NCBI GenBank assembly: GCA_030280995.1
Contig: JASXTE010000017.1
Location: 4,980,501 to 5,044,500 of the forward strand
DNA from: Hemileia vastatrix
Lineage: Eukaryota > Basidiomycota > Pucciniomycetes > Pucciniales > Zaghouaniaceae
Length of the DNA stretch: 64,000 nucleotides
Direction: 5' to 3'
Positions within the stretch are counted from its first letter, which is position 1. Every line of letters starts with the position of its first letter. The notes under the pieces are model-generated. The model searched no databases and was not told the origin of the DNA. It saw only the letters and a list, made by a program, of their open reading frames with translations. Of the stretch, positions 1 through 64,000 are shown one piece after another. A program made the translations under genes and the position numbers.

Positions 1-713
1 CCATAGTTCAGCTGAAGATGATCCCAACTATCAAGCAGAACAATTATATCGCAGAAGATCTGAATCCTCAGAGGCCCAAAATTTAAATGTATGTTTACTT
101 TTTGTTTTTTCTTCAATTCTTCTCTGAATTTCTCTTTCTTTCTAGTCTCCTCCTACTCAAACTCAATCTCCATTAAATAATCTCAATTCTGGAAATGTGA
201 ATACCTCTTTAGAAGCTGCTTTAGAAGAACTTCCTGAAGCCTCTTGTTCAAACTCCAAACTAAAGCGTCGAGCCTCAACTTCAATGAACTTGAACCATCT
301 ATTAAAACGTGGTAATACTTCAACAAGCTCATTTGGCTCCCTTGAGGATTATTTTGAAAAAAAAGATATAAGTAAGTTTTGTTTACTATATATCTTAATC
401 ATTAACTCATTTATTTATTTATTTCAATTTAATTTTCTCAGCGAAATCAACTATTGCAAATAATGCCCTTGACTTTGAGAAGATGAAGTTTGATCATATG
501 CTAAGGAAAGATCAGCAAGCCTTAGATTTGGAAGAAAAAAAATTTGAGGTAGAGCAGATGCAAAGAGTAAATGACCGTCAATTTCAAAGAGAAATGGCTA
601 CTTGTGAATTGGAAAAACAAGAGAGTTTTAAAAAAAAAGATTTCATTATGGAATGTGTTAAAAATGGCCAATCTTATGAGGACATTAAAAAATTACTTGA
701 CCTTTTCAATTGA
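1..713 (+). CDS. C-terminal part of a spliced Harbinger companion-type protein (partial at left edge)
   Basis: Three exons read as one frame: 2-88, 146-371 and 442-713, with introns 89-145 (gtatgt...tctag, 57 bp) and 372-441 (gtaagt...ctcag, 70 bp). Frame is kept across both junctions, which is good evidence that this was a real gene. The visible part is Ser/Asn/Gln-rich, then has a basic stretch (KLKRR), then a charged coiled-coil-like helix rich in E, K and Q (about residues 120-180 of the visible part), and stops at a TGA at 711-713. This layout matches the C-terminus of MYB/SANT-like or NAM-associated companion proteins that accompany PIF/Harbinger transposases and help bring them to the element ends. 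A HARBI1-type transposase lies convergently at 2045-2571, which supports the assignment. The N-terminal DNA-binding domain is outside the window, so the family call is inference from context. Confidence 0.6.
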
Positions 714-867
714 TAAATTGTTTTTCTAGTTAATTTAATTTTGGTAATATTTTCTTATATGCTGACTTATAAAAGGAAAAGAATATAGTACGTTATTTTT
801 GACAAAAATTTGAATGTATAATAAAAATTTTCTATCTTTACTTTCTAGTCAATAAGTTTGCTTATCT
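714..867. other. AT-rich 3' flank of companion gene
   Basis: Short AT-rich spacer after the stop codon. It contains several AATAAA-like stretches (for example near 820) that could serve as polyadenylation signals. No coding potential is seen. Confidence 0.4.
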
Positions 868-1146
868 AAATTTTTCTAAGTCATCAATTTCACATGTCAG
901 ATTTAAAAAATTGGCAATGCCCTCCCCTGCATTTTATTGAAACAAGGGGTGGGTACCACCAAATTTTTCTAAGTCATCAATTTCACATGTCAGATTTAAA
1001 AAATTGGCAATACCCTCCCCTGCATTTTATTGAAACAAGGGGTGGGTACCACCAAATTTTTCTAAGTCATCAATTTCACATGTCAGATTTAAAAAATTGG
1101 CAATACCCTCCCCTGCATTTTATTGAAGTAAAGGGTGAAAGTCATC
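868..1146. repeat. 93-bp tandem repeat, three copies
   Basis: Units start at 868, 961 and 1054. Copies one and two are almost identical and copy three diverges in its last 20 bases. Because 93 is a multiple of three, an open frame runs through all copies, but it is only an echo of the repeat (a 31-residue unit). The same sequence occurs once, inverted, at about 63720-63780 beside the second transposase fragment, so it belongs to the interior of the Harbinger element near the transposase 3' end. Confidence 0.85.
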
Positions 1147-1593
1147 AAAATTTAATATAATTACATAAATTAATTAATATATAAATAAGATATGTCAAGT
1201 ATACTACTTTTAAAGTAATGACAATTCCTTAAGCCAAAATGCAGATCAAGTCTAGAAACTAGGTTTGGGACTTTCCACAGGTATAGGCTAGAGGAACCCC
1301 ATGAAACAAATTAATGTTATCATGATTACCATTTATACAACACAAGGTCGTGGGCCCATTACTTTAATTTCATAAATTGAAATATCATATTTATTTATTA
1401 AAAATTTATGGAAGAATATTAAATATTTGGTTATTTTTTTGTATATATTACTTGATTGAGTTACTAAGAGGGGCAATAATGCTCTAACAACATGCTCGCT
1501 GCATTAGAACTCAATCATGTAATAATACAAAAAATTTTAAAGAATTTTCTTTGATGGAAAAACAATAATTTTACATTTTCAGCTAATATTTTA
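1147..1593. other. AT-rich spacer between repeats, no gene seen
   Basis: No open frame with recognisable content. This is probably Harbinger interior between the companion gene and the transposase remnant. Confidence 0.4.
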
Positions 1594-1961
1594 TGGAAGT
1601 GAACTCTGTTCTTTGCCCGAAGAACAGAGTTCATCCTCCTATTTTCACACTCTGTTTAAAAAGAATAAAATGACTTACCTGGAGAGATGAGTTGAGAAAA
1701 AAGAAATATAAGTGAATGGAAGTGAACTCTGTTCTTCGCCCGAAGAACAGAGTTCATCCTCCTATTTTCACACTCTGTTTAAAAAGAATAAAATGACTTA
1801 CCTGGAGAGATGAGTTGAGAAAAAAGAAATATAAGTGAATGGAAGTGAACTCTGTTCTTCGCCCGAAGAACAGAGTTCATCCTCTATTTTCACACTCTGT
1901 TTAAAAAGAATAAAATGACTTACCTGGAGAGATGAGTTGAGAAAAAAGAAATATAAGTGAA
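1594..1961. repeat. 123-bp tandem repeat, three copies, each with a 15-bp-arm hairpin
   Basis: Units start at 1594, 1717 and 1840 and are nearly identical; the third is 1 bp shorter. Each holds an inverted repeat with 15-nt arms (GAACTCTGTTCTTCG) separated by two bases, at 1601-1632, 1724-1755 and 1847-1878. The first copy has one mismatch and the other two are perfect. The unit also contains, on the minus strand, a CAG/GTAAGT donor-like site. It resembles the leader sequence seen on the plus strand near 63080, so the array appears built from an inverted piece of Harbinger leader. Confidence 0.85.
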
Positions 1962-2044
1962 ATTGATTGAGTGATGTAGGAAGAGAGGAGAAAACGGATA
2001 TGAGTGAAGAAAAAAAAGAGAGTGACTGAAAAAATATGCGTTTG

Positions 2045-2571
2045 CTGAAAATATTCGATTTCATTTTTGTTGGCCAGGTGAGAAGTTGAGATTCCAAGGA
2101 GTTGATGGCAGTGATACATCGTTTGGTATAAGTGTTAACTGAACCATACCCTAAATCAAAGACATTTTCTAAACGTTTCAAAGCGGCTCCATTACCATTT
2201 GAACCCAAACGACATAGTGTGATGGCCAATTGAATTGAAGGATGTCGTTGTTCTTTTTGAGAATTATTGTGAAATATGGGATGATCCTGAATAAGCTCAA
2301 GCAATTTAAGGAAACATTCCTGAGAAGTCCTGAACAGCTGTCTAAAACTGGGTGTAGATAGGTTAAGAATTGTTTGGATGGTGTACTTGGGGGTATGAAG
2401 TACTTGAGGCTTTCTGGGAAGAAGGTAACGTTTCGTGGCCATTTTTGATAAAAAGACAAAATCTTCTTCTAGATCAGAATCAGAATCGCAATCAGAGTCC
2501 AAGAGCAGTTCAAGAGCCATGAAAGTCATTGCTTTATGTAATTTATCACGATTTGAAAGTGAGGAAGGCAT
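2045..2571 (-). pseudogene. PIF/Harbinger (HARBI1-type) transposase, N-terminal part, truncated
   Basis: The minus-strand frame from the ATG at 2571 gives an acidic N-terminus (DSDCDSDSDLEEDF). A helix-turn-helix region typical of HARBI1-like proteins follows: a FRQLFRTS-like segment, then PSIQLAITLCRLGSNGNGAA and FDLGYGSVNTYTKRC. The similarity stops at ESQLLTWPTK near 2045. Beyond that the minus strand runs into leader-like sequence and the 123-bp array, so the DDE catalytic domain is absent. A second copy at the right edge (63731-63985) continues past the same WPTK point into the first catalytic motif (GFVDGNTIPL), which confirms the family. This copy is therefore a truncated, non-functional remnant. 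The 123-bp array immediately downstream suggests a rearrangement in which inverted leader DNA replaced the catalytic part. Confidence 0.8.
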
Positions 2572-2796
2572 AACTCTTATATGATATGATATGAAGATGT
2601 AAGTGATGTACGATGTTTTGAGTTATGAAGTGTTATTCTGCGGAGTGCTGCGTATGAATGGGATGATGCTGACAAATCAGTGAAATGGGACTTGATGGTG
2701 AAATCAGCACTTTTGGTTGAGAAAGTGCGGATTTGAGTGAAATAAGTGACTTATTTCATTTTGAAATCCACCAGTATTGGGGCTAGTGTGTTTTGG
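2572..2796. other. Harbinger subterminal region
   Basis: Non-coding DNA between the transposase start and the terminal repeat. It repeats short motifs such as AAATCAGCACTT and AAGTGCGGATTT-like words, as expected for transposase-binding subterminal repeats. Confidence 0.5.
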
Positions 2797-2880
2797 AAAT
2801 CCGCACTTATTTAAGTGCGGATTTGGTCAAATTTAAGTGCGGATTTGTAAGTGCGGATTTGCCAGAACTGACACCCCCTA
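2797..2880. repeat. Harbinger terminal inverted repeat with subterminal palindrome
   Basis: The last 33 bases to 2880 are the inverse of 62608-62640 with almost no difference (end sequence CTGACACCCCCTA). A 28-bp palindrome at 2797-2824 (arms AAATCCGCACTTA) and two more copies of TAAGTGCGGATTT precede it. TTA follows the end here and TAA precedes the other copy, consistent with the TWA target preference of PIF/Harbinger elements. Confidence 0.75.
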
Positions 2881-3354
2881 TTATATGGTGTCACCACATC
2901 AGGGTCACCTGGATGTGGGAAAGCATTTTCAGGGTAAGGCTCATCAATTGGCCAGGAAACACTATTTTCTCTTTTATCTTTATTTCATTTTAATTAACTT
3001 TTTAATCTTTATTTCATTTTTATTATTTACTTGAATTTTTATTCATTTCATTTTATTTTTATATTATTTTTCTTAATTTATTTCTATCTAAAATCATTTA
3101 AAGTTTATTTGAAGGTTTATCTACATCAAGGTGCACTTGGATGTGGGTAAGGTATCAGGGGATCAGCTCATCAATTTGCTGGGGGATAACATTTGTAATT
3201 ATTATTTATTTCATCCTATTATTATTCATTTCATTTTAATTTCTCAGCTCTTTTATTTTTTGGGCAATTTTTTTTAATTCTTTTCAAGTTTTTTTTAGTA
3301 TGTTAGTAGTTTTAAGTGGCAATAAATAAAATAAATAAATAAAAATAAAAATAA
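2881..3354. other. AT-rich spacer with a diverged direct duplication
   Basis: Two related stretches at about 2896-2960 and 3122-3186 share a CATCA..GGTG/CACC..TGGATGTGGG core followed by TCAGCTCATCAATT-like sequence and then TTATTTCATTTTAATT-type runs. No gene is visible. Confidence 0.5.
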
Positions 3355-3571
3355 CAATAAAAATAAAAATAAAAATAAAAATAAAAATAAAAATAAAAAT
3401 AAAAATAAAAATAAAAATAAAAATAAAAATAAAAATAAAAATAAAAATAAAAATAAAAATAAAAATAAAAATAAAAATAAAAATAAAAATAAAAATAAAA
3501 ATAAAAATAAAAATAAAAATAAAAATAAAAATAAAAATAAAAATAAAAATAAAAATAAAAATAAAAATAAA

Positions 3572-3602
<31 letters not shown>

Positions 3603-4112
3603 TAAAAATAAAAATAAAAATAAAAATAAAAATAAAAATAAAAATAAAAATAAAAATAAAAATAAAAATAAAAATAAAAATAAAAATAAAAATAAAAATA
3701 AAAATAAAAATAAAAATAAAAATAAAAATAAAAATAAAAATAAAAATAAAAATAAAAATAAAAATAAAAATAAAAATAAAAATAAAAATAAAAATAAAAA
3801 TAAAAATAAAAATAAAAATAAAAATAAAAATAAAAATAAAAATAAAAATAAAAATAAAAATAAAAATAAAAATAAAAATAAAAATAAAAATAAAAATAAA
3901 AATAAAAATAAAAATAAAAATAAAAATAAAAATAAAAATAAAAATAAAAATAAAAATAAAAATAAAAATAAAAATAAAAATAAAAATAAAAATAAAAATA
4001 AAAATAAAAATAAAAATAAAAATAAAAATAAAAATAAAAATAAAAATAAAAATAAAACAAAAATAAAAATAAAAATAAAAATAAAAATAAAAATAAAAAT
4101 AAAAATAAAAAA
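3355..4112. repeat. Hexanucleotide microsatellite (AAAAAT)n, about 126 units
   Basis: About 760 bp of AAAAAT repeats with two small interruptions: a shortened unit near 3576 and an A-to-C change near 4058. Read on the other strand it is TTTTTA/ATTTTT and gives long FYFY or FIFI open frames, which are artefacts of a repeat period divisible by three. Confidence 0.97.
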
Positions 4113-4186
4113 AAAACAAATTTTTTTTATATATCTGCTAATTATTATTGTTTTCTCTATTTAGTGATTTATTAATTTCTTTTTTA

Positions 4187-5714
4187 TTAATGTCTGGAAG
4201 AAGATGCCTGTGGCAGTTGGTCCGGATTATGTTGGTGTTTTTGTTTTTTGTTGGGATTGGAGGAAGAACTGTCTTCCTTATGGTGTAGTTGGCTGGAGAG
4301 AGTGTAGGGATTGTAATGGTCAGGAACTGTATTGGAAGGTAATTTTTGGGTAGAAGTAGAAGAGGCTGGGATGGAGTGTTGGAAGGTGTGCTTAATTATT
4401 CTAGACATTTTCCAGTGGTTGTCAAGAATTTGTTTCCTCAGGTTCTTCTCAAAGTCATTCAATGTCCCATGAAGAGCAAAGGCCTTAATAATGTTTGAAC
4501 ACATCATACTTAGGTGTTGCTTCATATTGGTGTAATCCAGTGTCAATGTGGTTTCCAGAGGATGGCCAATCCCAATAGTAGCTTCAGGAGGTGGGGTTCC
4601 AACTAAACAGAAGAATTGGATCAGTAATTGTTTTCTGTTGAAGAAATTGGATTAATCAATTTTGTACTTAAAGATTGGAAGCTCATCAAATTTGTGAGTG
4701 GCCGGAATGTGTAATGTTGAAGGATTTTGAATGGATGTAGTAGGAGGATCAACCAGATGGAGGTATGGATGTTATTGGTCATCCTCTAAATGGTGTTGAG
4801 AATATGAAATAGAATGAGGAAGTTCCTGGGGCCTAGTGGGAGCAGCAGGGCTGTTGTTGTTGTTGTTGATATTGTTGCTTGGATCAGTTTGGTTGGATAC
4901 TGGTTGTGGAGTACCAGGTTGGTTGTAGAATGGAGCAGGAGAAGGTGACCTGGAAGCTGATTGGGATCTTCTGGATGAAGATCTGGAAGAAATCAAACTT
5001 TTAGATGAATAATTGGCAGGCAGAGGAGAGGTCTAGTTGATTCTTCTTGGTTAAGAGGAAGAATTTTGTCTGGGAGCAGTGTTTGGTGCTCTGGTGTCTT
5101 CTTGGGGTACTCTAGCAGGTCTTCTAGAAGTTTTGAAATTTTCAGCAATTTGGGACAAAGAAAATTTTGACCACATTGCTCTGGGAGCACTAGGAGGTTG
5201 TTGTGTGGTGTTATTGGTGTTTGTTGGCGGAGTTTGGCTGTTTCCTGGCTTATTTTTAAGGTTTTGAGTCTTATTTTTGCTTCCTAGCAAGGCAGGTGGG
5301 CTGCATTGGAGCCGATTTTGAAGCTGTTATAGCTGAATTTTCTGAGATAAAGGCTGTTTCTTGAGATGATAAAGTAGGTATTTTGGAGAGTGTTCTGGGG
5401 ACTGAGTGGCGGGATCTTCTGGATGGAGCTGAAGATTAAGAAGAAGAAGCAGGACCAATTTCTGGGTATCTGGTAGGAGATCTAGAGATTTATTTGTGTG
5501 AAGGTGAAGGTGGTGGTATAGGATAATTGGGGTCTCTGTCACATTTTTTCTTTTTAGAGTTGCAAGAATCACAGGCCCTGTTGTAGAGTTTGGCTTCAGG
5601 AGTTGGAAGAGTGAAAGTGAAAGGTCTGCACATGTGGATACAATGTTTGCAAGAATAGTACTTTGGAGCAGTGAAGCAAGGAAGATCTGGGTCAAAAGAA
5701 GGAGATCCAGCCAT
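4187..5714 (-). pseudogene. Decayed zinc-cluster gene B (Cys-rich N-terminus, SR/Pro-rich middle, helical C-terminus)
   Basis: From the ATG at 5714 the product begins with two Cys groups: SCKHCIHMC, and then CDSCNSKKKKC (CX2CX6C), the basic half-motif of fungal Zn2Cys6 clusters. The same frame continues past TAA and TAG codons through a Ser/Pro/Arg-rich stretch to about 5290. The -1/+1-shifted frame from about 5290 to 4187 then carries an SR-rich low-complexity part, a poly-Asn run, and a helical C-terminal domain (KFDELPIFKYK... to KMSRIIKHTF) ending in a basic tail. At least six internal stops are TAA or TAG where CAA or CAG would fit, so the gene looks mutated by C-to-T changes plus one frameshift. 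A pyrimidine-rich leader precedes the ATG. The role is unknown; DNA binding is inferred from the zinc cluster only. It lies in the same orientation 630 bp downstream of gene A. Confidence 0.55.
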
Positions 5715-5869
5715 GATATGTGATGAGACAAAAATGAAGAGAAAAGAGATAAAGAAAATTTTTATCAGTGATGGGTAGATGATGAAGAGAAAGTGGAAGT
5801 TCAGTAGGTTGGTTGTGGAGCATTGTGCATGGAATTGGTTTTGTCCTTTTCATGCAAAGTGTGGAAAGT
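5715..5869. other. Pyrimidine-rich upstream region of gene B
   Basis: On the minus strand this is a CT-rich leader with a GATAAAAATTT word about 50-60 bases before the ATG. It is a possible core promoter, but no motif is decisive. Confidence 0.3.
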
Positions 5870-6270
5870 CCGTCAAAACTTTAAACTGAACACTGTGGCC
5901 AGTCCATCAAGACTTTAAACTTAAAAATGGTATAGTCCCCAAAGACTATAAACTGAGGATGGTCTTATGTTTGAGTCCTTCAGGACTATAAACTGATAAT
6001 GCAATTTTGGTGTAATTCTGGAAGAAAGCATCCAAAGGGGGAGTCTCTGAATTTAGTAAAGGCAAGTGTGGGGGTAAATGATGAGCTGGCTGCTGTGTAG
6101 AACAGTTACCCCAGAATTTGAGTTTATTTCTTTGGTCTTTAATGTTTTGATGTCTAGTTCTGTCTTTATGATTTAGGTTTTGAGTCCCCCAAGACTATAA
6201 AATGAGGGCTGTTAGTCCCCCAAAACTTAAAACTGAGGATGAGTCCCCCAAGACTGTAAACTGAGGAATT
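5870..6270. repeat. Interspersed minisatellite with AGTCCCCCAAGACTATAAACTGAGG-like units
   Basis: At least eight diverged copies of a unit of about 28-33 bp (core AGTCC..CAAGACTATAAACTGA). They form two clusters, 5870-6000 and 6180-6270, separated by about 180 bp of unique sequence. No coding content. Confidence 0.75.
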
Positions 6271-6343
6271 TATTATGATTGGCTATATTCAGGAAGACTG
6301 GAGAGCAGTCAAGAATTTTTCATTTTTAAGTCAAAAAGTTCAA

Positions 6344-7107
6344 TCAAGAGTCAAGTGGCAGAAAAGAATCAAGAGATGAAACAAAGTGTTCAGCATTAGC
6401 TTTGAACTGGTAGATGAGGTCCTTCCTTTTCTCAAGGTCCTGTGTGTTTCTAGAAGTAGTGGATTGGAAGTAGCTTAGTAGAAGGTGTTTTTGTTCAGAG
6501 GAGTATTGTTGGAGCTTGGCCTTAATAGTGGGCAAGTGGTTAGGTGTTGGTGGTTCAATGGAACCTAAATTGTTATTATCACTGTCAGAAGAGGGAGGAA
6601 CTGAGAAGCCATCAGTTTTAAAAGTAGAAAGAAGGATTAAAAGTTTTTTTTTTTACCATCAGATGGACCAAGCATGGTGGAATTGGTTGCTGTAGTGATG
6701 TTGTAACTCTTCTTTGAAGGGTGTAGTTTGTTGACTAATCTGGGTATCAAGATGGATGGCCTGGATATTTTGGTGCTGGTGGAAGATGGACCAGGGTGAG
6801 GTGGAGGTGAAGCTGTTGAAGATAATAATGGACCAGGTCTGAAGCAAGTTTTCTTTCTGGATTGGCAGACATCTCATGAGGTTCTGTATGGATAAGCTGG
6901 TGGTGTGATGGTGCAGATCAGATTGTTTTCAATGCAATATTGGAAAGGGCCCATGTCAGAGGCAGATTTTGAAAGAAAGCTGAACATGGTGGATGTGATG
7001 AAGGAGAATATGGAAATTCTCAATTTCAGGGAGAATTTTGTCTTCCAAAATTGGTAGAGGTCTTTGTTGGTCTCTTTGGTGCTGTTTGTGTATGTCTTAA
7101 TTGACAT
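6344..7107 (-). pseudogene. Decayed spliced zinc-cluster gene A
   Basis: Exon 1 runs from the ATG at 7107 to 6657; intron 6601-6656 (GTAAAA...TCTCAG, 56 bp); exon 2 6600-6344. Frame is preserved across the intron. The N-terminus has FQYCIENNLIC followed about 16 residues later by a stop codon and then DVCQSRKKTC. The stop (TGA, 6874-6876) sits exactly where the first Cys of a CX2CX6C half would be, and the Phe in FQYC sits where the partner Cys of the first half would be. The original was therefore very probably C-X2-C-X6-C-Xn-C-X2-C-X6-C, the fungal Zn2Cys6 arrangement. The rest is Pro/Ser-rich, then acidic (SSDSDNNN), then a helical segment (TIKAKLQQYSSEQK...). Function unknown; a DNA-binding regulator is inferred. 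Loss of two Cys positions marks it as a pseudogene. Confidence 0.6.
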
Positions 7108-8189
7108 TGGTCAGATAATTACATGTTATTTTGGTTTCACTCAGTGAATTTTGGGATTATGGGTATGTGGGTACTACTATTGTATAGCCCCGGTTTTTCT
7201 CTATATTTGATGTCTATTTGATATTTTTTACATTCCAAGCTCTAAGGGGTCATTTCCTCATTTTTCATTTTTAAAAAATAGCTGTTTAATTTTGTTTTTT
7301 GTGTTTTATGGGCTAAACTTAAGTCTTAGGGTTAAGTGCTTAGTAACATTAAGTAGAGTTATATTGGATCTATATTTTATGTCACAATGTTGTCATAGCT
7401 TGATTTTGTGTTTTAAGGGTTTTAGTAGTTGTGGTGGATTTTTCTTAGTATTTTGGGCTTTATTAGATGTTTTTGGTGGCTTTATGGCTTCTGGGAGGTC
7501 TGCCTGCCTTGGTTATACAAAGCTGAGGAGCATTTCTAGATTTTTTTTATTCAATTTGGCTGTAAAAAGCGTCAAATTTGTTGCTGTGCATGGATTTTTA
7601 GATGGGTGGTCTGTGTGTACATACTGAAAAGACAGTTTGGGGCAACTTTAATTATCAAACAACTATCTGGTAATTATATAATTGTTTCTCTCTCATTTTT
7701 CACTTTTTTTTGGACACAATTGGCTTTTTTTTTGCAAGGTTAGTTCTTCATTTAACTCAACTTTGGAAACTGGTTTCTCTGGTGTAGCTTTGCAACCTGC
7801 ATCAAGTATTATTTCTGTTTTCTGTGCAACAAGTGGACAGTGTTTTGGTTTTCTGGTATGGATTATTCTGAATTTTAGGTTCTCTTTGGTCTGTGGTCTA
7901 TCTAGGCTAGTTTCTTGACTTGTTAAGCATTCAAGGAGTGTTTTGGAAGGGTTATAGTAACAGTCTCTAATTTGCTGTAGCAAATAAATCTCACCTGGTA
8001 TTTTTCAAGGGGACAGGGGTTTTTCTCTCCAGTTTTACTCCAACTCCCTTGGTCAAGGCCTATAGCTAGTACTATAGGATTGTCTAAAATGTGGCCCAAG
8101 AAGATGCTAACTTCAGAAAGGCAAAAAAATAAGGTGGGCTCAAAAAGGGACATTCAATGTGTTGTCACAGAAATGTGCCCATGAATGGG
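7108..8189. other. Region between gene A and the Helitron Rep remnant, no clear gene
   Basis: Several open stretches exist on both strands but none has recognisable content. The minus-strand frames at 7690-8150 directly follow the Rep remnant and may be decayed Helitron sequence, but I could not match them to the known Rep-helicase linker or to the helicase domain. Confidence 0.35.
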
Positions 8190-9431
8190 ATAGGGTCACA
8201 AAACTGAACTTGACATCTAGTTCACAATTGTTTCCTCTGTGTATTATTCTGTCTGTCTCCAGTACCATTGAGGGACAATCATGAACCTTGTGCACATATT
8301 TATAGAGATACTTTACTGAAGATATTGTAGTTTCCACTTTTACATTTATATGACAATTAAATCTTCTAGAGAGATAAGGATTATAAGGCACCACATTTTG
8401 ATTTGTGTATTGAAAGCTTCCTTCAAATTATGAAATTTTCAGCCATAATTTCACCTAAAATATAAATGATATCCATCTTCATCCATCTGTGTTGTGTCAT
8501 AATGTTTTCTAGGGTATCTTATAGGGCATTTTCCGTTTTTCATACATGAAGCACATGGGTTGAAGGAGCCACAGGGTCCATGGAGCATACAGGTTGTTAT
8601 TGTTTGAAAAATTATAGGATCCTTCTCAGTGTCTGGTAACTCTGCTGAGATAATTAAACTGATGTTGTCAATTGTTTTTGGTTTGTCCTTTGAATCCAAG
8701 CATAAAAGAATATGTTCATGTGGTATGCCTTTCTTCTGAAACTCAATGACATACACATGTGTCAAAACAGAACCCAAATCCCTCCTTTTACTTGGTTCCC
8801 AACTCCTAGGCAGCTCCCCTTTTAGATATTCTTTCATAACAGCATAAAGTTTCAGTCTAAACACACTGGCAAGCAATTATTGCCTATCCTGGGAAGTTTG
8901 AACTTCAAGAAGCATATTATATATCTCCTTCCAGTTTGGATTGCAGGTGATCTTGATAAAAAGATCTGGCTTTCCAGATTTCCATACTATTGCCATAGCA
9001 TAATAATTAAGCTGATCCATGTTAAGTGGTCCCCCTCTAAAAGATGAAGGTAGAATAATTCACTTTCTAACTTGATCTAGATCAGTCCCATTATTGAAAG
9101 AATCTTCCACTCCACAATAAAGGTCTGCACAGAGTTTATCCTGATTTTTAGTGAAGTAGCGCAGCTGATTTTTTTCCATTTGAGCAAAACATTCAAACAA
9201 GTATTCCTGAAATAATGAGACAGAAAAGTGCAGGAGAGGAAAAAAATTTGGACGGTAGTGTGCACTATATGCAAAAAATTGCATTTGAGATATATGTTTT
9301 GATCCTCCTCTACCACACACAACTTCATATACAGGTACAAGAAAATTGAGAAGTACAAAGAAATATAAAATTTATATAAATGAACTGAAATTTAGTGAAA
9401 TAAAAACATATATATTAAATAAAACACACCT
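8190..9431 (-). pseudogene. Helitron Rep, segment 4: HUH endonuclease domain
   Basis: This segment covers the part from GRGGSKHISQMQFFAY (near 9320) through KNQDKLCADLYCGVED, KPDLFIKITCNPNWKEI and the rolling-circle HUH motif PHEHILLCLD (the two His codons at 8718-8720 and 8712-8714). It continues to HGPCG...CASCMKNGKCPIRYP and the tyrosine-containing KYLYKYVHK near 8300. The domain nicks single-stranded DNA to start Helitron transposition. In-frame stops occur near 9060 and 8877 and the product fades out near 8190, so it is not functional. About 110 bases between MITE-A and GRGGSK are AT-rich and diverged. Confidence 0.85.
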
Positions 9432-9659
9432 CACCACAAAATATGGGGGGTGGACTTTCTATTGAGTCCACAACCTTGGACCCAAACTCATTACAGACTG
9501 AACACAAATTGAGCTATTGAAAAAGGAACCATACAATCAGAGATGAACACCACTCAGAAGAACAGTTTTATGTGGGTGTTCAAGTATAGTTCAGTATGAG
9601 TTCAGTCTGAGTTCATGTTGGGGACTTTTTAGCAAGTCCACCCCCTATATTTTTTATTA
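9432..9659. mobile_element. CACTA-like MITE, copy A
   Basis: It starts CACCACAAAATATGGGGGG and ends CACCCCCTATATTTTTTATTA, an imperfect inverted pair. It carries an internal GGACTTTCTATTGAGTCC partial palindrome near the left end and GAGTTCAGT-type direct repeats near the right end. The same layout occurs at 24250-24499 and 25113-25373. No target duplication is recognisable for this older copy. It interrupts the Helitron Rep frame. Confidence 0.7.
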
Positions 9660-9750
9660 TGTGGTTTCTTGCCATCCAGCTGTTTCCTCGCTGTGAATAA
9701 AATTCCTAATTTCAAGCCAACCTCACCATAAGGGAAAAGAAGTGGAAGTG
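9660..9750 (-). pseudogene. Helitron Rep, segment 3 (LPLLFPYGE motif)
   Basis: Short minus-strand segment encoding LPLLFPYGEVGLKLGILF, a hallmark of Helitron-like N-terminal domains. It is separated from its upstream half (23640 and above) by the gypsy-2 insertion; the AAGTG target duplication lies inside the codons for SLP. Confidence 0.8.
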
Positions 9751-10562
9751 TGTCACCGGACGACCTACGCACAAGGTTGAGGGTGTTCCTGGAAGTGAGA
9801 TGGAGAGAGGAGTTTAGAAACTTTGTCGAGGCACAGAGGAAATGTTTGAGGAAGTGATTCAAAAATGACTAGAAGGAAGAACTACTGCTTTGAGATACGT
9901 TTGAGGAGAATTCTAATATAAGTTAAAGGTAATATTAAAATTCTTAAAATCTCACGAAGGGTTGGAAACTCAATAATCAAAGGCTTTAGGATTTAGAAAT
10001 GATTACTGAGAAAATAAGGAAAGATACAATAATAATGATTTAACTAAAGCTTTACCACTATTAACTATATATATGTTCTATAATTTAATTCTAAAGAATG
10101 TCGAACCAAAAACCCAACCCCTTTTATATCCTTTACTCCTCCTTGCATTGACCTCATACCCATCCACTATTCCGCACACCACAGACCATTAAAAAAAACA
10201 TCCATTACACCTGGACCCTCCTCACTAACATCCGTTAACCCTTTAATCCCACACTATCCATTCCATCCCTGCTCACTACCCCTTTATAATAATTCACAGA
10301 CATTAAATAAACCTTTTAGTGTACTATTACATTGACTATTGTGCTGTGCGTCGCTTATTGAGGAAAATACTGAGACACACTATTGAGAGATTGACTAATT
10401 TAGATTTAGAGTTTTAGGCTAGCGCAGTTGAATAGTGAGTACACAAAGGAAAGTCGCAGTTGCTATGGAGAATTGCTTTCTGCTCTTCGAGTATGGATTT
10501 AGACCTCTGTATTATTGATTTAATGAGCTGCTTTTGCCTCGAGTATCACATGGGGTGTGACA
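9751..10562 (-). repeat. gypsy-2 3' LTR (left)
   Basis: 812 bp, starting TGTCACCGG and ending GTGTGACA on the plus strand. It matches 22830-23639 in direct orientation with scattered transitions. It is the 3' LTR with respect to the minus-strand coding direction. Confidence 0.93.
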
Positions 10563-10572
10563 GATTCCCAGG

Positions 10573-10580
10573 TATAAAAA
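10573..10580 (+). promoter_or_regulatory. TATA-like box of the gypsy-2 antisense gene
   Basis: TATAAAAA lies 11 bases inside the LTR boundary and 81 bases before the ATG at 10661. It is followed by a CCACACTA-like possible initiator and a CT-rich leader. The comparable gene of gypsy-4 has GCTAAAAAACC in the same position relative to its LTR. Promoter function is inferred from position. Confidence 0.5.
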
Positions 10581-10660
10581 ACGGGAGCTCCGTTGAGCGT
10601 GAGACATACTTCCCACACTAGTTTCCCTTTCCTTCTATTTTAATTACTTTATATTTTACT

Positions 10661-10960
10661 ATGATGGATTGTCCTACCCCAACTCCCACGCCTCCACACC
10701 CTAAAGAGGATGGGGGAATTGTTACCTGGCAATATTCCCAAGCATGTATGGCTTGTGAATCCATGGAATACTTCTGTGTGGAAAGCACAGCTACTGGAGG
10801 TCCTTGCCAGAAATGCGAGTTTTGCCAGTGGAGACAAGTGGCGTGCAATGCGTTAGCAAAAAATTTGGATATCGAACAAAGGTTTACCAAGACTAAATAT
10901 TGGGTAATACCGAAGACAAAGGAAGTGGTTGAAGACATATGGGACATGTGGATCGGGGAT
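10661..10960 (+). pseudogene. gypsy-2 antisense gene, exon 1 5' part (Zn2Cys6-type cluster), split by gypsy-1
   Basis: One hundred codons from the ATG at 10661 to the gypsy-1 insertion. The Cys spacing in ACMACESMEYFC...PCQKCEFCQWRQVAC is C-X2-C-X6-C-X12-C-X2-C-X6-C, the spacing of fungal Zn2Cys6 binuclear clusters that bind DNA. An additional Cys (PC) precedes the fourth ligand. The frame then continues (YWVIPKTKEVVEDIWDMWIGD) and resumes after the inserted element at 16494. The gene runs antisense to gag-pol and starts 98 bp inside the 3' LTR. It is unlike any retroviral-type protein; a regulatory role is inferred. Codon usage and the intron in the second half argue for a genuine cellular-type gene. 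Confidence 0.7.
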
Positions 10961-11281
10961 TGTTAAGACCTAAGAAGGTGGACTACCACTAGCGCTGATG
11001 CTAGCCTTAAACGGGACTGACTATGTTGAGTTACAACGGTGAGACTAACTAGACTGACTATGTTGGGGTTACCAACAGTGAGGGGTAGATGGGACTGACT
11101 ATGCTAACTAAGCAGTGAGACAAGAGAGTAATTGGATTACTTAATAAATTTTCCGATGAGGAGCGCTCCACAGCGCTTGCCCCCATATAACCCCCTTATG
11201 CAATATCCACTCTTCCGCCTCTTTACGATGCATAGCGCCCATAGTGCTCCTCCTCTCCACCTCTCAAACCAAATCCTAACA
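10961..11281 (-). repeat. gypsy-1 3' LTR (left)
   Basis: 321 bp, TGTTAAGACC...AATCCTAACA, matching 16168-16488. It is rich in AGCGCT words and GACTGACTATG repeats. Confidence 0.95.
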
Positions 11282-11293
11282 TTACCCCCTCTT

Positions 11294-14200
11294 TTACTCC
11301 TCCTGCCCCCTGCGCTCCTTCTCAAACTCCTTCAACTTTCCCTTAGCGTTCATCAAATTTTCCACCAGCTCCTAAGACCTATCTCCAACCCCATAACCCT
11401 TCCAATGCACTAAATACTGAACCTTTCCCCTATACACCCTCTTTGCAACAACCTTTTCCACCTCAAACTCTTCCTCATTTCCCACCTGGATTGGCGCTGG
11501 TTGTTCTTCCGGGGGCCCTGGGATCATATCTTCTCTGTGCTCTGTAAGTAATGAAATATTGAAAACTGGGTGTACTTGCCTCATTGAGATTGGTAGCTCC
11601 AGTTCGTAAGCTGAGTCAGATACTTTGCGCTTGACTTTGAATGGACCCACTTTCTTGTGATCTAGTTTAGCGCTGGGACGTAATGTGGAAAGAAAACGTG
11701 AGCTGAGCCAAACCTTGTCACCTACCTGTAGCGTGCGGTGTTGGGTCTTTCCATGATCTTGATGATGCTTCATTGCTTGCTGAGATAACCTAAGCGCTGC
11801 CTCTAGTTCTTGACGTATACTCAGTATCTTCTTGATCTGCTCTTCAGCTTCCGGGACTTGTAATGTGGATGGGGTACCAATTGAGAATGTTGGGTGGTAC
11901 CAATAGTTGGCATAGAATGGTGACATGCCTGTTGCAGCATGTGTCCTATTGTTGTACAAGAATTCCACAAGTGGTAATAGCTGTACCCAATCATCCTGCT
12001 GATAGTTAATGAAGTGGCGCAGGTATTGTTCAATTGCCTTGTTTACTATCTCAGACTTCCCATCAGTTTGTGGGTGCCATGCTGTTGATAAGATGGGCTT
12101 AATATTCAGTTGTTCATACATTGCTTTCAACAACTTAGAGTTAAAGGTACTTCCCCTATCTGATACTATACTATCAGGCAATCCATGCAATTTCCACACA
12201 TGCGCCACCATTAAATCTTCAATACCCTCTGATGTAACCTTGGTGGTGGTGGGGACAAAGTGCTCCATCTTGGTGCAGCGGTCAACTACTGTGAGGATAG
12301 CATTCTTTCCTTGTGACTTGGGTAACTCCACTATAAGATCGTAGGAGAGCTCTTTCCATGGCTGTTTGGCAATGTTTAGCAGGGTCAGTGGTGTCGTTGT
12401 TGGACTAACCTTGTTCCTCTGACAAGAGTCACATGCTGCTACATAGCGCTGAATATACACCTTCATGGACTTCCAGTAAAAATTGCGATTTACCAGTTCC
12501 ACTTTCTTCAGCAGTCCTGGGTGCCCTGCCATTGGGGAATCATGTCTTGATTTGACTACCTGCCTTTTGAGTTCTTCATCATTTGGCACCACTATCCTTC
12601 CATTACAATATAGCGCTTCCCCTTCTAGGTGATACTCCTCCAGTCCTTTCCTTACCAATACCTCTTTTGATAAGAGTGCCTTCACTAACTCCTGTACTCC
12701 CTCATCCTTTTCCTGTCCCCTCCTTACCCATTCCATCAACTCCTCATCCCCTAATTCCACCTCATCTAGGATTACCCCCTCCTCAAAGTCCCCCTTCAAT
12801 AGAGTTGCGCCAACCGTATGAAGCTGGTCCGGTGCTGGGCGCAAATCAGAATGTTGCAATAGCGCATCAGGTTTGCCACTTTTCTTCCCTGGTCTGAATG
12901 TAACAACAAAATTAATGCTACTCAGCAGTTCTGCCCAGCGCACTTGTTGGCGAGTCAACTTTTTTGTGGTCAGGAAGGTTTCCAAATTTTTATGATCTGT
13001 GTAGATGATGGCTTGGAGCCTGTGAGGCCCTCCTTCCAAGTAATGGCGCCAGGTGCGTACCGCCTCTACTAGTGCCAATAACTCCTTATCGTAAATCTCA
13101 TAGTTCAATTCGGCCCCTAGTAGTGTACGTGACAAATATGCTACTGGGTGGAGGACATTTTCATCATCATATTGGGATAGAACTGCACCAAGTGCAAAAT
13201 CTGAACAGTCACATTCAAGAACAAATGGCTTCAATAAGTCAGGGATTGCAAGAATAGGGGCTGTTACAAATTTTCTTTTCAGGTAGGTGAACGCATATTG
13301 TTTGCTTTCTGTCCAGATGAACTTGGCTTCCTTCTTTGTCAGGTCGTGCAATGGCCGACAGACGTGGGAGTAATTTTCAATAAAGCGGTGGTAAAAATTT
13401 TCAAAACCTAAAAATGACTGGAGTTCCTTTACTGAAGTTGGTTTTGGCCATTCCGTTACTGCCTTTACTTTCTCCTTGTCCATTTGCACCTTATACTTTG
13501 AGATAATCATTCCTAGATAGGGGATTTCACTCACAGAGAAGACACATTTCTCTGGTTTTAACCACACTTGGGCCTCCTTTAAACGCTGCAAACAGTCCCT
13601 CACACGTACCTGGTGTTCCTCCATTGATCTGGAGTAAATCAAGATGTAATCTAGATACACCGCTACATCTATCCCTATTCTATCTCTAAAGATGCTATTG
13701 GTGAAATGTTGGAACGTGGAAGGCGCATTACATGGACCAAATGGCATTACCAACCATTCAAAATGACCAAATTTAGTGCAGAATGCCAGTTAGTGTTCAT
13801 TGCCTTCCTTCACCCGTATGTTATGGTAGCCTGCCCTAAGATCTAAGGATGTGAAGATCTCCGCACCTAGAAGACTATCAATTAGCTCACTAGACAGAGG
13901 AAGGGGGTATCTGTTTTTTACCGTCAGCGCGTTTAACCTCCTGAAATCCATACAAGGTCTTAATGACCCATCCTTTTTTCCTGCAAAGATCACAGGGGCA
14001 GCCCAGGGGGATTTTGATTCTCTGATGAAACCATTCTTCAGATTTTCATCAATCATCTCTTTTAGCGTTTTCAATTCCAAGGTTGACAATGGGATTTTGC
14101 GGCTAAATTGAGGTGTTGTGCCTGGCATCAGATCAATGGCAAAGTCATATGGTCGATGAGGTGGCAGGGTCTTGACTCCCCCATCTTTGAACAGTGGTAA

Positions 14201-14698
14201 GAATTCCCAATAAGCTTCAGGGACCATTTCTCTGAGGCTTCTTGTTGGCTTTGAGGTTTGGACCTTGGCTGCAATCTTGGCGGATATGTTCTAAGCTGTT
14301 TCATTGCATTCCAGTTCCTCCTCTTCCTCCTCCTCCTGCGCCCCCTCCCAGTCCTGGAACTTAGCATCAAGAGAAAGTGTCAGCTCTTGCAGCAAGTCTA
14401 CTGATGATAGGAGACTCTCTGGGCAGGGCCCCTGACCCCTGAAGGGGCCAGGGGGCAAATGGTTTCTCTGCACCATCCACCTTTCCCCATCCTTGTTGCA
14501 CCTTCTCCATCTCTTGCTGCACTTTCTCCCCTCCTTGGCGCTCCCTGTTGGCGACCCATCCCCAGCCTGCTGCTTAGAATCAAGAGGAAGCATCAGTTCT
14601 GGCGGCAAGTCAACTGATGATAAAAGAACATCAGAAGACTCGCCAGGATGGGCCCCTGACCCCTGAAGGGGCCAGGGGGCCGATACTTTAGCGCCCAT
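11294..14698 (-). pseudogene. gypsy-1 pol: reverse transcriptase, RNase H, integrase, chromodomain
   Basis: One minus-strand frame from 14698 to the natural stop at 11294-11296, broken by a TAG near 14291, a TAA near 13790 and a TAG at 11372. Order: linker; RT (KDGSLRPCMDFRRLN, DLRAGYHNIRV, VMPFGPCNAPSTFQ); RNase H-like thumb and domain (ECDCSDFALGAVLSQ, YEIYDKELLALV, TDHKNL); HHCC zinc finger (HDSPMAGH...CDSCQRNK); integrase with D, D and E in LSYDLIVELP, VSDRGSTF and a DGKSEIVNKAIEQ segment; and a chromodomain (FEVEKVVAKR...YLVHWKGYG) that is cut by the 11372 stop but continues in frame to 11294. The RT active site, normally YLDD, reads YLDY (near 13650), so the polymerase would be dead even without the stops. 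Length is normal for a chromovirus pol. Confidence 0.92.
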
Positions 14699-15053
14699 GT
14701 CTCCTCTCCTTCCAATCTATTTGTGGGTTGTAGCGGTCCAGCCATGTCATCCCCAGTACCATGTCATACTGGTCCTTCAGGTTTGTTGCATATTCCCTGC
14801 ACTGTGACTCTTTTCCATCACACCAAAACCTGCAAAAAACCTTTTCTCTTACTTCTCCTCCCCCACCTGGCAACCCATCAAACATAATTAGGCGCCTAGG
14901 TTGGTCTAATTTCTCTTTTTTTATTTTATTCCTCTGTAAAAACTTGTTAGAAATAAAACAGTCTGTGGCCCCACAGTCCAGTAGGGCTCGTACATTCGTT
15001 GTGGCATCAAGGGTCATTAAAAGCAAGTTTAGTATAATACAATTATCATTCAC
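14688..15053 (-). pseudogene. gypsy-1 aspartic protease region
   Basis: A minus-strand frame with ALLDCGATDCFISNKFL, the retropepsin active-site segment, and LGMTWLDRYNPQIDW, the conserved downstream motif of fungal gypsy proteases. The catalytic triad usually reads D-S/T-G but here is D-C-G. This could weaken activity or be a Ser-to-Cys mutation. It lies in a different frame from both gag and the RT part, so the reading frame has been broken by indels or relied on frameshifting. Confidence 0.8.
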
Positions 15054-15136
15054 TTCAATTGGCTTACATGCTGATAATTCTTCTACTTAATTTCTCTCAT
15101 CCTTTCCCTCTACTCCGCTCCAGGAGGGCACAACCT

Positions 15137-16130
15137 TCACTCCCGAGCACTGTCTTTTACCTGCACCTTTCCTGCACTATCCTCCACTTCACTAATCCTC
15201 ACCTTCCCCCTGCACTCCCTTGCCAGATGACCACTACTCCCACACCTGAGACACAGACCTTTGCTCATGAGCCTCTGATAATTGTCATCCGACAACCTTT
15301 TCCTCCCACTAGCGCCACGTGCATTTGTTGCATTGATATCCATGGCGTTCGGTTCCCTAGCGCCGGCCCCGCTTGATGAGGCATAGCTGCGCCATGGACG
15401 AGCGCTACTCCAGCCATCTGTTCGTTGATGTGTGAACTCATTGTCAACTTGGATGGCCAGTTCCATGAGTGCTTGAAGGGAGGTTGGGCGAGGGTGGCTG
15501 ATTAGGGCATTTCTTATCTTCGCCGAGAGCCCATTCCTGAAGTGAAACATGAGCGCCCCTTCTCCCCAGGTTGTGACATAGCTGGTGTGGCCCCAAAATT
15601 CCGACACATACTCGGCCACCGAGTTTCTTTGTTGCAACTGATTGAGCGCATGCTACGAGGTTGTGGCCACATCTGGGTTCCCAAAGTCTAATTCAAAAGC
15701 CGCCATGAATCGACGGAAGGTTGTCACTGCCTGAGAGTTCTTGAGGAGCTCCTTGGTGTACGGCCTTGTCTGTGAGGTATGATATTGCAAACCCAATTTT
15801 CGCTCGCTCTTCTGGGAACTGATGTCCATTGAGCAAGACATAGAGGTTTACCTGCGACGCGTACTGGTCTGCCCGGGGGCCTCGTTTTCCATCAAAGATT
15901 GCTAGGACGGCAATCTTTGGACCTTTGACGAGTGGTGCTGGTGTGGGGGGTGGCGCCTGTGCTCTGGCTTTGGCTTTGGCAGCATCCAGCTCTGCTTCGG
16001 TGGGGCCACAATATGAGGGCTCCGCATTTTCTAAGCGTTCCATGAGCCTAGCGTTCTTTTCTTGCAGGCATGCCATCTGCTCTTGCATTTCTGTGAGGCA
16101 TGATGCATTGGGTTGACCTGCAGGGCCCAT
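15137..16130 (-). pseudogene. gypsy-1 gag
   Basis: The ATG at 16128-16130 begins MGPAGQPNASC. A coiled-coil-like stretch (MQEQMACLQEKNARLMERL) is followed by the capsid core (VLAIFDGKRG...LNGHQFPEERAKIGFAISYL). A frameshift near 15750-15830 moves to the frame with TTFRRFMAAFELDFGNPD, NSVAEYVSEF, MFHFRNGLS and a zinc knuckle CLRCGSSGHLAREC (CX2CX4HX4C). One TAG or TGA interrupts it near 15653. It packages the element RNA in virus-like particles. The frame structure shows decay; gag and protease are in different frames here. Confidence 0.88.
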
Positions 16131-16167
16131 TTTTCTTTGGTAGTGCCCCAATTAAGATCGGACAAAA

Positions 16168-16488
16168 TGTTAAGACCTAAGAAGGCGGACTACCACTAGC
16201 GCTGATGCTAGCCTTAAAGGGGACTGACTATGTTGAGTTACAACAGTGAGACTAACTAGACTGACTATGTTGGGGTTACCAACAGTGAGGGGTAGATGGG
16301 ACTGACTATGCTAACTAAGCAGTGAGACAAGAGAGTAATTGGATTACTAAATAAGTTGTCCGATGAGGAGCACTCCACAGCGCTTGCCCTCATAAAACCC
16401 CCTTATGCAATATCCACTCTTCCGCCTCTTTACGATGCATAGTGCCCATAGCGCTCCTCCTCTCCACCTCTCAAACCAAATCCTAACA
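16168..16488 (-). repeat. gypsy-1 5' LTR (right)
   Basis: 321 bp matching the left LTR with about 11 differences by eye, mostly transitions. It is the 5' LTR in coding direction; gag begins about 40 bases inside it. Confidence 0.95.
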
Positions 16489-16493
16489 GGGAT

Positions 16494-17129
16494 GACCAAT
16501 CAGAAGCAGCTGAGGAGGAAGTTGAGGATAATACGACGTCATGGGTAAAAAAAGGGTAGAAGAGGAGATGGATGAGTTGGTGGAGGAAGATGAGAAGGAA
16601 GTTCTTATTCCGAGACAGACGCCAAAAAAGCAATGGGTGTTCATCAAGGATGACAAAGAGGAAAAAGAAGTGGTGGTGGAGGTTACTCCAAAATTATTCT
16701 TAGAGACTGACCCCATATTCAAAGTAAGTCCATTCTTCTGTTTTTTCTTAGAAATTGTGTTACTGATGATCTTATTTAGAATACAGATATCATCGCAGAA
16801 GTTCCAAATGTGGAAACTGCGCCGTTGCCCCCAGTCGAGGCAAATCAACCAGTGGTTTGCTCGAGGGAGGATATCAAAGAGACTCTTGACCAGGTATGGT
16901 CAAAGAAACCTCAACAAGTTCAACAGACCAGGTTTATTGAAGATTTAAGCGGTGAAGTCAAAAGATTATCAATGCAGCTTCCTTCGACGTGGCCAAAGAA
17001 CTACTGGAAATTGGGGAAGTGGTACCGGTAGGAGAGGAAGAGGTTTTTGAAAAATGTAGGAAGGAGATAAGGGTGATTTTGGAGAAGATGAAGGGATTGG
17101 TTCGAGAGAAAATAAAGGAAAAAATTTAA
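16494..17129 (+). pseudogene. gypsy-2 antisense gene, remaining part (acidic middle, helical C-terminus)
   Basis: This continues the frame of 10661-10960 directly after the GGGAT duplication (DQSEAAEEEVEDNTT). The frame shifts at a run of seven A at 16546-16552, where one extra A would restore it to the following VEEEMDELVEEDEKE. An intron at 16724-16779 (GTAAGT, CTGAT branch-like word, TTTAG; 56 bp) joins cleanly to NTDIIAEVPNVETAPLPP. A second indel near 16975 moves to the frame ending VFEKCRKEIRVILEKMKGL...KEKI with TAA at 17127-17129. The product is acidic in the middle and ends in a charged helix, about 290 residues in total with exon 1. The C-terminus could be a dimerisation helix next to an acidic activation-type region; this is inference. 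Confidence 0.65.
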
Positions 17130-17935
17130 AATGGAAGGAGAAGAAAAATAAAAGTAGAAAAAATTTGTATTTATTTATTTTATTTTGTTGTTTTAATTTT
17201 AAAATTTTAATATTTTATTTTATAAGATTTTTGAGAGAAAAAAGAAAAGAAAGAAAAAATTTAAATAAGATTTTGTTTTAAATTTTGAAAGAAGAAAAGA
17301 AAGAAATTTTAATTGAAAGAGTTTCTAGTTTAAATTTTGAAAGAAAAAATTATGGAAAAAGAAATAGTTGCTTGAAATAATTTTTTTGGGAGTGTAAATT
17401 TAACGAAAGAAAAAATTGTTATTTATGAAAGTTTATTGATCAAAGTTTTGAGGAATTTTAGTTATTTTTTTTAAAAAAAAAGAAAGAAAGATAGAAAAAG
17501 AAGAGAAGAAATAAATTTTAAAAGAATTTAAAAGAAAGAAGTAATTGTTCAAAGAAATTTTTTAAAAAAAAAAGATATTTAGAGGTTGAAGTGAAATTTG
17601 AGAAAGATTGTCGTGTTGTGTTTGTGAAAAATTTTGATAGTTTGAGGGAAAATAATTTTTTAAGGAAAGAATGTAGGTAGAAAATTTGAAAAGAAAAGAA
17701 AAGAAATTTTAGAGAAATTTTAGAAGGTTTTATGAATTTTTTATTTATTTATTTTATTTTATTTTATTTTTTAAATTTTAATTTAACTTAATTTAAAGAA
17801 GGTTGAAAAACTTTTGGAAGAAAAAAAAGAAGAAAGAAGAAAAGAAAACAAAGAATACAGAAATTTTAGAGATAGAGATGTTTAAGATTTTAAAGAGAAG
17901 AAAAAAAAGAAAGAAAAGAAAAGAAAAAAAGAGTT
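17130..17935. repeat. Purine-rich low-complexity tract (GAAA/AAAGAAAG)
   Basis: About 800 bp of strongly strand-asymmetric A- and G-rich sequence with few C. It separates the 3' ends of two convergent gypsy-2 genes (antisense gene and pol). No gene seen. Confidence 0.85.
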
Positions 17936-20900
17936 TTAAGGTTTTGGTTTTAAAGGATATTTAAGATGAAAAGATTTGAGAAGTTTATGGGCGTTAGAAA
18001 CATTGATGGCTGGTTCCCAGGATGTTTTGTCTGAATCATCGAGGAAGCCTTCCCATTCCACGAGGTATTGAAGTTTCCCCTTGCGTATTCTTGAATCAAG
18101 GATATGGCTTACTTCCCACTCTAGATGGTCTTCTACTTCAACCGGTTCCGGAGGAGGTTGGTTCTTGCCCAGGTATGTTTCTCAAGCCAGTTCCAGGAGA
18201 GATACGTGGAAAACAGGGTGAATAGCCTGCCATTTAGGGGTTAGCTTGAGTCGAAATGCAGTTTTAGAGACTTCAGAGTCGATTTTGAATGGTCCCAAGA
18301 GTTTTTCAGCCAGTTTCTTTGATTCTTGAGTCGTTTGAATGTTTCGTGCGTCGAGACATACTTTGTCGCCTGGTTTAAAAGAAGGAGCAGATTGTCTATG
18401 TTTGTCGGCCTGCTCCTTGTATATTTGAATCACTAATTCCAAATTTGCTTTAAGTTCCTCTTGGAGTCGTGATATGGTTCAAAGATAATGTTCTGCAGGA
18501 TGATTAGTTCCTACATGGATTGAGTTGAATCAAGGATGTCTTCCATAAACAGTTTTGAAAGGAGATTGTCGTGTAGAAGAATGAGTCGAGTTATTATAAG
18601 CAAATTTGGCCAATGGTAACCATGTGGTCCAATCGTCTTGTTGATAACTGACATACATTCGAAGGTATTGTTCAAGGATTTGGTTGACCCTTTCTGTTTG
18701 CCCATCAGTTTCAGGGTGATAGGCCATGGAGAGATTCCTTGTGATATTGAGTTGTCAACACAGTTGAGTCAAGAATGTGGATACAAACAATGAACCTCTA
18801 TCTTAAATAATATCATTAGGTAAGCCATGTTTGGAAAATACATGTTCTAGAAACAATTTTGACAAATCTTCTGCTGTAGCAGTAGTAGTGGTTTTAATAA
18901 AAATAGACATTTTTGAAAATCTATCTACTATTACTAATATAGCATCAAAATTATTAGAAAGAGGAAGTTGAGAAATAAAATCCATTGATAAAGATTCCCA
19001 AGGTTTAGAGGGAGTAGGAAGCGGTTGAAGCAACCCATGCTTCCAGTGATGGGGAGCCTTATTCCTATTACATTCGTAACAAGCTTTTATATAGGCCTTG
19101 ATTTCTCTAGTCATTCCTGGCCAGAAGAAATCCCTGGCTATTAACTGGTAGGTTTTATAAACCCCAAAATGACCAGCTATTGGAGAATCATGTCGACTAT
19201 TGAAAATCCATAATTTTATTTTATTGTTGTAGAATATGACTACTCTACCTTCGAAAACTAATAGACCTGATTCAATACTAAATCTTTTGGCCCCTTTCTT
19301 AGAGAGTATTTTGTCTTTTAACCCTAAAAAATAGTTGTCCTTTGACTGAGCTTCGAGGATGTTGGATAATGGATTTTGAAACGATTGAATTGTCATTGAA
19401 TTAAGTTGATGAGTTGTTAACATTGATTCTTTGAAAATTGATTTCACATTTGCTGGGTTCTTGTCAGCAAATGCGTCCCCCGCTGTGGGTAAATGATGTC
19501 CTGATGTGACAAGATATCTGGGACAATGCAGTTCTTACCTGGGCGATAGGAAATAGAAAAAGGAAATTCAGACAAAAATTCAGCCCACCTGGCTTGACGC
19601 ATGGTTAAACCTTTGGAAGACATAAAGTATTTCAAAGCATTATGGTCTGTTAAAATTTGAAAAGGACTATCTAGGCTGAGAAGAAAAGAGTGCCACTTTT
19701 TAAGACAATGAATAATAGCTAAAAGCTCTTTGTCATGAATTTCATAATTTAATTCTGCTGCAATGAGTTTGCGTGACTCAAAAGCAACAGGATGAAACAA
19801 TTTTGTTTCAGGATTTAATTGAGAAATGACCCCTGAGATAGCATAATTGCTAGCGCATGTCTCGACAATTGTTGAAGCAGAAGGATCAAAGTGTCGAAGA
19901 ATTGGAGCTGTGGTGAATGCAGTCTTCAATGCTTCAAATTCCTTTTGTGCTGTAGAATTAAAAACAAAAGGAATATCTTTTCTAAGAAGAGAAGTAAGAT
20001 TGGAAATAGTTTTAGAGTAATCTTTAATAAATCTTCTATAGAAATTTGAAAAACCCAAAAATCCTTGGAGGGATTTAACGGTTTTGGGTTCAGGCCATTC
20101 CAGGACTTTTTGGACCTTTTTGTTGTCCATTACTAAACCATCAGTGGATAATGTAAAACCCAAAAAATTGATTGATTTAAGATGGAATTCACATTTATTG
20201 TGCTTGGTGTAGAAACCGTGATCTCAAAGTTGATTTAGAACCTGTCAAATATGATGAATATGTTCATCCAGCGTCTTCGAGAAAATTTAAATATCATCTA
20301 AATAGACGACAACAAATTGTTTGACAACATCTTGGAAGATGTCATTAACAAAAGTTTGAAAAGTTGATGTTGCCTTACAAAATCCAAAAGGCATGACTAA
20401 ATATTCAAAACTACCAAATCTAGTGCGCATTGCAGTCAGTGGTTCATGACCTTCCGCAATGTGAATAAGATTATAAGCACCTCTAAGATCAATTTTAGAA
20501 AATAAATTAGCACCATTAAAAAGGGTAAGAAGCAATGACATTGGAGGAACAGGATATGCATTCTTCTTAGTGACTGTGTTGAGCTTTCTATAGTCAACAC
20601 ACAACCTAAGACTACCATCCTTCTTCTTTACAAAAAGAACAGGGGAGCCGGTTGGAGATTTACTGGCTCTGATGAAACCTTTGGCTACATTCTCTGCAAT
20701 GTAGTCTCAAAGAACTTGAGATTCGTCCTTTGACAAAGAATAGACAGGACCTGCCGGAGGTACTGGACCTATTAACTTTATTTGGTGGTGGTAGGGTCGA
20801 TGAGGTGGTAACTTATCGGCCTTGCAGATTGAGAAGACATTGAGGAAATCATGATAGATTTCCTGTAGAGTTGATTTAATGGCTTCAACATTGATTTGGT

Positions 20901-21584
20901 TGTCCTCATCATCTTTGAGAGAATCTTTCAAGGGAAGACCAGAATTGAGAGAGCAGAATTCGATTACTTCGAGGAAATTTAAATCCTCTTCGAGTGAAGT
21001 CATTGAGCTAGAAGGGTTAGCCAATTGCTCATTTAGAGAAAGATCAGATGCTTGCAAGTCATCTGGCAGAGATTTGTCCTCTAGCAGGACATTGTCAGGC
21101 GGGTTGTTTAACTCCTTATTGACCTGCATTGAAGAATTAGAAATATACTTAGTGTGTGGGGTTATCAATCCCTGTGACCAATCAATTTCAGGATTCCAAT
21201 GCGTTAAAAAGTCATGGCCAAGAATGGTATTGTCCATCCTTGGGGCGTCCAAGACTGATAATTCCCACTCGAAGGGGGGAAAGTTCAGAAAGTTGAAAAC
21301 CCATAAAACTTTCTTAATTACCCAATATTTGGGTTCCTCTGATTCAACCAAGTAAATTGGAGTTTGATTGATATCTGTAAATGTCAGTTGTAACTTCTCG
21401 GCAAAAGATAAACTGACAAAAGAAATTGAAGCTCCAGAGTCTATAAGACAACTGAAGGGGGTATCCTCCTTGAAAAGAATGAATCTCAAGCGGTTTAAGG
21501 CAACTCCAGTCCTTAAGACATGGAGGTTCTGTGCACTGGGAGAGATAAGATAGTTTGCTTTGCACACAAGTAAACTATCCACTA
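17936..21584 (-). pseudogene. gypsy-2 pol: protease, reverse transcriptase, RNase H, integrase, chromodomain
   Basis: Pol enters through the -1 frame at 21585. Order: protease (SCLIDSGASISFVS; LGHDFLTHWNPEIDW), RT ([47 protein letters not shown]), RNase H (TDHNALKYF), HHCC (HDSPIAGH...CYECNRNK), integrase ([26 protein letters not shown]) and a chromodomain near 18150-17970 (WEVSHILDSRIRKGKLQYL, then TSWEPAINVSNAHKLL), ending with TAA at 17936-17938. The RT motif YLDD is intact. TGA at 20707, TAA after YLDDI (near 20286) and further stops, plus a frameshift near 19446, inactivate it. Most stops fit CGA-to-TGA or CAA-to-TAA. The gag family and the CX2CX3HX4C knuckle resemble rust-fungus elements (memory-based inference). 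Confidence 0.92.
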
Positions 21585-21591
21585 GTTTTTT
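21549..21591 (-). promoter_or_regulatory. Probable -1 programmed ribosomal frameshift signal between gag and pol
   Basis: The last gag codons contain the slippery heptamer A AAA AAC (21591-21585) in the correct phase, immediately followed by the gag stop TAG (21584-21582). A 5-nt spacer leads into an 8-bp perfect stem (GATAGTTT at 21579-21572 pairing with AAACTATC at 21556-21549). The 15-nt loop has further partial pairing (CTTG/CAAAG). A one-base slip back puts the ribosome in the protease-pol frame. The same heptamer is used in several retroviruses and in other retroelements. Confidence 0.75.
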
Positions 21592-22754
21592 GACTTCGAA
21601 CTAGTACCTTCTCTTTCCTTCAATTTTACACAATCTTCCAGCTTGTGCTTACCCCCACAATACATGCATAACCCATTATCTGCTCTTCTCTTCCTCTCAG
21701 ATTCTTTAAGCTCCCCTTTAGGATCCAGTATTTTGCTGATATTGCCTGGGGTCGAGTTTTTAGGTCGAGGCTTGTCCTTTCCCTTATTGGGTTTGAATTG
21801 AGTTGTTTGTGAGTGTGAAGAAGGTCCCAATTTAAAATTTAGGCCTTGAGATTTGTTGTTGTATCGACGATGTTGAAGTTGTCCTTGGTAAACGCCATTG
21901 AGTTCAAGGGTTTGATCCATTAAATCCGTTAAAGTAGTCATTTTCTGACCGTGAAGATTTAACTGATCCAGAATCCTCGAAGGAAGTCCCTTTTTGAAAT
22001 GATACTTGAGGGCAGCATCATTCCAACCTACTTGAGTTTGAAGTGCTCTGAAGTTTGAGATATATTCAGAGGCTTTACCACTATCACTCGTGCAAAGAAA
22101 ATCAAGTTCAATTTCTGCGTTGTCAGTTTCATTAGGGTCACCTAACAATGTGAAGAGTTGGTCTTCAAATTTTTCCCAATTATTGATGAGTAAGTGGGTT
22201 TCTGTTGAAGAGAGCATGAGAAGATAAGGTTCGAACCATCTTGCTGCTTTTCCGGCTAGGAATGAAGAAGCGTAAACAACCTTTGATTGGTTGTTATTGA
22301 AGGTTCGAGGGTCATTATGGAACAGGAGCTTGCAGGTTTGCAAGAAAGGCTGCAATCTGTCTGCATGTTCTCCATTGAATTTATCAGGAGATTTCATGGA
22401 AGGAGTTTTGAATTTAGATCCCTCTGAAGACGTTGAATTTAAAAGGGTCTTCATGAAAAGTCTCATGAAATCTTCCAGAGAATTAGATGGTACAGGTTCT
22501 GAAGGTTGACCAGAAGGGTGATTAGCAGGGGTGGATGGTGCCTTGTGCATTGTATCCTCTTCTTCTTCATCATCAATAGAGTCATCAAAATCTTGTGGAA
22601 TGTCTTCTACAGATTGGACTGAATGTTGCCGTTCCAATAGGACGAGTGGTTCCAAGGAGTGAGTGCGGGAAACAGGCTGTGTGGCTGTTGGCCTGCCTCT
22701 GGCGCGAGCTCTAGTAGTAGCGCACGGAGGAGGAGTGCATTGAACAGGTGCCAT
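21582..22754 (-). CDS. gypsy-2 gag
   Basis: Intact 390-residue frame from the ATG at 22754 to TAG at 21582-21584. Basic Arg/Pro-rich N-terminus, acidic stretch (DDSIDDEEEEDT), capsid-like retrotrans_gag core (DKFNGEHADRLQPFLQTCKLL, ASSFLAGKAARWFEPYL, LDFLCTSDSGKASEYI, LKYHFKKGLPSRIL), a basic linker and a zinc knuckle CMYCGGKHKLEDC (CX2CX3HX4C). Gag forms the virus-like particle and binds element RNA. The frame is free of stops, in contrast to pol. The slippery site just before its stop suggests that pol was made as a Gag-Pol fusion by -1 frameshifting. Confidence 0.92.
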   Translation of the reverse strand: MAPVQCTPPPCATTRARARGRPTATQPVSRTHSLEPLVLLERQHSVQSVEDIPQDFDDSIDDEEEEDTMHKAPSTPANHPSGQPSEPVPSNSLEDFMRLFMKTLLNSTSSEGSKFKTPSMKSPDKFNGEHADRLQPFLQTCKLLFHNDPRTFNNNQSKVVYASSFLAGKAARWFEPYLLMLSSTETHLLINNWEKFEDQLFTLLGDPNETDNAEIELDFLCTSDSGKASEYISNFRALQTQVGWNDAALKYHFKKGLPSRILDQLNLHGQKMTTLTDLMDQTLELNGVYQGQLQHRRYNNKSQGLNFKLGPSSHSQTTQFKPNKGKDKPRPKNSTPGNISKILDPKGELKESERKRRADNGLCMYCGGKHKLEDCVKLKEREGTSSKSKN

Positions 22755-22829
22755 TTTAAGAATTTAGAAAACACCTGAAAAGGGACGTAGTAGTAGAAAG
22801 AATGAGAACTACGGAGAATTAAATTATAC

Positions 22830-23639
22830 TGTGACTGGACGACCTATGCACAAGGTCGAGGGTGTTCCTGGAAGTGAGATGGAGAGAGGAGTTTATAAAC
22901 TTCATCAAGGCACAGAGGAAATGTTCAAGGAAGTGATTCAAAGATGACTCGAAGGAAGAACTACTGCTTTGAGATACGTTCGAGGAGAATTCTAATATAA
23001 GTTAAAGGTAATATTAAAATTCTTAAAATCTCACAAAGGGTTGGAAACTCAATAATCAAAGGTTTTAGGATTTAGAAATGATTACTGAGAAAATAAGGAA
23101 AGATACAATAATAATGATTTAACTAAAGCTTTACCACTATTAACTATATATACATTCTATAATTTAATTCTAAAGAATGTCAAAACAAAAACCCAACCTC
23201 TTTTATATCCTTTACTCCTCCTTGCATTGACCTCATACCCATCCACTATTCTGCACACCACAGATCATTAAAATACACCCGTTACACCTGGACCCTCCTC
23301 ACTAACATCCGTTAACCCCTTAATCTTCCACTAACCATTCCGTCCATTCTCACTACCCCTTTTTAATAATTCACAGACATTAAATAAACCTTTTAGTGTA
23401 CTATTACATTGACTATTGCGCTGTGCGTCTCTTATTGAGGAAAAGACTGAGACACACTATTGAGAGATTGACTAATTTAGATTTAGAGTTTTAGGCTAGC
23501 GCGGTTGAATAGTGAGTACACAAAGGAAAGTCGCAGTTGCTATGGAGAATCGCTTTCTGTGCTTTGAGTATGGATTTAGACCTCTGTATTATTGATTTAA
23601 TGAGCTGCTTTTTCCTTGAGTGTCATGTGGCGCGTGACA
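22830..23639 (-). repeat. gypsy-2 5' LTR (right)
   Basis: 810 bp, TGTGACTGG...GCGTGACA, direct repeat of 9751-10562. Differences are scattered and largely C/T or G/A. Confidence 0.93.
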
Positions 23640-24249
23640 AAGTGACCATTGGGAATATCTGGGATGTAATACTGATATCCTTTGAAGGAGGCCAACTATT
23701 TGCTCCAGAATGATATCCCTAAAGCCTTGAAGCTCCTCACCACTTTCATGAATGATCAAACCTACTTCATTTCAAATAGTGTAGTTATAGCCTCGTAGTT
23801 CAACATTTGCGGGAGAGGTACTTTTGAGGCAGAGTTTGATAGGGGAGTTGGACTGAGCAAGTTTTTCTTGAGATGTTTTGAACAATGCAACAAAAGGATT
23901 GCATCTGTTCAAAATTTCTTACAAAGACATAAACACAGGGAGGAGAGCATTTTCATGCACATTTTCCACTCAATGTAAGGCCTTCTGTGGAGGATCATGA
24001 TGAGTAACATATATTTGTGAAAATTTTGCAGCACCATCTATTGGTGGTAGAAGTAATCCAATATATTAAAGCAGATCACCAGATATTTGGAAAGTAAATT
24101 AACCTTTTAGTCCCCAGGTTGAATGATCAAATTTCGCACCAAGAGAAGTTATTTCCAAGGAATTATTATGTTTTCAAATATTTTTCCTGAAGTTATTGGC
24201 ATCTGAAGAAGTAATTTGAATTTGAAAGTTAGAAAATATTTAGGCAAAA
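23640..24249 (-). pseudogene. Helitron Rep, segment 2
   Basis: Minus-strand sequence with NFRKNI, SLGAKFDHSTWG, LLLPPIDGAAKFSQIYV and FRDIILEQIVGLLQRI...LHPRYS in the order known for Helitron-like N domains. At least four in-frame stops (TGA or TAA/TAG, several explained by CGA-to-TGA or CAA-to-TAA) and small shifts interrupt it. It runs directly into the gypsy-2 target duplication and resumes at 9750. Confidence 0.8.
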
Positions 24250-24499
24250 CACCACACAATATGGGGGGCGGACTTGCTAGCAAGTCTGAAACCTTGGACC
24301 CACACTCACCACAGATTGAACACACATTGAGCTATTGATAAAGGAACCATAAAATCAGGGATGAACATCACTTAGCAGAACAGTTTTAGGTGGGTGTTTA
24401 AGTAGAGTTCAGTATGGGTTCAGTATGAGTTCAGTATGAGTTCCATCTGAGTTCAGGTTGAGGACTTTCTAGCAAGTCCACCTTCTATACTGTGCAGTG
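24250..24499. mobile_element. CACTA-like MITE, copy B
   Basis: 250 bp, CACCACACAATATGG...TACTGTGCAGTG, flanked by AAA on both sides (3-bp target duplication fits CACTA elements). The left end holds the palindrome GGACTTGCTAGCAAGTC. The right part has three to four copies of GAGTTCAGTAT-like 10-11-mers. It has no coding capacity and interrupts the Helitron Rep frame. Confidence 0.78.
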
Positions 24500-24800
24500 A
24501 AAGGAGTAAATTTTAATATTGGATACACATGTGGAAATGAAGTAGTAGCCAAGTAGTAGCCAACCATGGTTCAAATCCTTCAAATAGTGTTTTAGTTCTG
24601 TTGTTGGCTCAAGTTTAATGGGTATGAAAAATTTTCCTTCACAACAGCAAGTGGAAAACCTTCATTGCCTAATGAGTGATGGTCAAACTTTCTCCTCCAA
24701 CAAATGAGCTTCCCTACAATAATCACAAATTACATCACATTTTTACAAAGAGTGAGGCTGTGGATATGAAGGGGTCAGGGGCGTTCTTCCAAGTGGCATT
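24500..24800 (-). pseudogene. Helitron Rep, segment 1 (N-terminal zinc-finger-like part)
   Basis: The minus strand encodes CDVICDYCREAHLLEEKV, then after a TGA PSLIRQ, then FSTCCCEGKFFIPIKLEP and a leucine-containing helix. This is the conserved start of Helitron-like N-terminal domains (CX2C...W/H..E, then F..CC..GK). Stops are TGA or TAA. Upstream of about 24800 nothing recognisable remains. Confidence 0.7.
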
Positions 24801-25112
24801 GAAGCAATTTGTGATGACAAAGCAGAGTTAATGGATTGCCTTTCTGAAACAGGTGCATTGGATGCAAAAGACAGTTGACCATGGCTATTATGTGGATCAA
24901 TTGCCCTCACCCTTGAATTATGGTTTGAAAGCCTGACCTTCCACAGGGTCTACCCCTTGTAGTGCAAGATGTACCAATAATTAAAACTACAAAGATACAC
25001 AAATCAGAGAATTGGTCACATCATATTTTCCCATATATATGGTGAGTTTCTCCCAAGTCAATAAATGCAATGTTATAAAAATTGATACATTATTATATCT
25101 ACACATATTATA
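24801..25112. other. Spacer, possibly further decayed Helitron sequence
   Basis: No frame is recognisable, although moderate base composition suggests formerly coding DNA upstream of the Rep N-terminus. Confidence 0.3.
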
Positions 25113-25373
25113 CAACACACAATATGGGGGACTGACTTATTAGCAAGTCCACAACCTTGGACTCAATTTCACCACAGATTAAACACACATTGAGCTATTG
25201 ACAAAGGAAACATACAATCAGGGATGAACACCACTTGGCAGAACAGTTTTAGGTGGGTCTTCAAGTAGAGTTAAATATGAGTTCAGTATGAGTTCAGTCT
25301 GAGTTCCATCTGAGTTTTTTCTGAGTTCAGGTTGGGGTATTGCTAGCAAGTCCACCCCCTATATTGTGTAGTG
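25113..25373. mobile_element. CACTA-like MITE, copy C
   Basis: 261 bp flanked by a perfect ATA 3-bp duplication (25110-25112, 25374-25376). The right end, read inverted, is CACTACACAATATAGGGGG, a canonical CACTA start. The left end is CAACACACAATATGGGGG. Internal features match copies A and B, including repeated GAGTTCAGT words. Confidence 0.82.
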
Positions 25374-25686
25374 ATATCTACAAATTTTATTGAATACATA
25401 AAAAATTATTATCATCATATGAATTATCATCTTATATCATCACATGAATTATCAGAATATATATATATATATAAGATTATCATCATAAATATATATATAT
25501 ATATATGTATATAAGATTATCATCTATGAATTATCATCATAAATATATATATATATATATATATAAGATTATCATCTATGAATTATCATACCTATACATA
25601 AAAAAATATCAACATATGAATTAACATATATATTATCATCATATATATCAATTGTTTATCATATCAATATATATTATATATTATTT
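25374..25686. repeat. AT microsatellites and ATTATCATC-type repeats
   Basis: Several (TA)n runs (25459-25475, 25488-25512, 25544-25565) alternate with repeated AAGATTATCATCTATGAATTATCAT words. No gene. Confidence 0.8.
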
Positions 25687-26075
25687 CAGCTTCAAATGAT
25701 GAAATTAATACATTATTTTAATATAAATTTCATTTCATATATCAATATCAAAATATATATCATATTTTCATTATATATTTTCTTCTTCATATGAAGAAAT
25801 TCATGAAGAAATATTTATCAATTCCATTTTTTTACAAATATATATCATAGCTTCATTACACTTTTTCTGCTTCATATGATGAATTTCATGAAGCAACATA
25901 TATCAATTGCATTTTATTATAAATATATCATAGTTTCATAATTTTTTTATGCTTCATATGATGAAGCTCATGAAGCAATATATATCACTTGAATTTTATT
26001 ACAAATATATCAGTATCAATATATATAATGGTTTATTTATATTTGTTATTCTTCAAATGATGAAGTCAATGAAGC
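25687..26075. repeat. Diverged 80-100 bp tandem repeat with CTTCATATGATGAA cores
   Basis: Five copies of a partly palindromic core (TTCATATGATGAA..TCATGAAGCAA) occur near 25687, 25783, 25870, 25952 and 26051, separated by AT-rich linkers with ATATATCA words. No coding potential. Confidence 0.7.
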
Positions 26076-26257
26076 ATAAATTGATAGAAGGGGAAAAGTA
26101 GAAATGTATATAGTTAGAATAATTATGAAATATAATTAGAGCAGAAAGGAACCCATAACCTACTTAGTGGTAGAGATATTGTTGGCCCATGTGTCAGTTT
26201 TCAGAGGGGGTAGGTGTGTGTGTGGTTGAGGTGATAAAACTTGCTGGATAGTGGTGG

Positions 26258-26900
26258 TTACAGCAAGCAAGTGGGGTGGAGGGAGATGAAGGCAAGTGAA
26301 GGAGGGTGCAGGAAGTTAGCAAGTGGGTGAAGGTGATGGTGGGTGGTACAGGAGGTGATTGAGTGAGTGAAAGAGGTGAGAAAGTGGGTGGAGATGGAGG
26401 TGGGTGGTGAAGGAGGTGATAAAGTGGGTGGAGGTGGAGGTGGGAGGTTGCTGAAAGGGGGGAAGTGGAGATGTAAATAAATAAATAAAAAACCTAAAAT
26501 GTCTTGAGCAAGTGGGTGAATGAGGTGGAGTGGTGAGTGAGTAAGTGTGGGTGGTGCAGGAGGTGAGCAAGTGGGTGGAGGCGGAGGTGAGAGATTTCTG
26601 GAAGGGGGGAGATGGCGATTTAAGTGTAAAAATATATATATATAAAGAAAAAAAACATACAATGACTGGAGAAATTAAGTGAGGGAGATGGGGTGGTGAG
26701 CCAGTGGGTGGAGGTGGAGGTGGAGGTGGGAGTTTTCTGGAAGGGGAAATATGGGGATGTAAGTGCAAAAATATATATAAAAGAATAAAAAAAAATACAA
26801 TTCCTGGAGCAACTGTGGAGCTGGAGGTGTGGGGCACAAAGGGGGGAGAAGGAGATGATGAGTGGAAAGTGGGAAAACAAAAAAAAGTATATGAAATAAT
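26258..26900. repeat. G-rich imperfect tandem repeats (about 130-170 bp units)
   Basis: Three units share GTGGGTGGAGGTGGAGGTGGGAG followed by TTTCTGGAAGGGG, a G/T-rich stretch and an A/TA-rich tail (starts near 26423, 26570 and 26703), and a less ordered G-rich part precedes them. The long Pro-rich minus-strand frames here are the translation of this G-rich repeat. On the minus strand each unit tail resembles a T-rich 3' splice region. Confidence 0.7.
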
Positions 26901-27171
26901 TATACAATAAATACTTACAAAGGATGCTGGTCAGGAGATGTGAAAGGCAGAGAGGTGTAGTGGACGTAAAGTTGGATTAAGATGGAAAAGAAAGAAAAAT
27001 TACAATGGAGAACTTACCAGAGTGGGGAAAGGAGAAGGGGTGCAAGTATGTGCAATGTGGAGGGGTGGCAATGGAGATGGGTGCAAGGGTTGAGGGGAGG
27101 GGAAGTTAGGTTAGCTTCAAGATTAGATATTTTTTAGGAAGTTAGGGCACTAATTCTTTTTTATATATAGA
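26901..27171. other. Spacer without recognisable feature
   Basis: Purine-rich then AT-rich sequence. I see no gene or repeat. Confidence 0.4.
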
Positions 27172-27312
27172 TAAGCTTAATGCAATCAAGCTTATCTTAT
27201 TTTAAATATAAGAAATACTCAGTCCTGTGGATAACTAATGTCAGAATGGGTATTCCCAGGACTGAGCAATTCTTATTCTTAAAATAAGATAACCTTAATT
27301 ACATTAAGCATA
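27172..27312. repeat. Inverted repeat with about 56-bp arms (possible head-to-head LTR ends)
   Basis: Arm 27172-27227 and arm 27257-27312 pair with a few mismatches. The innermost 10 bp (CTCAGTCCTG / CAGGACTGAG) are perfect and the loop is 29 bp. The loop contains TGTCAG, a typical LTR start. The right arm continues into the LTR-like sequence at 27313-27530. Confidence 0.75.
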
Positions 27313-27530
27313 TAAGTGAAAATTATGGTTATTATGCTTATATATATATTTATTACACTATTAAATAAGTTATATAGGTTTGAATAGCTTATACATAGCC
27401 CCATAATACTTATTAAGGTGATAATGTAGTCATAATATACTTATCTTAAGTGATATTAAGTAATTATAGACATAAATAAGCCAATATGTATGCATAAACC
27501 TCATTTTCAGTGAAATATGCAGTTATATTA
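27257..27530. repeat. LTR-like repeat, copy X
   Basis: It matches 30970-31256 in direct orientation along its length (shared AAGCTTATA..., TAGCCCCATAATRCTTATTAAGGTG, ATACTTATCTTAAGTGATA..AAGTAATT). The two copies flank a decayed gypsy pol, so they are probably its LTRs or parts of them. Confidence 0.6.
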
Positions 27531-28064
27531 GGGGGTATCAATGTTCAGGAATCCACAATTAGGGATCAGGAATTTTTTTCGCCCGGATCCAACATTATTA
27601 ATTTCGGAATATTCTTATCCACTAGCCCCAGTATACACTAGCCCCAGGGCTAGTGGATAAGGAATGCACAATAATACATTATCCTGCCTCTTATGCCCCA
27701 ATTTCCATTCCTAATTCCTGATCCCAAACTCATCACATCCATGATGGATTTTTAAGAAAGTCACATGACTTATAATTCCTGATGCCATCCTTAAGTCTTT
27801 CCTCACTCTATTCTACTTAATTTTGGTGGCAAACACTTAACCTTTTTTTCTATCTACACACCCTCATTTCTTTTTTACATTCATGGTTTATTCCTTTTTT
27901 GTAAATATTTCCTTTGTAAATTAACATAAGTTTCTGATCCTATCCTTCCCTCATGTTCCCACCAATTCCACTACACCTCAAATCTTCCTTTCTCCCTTCC
28001 CTTCCACCCTCACTAGAAACCCCACTTCTCAAACTTAACTTGCTCTCCATCTCTTCATCTCCAC
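27531..28064. mobile_element. Probable insertion with GGGGGTATC end; contains a 15-bp hairpin
   Basis: Copy X stops at TTATATTA and runs into GGGGGTATCAATG, whereas copy Y at 31250 continues without interruption. Copy Y therefore serves as the empty site. GGGGGTATCAA is also the end of the MITE at 56737-56938. Inside lie a perfect 15-bp hairpin (CTTATCCACTAGCCC, 27614-27628 and 27647-27661) and an inverted pair GGGATCAGGAATT / AATTCCTGATCCC. I could not find the other end. Confidence 0.5.
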
Positions 28065-28976
28065 TAGACACCCCAGAACACCCTTTCAACTTTAATTGAT
28101 GCCTTGCCTTTCAAATCCACCTCACTTTACTCCCTTTGCCTCCAATAGAAACTCCACTCCTCAAACTTACCTCGCTCTCCATCCCTTCATCTCCACTAGA
28201 CACATAAATAAATTATGAACCAATGAATAAAAAAATTATTATATTTCACACCATTAAGAATCTCCAAAAAGTAACTAAAAGTCTGACAAACAGTCACTTT
28301 AATTTGTACAATTATATATTTGGCAAAACCGTAAATGCTTGGCCTTTTTGCCAAAAATTATTTAATACTTTTTTTGCCTGTATAAGCACTTTTCTGGCCC
28401 TAATTAGGGGTTTTTAGGCTTTTTTGGGTGATGCATCCAACATAAAAGATGCCACACCAGTATAAAATGTCCACAAAAAAAAGTCAAAAGGGCCAAGAGT
28501 TATCATTCATGCCATAAATAAGTAAAAAAGTAAATTTGTTCCCAAAAAATATTAGAAAATTATTGACCTGAATCTTTTGTAAGTTTCCTGAATACAAAAA
28601 TTTCAGTCCTGTTACATTCAAAAATTTTGAAATATATATTTTTTCTCTATAATGATGTCTATAAGTAAAGTTTAATGTGATAGTTTGTATTAATAATAAC
28701 TTTTTTTATAAATCTTGATTAATGTGGACAAATTAAATATATGTTCAAGGTACTAAAGAAGATCATGAGAGGGTGGCGAGCTAATTTTTGGGTGATGAGG
28801 TGTCAATTGGAGGTGAAGAGGAAGGGAGAGAGGTGGATTTGATGCTTGGGGCATCAAATTTGGTTAAAATGGTGTGTTGGGGTTTCTATTGGAGGCAAAC
28901 GGGAGTAAAGCCAGGTGGATTTGAAAGGTGAGGCATCAATTAAAGTTGTAAGAGTGTGCTGGGGTGTCTAGAATGT
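28065..28976. mobile_element. Foldback-type element with about 90-bp inverted arms
   Basis: The arm at 28065-28151 (GACACCCCAGAACACC...CCAATAGAAAC) is matched in reverse by 28885-28975, ending CTGGGGTGTCTAG, at roughly 85-90% by eye. The termini are GACACCCC and flank CTA/TAG. The interior is AT-rich with no gene. The left arm is partly duplicated in tandem (28014-28075 and 28147-28205). Confidence 0.6.
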
Positions 28977-28978
28977 AT

Positions 28979-30910
28979 TTTTGTACATCTTCTTTCATGT
29001 TTATCAACCAGGCTGTGTTTTTAACTCTTGTTAAAGTCCTATTAAAATCAAAATGACCAGTTAAGATGTCATCATGGCAAGTACTAAACATTAGCTCTTT
29101 AATAGATGGAGGTACAACTTTTACATTACTTGGATTTTTTCTGTAATATATTTATCCATATTCAATTGAAATTTTTCCTTTTTCCAATGCATTTTTATAC
29201 TTTGAAGGTAACATTTTAATTAAGGCACTCATTGAGGCATTTGTTGGATCATTTAAGATGGATGTTAATTTAGAAAAATCTTTATCAGATGAATAATTTT
29301 ATAATATTTTTTGTATAAATTCTTCTTCTAAATCCTCTATATAAATCTCAAATATATGTATTACCTCATTTTCAGGCACATAATTTGGGTTGTTAGTATC
29401 ATTTGGAAAAGGACTTTTGGATAATAAATCCACATTATACTGCAATGTTCCTTTTCTGTGAGTGATTTTTATTCTTTTCCTGTACTCTTGTACAGCCAGT
29501 TGCCATATAAGCATGTGTCTATTAGGTGTTTTCATGTTTAGCAATAATTTTACTGCACTAAAATCTGTAATTAATTCAAACTTCTGGTCTTCCAGCTTGT
29601 AGTGAAGTATCTCCAGGGCCCACACAATGGCTAAACATTCCAGTTGGGTGGCACCTTCCTTAATTCAGTTTTTCTTAAGGCTCTGGATATATAACTTTTA
29701 ACTACTTTAGATATTTTACCATTTATTATCTGTTTTTTCTGTAAAGAAGAACCTAACCCTTTAAAGCTTGCATCAGTATACATGATAAAAGGAAGGTTAA
29801 CATCTGGCAGTCCCAATATTGGAGCTGACATTAAACATTCCTTTAATTAATCACATGAATTTTGTCTTTCATTATTACAAATAATAGCCTCATTTTTCCT
29901 GATTAATGTTGTCTAAGGGGCTTCAATGGATTGGTAGTTTTTCATATACTGAATATAATATCCACACATACCTAGAAGGTTTCAACATCTTTCACATTTT
30001 TAGGTATATCAATCTTTTTTATTGCTGAAACTTTATTCCGGTCAACAAAAGTTTTTAATCCAGATACAGCATGTCCAAATACTTTCAAGTATTGAAAACC
30101 AAACTTAAATTTCCTTAATGCAATTGTCATATTAATTTCATCCATTTTTTAAAATACTCTTCTCAGGTGATTTAAATGTTCATAATATGTTTTTGAAAGC
30201 ACTATGATGTCATAAATATAAATTAGGAGCCATCATTTAACCATTTCCTGAAGTAAAACACTATCCATCAATTTTTGGAAGACTGAAGGGGCATTTTTTG
30301 GGCCAAAAGGAATTCTCACATATTTATATATTCCCATGTGTGTGGCTATGAGTAAGTAATTCTGATAATTATTTTTCACAGTAATCTGGTGGTAATCTTT
30401 ATTTCCATCCAGAAAAGAAATATATTTAGCTCATTGTAATGTAGCATGAATAGAGGCTATCCTTGGGAGAGGATAAATATCATCCACAGTGAATGTATTC
30501 AGAGCTCTGTAATCACAACATAATCTTGCTATATCTTTTTCATAAGAGATTAAAACTGGTGAAATGACACAATATTTAGGCATTGTGTCTACTTTTTCAA
30601 CAATACCCATTTCTAAAAACATCTTAATGTTTTATTCAATGTCTTTTCTTTTTTCAGGAGAAGCTGGGTAAGGTTTCTTTTTTAAGCTTCCAGGAATATT
30701 ATCCAAATAAAAACTTAAGGATATTTTCATCTCATGGTCTTTGACCAATCCTATTTCATTTGAACAATGATTAAATGCCATAGGATAAGATTATATCAAT
30801 CTCAAAATATTGTTTTCTTCAAATTTAGAGAGTTGAGGACTAAAAGAGGCTTTTTGGATTTCATTTTCAAACTCAACCACTTCAGAGGTGGGTCTTCCAC
30901 CTTGGAGTTG
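28979..30910 (-). pseudogene. Relic of a gypsy-3-like pol (RT, RNase H, integrase start)
   Basis: Minus-strand fragments parallel the gypsy-3 pol: RT (EKVDTMPKYCVISPVLISYEK, DYRALNTFTVDDIYPLPR), connection (ILGLPDVNLPF..YTDASF), RNase H ([39 protein letters not shown]) and spacer to integrase (YVPENEVIHIFEIYIEDLEEEF). Integrase is cut at 28979. Many stops and shifts. It is flanked by the copy X and copy Y repeats. Confidence 0.8.
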
Positions 30911-30946
30911 TTCTTCTTTAGGAGAAATTAAATAAATTGAGTTTTT

Positions 30947-31256
30947 TTAGAATAGCTATCCCCAGGACTGAGTAATTCTTCTGTCTAATAGAATATAACC
31001 TTAATTTAATTAAGCTTATAAACTAATATTATGGTTATAATACTTATATATATGGTTATTATGCTAATATATATATTTATGACACTATTAAATGACTTAT
31101 ATAAGTTTAAATAGCTTATAAGTAGCCCCATAATGCTTATTAAGGTGCTAATGTAATCATAATATACTTATCTTAAGTGATACTAAGTAATTAGAGACAT
31201 ACATAAGGTTATATGTATACATATACCTCATATTCAGTGAAATGTGCAGTTATATT
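30947..31256. repeat. LTR-like repeat, copy Y
   Basis: Direct-orientation relative of 27257-27530 (see copy X). It begins near CCCCAGGACTGAG and runs to GCAGTTATATTATG, where it gives the uninterrupted version of the copy X end. Confidence 0.6.
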
Positions 31257-33750
31257 ATGTATATATAGGTCTATATGCAGGTTTAACCATCTAAATAGCC
31301 TATAAGATTTATTTTCTTATTATTTTAGGTCATATGGATGTATTCAATTGACTCACTACACCTACACAAGCATATACACCTTTTTCAGGTGCATATATCC
31401 AGTTTGGACAACATAATCAGCTTCCTTTGATGGATTTTCACATATTTATGTGTTGGGATATGATTAATGGGTTAATATGGATGCTTGGGGATGTTATTGG
31501 GGGCTTGTATAGTTGATTTGGTTCCTTTATATGATTTGAGTTTCATTCTATACTCTTTGGATGCATTATTTTACCTGTTTCTTTTTGGTATCCACTTATA
31601 TTTGTTTTCTCTATTTATGGTATGGTTTTATGATATTGTTAATTGTGATGGAGGGTCATTACTCAAGGTCTGAGTGTTTAAAATTCTGGAATTGGACGCC
31701 ATGGAGAGATGATGAGCCCTCACAGTGCTTTAATAGCTTGGGATAGCAGTGACATCATCTGAGTTGAAGGTCTGTGCACTTCAGTGGATTTTGGTATAAG
31801 TAAAGGAGGAATTGTCAGATTATTGGACAATGTTTACTTAGTAAACATCAAATAAACATTATAAAACAATAATTTTCATATAAAAATATATTTAAAAGAC
31901 CTTATAAATTTATACTATCTTTATATTAGCTATAACTATATTTTATCAGCCTAAATTACACCACTAGTCTACAAAAATCCAAATATTGTAAGTTAAAAAT
32001 TGATGATAACAGTCTTATTAGTCTTTCCCTGAGGTTGAGCCTATAAATCATTTAATAATAAATAGTAGTACCATTAAAATTTACTATTAAATCATACTTA
32101 AATAGTAGCACACACTGACAGAATATTTACTACAAATGCTATTCTATATGAGCTAATACTTATGTAAGACATTACATTTGACAGCTTTCATGATGTTAGC
32201 ATTGGCCTACCATTAATTTTTTTCTTGCTTAAAGCTCTCATTATTTTTCTGGAAACTGTTTAAGATAAAATTTTATAAATGAGGTTAAAAAGAAAAGTTT
32301 GTCTCAGAAGCAGCAGAAAAGGTGGCTTCAGAATCAGGAAAAAGGTGGCTTTTTTATGACCTCCATTATATTAATATGACTGGAAGAGAATTTCACTACA
32401 GGAATAGCAAAAAATATTAATTTATAAAGGTTTTTTCTCTCCTAATTTTTGCATATAATTAGCTTATTTTAAGCTTTAAAACCTTGGTTTTATTAACACT
32501 ATCTAAAATTAAAACCCCTATATTTAAAATAAAAAAAACCCACAAATAATATTTCTTCCAATCTTTTCCATGAAATGTATTTCTTGATGATGAATATTTA
32601 ATCCAGTTTAAATATGAATGATAGAAATATATAAAATAGATAGCTATTATCTATTCATTCAGAGAATGTAATAATAGTCTATAATGCATATTTGAAATTT
32701 TATTATTAAAGTGAATAATATAATAGAATAATATCTATAATAGAAATTTATTATGATAGATGTGCAATTATCAGCTTTTTTTCTATAAAATGGAGGAAAA
32801 ATTAGTAGTATGGCGATAATCTCTTACAATTTTATTTTAATTAAACAAAAATTAACAAAATATAAACTCTGAAATTATTCTATATAAAAATAAATAGTCT
32901 TTGTTTCTTCAATTTTTATTAAAAAATCTTCAAATTTATCTTTTAAAGTTTATGAATTAATCATAATGAAATCAGGGCTTTATTATACAATAACTAACTC
33001 TAGCCACCATGATACTGAATATTTTAGTGGGATTTACTTAAAGATAGGGAGAATTTAGGTAATTTTTAGTGCTAGATGGGGGGTTCAATTGATGAATTAA
33101 AACAATGACATACCTGTGGGATCTTGAAGCTAGTTAGAGGAACAGTATAAAAAGTTTTTTAAGAAAAACATTCCCAAGTGGTACATTTCAGTGAGAATTT
33201 AAGTAAATTAGGCAGTTAGAAGTACTTTATTTAGGTATTTTACTTTAGATTAGTTAATTTATAAAAGCTAAATTTGCAGAAAAAGTTACTTCAGTGATTA
33301 TTTTAAATGCTATCATGAATTGGCTATCAATTGTGCATAAGAAGAGAAGTTGAGATGCTTGCTTGAATCAAAGCAGTTATGTTTATTAGTATGAAGAAAA
33401 TATATAAGAAGATAGGGGGAAGATAACATCATTGAATCAGAAATTAGTTATAAAAAAAATAAAGTGATGAGAAATAGAGACAATAATAGTAATAAAACAT
33501 TTATGAAGCATTAATAGTGGGTAAATTAGCAGTGTGGGGAATTTTCTGTCTAAAATTTCTATTGGGAATTTGAAAAATAAGTTTTTTATATCTATGAATT
33601 AATTGGAGTAACCAATTGTATTACTGTGTAACTGGTAATTTTCAATTTCAAAAGATAAGGCTCTTTTTGTGTGTTTAGTAGCTATTATATTTTTTGTTTT
33701 AGTTATTTTCTATAAAAAGAGATATCTGTGTTTCTGTCAGTAAGTGTAGG
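31257..33750. other. AT-rich region without recognisable genes
   Basis: About 2.5 kb of AT-rich DNA. A GTAAAGGAGGAAT|TGTCAG junction at about 31801-31816 resembles a polypurine tract followed by an LTR start, so the part from 31814 may be an LTR interrupted by gypsy-3, but I found no matching copy. No credible open frame. Confidence 0.4.
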
Positions 33751-34532
33751 TGTCAAGGGGTCCTTTTGGGTCTAGAAGTTTATTCGAGGTTTTTACGGGG
33801 TATTTAAAGGTTTTAATGGTCTCTCAACAAAAAGTACGTATTACTATGATTATTTTACTCAAATGAAAGAGGTAGTGTTAAAATATCAATATAGATTATA
33901 GATTAGAATTACGATGTTGTATATACTAAGGTTATAAAATATAGAAATAAAGGTTGGATTATAATTGTAATAATAAAGTAAGTGATGAAGGAATGATCTG
34001 AAAAGCACAAAGTAAGAGGCCTTTTATAGGCAAAACATGAGGGAATAAAATATACGGAATTTACATCATATATTTTAAGAATATGAGAAAAAGAATGAAT
34101 GAAAGGAGTACATATATGACATAAGAATTAAATAAACTGGTACGTCAACAAGGGCATCAAATTTATTAGCAATAAAGTTTGAGTTCCTTGGACTGTCACA
34201 ATTAATTACACAATAATTAATTAATTATATTACTTTCACAGGATTCCAGATCTCTCACTGAAGTAATATAATTGTTTTAAAGTTTTTTTATTATATTTTT
34301 ATTATTAAATTCTATTCCCATTGACTTATACCATTGAGCACGGTGTTAGGGAGTAAAATTGTAAGGGAAATTTTATTTAAACTAATCAATTATACTACTT
34401 ATAGTACTTAACTAGTTGATTGTAAGTAATACTTAAGTAGATAATTAATTATTAGTAAGAAGAAGGGGCATGGCTTCAACTCAGTAAAATAATTAATTAT
34501 TGTACCAGTTAAGTCTAGTAGCCTGGCTGACA
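33751..34532 (-). repeat. gypsy-3 3' LTR (left)
   Basis: TGTCAAGGGG...GGCTGACA on the plus strand, 782 bp, direct copy of 41663-42444. Confidence 0.96.
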
Positions 34533-34566
34533 CTCCCTTACTCTAAAAAAAACAATAAAAAAAATG

Positions 34567-37500
34567 CTATGATTTTTTCTTTTTATACTTTTTTAGTAGA
34601 GTAGGAAGATTAGATATCTCCCTCCCAGGTATCCAAGAATCATATTCAGATGATTTATTCTTGAATCTCAATAAGTATTCTGTACCTTTTTCAGCAGTGA
34701 CTATTCTGTCATTTAGAATTTTTTCAATTTCTTCTGTTTCAGTGATTTCATTTGGGGTTTTCTTTGGTCTTCCCCTCATTTTTGGAAATAAATCACTATT
34801 GGATGTGTAAGGTTTCAAAATAGATATTGGAAAAACAGGATGTTTTCTGTCATATGGAGAATACAAAATAACCTCAACTGCATTATCTCCAATCATTCTT
34901 CTGACAACAAATGGACCAACAAATGGATCTTTCAATTTGTTATTACCTTGTAAGTTGAAGTGGACTGTAGAAATCAACACATCATCACCCTTTTTAAAAG
35001 TGTATTCCTTATGGGATTTTTCCCATCTCTTCTTCTCATATTCAAATGATTTTTCAATACATTGTTGAGCATGATTTCTGCATAGTTGTTGCATTTGAAG
35101 AAATAATTTTACACCAGGATTTATATGCAATTCAGGTATTTTGTTATTGAGAATTTGGGCAGGAGTATTTGGAACATATCCAAGCCAGAGCTCAAAAGGC
35201 TTTCTTTGAGTAACAGAATGAACAGTGCTATTATAAGCAAATTCCAACCCAAGAAGTAAGGTAACCCAATCATGAGTGAATCTGTCATTATCTTTATACT
35301 CAAGGCCAAAGGCACAATACCTTCTAATCATGTCCTCTAAAGTCTGAATCATTCTTTCAGCTAAACCATCAGTCTGTGGATGATGGGCAGTAGAAAGTTT
35401 CAGATCACAACCACAAACATCCATCAGAGACATCCAAAATTCAGAAGTAAATTTAGGGTCTCTATCAGAGATTATGGCTTTAGGAAAACCAGCAGTATTA
35501 AACATATGAGACCACCATAAGAAATCTAATTCTTTAGTGGAAACATCCTTGTGAGTAGGGATAAATTTACACATTTTTGTGAATCTGTCCACAATAACCC
35601 AACAAGATTTATAACCGTCTTTACCAGCAATAGGTAATCCTGTTACAAAATCCATGTTTATTATCTGCCATGGTGCATCAGGAGGTTCAATATGTTGCAT
35701 TAATCCTGCTCTTTTACCAGTTAATCTTTTTGATTTTTGGCAAGAATCACAAGATTCAACATATAATTTTGTGTCTTCAGACATATTAACCCACCAAGCA
35801 GTGTTCTTAATTCTGATCATTGTTTTTTCAAGATCAAAATGTCCAACTAATATGTCATCATGACAAATTTTCAAGATGATTTCTCTCATAGAAGGAGGAA
35901 TAACAATAACATTACTCAACTTTCTCTTATAATATAGATATCCTTCATCAATTGAAAATTTACCTTTTTCCAAAGCCTTCTGGTACTTTGGTGGAAGGGT
36001 TTTAATTAATGCCTGTATTGAAGCATTCTTTGGATCATTTAATATGGTGCATAACTTTTTCAAGTCAGTGTCCTTATCATATGAATCCAGAATAAGCTGT
36101 AATAGCTCTTCCTCCATATCAACCACATATATCCCATGTATATGAATAATTTCATCCTCAGTATCATAAGCAGGATTAGAGTCATTATTTGGTAAAGGTA
36201 GCCTAGATAACATATCCAAATTTTAGTAAACAATACCAGCCCTATGAATAATTGTCATTCTCCCTCTGTATTCTTGAACAGCCAACTGCCATCTGAACAT
36301 ATGTCTATTTGGTGTTTTCAAGTTTAAAAGGGATTTAACTGCACTGCAGTCAGTGACAAGTTCAAATTTCTGGTCATCTAGGTAATAATGAAGCTTTACT
36401 AGAGCCCACACTAAAGCTAAACATTTTAATTGAGTAGCACCATATTTCAATTCACTATTTCTCAAGGTTCTTGAAATATATCAAATTACTACTTCTGAAA
36501 CTTTATCATTTATCACTTGTTTTTGATGGAGGGCAGCACCAAGACCAATGAAACTGGCATCAGTGTGCAAAACAAATGGTTGATTAAAGTCAGGTAACGC
36601 AAGAATTGATGCTGACATCAAACAGTGTTTCATAGTGTCAAAAGCTCTTTGTCTTTCACTATTCCAGACAAAAGCAACATCCTTTCTAGTTAATTGGGTA
36701 AGGGGTAAAGCTATGACTTGGTAATTTTTAATATACTGTCTATAGTATCCACACATTCCCAAAAAACTTTAGAGCTCTCTAACTGTAGTAGGAGCCTTCA
36801 CCTGTTGGATGGCTGCCACTTTGTTCTGGTCAACACATATCTGTAAGCCTGAAACAACATGACCAAGAACTTTTAAAGAATGGAAACCAAATTTACATTT
36901 CTTCAAAGCAAGTGTCATATTTATTTCATCCATTTTCTGGAATACTTTACACAGGTGGTTAAATGGTCCTCAAATGTTTTTGAGAATATAATGATATCAT
37001 CAATATAAACCATCAGCCATCCTTCAATTATCTCTTGATGGAATGTGTTATCCATGACTTTTTGGAAAACTGAAGGGGCATTTTTAGGGCCAAATTGCAT
37101 CCTAATATACTTATAAATACCCATATGAGTGGCAATCATCAGAAAGTTCTGAGAATTTTTATCAACAGGTACCTGGTGATATCCTTTGTTACCATCCAAA
37201 CAGCTGATATATTTAGCACCCTGTAATGTAGCATGTATAGAGCTAATTCTAGGTAAAGGGTAGATATCATCAACAGTATAAGTATTTAGTGCTCTATAAT
37301 CACCACATAAACTGGCTTTATCTTTCTCATAAGAAATTATGACAGGTGAGATAACACAATGTTTAGGTGTTTCAACTACCTTTTCAATAATATTCATTTT
37401 TAAAAGGGTAGAAATATTGTCTTCAATATCTTTTCTCTTTGTGGGAGAAGCAGGATAAGGCTTCTTCTTTAAACTAGGTGGTATATCAGTTAATGGGCAA

Positions 37501-40500
37501 GACAATGAAAGTTTCATTTCCTCTTTAACTAATCACAGTTCATGTGACCTATGAGCAAAGGCCATAGGAAAAGACTTTATCAAGTTAATGATAGAATCTT
37601 TATCCTCACCAGAAAGTTGTTCTCCAAAAGAGGCATTGTCAATTTCAGACAAAAGGGCATGCATCTCTTTTGTAGATCTTCCTTTACATTGAACTACAAA
37701 ATTACATGTGTTCAATTCTGGTTTCAATAATTTTTTAGGGAAGGAAATCTTAAATTTTCTCTTCCCATTCATCCCCATTGTGAAACATTGGTTTGAGGGA
37801 TCCAATTTTATGCCATACTTGGTTAAAATATCATTCCCTACAATAAACCAATTGCTTAAGTTATCATTCTTCATGACAACAAAATCACAAATAGCTCTTA
37901 CAAAACCATGGTTATATTTAAAAAACACTGGGGCTTTGTATTTACCAATGGGGGACAAAACAGAGCCATAACCTCTCTAATTTTCAGAAATGATAGACAT
38001 CAGTTTTGATTTATAGTCTTGATCCACTGAAACAAGTGCTCTATCAGAAACTACACTTCCTTCAACTCCAGAATCCAGAACAACTTCAATTCTGGTTCCA
38101 TTAATCAAGACTGGTGCCTTAAGAGGGGCAATAACAATTGAGTTATCCTCAATGTTCTTTATTATCTCAGCATCTTAAACTTTAGATAAAGCATTATTAT
38201 CAATATCAATAGTATTTAAATAATGAATATCCTCTTCCAGCATCAAGATTTCTTGTTGAGATTCATATGAAATATTGCTGGCACAATCACTTGATGTATC
38301 ATGCAGTACTACTGTGTCATCAGCATGCTCCTCTGTTTGTTCTACAAGATTTATCTTCTTGTCACAAACATGGCCTTTCTGCCAAGGCTTGTTGCACTTG
38401 AAGCATGTGTTTTTTGCATACTTTTTTGGTGCAACAGGGGCAGAAGTTTTACCAACCTTTTCCAGAGGTTTCTGTTGGTAAGTGGAGGGTTTCTCCAAAG
38501 GGGTCCTAGGAATGAATCTTCTAGCATCATACTTGTTGTTTAGAAGTATCTCATTGCAAGTATTAATGAAAGAAGAGGGTTCTCTGGAGAACTCAGTCCA
38601 AGCCACTATCAAGTCTCTCAGAGACATTGGTAATTTATAAAGGATCCTGTCCTTCCATAACTCAAACTCTATATTTGGGTCCATTGCCCTAAAGATTTTT
38701 ACAAGTTTCATTAAAAACTCAATAGGTTTATCAGTAGAAGAGCTATATCTAGTTTCCTCATACTGCCTTTGTTGAGCCATTCTGAACTTGGAGCCACCAA
38801 ATTGTGCTTTAATCAATTTCTTCCAATCCTCCCATGAGTAGTCATTCCCATCCAGGAGAACAGATTCATACCACATTAGGGCAACATTAGTGAACAAAGA
38901 AATTAACTTGGACACAATTTCCTCATCTGGGAGTTTGTAAGAATTTTTTAAGTTATCAATTCTGCAAATAAATTGTTGCCAATCAGAGGAAGAATCACCA
39001 TCAAATGTAGGATATTGGTCAAGTTTTGGCCAATTACTTTGATTTGAAGGAGTCTCCTTAGTACTAGCTTGTTTCTTAGTAAGAAGCAGCTGTAATTTCT
39101 CTAATTGGGCTGTAATCTCATTGTTTAATCCTTCTGTTGAAGATCCTGGTGCATCATCAGTTTTTGATGGAAACTCAGTGTTATCAACAGGTATTTCTGG
39201 AGCTTTTTTTACTTTAGATGAACTAGCCATAGGTAATATTTGAGCATCCTGCACTATATTTTCCTTCACAGAAATTTCAGAATATTTCTGGTCATTCAAC
39301 AATGAGTTCAATTTTTCTTCAATGGTTGTTAGTCTTGTTTTCATTCTTGGAAGACTAGATAAACTCTCATTGATAGTTGCAAAAGATAACTGATTTTTAT
39401 TTTGAAAAGATGAATAATTGTCATTCAATCTCTTCAGATTCATCTTATCTATCTCCACCTCCTGGCAACAGGCAGATACAGTATCTTTTAGTTTAGACAA
39501 ATTATTTTTTATATTTTTCCATAAAGCAACTTTCTTTTCATGGGTTGCTTTGTAATGAGACAATTCATCAGAGACTCTCTGTGATTCACTTCTTAATGCT
39601 TGATAACCCTGATCAGTTAACAAACTATTATATCTCTGAGTCAATTGCATATTGTTCATTATATGGTTTTGTTTGGCAATAATATCTCTCAAGTACTCAT
39701 CATTAATCTTTGCTACATCTGGAGTGTTTCTCAATAAGGAAACTTAGTAACTTTACAGACTCTCATAGAACTCAGGGTCAAGAGTTTCATCAATTACAGC
39801 CATATCAGGGTTAATCATTGAGGTAGCAATTAAAAGTAATGGATTAGATACATGAGTTATCTGTCTACTGCTCCCAGCCTCTACTGGTCTCAAGGTTTCT
39901 TCTACCCTCTCAGATTTACCTGAAAGAACAGAATCAGCTACAAGAAATGGCACTTGAGAATCAATAGAGGGGCATACCAGGGTTTGCTGGGTATGACCGT
40001 ATTGGGCTTTCTTCTTCTTTTGCCTCCTTGATAGGGGTGAGGAGGTGTGGGGTTGACCTGGTTGGGTCTTGACAGACCTGCCTGAGGTAACTGATGCTGA
40101 TTTTGAGACAGGTAGTCCTACTGAGTGTTTAACTAGTCCCACTGCCACTTGGACACCTCCACCTTTTCTTGGGACTGGGGAGCCAATTGTTGTTGATCCC
40201 TGGGAGGAAGAGGTTTCTTCTTCTCTTGAAGAAAGGTATCTATCCTTCTCACCTTTTCTTCCAGAGCATCTACCCTTGCCTTTAGTCTCAAGTTTTCTGT
40301 CCTTAGCTCCTTTATGTGAGTTGACAGATTCTTTACCTGTTGAGTCAATGGCATCTTTTTTATCCTGAAGCCTTTTGGAAGTTCTTCTGGTGGGTTTATC
40401 ATAGGCTTCTGATCCTGAGTTGTGTCCACTAGGATTTCTACTTCTTCCATCTCTACATCCTGTTTGGGGCAAGGATTTATTAATCTGAGAAATTTTTCTT

Positions 40501-40589
40501 GTTAAAGGAGAACTTACAGAAGTAGGCTCATCATAATCAATCAAGTCTAGTTCCTCTTCACGTGCAGCAGAACCACTTTGGTCAGTCAT
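34567..40589 (-). pseudogene. gypsy-3 gag-pol, one long frame with eight premature stops and one frameshift
   Basis: Starting at the ATG 40589, all gag and protease-RT blocks lie in one frame to about 36955. A one-base deletion (FEDHL motif) then shifts to the frame that runs to the stop at 34567. Order: basic/Ser-rich N-terminus; coiled coil (39700-39300); gag core (PTFDGDSSSDWQQFICRI, ALMWYESVLL); knuckle CFKCNKPWQKGHVC (CX2CX7HXC variant); protease (VVLDSGVEGSVVS); RT (DYRALNTYTVDDIYPLPR, MVYIDDIIIFSKT); RNase H ([24 protein letters not shown]); HHCC; integrase D, D, E (INMDFVTGLP, IISDRDPKFTSEF, HPQTDGLAERMIQ); C-terminal chromodomain-like segment (IEKILNDRIV...YDSWIPGREI). Stops at 39753, 39744, 38175, 37977, 37533, 36769, 36481 and 36223 (lowest base of each) are TAA, TAG or TGA. 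All fit CAA, CAG or CGA hit by C-to-T. Confidence 0.94.
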
Positions 40590-41662
40590 TTTAAGATTTA
40601 ACTGAAATGAAGAAAAGAGACAATAAGAATAATTAGTCTTTTATTTTTAAATTTTATTTAACAGAAATAAAATAAAAATAAATAAAAAAATCTTTTTAGG
40701 ATAAAAATCAACTAAATAAAATTAATTTATTTATTCAAAAAATAATTTAAAACCAGGATTATAATATAATCAACTGTAGAAATAAATTAAAATTTTTATT
40801 AATTATTTTAATTAATTATTTTCAGGATTTAAATCAACTAATTTATTACCAGGACTTAATGTCAACTGAAGTAATTAAATATGAATCTTTATTAATTAAA
40901 AATTTTTTATTAAACTGATCACTTAACTACCAGGACTTAATGTCAACTGAAGTAATTAAATATGAATTTTTATTTTAAAAATTTTATTAAACTGATCACT
41001 TAACTATCAGGACTTAATGTCAACTGAAGTGATTAAATATGAGTTTTATTAATTAAAAAAATTTATTGAACTACCAGGACTCAAGGTCAACTGAAGTAAT
41101 TAAATATGAATTATTTATTAATTAAAAAAATATTATTGTCAGGACAATTTGTCAACTGGAAAAATTAAAATTTAAATTAATCAGGACAAATGTCAACTGA
41201 AAAATTATAATAATTTATATTGAAATATAATTATTTTATTACTTCTGGGACTAAGAACACTTATTGCTCTATTATGGTCAACCAGGAAAAATAAAAAAAA
41301 TATATAATAATAAAAATAAATTCCAAATTACCAGACACCTCCCACTGTAAAATGAGCAAATTAATGCCGCTTACAGAGTGCTGAGTAAAAGGAAATATGT
41401 AGCAAATGAAGAGTGAAGAGTAACCCACAAATAGTAATATCAATAATTACCACAATATATACGACGTTTAGTCAATATATGAACCTAATTTTTGGAGCGC
41501 GGTTGGATTCCCGTTTGCAGCAAAATATTTTTGTCACATGACGTATGACATTTGTCGTTTTCGTTGCTTTCTCTTCCTTACAGGTACTCAAATGCCGATG
41601 GTCCCTTCGATTTACACCCTCAAATCACAATGCACTGTCAATAATTTGGGAAGGCCTCCAAT
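40590..41662 (-). repeat. gypsy-3 leader with tandem repeats
   Basis: Between the 5' LTR and gag. From about 40845 to 41200 five to six units of about 65-80 bp carry CCAGGACTTAATGTCAACTGAAG and AT-rich tails. The part next to the LTR (41480-41662) is less AT-rich and begins, on the minus strand, with TTGGAGGCC after the LTR, which could be the primer-binding site. That assignment is tentative. Confidence 0.7.
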
Positions 41663-42444
41663 TTTCAAGGGGTCCTTTTGGGTCTAGAAGTTTATTTGAG
41701 GTTTTTACAGGGTATTTAAAGGTTTTAATGGTCTCTCAACAAAAAGTACGTATTACTATGATTATTTTACTCAAATGAAAGAGGTAGTGTTAAAATATCA
41801 ATATAGATTATAGATTAGAATTACGATGTTGTAAATACTAAGGTTATAAAATATAGAAATAAAAGTTGGATTGTAATTGTAATAGTAAAGTAAGTGATGA
41901 AGGAATGATCTGAAAAGCACAAAGTAAGAGGCCTTTTATAGGCAAAACATGAGGGAATAAAATATACAGAATTTACATCATATATTGTAAGAATATGAGA
42001 AAAAGAATGACTGAAAGGAGTACATATATGACATAAGAATTAAATAAACTGGTACGTCAACAAGGGCATCAAATTTATTAGCAATAAAGTTTGAGTTCCT
42101 TGGACTGTCACAATTAATTACACAATAATTAATTAATTATATTACTTTCACGGGATTCCAGATCTCTCACTGAAGTAATACAATTGTTTTAAAGTTTTTT
42201 TATTATATTTTTATTATTAAATTCTATTCCCATTGACTTATACCATTGAGCATGGTGTTAGGGAGTAAAATTGTAAGGGACATTTTATTTAAACTAATTA
42301 ATTATACTACTTATTTTACTTAAATAGTTGATTGTAAGTAATACTTAAGTAGATAATTAATTATTAGTAAGAAGAAGGGGCGTGGCTTCAACTCAGTAAA
42401 ATAATTAATTATTTTACTGGTTAAGTCTAGTAGCCTGGCTGACA
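41663..42444 (-). repeat. gypsy-3 5' LTR (right)
   Basis: 782 bp. The inner terminal dinucleotide is altered (AA instead of CA on the minus strand), while the outer end GGCTGACA is intact. Confidence 0.95.
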
Positions 42445-42449
42445 GTAGG

Positions 42450-43678
42450 TATAGAAATAGGCATCTTTTACCATAAATTTTACTACTAGTTTCTCTCTTC
42501 TCTAAAACTAAGAATACTTTTGCACTACTAGCTGTGTTTAATGTCTTCCATTTTATTTAAAGCTTCATTCCCTTTTAATTTATTTTCAGAGATCCAACAC
42601 ACCTCATTCTGTGTCTATAGCTTTAATCTATAGTACATTTACAGTGTACTTACTGTACATAGGATTATATTCTTGCTAATAACAGAACTAAAGATTTATT
42701 CTGTGGATGCAGTATTTAAATATCTCACTGTATAGCTTTGGCCTGAATAAAATTCATGATGTTATTAAAATATAAATTATCTTCAGATTTAAAATGATTA
42801 TTTAATATTATCAGTTTATCTGGGTGATATGATTTTGGTTATTCATTAAGGGAATAGGGGGAAATAAATTATAAATTTTTTTAATCTGAATTTCTGCAAT
42901 ACTAGGTCACTCTTTCTTATCTAGTATAAATATTCCAGGGAATTCAGTGGTGATGCATAACAAATCATTTTTAGGGAGCCATGTAAACTAAATTAATAAA
43001 ATACTAGCCCTCTTTTTCAAATAGATCTTGATATATAGATCTTCCTAATAGTTTTACATTGAGACACAAAATAATAGTCAGTTTTATCACAGACATGTTA
43101 TTCATTATTCCATTCAAATAAATTCTTCTGTTTTTTTTTCTAGTTAACAGTAAAGAATGAGGGGGGAATCACTTACAAGTCTGCATCCCTACCAAATTAA
43201 TTTTAGTATGGACTTTTATGAAAGTCCACATTCATTTCTTCCTGGCAAGAAGTATAACTCTTTAAAAATTTGGAATCAGAAGTATGTAAGTATTCATCTT
43301 CAAGGAAAAAGTTAAATTTCATACTAGGAAAGCACCCTTAAGGTCATTCTTCTAGGTAATATAATTTTTATTTAGTTTTTCTAGACCAATGATTTCAGAA
43401 AATTTAGTGTGTTTCATAGTATAAGAAGGTTAAGTTACAGTTTAAAAATATTGTTCAGGGGAAGAGGAGGATGATTCTGAAGTTGAATATGAGAGAAGAG
43501 TGGAGATATACACAGGTGAAACCATTTTTTTATTAAACAGGTTTTTTTGGTGCAGGCCTGGGCCCATAACCCTTATAATAAGATAACTATAAATGATTTT
43601 TATCTTACTGGACTGAGGACAACAAAGATATATAACAGAAAGCAAATATGGACAATGGACAAGAAAGATGGAGAACGG
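42450..43678. other. AT-rich region, no gene seen
   Basis: Continuation of the gypsy-3 target (33750 joins 42450). Contains an AATGAGGGGGGAATC stretch and a short inverted pair ATGGACTTTTATGAAAGTCCA near 43210-43230. No credible coding sequence. Confidence 0.4.
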
Positions 43679-44951
43679 TGTGGTACACATCTTCAGTAAT
43701 GCAGAAAATGTCTCAGTTCTCAGCAAGTGCAACAATGGGGTTTCTAGGAAGGATGTTTACGGAAGCGCAACAAAGGGGCCTTCAAAAGCACAGTAAATTA
43801 GACTCACTGCACACAGTTTTTTCTTGTGTACTATGGATATACATGCCGAAACAAGAAAAATTAGAGAAGAGTTCACACAGGACAATAAGACAAGAGGGTA
43901 TGGTATGTACTTAAGGAGGTCATGGTTAGCGTAGAGACATAGTATGGATTTAAAATGAAACAAAAAGCAAAGGTGTAAGCTTTTACACTTAGAGAGATGC
44001 AATGGATTTTAAATGTAAGCCACAAACACTTAGCACTGGTAGAAACTTGTTGGAGAAAAAAGGTAGTGCTAGAACAAGAAGTGGGTCAATAAGCAGCTCT
44101 CAACAATAGAAGAAAAATAAGTAAGACTTGAAGGAAGGGTACTTACTGAGCGCAAAGGGTTTCACGATTAGTGTATACTCATAGGGAAAGTGCAGTTTAT
44201 TACAATAGGTAGGGGAGGTGGCAAAGTACCTATTATTTAGTCATGGATATCAAGAAACATAGGGTATGTAAAAAAGGTGGAGTGTCAGGAACTAATAGCT
44301 GTACTTGTATAAATGTTTCAGTTGCTATCAGGAAAAAGACTTATGCTAACAATTGTGCATATACTATTGAGATACTTAGTTACCATTTTATATTATTGTA
44401 TTAGTGCTAAACTTGTGTAGGAAATCCAGTAGGGAAAAAGAACATAGGGTAAGGGTACTGAACATACAGGTATATAAAAGAGCACTCACTTTTAAAAGAG
44501 GGGGGAAGAAAAAAATAGAAAGTGAAGAAAGTGAAGTAGATTTATTATTAATACATAGATAAGAAATTATAGATATATTTTATTTTTTTTGTACATAACA
44601 GGTGTGCATACCAGAAGTAGTGATTTAGAGTTATTTTATTGCTACTGTAGGGATAGTATTAGATAGAGCACTTCAAGAAGGAGTGACTGAGAATACCAGA
44701 GCTTACTGAGAATAGATCTAGCCAAAAGATTGATTACTTATATTAAAATATATTATCCCTTTCTTTAAAGATCTCTATAAATTCATTCTTATTTCTTCCC
44801 CAAAAATATATAAACACACTTACAATACGTGCTCTCACTGTCTTTAAATATTAGAGTGGAAAAAAATTCTTATTAAATTAGTTTTAGAAAGGAGAACCAA
44901 CCCATCTCAGATTTTTTATATAGCTTAGTATTATAGAACTCTCTTTCTACA
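43679..44951 (+). repeat. gypsy-4 5' LTR
   Basis: 1,273 bp, TGTGGTACACA...CTTTCTACA, aligned along its length with 54274-55551 with many point differences, clearly more diverged than the gypsy-3 pair. Confidence 0.9.
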
Positions 44952-45181
44952 ATTTGTGTCCTAACAGTTGTAGAAAGATTTTAAATACAGTTATTTTTTT
45001 GGTTTTCAGGGTTTTGTCAAAAGGACGTAATTAAACTGGTGCTTCAAGGAAGAGTCATAGGGTCTCAAACAATTGGACCAAGCTGCTATCAGAGGATAGG
45101 GTAGGACTGTAGTAGAGAATATAGTTGGTTTAAGTTTTTAGTGCTTATTTGTTTTTTTTTATTTTAGTAGTAGAAGGTAGA

Positions 45182-46603
45182 ATGGAACCTAAAGCTACTA
45201 CTTCTAAAGTTACTCTGGAGAGGGATAAATTTCCTAACTCTACAGTGTGTTTACCACCTAGTTTTTTGAAAACTATTAGGTGCAAGGATGAAAGCTCTCA
45301 ATTTACTCAAATTAATACTCAAAAGTTTTTAAGGAGGCTCAAACAAGCAGAAGAGTTTCATGGAGCTTCAGATTATGATATGGTGTGTCAAGTGTTATTT
45401 TTTTTTGAAAATGATTGTAAAGATAATCTAGAGGAACTGGATGGTCATAAGAAACGCAATTGGGCAGCGCTAAAAGCACAGATGTTAAAAAGATGGCCTA
45501 AAGTTACTGAAGAGACAAGGTATACAATTGAGGACCTAGATGTCTTGGTAAACAGGGTTAAGACTAAAGGGGGTATTTTAGAACCTAAAGATTTAAAATT
45601 TTTTTTGACAAGAGTTTGATCAAGTAGTAGATTATTTAGTCAGTAACAAAGATTTCAGTGATAATAGTGCTTCATTACCTTGGTTTTATGAGATGCTAAT
45701 GCCTGAGGTCAAAGATTGGGCAAAGAAGTGCCTTGATAATGAAGGAAAGTTATTTAGAAAGAAAAATGGGGACTATAAGTATCCAGGATGGGAGGCAGTG
45801 GAGACGGTGGTAGAAGCTGAAATGAAGTTTCTTTGGGTAGAGAGAAGAGCAGCTAGGGTCTCTTTAGGGGATGTAGAGTTAATAGAGGTTTTGCCAAGCA
45901 CTGGATCACCTTCTTCAGTATCAACCCCAAAAGCAAAAACAACCTCACAAGATTCAAATTCAGTGATGGCTAGGATTTTGGAATTGGAGAAGAAGTTGAG
46001 TAAAGCATCCAAACCCAAGCTAAGGTATACTCCTCAACTGTCGCACTTTTCTTCTATGGTGTGTTATTATTGTAATAAAAAAGGGCATACAAGGATGAGA
46101 TGTAATGTGCTGAAAAAGAATAATGAAGACAAGGTAGTCTTTGAAAATGGAACAATGCTAATGTTAGAGAATGGTACAAAGCTTGTTATAGATAAAGACC
46201 AAGGGATGTGAGTGAAATTCATTGACCACATTAACAAGAAAGCTATGGAAGTCAAGTCTAGTAAGGGTAAGGAGCCTGCAGATAAAAACACAAAATCAGG
46301 TAATTTTTCAGTAACCTGTGCAGTATTGGATTTTATAGTCATGGAGGGGGCAGTTTCTGTGCCACTTACTACAGTGCAGTTGGAAATTTTTGCAGAAAAA
46401 AAAAGAAGATGGCTCCACCAACCATAAATAGACAAAGGAGGGCTGGAGTTAAGTATGCAAATCCTGAAGACATTGAGGAGGTAAGGTATACTATGAGGAA
46501 AAATACACCAGTACCACTTGAGGATATAAAAATAGAAGAAAAATCTGGGAATAAAATGGATTATGATATGAAGCAGAGTATTGAGGAACAACTGTTAGGG
46601 TAG
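45182..46603 (+). pseudogene. gypsy-4 gag and linker
   Basis: From the ATG at 45182: an N-terminal capsid-like domain (RLKQAEEFHGASDYD...ALKAQMLKRWPK), a stop and shift near 45620-45690, then the second half with a zinc knuckle CYYCNKKGHTRMRC (CX2CX4HX4C, near 46065). After a TGA at 46209 the linker continues in frame blocks with RQRRAGVKYANPED. This family has little similarity to gag of gypsy-1, -2 or -3 in this window. Confidence 0.8.
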
Positions 46604-46901
46604 TCAGAGGTAATTCAGCAGAGAGAAGTACTGGAAGAATGAATGCGTGGAGCTAGGCATAATACTCCAAAAAATCTGCCAGGTAAGAAAAAAGCTGGTG
46701 CAAAGGCAACTCAACCAAAATGTAGAATGCAGCGTCCAGTTCATACTGATTTTCCAAAGGCTGCTGAAGATTTGGTTGCGCAATGTTTAAAGACAACAGT
46801 TTCAGTTCCAGTGGGGTGCTGACAGAAGTGTGCCAGAGGTACCAAATGGAACAGTAAATAAATTTAAGAAGTAAATAATTTCTAATTTTGTTGAATATGA
46901 T

Positions 46902-47273
46902 ATGGAAGAACATTCATTTCAACCAGTTGTAGGATTACTGAGGGTACAACACTATGCAGGACTTCTAGGGTATTTAATGGTTACAATTAATGGAAAGCAG
47001 ATCAGAGTTCTTGTAGATACTGGCTCTCAGATCAATTTAGCTTCAGTGGTGGATGCAGTGGATTTAGGTTTTCCAGTTAAAGATGGTGAGGGAACTGTTG
47101 TAGGTATTAGAAGTGGTAGGTTACCTGTTATAGGGGTAGCTGAATATTTCAAGATTCAAGTTGCAGTAGCGTCAAGAGATTTACACTTTTGTGTTCCTAT
47201 GGATGTAGTAAAAACAGTTTTAGGAACACTGTTTTTAATGGATTATTCAGAAACAATAGATTTTTTTGAATAA
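46902..47273 (+). pseudogene. gypsy-4 aspartic protease
   Basis: 124-codon frame with VLVDTGSQINLAS (D-T-G active site) and VLGTLFLMDYSETIDF downstream. It is the retropepsin that matures Gag-Pol. The frame is open but isolated between stops, so it is treated as part of a pseudogene. Confidence 0.8.
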
Positions 47274-47639
47274 AACAATGGGAATTAGGATTATGGGTGA
47301 AAATTGAATTCCGGTGAAAGCAGTCTTAGTAGCACCTAAGGACGGTGGCTAGGAAACTAAGTATGTTGAATCTGTGATTCTAGAGAAAGAAAGAGAGCTC
47401 TATGAGGAGGAAGAGAATGGGCCTTCTCTAGGTAGGCACCCATCTTTTCATTAGAGACTGGCATTATAGGTATTACTATCTCCCAAGATGAGAGGAGCCT
47501 GGATAGTGATCAGTCATTCCAAGCAGGGATACGTAAAGTAGGGCTTCACAGGTGTCTTGGTAACACTGCTATAGAGTGTTTTGTGCCTAGATTTTTTGAA
47601 TTTTTTATAATTATATTTAAAAAAAAGACAAAAAAATGA

Positions 47640-49390
47640 TATAGGTACAACTCAAAGTTTTATTAGAAAAGGTCTTATATTAAGTAATGAAGGCAGCAGC
47701 TGGTGCTGTCATGCATCAAAGTATAAACTGGTAGCAGTTAAATTTAAACCAGTAAATGCGCCAATTCCAGATTTGAATCCTCCTTTTCAGAGGCTAGCGC
47801 TATCAAGAAATCCTTACAACATGCCTTTAAAAAAGTTTTAAACTGACTTAACACCTTCTAATAGGATAACTTTAGAAAGAATTCAGATGTTTAATTTTGG
47901 ACCAGAAGATTGGTTGTTTCAGTAAGAAAAGAATTTATTGTTATATGTTATGGTACTTAGGGAGAAAGCTATTGCATTTTAAAAAGAGGAAAGATGTTTA
48001 TTAAACCATTCTTATGGGAAACCTTATATTCGTGCCAGTTATTCCTCATGAACCATGGTAGAAGAGAGCATTTACTATACCAGTGGCAATAAGAGAAGAA
48101 TTTACAGAGGTAATTAGGGAAAGATTAAAGTCTGGTTTGTATGAAAAGTAAATTTTTGGTTACTCAAGTTCAGTAATTTGTGTCATCAAACATAAAGGCA
48201 ATTTAAGGGTTGTTCATGATTTGAGAGAGATGAACTAGGTTACAGTTAAAGACACAGGATTTCCACCAACACCAGAAGAGTTTGTGGAATGTTTTTCAGG
48301 ACAAGCATGTTATAGATTAAGAGATGTAATAGGAGGATATGATGAGCGCAAGTTAGCTATGTCATTAAGACTCATGAATATGTTTGAAACTCCATTGGGG
48401 CACTTTAGGTTAACAAGGTTACTTCAGGGTGCTACAAATTCAGTGGCAGTGTATCAGGCGCAGATGATGTGGATATTACAGGATGAAATTCTGGAACATG
48501 TAGGAATCTTTATTGATGATAGTGGTATAAAAGGGCCAGTAACTGATTATGATAGAGGTTCTAGAGGAGAACCCAAACATTAGAAGGTTTATTTGGAAAT
48601 ATGCTATTACTCTTGAAAGGGTACTTATTAGGATAGAAGAGGTTAGTTTCACAGTATCAGGGTCAAAAGTTTCTTCTTGTGGGCCAGCGCTAGATATTGT
48701 TGGTCATGTTATATGTAGGAAGGGAAGAATCATTGCAGAAAAACAGAAAAACAAGGTACTCATGTGGCCAAGACCAAGAAAAACTACGGAAGTGGGAGGG
48801 TTTTTAGGTATTTGTACATATGCAAGAATTTTTTTTTGTGATTTTGCCTTGTTATCTTCTCCATCAAAGTGCTTGACAAGAAAAGATGTTGTATGGGATT
48901 AGACAGAGGAATGTGAAGAATCATATGAATTATTAAAAATAATTGTAGGAAAAGATATTCTTTTAAAAAAAATTGAATATTTACAAGGCACTGGAAAGAT
49001 TACTATAGCAGTAGATTCAAGTTTGTCTACAGTAGGGGCAGCTTTAATGCAAAAGGACAAGGAAGGAAATGATAGGCCTGTCCTTTATAATTCAAAAACT
49101 TTAATGAAGATGGATTCTAGGTATTCAGAGTCCAAGTTAAAGTTGTGTGGGGTTGCAAAGATTTTGAAGAAGTTACACTGGATGCTTTGGGAGAAACATT
49201 TTGAGTTGCAGGTTGATGCGCTATCTTTGGTGCAAATGATCAGTAGCTAAAGTTTACCAGACATGCCAATGACTAGATGGGTGGCACAGATTAATTTATT
49301 TACTTTTGATTTAGTACATAAATCTGGAAAATCTTTCACAATGCCAGAGTCTTTGTCGATAAAGCTGTTGTGTGAAGAATATTCTGAGGA
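47640..49390 (+). pseudogene. gypsy-4 reverse transcriptase and RNase H
   Basis: Fragments in order: NLRVVHDLREMN, RDVIGGYDERKLAM, GHFRLTRLLQGATNS, VGIFIDDSGIKGP (the FIDD form of the active site), KTTEVGGFLGICTYARIF, AVDSSLSTVGAALMQKD, YSESKLKLCGVAK and FELQVDALSLVQM. Stops are frequent (for example 48236-48238 and 48900). The FIDD..GIKGP signature marks a distinct basidiomycete gypsy lineage; that lineage statement is from memory. Confidence 0.82.
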
Positions 49391-49761
49391 GGAAGAATTT
49401 TAAGAAGTAAAAGTGGTTAAATGGAAGAGACTATTGTTATCAAAGGCTTAGGAATAAGGTTGTCTGTGAAGACGTAAAGCTAATGACCAGTGTTGGGGAA
49501 GACATCAAACTATCATCATCATCTAGGGGCATATGAAATGACAATAAATTAAGAAAGCTTAAGGAGGAAATTTTTAATGAAAAAGATTATGAGGATTCAA
49601 ACACACAAGGGTTAGAGTTTAGAGCTAATTCACTAACAAGAGGAGCACCAGAGGAAGTGGCTCAGGATACAGAAAAAAATGACTTTATCAGCATTCAGGA
49701 AAGTAATTCACTGTTAGAAGGTTGAAATTTAATTGAGAAATCAACTGAGAAAGTAGATTGA

Positions 49762-50990
49762 TTGAAAGAGTATCTAGAGGGAAACAGTCAACTGGAAAAT
49801 CTTAATGAAGACACATGGGGAAGGATAGGGAAGCGCGCTAAAGATCATTTTATTAAAGATGGAAAGATATGGAGGAAATTATCTTCCACACCACAATCAG
49901 TTATAGTAAATAGAGGTAGAAAAGAAAAGATTCTTAGAAAACTACATGAAACTTTTGGACATAGGGGTCAAGATGAAATGTATAGAAGAGTCAAGGAGTA
50001 ATTCTGGTGGCCAAATATGAGAGCAGAGGTCAAGGATTGGGTTCAATCTTTCCCAGAATGTCAGTGCAGAAGTTACAGAAAGCCTAAAGAAAAAGGAAAG
50101 GCAATGAGTGAGGATACTATTTTTGGAAGAATTAGCTTAGATGTAGTTCATATTAAAGAATGACACTTTAAGTACTTGGTTGTGGCCAGGGATGATCTGT
50201 CAGGATGGGTTGGAGCAGCGCCTTTGGTAAATCTTAAGACAAGTAATGTAGCTGAATTTTTGAAAAATGAATTGGTGTATAGATACGGGTTAATTAAAAT
50301 GGTAACTGAGAATTAGGGTGCTGAAGTTGCTGGTGAATTCTAAGAAGTTGTGAAAGGGATTGGTGCAAAGATTTAAGTTGCAACACTGTATTATCCAGAG
50401 GCAGAAGGTATGATCAAGAGAAGGAATCCAGTGATAAAAGATGTGTGAGTTAAGTTATGTGGAACTAATGGAGAAAAATGGAAAAGTTATTTGCCTTTAG
50501 TATTATTTTCAGATAGGATATCAGTAAAAAGGATGACAGGGTTTTCTACTTATGAACTTATGCTTGGTCAAAGGGCTGTATTGGCTATTGATCTGGAAGC
50601 TGCATCTTTTATAAGATATGATTGGGATCAGGTGAGCTCACCAGAGGATTTAATTCTAGCAAGAGTGGTGCAGCTTGAAAGGAAGGATGAGTTTGTGGAA
50701 AGGGCATATGAAAGAATGATGCAGATTAGGGACAAATCAGTGAAATATTGGGATGAGTGCTTAGTGCACTGATTAAGAGAACAATTAAAACCAGGGAATT
50801 TGGTATTAGTATAAAATAGAAGTCTTGAAATTCAATGAGTTAAATTTTTGCAGACAGATGGAATGGTCTTTAAAGGATCAGAAAAAAAATTATCTGGAGG
50901 CTCTTACTTACTGGAGGAATTGGATGGTACTGAATAGAAGAAATGTGTAGCGGCCAATCAGATCAAAAGATTCTACCCAAGAGTGGTACC
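49762..50990 (+). pseudogene. gypsy-4 integrase
   Basis: Zinc-binding part (LHETFGHRGQDEMYRRV, later CQCRSYRKP), first Asp in ISLDVVHI, a second block VTEN-stop-GAEVAGEF where the second catalytic Asp reads Glu, and YYPEAEGMIKRRN where the catalytic Glu appears as Lys. A C-terminal part follows (LERKDEFVERAYERMMQIR). Stops at several points. Two of three catalytic acids are altered, so it is dead. Confidence 0.78.
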
Positions 50991-53055
50991 AGTAACATAA
51001 GAATTACCTCCAGAATAAGGGAAGACTACCAGATTTACCTCCAGGATGAGGATAAACTAGCATCATTATTTGCATTTTCTCTGGAAAGAGTTTAAACTAT
51101 TATTAGTATGTTAAGTTTTTCTTTGGGACTCGTAGGAGGCTATGACACAGCTGTGAGGGATAGGGAGTTAGTGATGGCAAATTTATTATGGTTGAAAAAG
51201 CAGTTGGCATTAGTGCCTAGAGTAGATTTTATGGAGTAAATAATAATTGTTGTATAAGGGGATTTTAGAAGCAGATGGGCTAGATAGAGGAACATCTGTC
51301 TGGGAGAATCAGAAGGCTACTGGGGACTTAGAAGAAGGCACTAACTTTAGCTGTAGAAGGTTGGAAGATGGAGCGCCCAAATTTAGGCATCTGTTTTCTT
51401 GAAAAATCTCTGATGATGAAGGCTTATTAATGGGGTTGAAGTTATTTAAAGATAGTAGAGGGAGAATAGTCAAGAGCTCTCTAACTCTCTAAGAAGGTGT
51501 ATATTGCAAAGGCAAGTGTGTCCCGAGTGCTACACACTTTTCTCATGATTTATGAATCATCTGGAATCATTTTTTATGATAATTATGGAGGTTAAACATA
51601 GTTAAAAAATAACTATGTACAAGCATTTAGGCTACAATGCTGATTAGAAGGAAATGAAGGAAGATAATGATTAATCATAATCACCATAAAAACTGGCAGA
51701 GAATACTTTCCATTCTTCAGGCATGATGAAGTTATTGGGATCAGTTGGGAAACCAGGGATTTATGAGGAACTGATTTCATTCATTATTTGACCTATCATT
51801 TCAATATGATGGTAACAGGAATTTAACTCATTTTCAGAAAAATTAAAAGCACATTTATATGAGGATGACATAGCATCATATATGAGGCAAAGGCACAAAA
51901 AGATTTGCATTGAATGCACAAATGGGAGAGGTTGGAGGACCCATCCTAAGCAAAAATATTTATTAAAACCTTTAAAGAAATTGAAATTAGAAAAGATTAT
52001 GTGAAAGTAAGGATGATGGACTTAATAGCTAACAGATTTTTAGGCTTCACAGAAGGGGAAAGCACTCTCACAGTGTTTGGAGTATATGAAGAGGATGGCT
52101 GTAACACAAAATTTTGTTCAGAAGGCGGAGGGGATTCTGCCTTGGTTTGGATGGAGATTTCTTTCTGAGGGTATGTAGGGAGAGATGTGCTGTCAGAAGA
52201 TAAAGTTTCAGAAGAAGGATGAGTAGTGCTACTGGGACTAGCTATTATAGTAGGAGCACTAGAGGTATCTCCAGGAGGGAACTGGATACAGCCATTGGGA
52301 GAATTAGGAAATTAATAAGAAAAAGTACAAGTCTTATGAAAGCTGAAGCATTTATTGCAAGTGGGTATAGAGGAAGCATATCCAGGAGGCTTAGAGAAAG
52401 TACAGTTACAAATTCAACGGCGGCAAAAAGCGCAAGAATGATCTCTAGGTAAGGTACGGGATTGGGTCATGGCTAATTAAAACTTATCAATTGTAATGGA
52501 CTGGTTAAGGAAGTAGAGCTGATTAAAGGCCTATTTATAGTAAATCAGGCACTGTGAGGATGCAAAGGAAAGGCAAGCACTGAATAGTAACCAAGTGGGG
52601 ACATTAATGAGCAGAAGAGTAAAGTGTATTGAGGTTAACTGGGAAAGAAGGTTAGCACTAAGGAGCACAAGATCTTGGGAAGATCTGAACTTAATTCAAG
52701 AATATGAGGTTGAAGAAGATGAGGCACTAACAATTTAAGTTATGTAGGAAGATTTTTTATTGTTTCAGGGTTATTCCAGAAGAATTAAAAGAAGAGTTTT
52801 CAGGAGAAAATTTTTTTTGCCTAAGAACTAATAGGATTCTCTCACTCTCACAAAGTAATAATGGGAAATATTTGGAAATGGGAGTTTTCTTGTGGAGTAA
52901 ATTTTTTATTATTACAAGTAAAATAATAATACACTAGGTACAACTTTTTTACAGCGAGATAAAAATTGGAAAATTAGAGAAAAGAAGAAAAGAAGCTGAA
53001 AAAGGAAGAATTAGAAAAAAAGTTAGTATTGTAGGAAAAGATAAGGAAAAGGATG
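50991..53055 (+). other. gypsy-4 post-pol region with a small basic open frame
   Basis: About 2 kb between integrase and the antisense gene. The only notable frame is 52219-52452 (77 codons), Ser/Arg-rich (TSYYSRSTRGISRRELD...SISRRLRES), with no recognised family. The remaining sequence has many stops on both strands. It could be a decayed accessory gene. Confidence 0.4.
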
Positions 53056-54139
53056 GAACTTACTTTAGCCCCTATCAAAGAAGGCATACTCCCAATCATT
53101 ATAGATATTGTTATAAGTTGAGTTCAGAGTTTTGACTAGGAAAAATCAATTTTGTATATCTTGTTCATCAAGAACCAGAGGGTTTTCAAGATAGTTGAAG
53201 ATGGCGTCAAAGGTAGTATTGAGGTGATTGATGGTGCAGTAGTAAGGAGCCCCAACAACTCTATTGAGGACTTGTCAATTCTCAGGGAAAGGGAGGTGAA
53301 TTCAAGGAGCCTTGTCCTCAAATATGTTGACAAAGGTTTCAGGAGTAGCAAGCCAATCATCTAGTTTTTATGCTGAGGGGAGGCCTCTTGTTCAGGCCAA
53401 GTGATTTCTGGATTAATTGTGGGTGAGAAGATGGTGCCAGGAGTTATGGCCCAGAATGGATTTTCTTCCAGACCTGGGATGACAGTTTTGACGTGTTAAG
53501 TTGGAGGTTTTGCAGTGTAAAGAGGATTGGGAATATCCTAAGAAAATGATCAAAGTTTTATGTTGGCACAAAAAAAAAACTAAGAAAAGAAGAGAAGGGA
53601 TTTTAATAAGAGCTACTTACAGTATGGATTGACTCTTCAGTGAAGAGCAAATTATGAGTAGAATTGGAAGAGGTGCTCCACTTTGGTGAGCGGTGTGTTT
53701 TCTTAGATCTTTTGTGAGAAGGAGTAGGAGTTGTAGGTTCAGGGCACTTGATAGCCTTCTGAATCATTAAATCTGGTTTCAATGCATTTGGATTGATGGA
53801 GGTAGTTGTGGCATCAGGAGAAGTAATGGTAGAAGGGCAATTGAGACTGCATTTATTTTTTCAACTTTTAAATAATTCACATGACTAATAAAAGGAAAGA
53901 AGATAAAATTAGCAATGTATATTTAAGAAGGAAAGAGAAGAGAAGTAACTCACAGTTAAAAAGCTGTTACCATGGCAAGCTTTTGAAATGCAACATGGAT
54001 TAATGCAGTTTTCAGTACAGCACTGAAAATTCTTGTCTCCAGTAATAATAGTCTTGACAGTAGGAGTAGTGGAGACAAAGGCTTTTTGGGTGTCAAAAAA
54101 CTAACAGATAGTGTTGATTATTTTGTTGTTGGTATTCAT
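53056..54139 (-). pseudogene. gypsy-4 antisense spliced Cys-rich gene
   Basis: Minus-strand model: exon 1 54139-53954, intron 53885-53953 (GTGAGT...TTAG, 69 bp), exon 2 53884-53621, intron 53538-53620 (GTAAGT...CTTAG, 83 bp), exon 3 from 53537. Both junctions are in phase. Exon 1 encodes FQCCTENCINPCCISKAC and exon 2 starts with SCELFKS, a TGA, then KNKC: with the stop read as Arg this is CX2(F)KSRKNKC, the second half of a Zn2Cys6-like cluster with one Cys changed to Phe. Exon 3 carries LATPETFVNIFEDKAP, VGAPYYCTINHLN and YNDWEYAFFDRG, broken by one frameshift and stops. Nearly all stops are TGA, TAG or TAA that CGA, CAG or CAA would explain. Function unknown; position and layout parallel the gypsy-2 antisense gene. 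Confidence 0.62.
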
Positions 54140-54273
54140 AGTAAATAGAAGGTAGAAGAAGAAACAAAGGGAAAATAGAAAATAGAAGAAGAGAAGAAGG
54201 GAGAATGAGGAAAAAGTGTGAGATATGCACCTGGTTTTTTAGCGCCTTGGGACAGTTGCGAGTAGAGGGAAAC
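54140..54273 (-). promoter_or_regulatory. Putative promoter and leader of the gypsy-4 antisense gene
   Basis: On the minus strand, GCTAAAAAACC lies about 30 bases inside the LTR boundary. It is followed by CATATCTCACACTTTT and a long CT-rich leader to the ATG. The gypsy-2 equivalent has GTATAAAAAACGG, CATACTTCCCACACTA and a CT-rich leader in the same order. Confidence 0.4.
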
Positions 54274-55551
54274 TGTGTTACACAACTCACAGTAATGCAG
54301 CAAATGTCTTAGTTCTCAGCAAGCACAACAATGGGATTTCTAGGAAGGATGGTTATGAAAGCATGACAAAGGGGTCTTCAAAGTGCAGAAAAAGTAGACT
54401 CTCTGCACACAGTTTTTTCTTCTGCACTATGGATATACAATCTGCAGCAAGTAGAAATCATAGAAAATTTCATACAGGACTATAAGACAAGATGGTATGG
54501 TATTTACTTGAGAAAGTCCTGGTTAGATATAGAGGCATAGTATGGATTTAAAAAGCTGCGATAAGCAAGGGTGTAAGTTATCACACTTAGGGATATGCAA
54601 TAGGTTTTAAATGTAAGCTAAAAAGACATATACTGGTAAAAACTTTTTGGAGAAAGAAGGTAGCGCTAGAAGAACAAGTGGGTTGATAAGAAGCACCCAA
54701 CAATAGAAGAAAAAGAAGTAAAACTTGAAGGAGGGGTACTTACTTAGTACAAAGGGTTTCACAAGTAGTGGATACTCATATGGCAAGCTCAGGTTATTAC
54801 AATAGGTAGGGAAGGTGGTAAAGTACCTATTATTTAGTTAGAGATATCAAGAAGAATAGGGTATGTACAAAAGGTGGAGTGTCAGGCACTAATAGCTGTA
54901 CTTGTATAAAGGTTTCAGGCGCTATCAGGAAAAAGACTTATGCTAACAATTGTGCATATATTATTGAGATACTTAGTTACCATTTGATATTCTTGTATTA
55001 GCGGTAAAATTGTGTAGGAAAGCCAGTAGGGAAAAAGAACATAGGGGAAGGGTACTGAAAATACAGGTATATAAAAGAGCACTCACTTTTAAAAGAGGGG
55101 GGAAGGAAAAAATACAAAGAAAGTGAAGAAATTAAATTATATTTATTATTAATACGTAGATAAGAAACTATAGATATATATATATATATTATACATAAAA
55201 GGTGTGCATACCAGAAGTAGTGCTGTAGAGTTATTTTATTGCTACTGTAGGGATAGTATTAGATAGAGCACTTCAAGAAGGAGTGACTGAGAATACCAGC
55301 GCTTACTGAGAATAGATCTAGCCAAAAGATAGATTACTTATATTAAAATATATTATCCCTTTCTTTAAAGATCTCTTTAAATTCATTCTTCTTTCTTCCC
55401 CAAAAATATATAACCACACTTACAATAAGTGCTCTCACTGTCTTTAAATATTAGAGTGGAAAACACTTCTTATTAAATTATTATTAGAAAGGAGAACCAA
55501 CCCATCTCAGATTGTGTCTATAGCTTAGTTTAATAAAACTCTCTTTCTACA
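54274..55551 (+). repeat. gypsy-4 3' LTR
   Basis: 1,278 bp direct repeat of 43679-44951, ending CTCTTTCTACA. Confidence 0.9.
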
Positions 55552-55639
55552 TTGGACAACAAATATGGACAACAGACAACTGTTAACTTTTAAAATGCAA
55601 GAAGCAATAAGAAGACTACAGGGACTAACTCAACCTGGG

Positions 55640-55940
55640 AAAAGATGGAGATGAAAATAAAAAACAGGGAATAAATTGACCCAATAAGATGATAAGATAT
55701 GAGGAATAACTCTACCCAATAAATTGATAAGACACAGGGAATGACTCTACCTGGTAAGATGAGGAGGCGGGGAACAACTCTACCTGACTTGAATGATGAG
55801 GCAAGGAATAACTCTACTTGACTTGGATTAGGAAGCAGGGAAAAACTCTACCCGACTTTAGATTGTACTGAGGAACAACTCTACTTGACTTTGACTAAGA
55901 GGCAAGGAATGACTCTACCCAACTTCAAGATATGATTAGG
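55640..55940. repeat. Minisatellite of about 33-37 bp units (GGAATAACTCTACCTGACTT core)
   Basis: About eight diverged units with the core GGAA(T/C)(A/G)ACTCTAC followed by (C/T)(C/T)GACTT..GAT and AAG/GAGGCA. It begins shortly after the gypsy-4 3' LTR. Confidence 0.85.
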
Positions 55941-56736
55941 ACACAAGGTGAGGTGAAGTATCTCAGGGCTGATGATTAGAAGAAAGGAACAAGGATGGTG
56001 ATAAAAGTGAGTGTTTCCTTCATTTTATACTTTGCAACTGTTATCAGGATAGGTTAGGATGAGACTAGGTCTAAATAGGATGTTAGGAGTCATTGACATG
56101 ATAACTTAAAGCATTAAATATATATATGTGTGTGTATGTATAAGTGTGTGTATATATGTATGTAAAAAAATGATCTCAATAAGTGTATGACCAATGAATG
56201 AATTGAAGAACATAAGAAAAAAGGTATAATCAATATGAAAGTTTAATGACAATAATAATGGTATGAACCAGCAGAGCCAGTAATTCTGACAACAACAAAG
56301 ATGGACAAAATACAATAAAGATGGACAAGGGAAAAGATTAGATAAAAATACCTCATGATAAAATAAAAATAAATAATCTTTATTTTATTTGGCGTAGGAA
56401 AGAAAGGATGAAGAGAGTAAAGAATGGAAAACTAAGAGTTTAGAAAATAAATAAATGTATTAATAGACAGTGTGCTTTTCTGCAGTAGAGCAGATATCAT
56501 ACATACAAAATACTTGATAATAAAATAACAATAAATAATCTTCAACATTTTGGACTGAGGACAGAAAAGATAGACAGGTGGAAAGTAAGTAAAACTGAGA
56601 GTTCAAAAAAGAAAGTAAAAGGGTTAATAGATAGAATGAGGAAAATAACTATGATAATCATCGTGTTTAAAGGAGAACTCATGGTTGACCGAGGTAACAC
56701 TTGAGTAATTAACGCCTTTGAAGCATGTGATTAAAA
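55941..56736. other. AT-rich spacer with a TG/TA microsatellite
   Basis: A (TA)n(TG)n-type run lies at 56118-56165. A GGACTGAGGACA motif near 56553 also occurs near 43610, just left of gypsy-4, so the two flanks of gypsy-4 share repeat sequence. No gene. Confidence 0.5.
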
Positions 56737-56938
56737 TAGGGGGTATCAAAGTTAGAAATTTGTAATTATTTAAAAGGCATTTCACAACACAAAAAGAATG
56801 CCACAAACTTGAAATTATCTCTCAATAAAAAGGTGTTTTCGGGGCACAATATGTCATGTTTTAAAAAATAGTCATGGTTGATTTGGTTAAAAAATGAGGT
56901 ATTTTGAAATGGAAGATTTCTAACTTTGATACCCCCTA
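56737..56938. mobile_element. MITE with perfect 24-bp terminal inverted repeats
   Basis: 202 bp. TAGGGGGTATCAAAGTTAGA at the left end is exactly inverted at the right end (TCTAACTTTGATACCCCCTA), and the match extends to about 23-24 bp. TA borders both ends and may be the target duplication. No coding capacity. The interior has a further AAAAAATAG/..-type AT-rich spacer. Confidence 0.85.
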
Positions 56939-57029
56939 ATATATATTTAAGTGAAGTTAGTGATATATGATAGAGTCAAGATGTATATATTAACGAACAA
57001 ATGGATAAGTTTTAATCAAATTAGTAACT

Positions 57030-57236
57030 CACCACAAAAAACACCTGGAACCTGCTAGCAGGTGCCAATCCGTCAATCCATTTGCGACACAACTCAGATT
57101 TGATGCCACGCGAGCTAGCATGCTCAGTGTTCAGTGCGCGGTCTTTCCAGAAGAATTACAGCTGAGCTAGAACTGAATAAAATCAAAGAAAGGGATTGGC
57201 GCCTGCGATCAGGTGCCCACATTTTTTGCTCTGGTG
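57030..57236. mobile_element. Small CACCA-ended element with subterminal palindromes
   Basis: 207 bp, CACCACAAAAAACACC...TTTTTTGCTCTGGTG. The left end has the palindrome ACCTGCTAGCAGGT and the right end GGCGCCTGCGATCAGGTGCC. The ends match as imperfect inverted repeats (CCTG..AGG.GCCAATCC). The layout parallels the CACTA-like MITEs (terminal CACNA, AT or A run, then a palindrome around GCTAGC). The target duplication is unclear. Confidence 0.6.
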
Positions 57237-57624
57237 TAACATTCAATAAATGTAAATGACGAATACAAGTAAAAATACTAAGCACCCCATCTGTAAACTA
57301 TTTTTTCATATGTTTTACTTATCTAATGAGTTTGTGTTTATCTCAGGTTGGCAGCGCTACTCATATGGATTAAAAGCCGTTTGAGTATACTCACCCATCT
57401 AATATTTTATTTTATAGGGCTGAAAAAATAGATGCTAAATCTCTCTCGCCTTAGGCTTAAGATTCTCATTAGTAAAAGTATGACAACTCACTTGAAAATT
57501 TGTAACCAAGCATAGTTTGCTATTTTTGAAAGCTTCAGTCTCTTTTTGTTAAGTCACTAGGACTATGTACTTAGTTATGTGCATGAATGTATATAGACTG
57601 TAGTCGCGGCGTCCCCTGTTCTCC
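57237..57624. other. Spacer, no gene seen
   Basis: AT-rich single-copy-looking DNA without open frames of note. Confidence 0.35.
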
Positions 57625-57722
57625 GGTTCTTTCCGGAGTTCTACAGGCTGACACCGTGCTACAGGTAAAGTAATGAAGTTAAAGGTTCTTTCCGGAGTTC
57701 TACAGGCTGACACCGTGCTACA
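57625..57722. repeat. Duplicated 39-bp GC-richer word
   Basis: GGTTCTTTCCGGAGTTCTAC... occurs at 57625-57663 and again exactly at 57684-57722 (59-bp period). The first copy is part of a hairpin (CTCCGG ... CCGGAG, 57621-57638). Confidence 0.9.
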
Positions 57723-57855
57723 CTTTTAACACTGGTTTTAGTAAGCACAATCAAATTTGTCTGGTAATTCATGTCATTAGTGATGGGTTAATCAACCCGG
57801 TCATGCTTTACATTGATATAATATTTGTTTTAGTCTCTATTTTAGAAATATTAAA

Positions 57856-58687
57856 GGGACGATATTAGGACACACCGGCACACTCAACCAAAAGTGTTAG
57901 GTGCACGCCGGTGATGCTATTTTTGTCTGTTTTCAATTCAAATTTTTTCGATGTCTCATACTATGTAACAACATCCCATAGATATATACATAATTCTTAC
58001 GCTTGGTGTGCAAGTGTGATATTATTACCGAATAGGGAAAAAAACACCCACTACTACAAATACATAACTACTGCATTATGGTGCAACAAAAATATGTTGC
58101 CGGGCACTGTACAATCCTTTGTTAAATATGCAAGTATTACTTCAGTACAGGCTCACTTTGTGGACACTGAACTAATATATACATATTTAAGGGAATGATT
58201 GTAAAGTGCACATTAATATAAGATTTCAGTGATTGCGCAAGGTTTAGAGTCACAAAATTATTTGCTCGTTATCATCATTTGACTCATATTGATTGCCATT
58301 ACCACACTTATAAGTTACTGGTGATAAAAACTAAATTAAATATGTATATATTAGTTCAGTGTTCACAAACTGAGCCTGTGCTGAAGTAATACTTGCATAT
58401 TTAACAAAGGATTGTACAGTGCCCGGCAACATATTTTTGTTGCCCCATAATGCAGTAGTATCTAACTTGCACACCATATGTATTTGTAGTAGTGGGTGTT
58501 TTTTTCCCTATTCGGTAATAATATCACACTTGCACACCAAGCGTAAGAATTATGTATATATCTATGGGATGTTGTTACATAGTATGAGACATCGAAAAAA
58601 TTTGAATTGAAAACAGACAAAAATAGCATCACCGGCGTGCACCTAACACTTTTGGTTGAGTGTGCCGGTGTGTCCTAATATCGTCCC
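57856..58687. mobile_element. Large palindromic (foldback) element, 832 bp
   Basis: Left arm 57856-58190 and right arm 58336-58687 are near-perfect inverted copies (one 17-base insertion near 58460 in the right arm, few mismatches), separated by a 145-bp spacer. Termini are GGGACGATATTAGGACACAC and its complement. AAA flanks both ends but the right flank is an A-run, so a 3-bp target duplication is only suggestive. A frame at 57911-58198 is inside the arm and mirrored in the other arm, so it is not considered a gene. Confidence 0.88.
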
Positions 58688-59230
58688 AAAAAAAACCCAT
58701 TATACATTCTTGAAACTTTTCTACTTTTCTTTATTCAACTATAAGTTTCTTTTCGCGAATATTAGAAACCATGATACCTCTGTACAAAAGTTTTTATCTC
58801 ATTTATTTGTACTTCTGGAAGTGATTTACCCTTTTCTAACATCTTTTCCCGTAGCCTACGCCAATGTTTTGTTTTGTTATTTTTCTTTGGCTAGTCTAGT
58901 AACAATTAGTTCTTTTCATTCCCGTAGAAAAATGAATTCCACAAAATAAATTAAACAATAGATAAAGTGCCAAAATTATACATGATTCTACTGTTCAACC
59001 CGCTTAGCTGGTTGCTATTGTAAGAAAAAAATTAAAAATTGCGAAATTTTGCTCGAAAATTTTAAAGAAAAAGAAATATTTGGAAAAAACCCCATAAATG
59101 ACTTCTAGTGCTGTATAAAAGGCAATCCGATATTTATAACTGAGATAACCAAAACCTTTTCGATACTAAGCTCGCCTTAAATATGTAAAGTTTTTGTAGA
59201 CATAAAGGCGTGGTGTTTGTACAGTGCGCC
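58688..59230. other. AT-rich spacer, no gene seen
   Basis: Begins with an A-run and T-rich sequence. The only frame (58656-58949) overlaps the palindrome end and lacks recognisable content. Confidence 0.35.
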
Positions 59231-59369
59231 TGATAAATAATATTAAAGTCTTGGGATTAGTATCCTCAACCCATTATCTATTGAGCTGCGCAAGCAACCC
59301 AATAAATAATAATAAAGTCTTGGGATTAGTGTCCTCAAGCCTTTATCTATTGAGCAGTGCAACCAACCT
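59231..59369 (-). repeat. Tandem 69-bp duplication resembling the 5' half of a tRNA gene
   Basis: Two units (starts 59232 and 59301) carry, on the minus strand, GCGCAGCTCAATAGATAA or its variant. This resembles a tRNA D-arm and A box, and is followed by an imperfect anticodon-arm-like TGAGG-ATACTAA-TCCCA. No B box or T arm follows, so it is not a functional tRNA. Confidence 0.45.
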
Positions 59370-60786
59370 ACAAGATTCAACTACTCAGAATTAGAAATAT
59401 ATATGGAGAATGGAAAAAAGGAAAATACATTACCTAGCGATGGAATAAGGCAGCAGGAGAATATACTGAAAATTGAGAACACATACCCTGGAGGTCCGTG
59501 CTAATGATAGGGTCTATGTACAGCATTAAGATAAATAAAATACAGCAACAGTTATCATCTTACGAAATAAAATGTATTGTCAATATAAAATCGCTATAAA
59601 ATATTCTCATCTGGTCTGTTTTATTTGGTGCATAGTGTTGATAGTCATTGATTCATATTGAGACAAAGTGTTTCAGTATGTGGCTACATTTGTTAAAGAT
59701 GCTACACGCCGAAATGACTCATTTTACTGAATTTTTGATTGAGCTTTATTTGGGCTTTGTTTCATTTCCTTTCAAATCTTTTAGTTTTGTTAGTACCATA
59801 TGAGGTTGTGGTCAATCTCAAATAAAAGTATACATGGATAGAGATATGGAACAGTTTAAGGCAGAGGACACACTGAAAAAAATAATTACTTTGCCCACAT
59901 GCATAATGGTTCAGACAACGGACATACCTGTTCTTGCGTACCAGTTACATCATGTTTTACAAGCTGATACAATATAATACTAAAAATTAGATTAAATTTT
60001 ATACATGTGCGTGCGGAACCGGTATGCCAGCCGGAAAATAAGTTTTTTTTTTATTGCAGTGACAAGGACAGAGATATAGATAGCAATGGAGATAGAAAAG
60101 ACGAAGGATTTAGATGAATTAGAAGTGAGACGAGAATATTCTGAGGATACATGTGGCAAAAAAATTTTTCAAATGTTGCATGGAGAGTAGTTTGTAAACT
60201 AAGACCCAGATGAGATAAATGTCGAGAAAACAAGTTAGTGATTCATTTAACATTGTGGGAAGTTAGCCTAACTGAATGATGCAATATTGGCTAATTTAAA
60301 TGTGGGATGGGGACATCGCACGTAAGCAGTAACTAAAGAGGATTGTGCAGGTAAAGTAGGGTACTAGAAATTATAGTTGAGGAAAAAAGTAATCATTGGC
60401 GAAGGAAAAAACTGGGTTACGAATAGTGAGTGAAAAGAGTGAAAGAGAAGGAAAGTTAAAAGGTGTAGTACAAGATTAATACCCCTTATTTGACAATTTT
60501 CCTGTTTCTTTGAAGCCTCGTTATTAAATAGCAGTTTCATAAATTCAGAACAAGTGCAAATATGATATTAGTGAATAAACAAAGAAGTGTTTAGTGAAAC
60601 AAATTTTATGAAGCAGAAAGGTAGGATAAGGCTACGTCTTTTGAAGACATCAATGCCTTGGAGAACATGTTCCGATGAGGAAATATAAACGGTCAGCCAG
60701 AAATTCCACTTTATCACTGGCTATTCCAAGTCTTTTTGCTTGTTTTCTTCATCTGAAAAAAACACTCATTATTAATTGCTCCAGAC
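59370..60786. other. Intergenic region upstream of the secreted-protein candidate
   Basis: No gene recognised. Composition is a little less extreme than in the transposon spacers. A TATAAA word at 60684-60689 lies about 100 bases before the next ATG and could be its TATA box. Confidence 0.4.
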
Positions 60787-61272
60787 ATGGCTTTTAAATC
60801 TAGAATTTTTGCTCGCACGTTTCCAATTTGGCCTTGTCTGTTTTTCTTTATACTGTGCAAGTCACTCGTCCAAGCGCTAGAACGCTGGCCTAGGGCTCCC
60901 CTTCGAGAGGGAGTGACAACCATCGATGAAGAGATATCATCATCATTTTTGCTCGATTCTCGGAAGCGAATTTCGAATATTGAGATAAAATTTCACAATT
61001 GGGGCTCGGAGCGAAGACAAATTACAATTTATATGATTTCCGAGTCTCAACCATACGTACAGTTTTTTTTGGGACCAAATGAAAATTATAGATACTTTTC
61101 CAAGATGGACCTGAAAGGTCGGCAAATTAAATACGAATTAGTGAAAGGTCATACACAGGTGGAGTGGTCTGCTATAACTTGTTGGCTTAATGGTGTTGCG
61201 CATGAGCAACTAATATTAATAATTATTTCAGGCAAGAAGCGATTCATGCTGCTCGCCAAGACGAACTTGTAG
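60787..61272 (+). CDS. Small secreted-protein candidate (possible effector), unknown family
   Basis: 161-codon frame. The N-terminus is a good signal peptide: basic n-region (MAFKSRIFAR), hydrophobic core (PIWPCLFFFILC), small residues before a likely cut after SLVQA near residue 30. The mature part is charged, with KFHNWGSERRQITIYMI, YVQFFLGPNENYRYFSKMD and KGHTQVEW. A CTAAT word followed by TTTCAG at 61214-61230 looks like an intron end. Splicing from a weak donor near 61160-61195 would change the C-terminus, and another open frame (ARQDELVVTYPAERINF) follows the acceptor. Downstream (61345-61420) a decayed second copy of the KGTQVEW region is visible, so the gene may once have had a repeated domain. 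Small, secreted and near transposons fits plant-pathogen effectors, but this is inference. Confidence 0.55.
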   Translation: MAFKSRIFARTFPIWPCLFFFILCKSLVQALERWPRAPLREGVTTIDEEISSSFLLDSRKRISNIEIKFHNWGSERRQITIYMISESQPYVQFFLGPNENYRYFSKMDLKGRQIKYELVKGHTQVEWSAITCWLNGVAHEQLILIIISGKKRFMLLAKTNL

Positions 61273-62325
61273 TGACTTACCCTGCGGAGCGAATCAATTT
61301 TTCCGGGTGAGAAATAGGACATAGTTCAGTAACATTCAAAGTGGAAGGATGTCCTCACAAATTTAAATGAACTAAAGGCACACAGGTAGAATGGTGATAT
61401 TGGTCTAGCTTGAATCCTGTTGACAATTCGCAGTTGTGAATTTGGTTTTTGTTTATTTTTTAAACGTTTCTTCATATACCTATACATATAACATAGATTA
61501 CCCTATATTTTATTGAAAAATTGCGTCAAATTATAAATTAAATATGAAGTTTAGGGAGCACTGAGGGAACGTATTCAGAATAGAATTATCATACTTGTTC
61601 ACTTCATCATCATTCCTTAAGTACAGCTAAGTTGAAAAAGGTTGCGGAAATTCTGACAAAAAAAAAGTTTGTTCAAAAGGGAGTAATCCCGATCTATCTC
61701 CAGCCCTTTTAAATTGGCAAATCATTTTTTTGTGAGAGGAAATTTAATATTTTCCCCATAAATTCAGCAAGCTTTTCCGACAAAGCTGGAAATCACTGAA
61801 GAAAATTGATGATCGTTAGGGAGCCAGGTGGTCTGGTTGTAAGATCAATTTCCAGATGGCCGCCAGTCTTCATAAGACATTGTGGTATTCTAACGTTTAG
61901 TAGGGTACCTAAATCATATGAAAACATTGTTGGATGCTCATTTAGTATTTTCCAGAGGCTACTTAATGATTATGATGATTTTATATTAGTGAAAATTGGG
62001 TGGTTATAACGTGAAAAATTAGTTATTTAACAGCTCAGGTTTAAACTTTAATTTTATGGTCAAAACTATTTTTCAAGAGAACACACGTGTGTGGAAAAGA
62101 TATTCCAGATGTCTGAGAGCCTACTGTAATCAACCCAGATTTTTCCAATATTTTTTATGATTATTTTTAGTAATTTACTGAATTTTTGATTTTTGATAAT
62201 TTACTTAAGTTTAATGATTTTTAATTCAGTGAATAGGGCTGCGCTGGCTATGAAAAATACCAGAAACTATTCTTTAGATATGTAGCTATCATGTCTAACT
62301 TTAATACATTTCTAGAGTGGTTTTG
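61273..62325. other. Spacer downstream of the secreted-protein candidate
   Basis: Contains the decayed domain copy at 61345-61420. The frame at 61806-62009 has no recognisable features. Otherwise AT-rich. Confidence 0.4.
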
Positions 62326-62607
62326 TCAGCCAGGCTATCTCAGGAGTCCAGTAATTTATACAATAAATTACTGTAATCATATAGAGGAATAACTTTGTGT
62401 AATTACAAAAAATTATTTAAATAAAATTATAAATATTTTATGAATAAATAAAATAATTATTATACTTAATTTATTATTAAATAAATTGTATTACATAAAC
62501 AAATATAATATTCTATAATATCATGGCGTAATTTGTATGTATAAATAAATTATTTAAAATTATATTATAAGTATAAATTTAACTTCCACTGTAATACCAT
62601 TTTAATA
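62326..62607. repeat. Fragment of an LTR related to gypsy-3, truncated by the Harbinger element
   Basis: Begins TGTCAGCCAGGCTA, the exact inner-strand start of the gypsy-3 LTR (inverse of 34519-34532 and 42431-42444). It continues with similar AT-rich AATTTAT/AATAAATTA sequence until the terminal repeat at 62608. Confidence 0.55.
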
Positions 62608-64000
62608 GGGGGTGTCAGTTCTGGCAAATCCGCACTTAACTTAAGTGGGGATTTCAAACCAAATCAGCACTTAAATTTTGCAAAAAAGTCACTTATTTCA
62701 AAAATGGGTGTCAGTTCTGACCTCAAATCAGCACTTTTTTCGTGATTTTTTTTTCAAAACCACATGTTGGCCACATCATCCCTTTCTTTCCCATACCATT
62801 TTGTACTCTCCAAATGTCCTCTTTGTGTACTTCATTCACTCGGGTTGGTATTTTGGTTTGTTGCATATTCATTTTTTTTTGGAATTTACGGTGAAAATCT
62901 TTTTTTTGGATGGCTCATTGGTTTTCTTTCACCAGCTCAACATGAAATCGCATATTTTCTGAAATCGCATATTTTGTCAGTGATTTTTTTTTCATTCATC
63001 CCTCATATCCTTTTCCTATTCTCCTCCAACATCCCTCAAACAATTTGGTTTCATTCATTTTGTCATCTCATCTCTCCAGGTAATTCACTTTATTCTTTTT
63101 TTTGATTTTTTGATTACTAATTATAATTTTTTTTTGTTTTTTTCTGTTTATTTTATTTTTTTTATCTAAATTTTTTTTGTAAGTGGTTATTTTGGATTTC
63201 AATGGTATAATTAACCTTTTTTTCTCTCCCTCTTTACTTTCTTTTTTAGCTCCATCACCCTACTCTTCATCCCTCCTTGGCATGGTCATTATCCCCCCTT
63301 TCCCTTATTTCACTTTTTTTTGGCTCCATTTCATTGAAACACATACATTGCACATTCTTTATGCATTTCACTTACTCCATATTCAATTTCCCCACAATTC
63401 CAACATCAATCTTTCTCACTCTATTTTTCCTACTTTTCAATCAAGGTAAGTTTCATCTCCTTTTTTTCATGCCTATATGATATCTCATTTCTTTTATGAA
63501 AAATTCATACTTAAATATATGTATGACTCTTATCTGGATAACAGTGAACTTATAAAAGTCCTTTTGATCTCATCTTCATTACCACTTTTCAAGTTTTTGT
63601 AAAATTTTGAAAATCAGACTCGGAATTAGGGTTAGGTTTATTAAAATCTAATGTTCTTTTTACTGAAGATTCTCCTGAAGGCTACCTTTCATTTCCTACA
63701 AACAAATTTTGGTGATATCCACCCCTTGCTTCAATAAAATGCAGGGGAGAGTATTGCCAATTTTTTAAAACAGATATAGAATTTTTTTGACTTGTAAATA
63801 TTCTGGTGAAAATTTTTGACGAGGATGTGAAAGTGATTTTTTCCACCTTGAGCAGGTTTCTGGCTCAAAGGAATAGTATTACCATCAACAAAACCAATAC
63901 ATCCTGGGAAGCCCTCTGCTTGCATAACCTGAGATGATTCAAGTCGCTCTTCTTTTGTTGGCCAGGTGAGAAGTTGAGATTCCAAGGAATTGATGGCAGT
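62608..64000 (-). mobile_element. Second PIF/Harbinger copy, running off the right edge
   Basis: Left terminal repeat at 62608-62640 (TAGGGGGTGTCAGTTCTGGC...) preceded by TAA. Subterminal AAATCCGCACTT-like words follow to about 62740. A plus-strand leader (62940-63105, ending in CTCTCCAGGTAATTC) matches inverted sequence at 1660-2045. A further CAAGGTAAGT donor-like site lies at 63444-63452. A transposase fragment on the minus strand ends the window. The element is incomplete here. Confidence 0.7.
63731..64000 (-). pseudogene. HARBI1-type transposase fragment with first catalytic motif
   Basis: The minus strand gives NSLESQLLTWPTKEERLESS and EGFPGCIGFVDGNTIPLSQKP, i.e. the stretch that carries the first catalytic Asp (GFVDG) of the DDE domain. 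Similarity ends soon after AQGG. The sequence then passes into the 93-bp-repeat unit also found at 868-1146, so the remaining DDE residues are deleted. The N-terminus lies beyond 64000. Confidence 0.78.

Follow-up and report, generated by a model that had tools for sequence, protein, structure and literature searches.

A fungal Ty3/gypsy chromovirus family carries a conserved, spliced-looking antisense gene with a six-cysteine cluster

We analysed a 64-kb stretch of genomic DNA, hereafter the window, and found that the Ty3/gypsy family gypsy-2 carries an accessory gene that runs against gag-pol and whose reading frame is under strong purifying selection between subfamilies. Because this spliced-looking antisense gene has been preserved by evolution, gypsy-2 probably makes its own regulator, and we put at roughly 0.6 the probability that the family's accessory gene encodes a nuclear DNA-binding regulator expressed from its own antisense promoter. 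The order of LTR, gene, pol and gag, the dN/dS values and the spacing between exons all bear out a conserved, spliced-looking antisense cysteine-cluster gene belonging to the element family.

The window copy of gypsy-2 occupies positions 9751–23639 on the minus strand and is flanked by AAGTG target-site duplications (9746–9750 and 23640–23644). Its 3′ LTR (9751–10562, minus strand, with TG..CA ends) is 94% identical to the 5′ LTR (22830–23639, minus strand), and the pair encloses minus-strand gag (21585–22763; PF03732 and PF16297) with a CCHC-like knuckle, a protease region (20710–21600; PF08284), reverse transcriptase, RNase H and integrase split over several frames (18185–20706) and, at the end of pol, a chromodomain (17939–18181; PF00385, E=3.4e-12). 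The LTR pair and chromodomain agree with the initial annotation, which had described a minus-strand chromovirus, and Pfam matches recover the chromoviral order of gag, protease, reverse transcriptase, RNase H and integrase (an order seen in 12 of 15 copies) with the chromodomain after the integrase. An AT-rich spacer (17130–17938) lies between pol and the antisense gene. Beside the 5′ LTR, 14 bases of adjoining internal sequence, at the PBS position, are complementary to a stretch of the LTR. Gypsy-2 shares with self-priming chromoviruses of the Tf1/sushi type the gag-PR-RT-RH-INT-chromodomain layout and the 5-bp target duplication, and its internal stretch complementary to the LTR is a candidate self-priming site; those elements are not known to carry an antisense gene. 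Target duplications of 5 bp are legible in five of six other gypsy-2 copies examined that have two full LTRs, the exception being L042. Rfam and tRNA scans of the whole window returned no matches.

On the plus strand, an open reading frame beginning at 10661 adjoins the gypsy-2 3′ LTR, between pol and LTR, as the letters themselves had suggested. The TATAAAAA box proposed for this gene was located at 10573–10580 (plus strand), 10 bp from the LTR edge towards the element interior, and TATAAAA is preserved in 27 of 29 other gypsy-2 copies. The first 100 codons of exon 1 (10661–10960, plus strand) hold the six-cysteine cluster at residues 29–62. They are followed by gypsy-1, a nested minus-strand Ty3/gypsy element (10961–16488) with LTRs at 10961–11281 and 16168–16488 and a GGGAT target duplication at 10956–10960 and 16489–16493. 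Exon 1 then resumes on the plus strand with an acidic part and a PKK basic patch (16494–16723), and the expected 56-nt GT-AG intron (16724–16779) leads into exon 2 (16780–17129), whose C-terminus is helix-prone as judged by eye. The earlier reconstruction of the gene as 10661–10960 joined to 16494–17129 after removal of gypsy-1 stands in its layout but does not describe an intact gene: the distal part shifts frame twice, near 16.54 kb in exon 1 and near 16.97 kb in exon 2. The window copy of the antisense gene is a pseudogene through the gypsy-1 insertion and these two net frame shifts; the remainder of exon 1 is open in copies L002, L009, L018 and L029.

Genome-wide, exon 1 has 6,823 candidate matches, and the best 150 of these are nearly all full length and 74–100% identical. 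The copies examined were seeded by the antisense gene, so elements without it are under-sampled, and six of those fetched were chosen for a stop-free exon 1. Viewed from the gene side in this way, the idea that other gypsy-2 copies lack the gene fails: the gene lies immediately downstream of a gypsy-2 LTR in 28 of the 29 further exon-1 copies, and 12 of 15 fetched elements, some with partial LTRs, read LTR, antisense gene, pol, gag, LTR. Among gene-seeded copies the gene thus has the position, the orientation and the presence in most copies by which antisense ORFs of the aORF-3R kind are recognised; an env-like gene, which would be sense and downstream of pol, is ruled out by the antisense orientation. 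When pol was used as seed, 8 of 40 matches, window included, pair with an antisense match among the matches listed. In four copies or more, exon 1 (about 180 aa) is open throughout, as is exon 2 (108 aa or more) beyond a 55–57 nt GT-AG intron. We matched 44 exon pairs by hand between the best-150 lists of exon-1 and exon-2 matches, and the gap between exons measures 54–57 nt in 42 of them; in 38 its length is not divisible by three. A branch-like site is found at −17/−18 in six of nine copies.

Comparison of copies reveals the selection at the protein level that is also a criterion for plant antisense ORFs of this kind (aORF-3R). For exon 1, dN/dS is 0.06–0.21 in 31 of 36 pairs among nine subfamily copies; three low-dS pairs gave 0.27, 0.46 and 0.53, and two pairs with saturated dS were excluded from the counts. 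Eight copies compared pairwise with one divergent subfamily copy gave 0.14–0.20; against that copy, exon 2 in the spliced frame (L029) gave 0.21, and shifted frames gave 1.13 and 1.43. Exon 2, compared in the four of nine subfamily copies whose intron is clean and whose second exon is open, gave 0.15–0.38 versus 0.9–2.5 in shifted frames. CpG decay may inflate some dS values. These ratios, far below 1 between subfamilies, contradict the possibility raised at the outset that the frame shows no purifying selection in any copy. Among non-CpG changes, those private to one copy are neutral (about 1.10, n=306) and those common to at least three copies show constraint (about 0.34, n=46; versus private changes, Fisher p=3.7e-5), with weak constraint in exon 2 by itself (p=0.04); copies L008, L012 and L027, which have lost exon 2, were omitted from this analysis, as was L020 in its second round. 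Across 24 copies, 9 of 19 exon indels preserve the frame, an 18-base frame-preserving deletion recurs in four of the 24, and a frame-shifting 16-base deletion is common to L011 and L019 and apparently also to the window copy. Since only 9 of 19 indels keep the frame and the 16-base frame-shifting deletion is shared, defective copies may spread in trans.

The predicted protein has the cysteine spacing C-x2-C-x6-C-x12-C-x2-C-x6-C first noted in the letters, which occurs once in the window and in none of 200 dinucleotide-Markov windows and fits the Zn2Cys6 consensus (C-x2-C-x6-C-x5..12-C-x2-C-x6..8-C). Each cysteine is conserved in most of 29 copies (Cys29 in 26, Cys32 in 29, Cys39 in 29, Cys52 in 24, Cys55 in 26 and Cys62 in 27), and the KK of the basic patch is kept in 25 of 26; residue 49, considered as a seventh motif cysteine, was rejected as variable (cysteine in 13 of 29). 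The designation Zn2Cys6-type holds for this spacing but not for profile score or arrangement. No copy scanned reached the Pfam Zn_clus gathering cut-off, and weak PF00172 matches (best E 0.55, 10.8 of 21 bits) appeared in one of eight and two of nine proteins and were absent from the window copy, the L044 copy and four divergent subfamily copies. The first loop reads ESMEYF and the second RWRRVA, so that basic residues occupy the second loop and not the first, where they are expected, and the basic residues with which classical Zn2Cys6 proteins contact DNA are missing from the acidic first half. In two of nine proteins residues 52–64 align to PF00172 profile positions 3–15, and these few weak alignments make the cluster halves look swapped. 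The protein accordingly resembles Gal4-type Zn2Cys6 proteins (PF00172) in its six cysteines, compatible spacing, acidic region and basic patch, and differs from them in falling below the Pfam cut-off, in its basic second half, in having no fungal transcription factor middle region that Pfam detects in exon 1 or exon 2, and in being encoded by a retrotransposon. Pfam returned one sub-threshold DUF3150 match on exon 2, in one of three copies, and two AlphaFold models are of low confidence (pLDDT 47 and 33). A TRP28 identity was rejected, with no PF04195 in the exon-1 proteins or in the exon-2 proteins of three copies.

No relatives of the antisense protein were found among 5.8 billion proteins: the exon-1 protein query returned one candidate and an eight-copy alignment 7,987, with none scored and none at E≤10, respectively. 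IMG/VR scans with the antisense protein and RNase H found no relatives, PDB sequence searches gave no match save one at E 1.2, and NCBIfam gave one at E 0.2, on P0004, with no apparent meaning. The suggestion that a spliced zinc-cluster regulator in a fungal chromovirus is undescribed agrees with the accessible portions of the open-access literature, in which no description was found.

Antisense ORFs (aORF-3R) are described in plant Ty3/gypsy elements, including Grande gene23, RIRE2 and Retand with TRP28, and in the available portions of these papers the role of such ORFs is still called unknown (PMC7264820, PMC11963269), with HTLV-1 HBZ mentioned alongside (PMC11963269). As these sources present them in part, the plant genes are, like the gypsy-2 gene, antisense, located between pol and the 3′ LTR and present in most copies; Grande has its own upstream promoter, to which the TATA box of gypsy-2, a putative promoter, corresponds; and a possible nuclear or DNA-binding role matches the one we propose. 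The hosts there are plants, Retand being a non-chromovirus with a TRP28 domain, whereas gypsy-2 is a chromovirus with a six-cysteine cluster and an intron, and no relation between the proteins was detected. HBZ, a bZIP protein of an animal retrovirus, is the nuclear product of a spliced antisense gene that starts near the 3′ LTR. The gypsy-2 gene, likened to HBZ by description, is similarly antisense, spliced-looking and begun near the 3′ LTR, with a putative nuclear role for its six-cysteine product. Bdelloid rotifer LTR elements also have additional ORFs and, like gypsy-2, keep a family-specific third ORF, which the accessible part of the source does not describe as an antisense zinc-cluster gene (PMC5408684).

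Under the regulator reading, a TATA promoter belonging to the gene and placed next to the 3′ LTR would drive its transcription opposite to gag-pol, one 55–57 nt intron would be removed from the transcript, and the product of about 290–300 aa would join a six-cysteine, zinc-cluster-like N-terminus to an acidic middle and a helix-prone C-terminus. The PKK patch in the acidic middle is a likely nuclear signal, and the protein would most likely enter the nucleus, where its presumably zinc-binding cluster would contact own-family DNA (LTR or leader) and adjust the timing of element transcription. Control of its own element is a plausible candidate role. It is unlikely, if well worth considering, that the protein instead binds family DNA or chromatin as an anti-silencing factor that relieves DNA methylation or small RNA silencing by the host and is not an ordinary transcription regulator. 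The CpG-poor window (o/e 0.28) is as expected for methylated elements, CpG-type transitions account for 12–25 of 28–52 LTR–LTR differences in seven elements, and strong selection and high copy number suit a self-serving factor; the lack of Pfam family similarity above cut-off counts against it.

A helper of the replication complex, whose cysteine cluster would bind RNA or capsid and which would aid nuclear import or integration, could make use of the basic patch and helix-prone tail. But spliced, antisense expression from a separate promoter would detach such a protein from gag-pol, gag already has a CCHC-like knuckle, and the cysteines are spaced as in a binuclear cluster and not as in a zinc knuckle, so we consider this quite unlikely. 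Still less probable is a captured host gene, acting on host genes or functionless: the intron is host-like and antisense placement is expected if an intron is to outlast the sense RNA cycle, yet no distinct host gene appears among the best 150 of 6,823 exon-1 matches, and selection across dS near or above 1 opposes idle carriage. We reject an open frame arising by chance opposite the coding strand as having next to no probability, although the window copy and most of the first 29 fetched copies are broken, on the basis of frame-specific selection, intron-phase conservation and the chance control of the cysteine pattern.

The gypsy-2 gene extends the antisense accessory-ORF theme known from plants and retroviruses. 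With a selected, spliced-looking gene, a DNA-binding-like cluster and thousands of candidate copies, the question of function becomes testable; for annotation, the resemblance of such genes to transcription factors of the host means that they may be wrongly counted among them. A second gene family is represented in the window at 6.99–6.35 kb on the minus strand, with 10,971 first-look candidates, 147 of the 150 scored matches being stop-free; a protein search gave 14 candidates and no relatives. We tentatively raise the possibility, as yet doubtful, that retrotransposons in this genome carry a class of regulators sharing a permuted zinc cluster, with an acidic or neutral half first, a basic half second and the x2-x6-x12-x2-x6 spacing unchanged. 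The class would comprise the gypsy-2 gene, the younger and more numerous 6.99–6.35 kb family and remnants. If so, each element family could switch on its own LTR or evade silencing, and such regulators may help account for the filling of the 748 Mb genome. The remnants that would be further members of this class lie in the window at 5.7 kb and possibly at 52.4 kb.

Gypsy-2 is a minus-strand Ty3/gypsy chromovirus at 9751-23639 of the window, flanked on either side by the duplication AAGTG; its LTRs, 812 and 810 bp long, are 94% alike. On the minus strand it retains separate open pieces for gag (22763-21585), protease (21600-20710), RT (20706-20290), RNase H (20223-19447), integrase (19534-18185) and a chromodomain (18181-17939), and 14 bases of internal sequence near the 5′ LTR are complementary to an LTR stretch, as would be expected of a self-priming element. 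Between pol and the 3′ LTR, a plus-strand antisense gene starts at 10661, 98 bp inside the edge of the LTR (10562), and a TATAAAAA box at 10573-10580 lies between edge and start. The initial annotation placed this two-exon gene correctly around the nested element gypsy-1 (10961-16488, duplication GGGAT), which sits within exon 1, and correctly identified the 56-nt GT-AG intron (plus strand, 16724-16779) between the remainder of exon 1 and exon 2, but its reading frame did not stand, having overlooked frame shifts near 16.54 kb and near 16.97 kb. Because of gypsy-1 and these two frame changes, the window copy is a pseudogene three times over. The annotated spacing C-x2-C-x6-C-x12-C-x2-C-x6-C has a single occurrence in the window and none in 200 dinucleotide-Markov windows. 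Among aligned copies, L011 and L019 have in common a 16-base frame-shifting exon-1 deletion between short direct repeats that, by comparison with the open copy L029, the window apparently carries too near 16.54 kb, a hint that a broken antisense gene need not stop a copy from being spread.

An exon-1 DNA search of the window's own genome (747.6 Mb, 791 contigs) returned 3534 first-look candidates, 40 of which were scored at 90-100% identity and 30 of these taken as loci L001 (the window) to L030. The gypsy-2 LTR lies directly upstream of the gene in 28 of the 29 other copies, the sole exception being L020, with different sequence there; the first ATG is retained in 28 and TATAAAA in 27. Most copies are decayed, and both exons are free of stops and frame breaks only in L002 and L029. 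Decayed copies repeatedly have stops at shared codons, such as residue 46 (9 of 29; an Arg in most open copies), and CpG observed/expected of the whole window is 0.28, the pattern expected if decay were methylation-driven. Taken with the size of the genome and its short introns, this CpG depletion would be in keeping with a rust fungus as host, no more than a guess. The full order of LTR, antisense gene, chromodomain-integrase-RT-protease-gag and LTR is present in 12 of 15 copies (9.9 kb each, some LTRs partial), a set seeded by the antisense gene from which the share of gypsy-2 copies without it is not readable; L034 leaves the 9.9-kb stretch after an insertion, and L036 and L041 are interrupted. 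LTR-LTR identity is 93.6-96.5% in six of the 15 copies and the window. A chromodomain-seeded search scored 40 of 3059 candidates: the window and 7 of the 40 adjoin an antisense-gene match, always on the opposite strand (by hand, against best-150 lists), and for the remaining 32 a partner could appear only among the best 150 listed, so absence is not implied. With the exon-1 protein as query, the best 150 of 6823 candidates scored were nearly all full length and 74-100% identical, and about 43 were free of stops by hand count.

Sequence comparison between subfamilies gives a clear coding signal. A divergent copy inside L044, about 81% identical and adjoined by an 88% LTR, differs from L029 with dS 0.63 and dN 0.127 (ratio 0.20; 0.19 for exon 1, 0.21 for exon 2 read in the spliced frame, and 1.13 and 1.43 when the frame is shifted), and seven more copies give 0.14-0.20 against it. 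Bearing out the proposal that dN/dS would lie below 1 in the antisense frame, exon 1 gave 0.06-0.21 in 31 of the 36 pairs of a nine-copy subfamily set (L002, L029, the L044 copy and six others chosen for a stop-free exon 1), with 0.27, 0.46 and 0.53 in three pairs with low dS and saturation in two. Exon 2 in four copies gave 0.15-0.38, against 0.9-2.5 in shifted frames (two pairs).

Within gypsy-2, private non-CpG changes in 26 aligned copies are nonsynonymous to synonymous at 240:66 (context-corrected ratio ~1.10), as expected of dead copies, whereas those common to at least three copies stand at 22:24 (~0.34; Fisher p=3.7e-5 versus private) and those common to two at 0.58. In other frames, changes in at least three copies give 1.16 and 2.40 forward and 0.60, 1.29 and 1.40 in reverse, the 0.60 belonging to the frame whose wobble falls on the same sites as that of the antisense gene. 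Exon 2 by itself gives a weaker result here (p=0.04), the first 100 codons by themselves hold few informative shared sites (6; 4 in a smaller set), and CpG-type changes show little contrast (0.87 for shared ones), as expected if they recur. In the same elements, shared versus private ratios are 0.42 versus 0.74 in gag, 0.63 versus 1.06 in integrase and 0.47 versus 0.68 in the chromodomain, with a slight contrast only in RNase H (0.74 versus 0.78) and no shared-below-private contrast in the protease region (1.26 versus 0.96). Nine of 19 exon indels relative to L029 (24 copies) keep the frame; among recurrent ones, the frame survives a deletion of 18 bases (4 copies) and is lost with one of 16 bases (2 copies).

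Splicing of the antisense gene is predicted. Copies still having the exon-2 region keep the donor GT in 26 of 26, GTAAGT in 24 and the acceptor AG in 25. Nine copies compared all share the last codon of exon 1; exon 2 starts N(P/S)D in seven of them, six have a branch-like CTRAY site 17-18 nt upstream of the acceptor, and a clear acceptor was not found in two, L061 and the L044 copy. Both exons appear among the best-150 lists for 44 copies: 42 of these have a gap of 54-57 nt, 30 have 55 nt, and in 38 the gap length is not a multiple of three, so that exon 2 there joins the frame of exon 1 only once the intron is removed.

The predicted protein comprises about 182 residues from exon 1 and at least 108 from exon 2. 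Its cluster, C29-x2-C32-x6-C39-x12-C52-x2-C55-x6-C62, keeps each single Cys in 24-29 of 29 copies, while in the subfamily set L062 and L064 each miss one cluster Cys, and an acidic stretch is followed by a basic patch, PKK, mostly with R or Q next. Pfam Zn_clus matches only far below cut-off, in one protein of a set of 8 and two of a set of 9 (lowest E 0.55), with residues 52-64 placed on profile positions 3-15. Swapped order also appears in the related gene remnant P0004 (residues 91-106 on positions 1-16, E 0.0092) and in a zinc-cluster gene neighbouring the antisense gene at L020 (residues 13-30 on positions 17-35, E 0.0067). The swapped profile order in all three proteins suggests a permuted zinc cluster with the basic half second, a lead rather than proof. 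It is rather unlikely that the genome harbours a class of retrotransposon-borne regulators on such a cluster, each serving its own element family, and slightly less likely still given that Pfam found no Zn_clus in four divergent subfamily copies. Relatives of the protein were not found in the protein collection, IMG/VR or PDB, and both structure models were too poor for use.

Selection spans synonymous distances near or above 1, which argues that the protein helps the carrier element lineage, and the Cys cluster, basic patch and acidic region point to the nucleus. Antisense placement and a promoter of its own would allow a spliced product to be made independently of genomic RNA, and the intron, being no splice unit in the sense RNA, would survive its reverse transcription. 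Given the selection, the nuclear-type features and this position, we favour a self-directed DNA-binding regulator of its own element as the candidate function; the main rival is an anti-silencing role, and sequence cannot tell the two apart. Antisense ORFs between pol and the 3′ LTR are known from plant Ty3/gypsy elements (PMC7264820). Nothing like this gene appeared among the open-access titles and abstract openings listed on fungi, rusts, chromoviruses or zinc clusters; the literature covered also took in passages of PMC12210899 and PMC5408684.

The window contains further zinc-cluster-like sequences. A second multicopy gene with the same x2-x6-x12-x2-x6 spacing lies at 6990-6350 (minus) with one stop, and is open in L020 (3012-3299, plus); 147 of the 150 scored among 10,971 first-look candidates are stop-free and 90-100% identical, so it was probably recently amplified. 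P0004 (5714-4190, minus; CKHC...CDSCNSKKKKC; Zn_clus E 0.009, below cut-off) precedes polar low-complexity stretches and has 38% identity to the L020 gene. Another LTR element at 43679-55551 (88% identity between its LTRs; plus-strand RT and RNase H) has a long stretch between pol and the 3′ LTR where the minus strand at 52413-52315 reads ICNC...CNKCFSFHKTC, possibly another decayed antisense zinc-cluster gene, with no Pfam match found for this reading. In the Ty3-like elements at 10961-16488 (gypsy-1) and 33753-42444, the pol end is close to the 3′ LTR and leaves no room for such a gene. The window also carries an ORF at 1798-2622 (minus) that resembles a PIF/Harbinger-type transposase fragment, an AAATAA hexamer array of about 800 bp (3324-4120), and a long inverted repeat (57856-58687) with 211-nt arms that are 100% complementary and a second, 124-nt pair nested.
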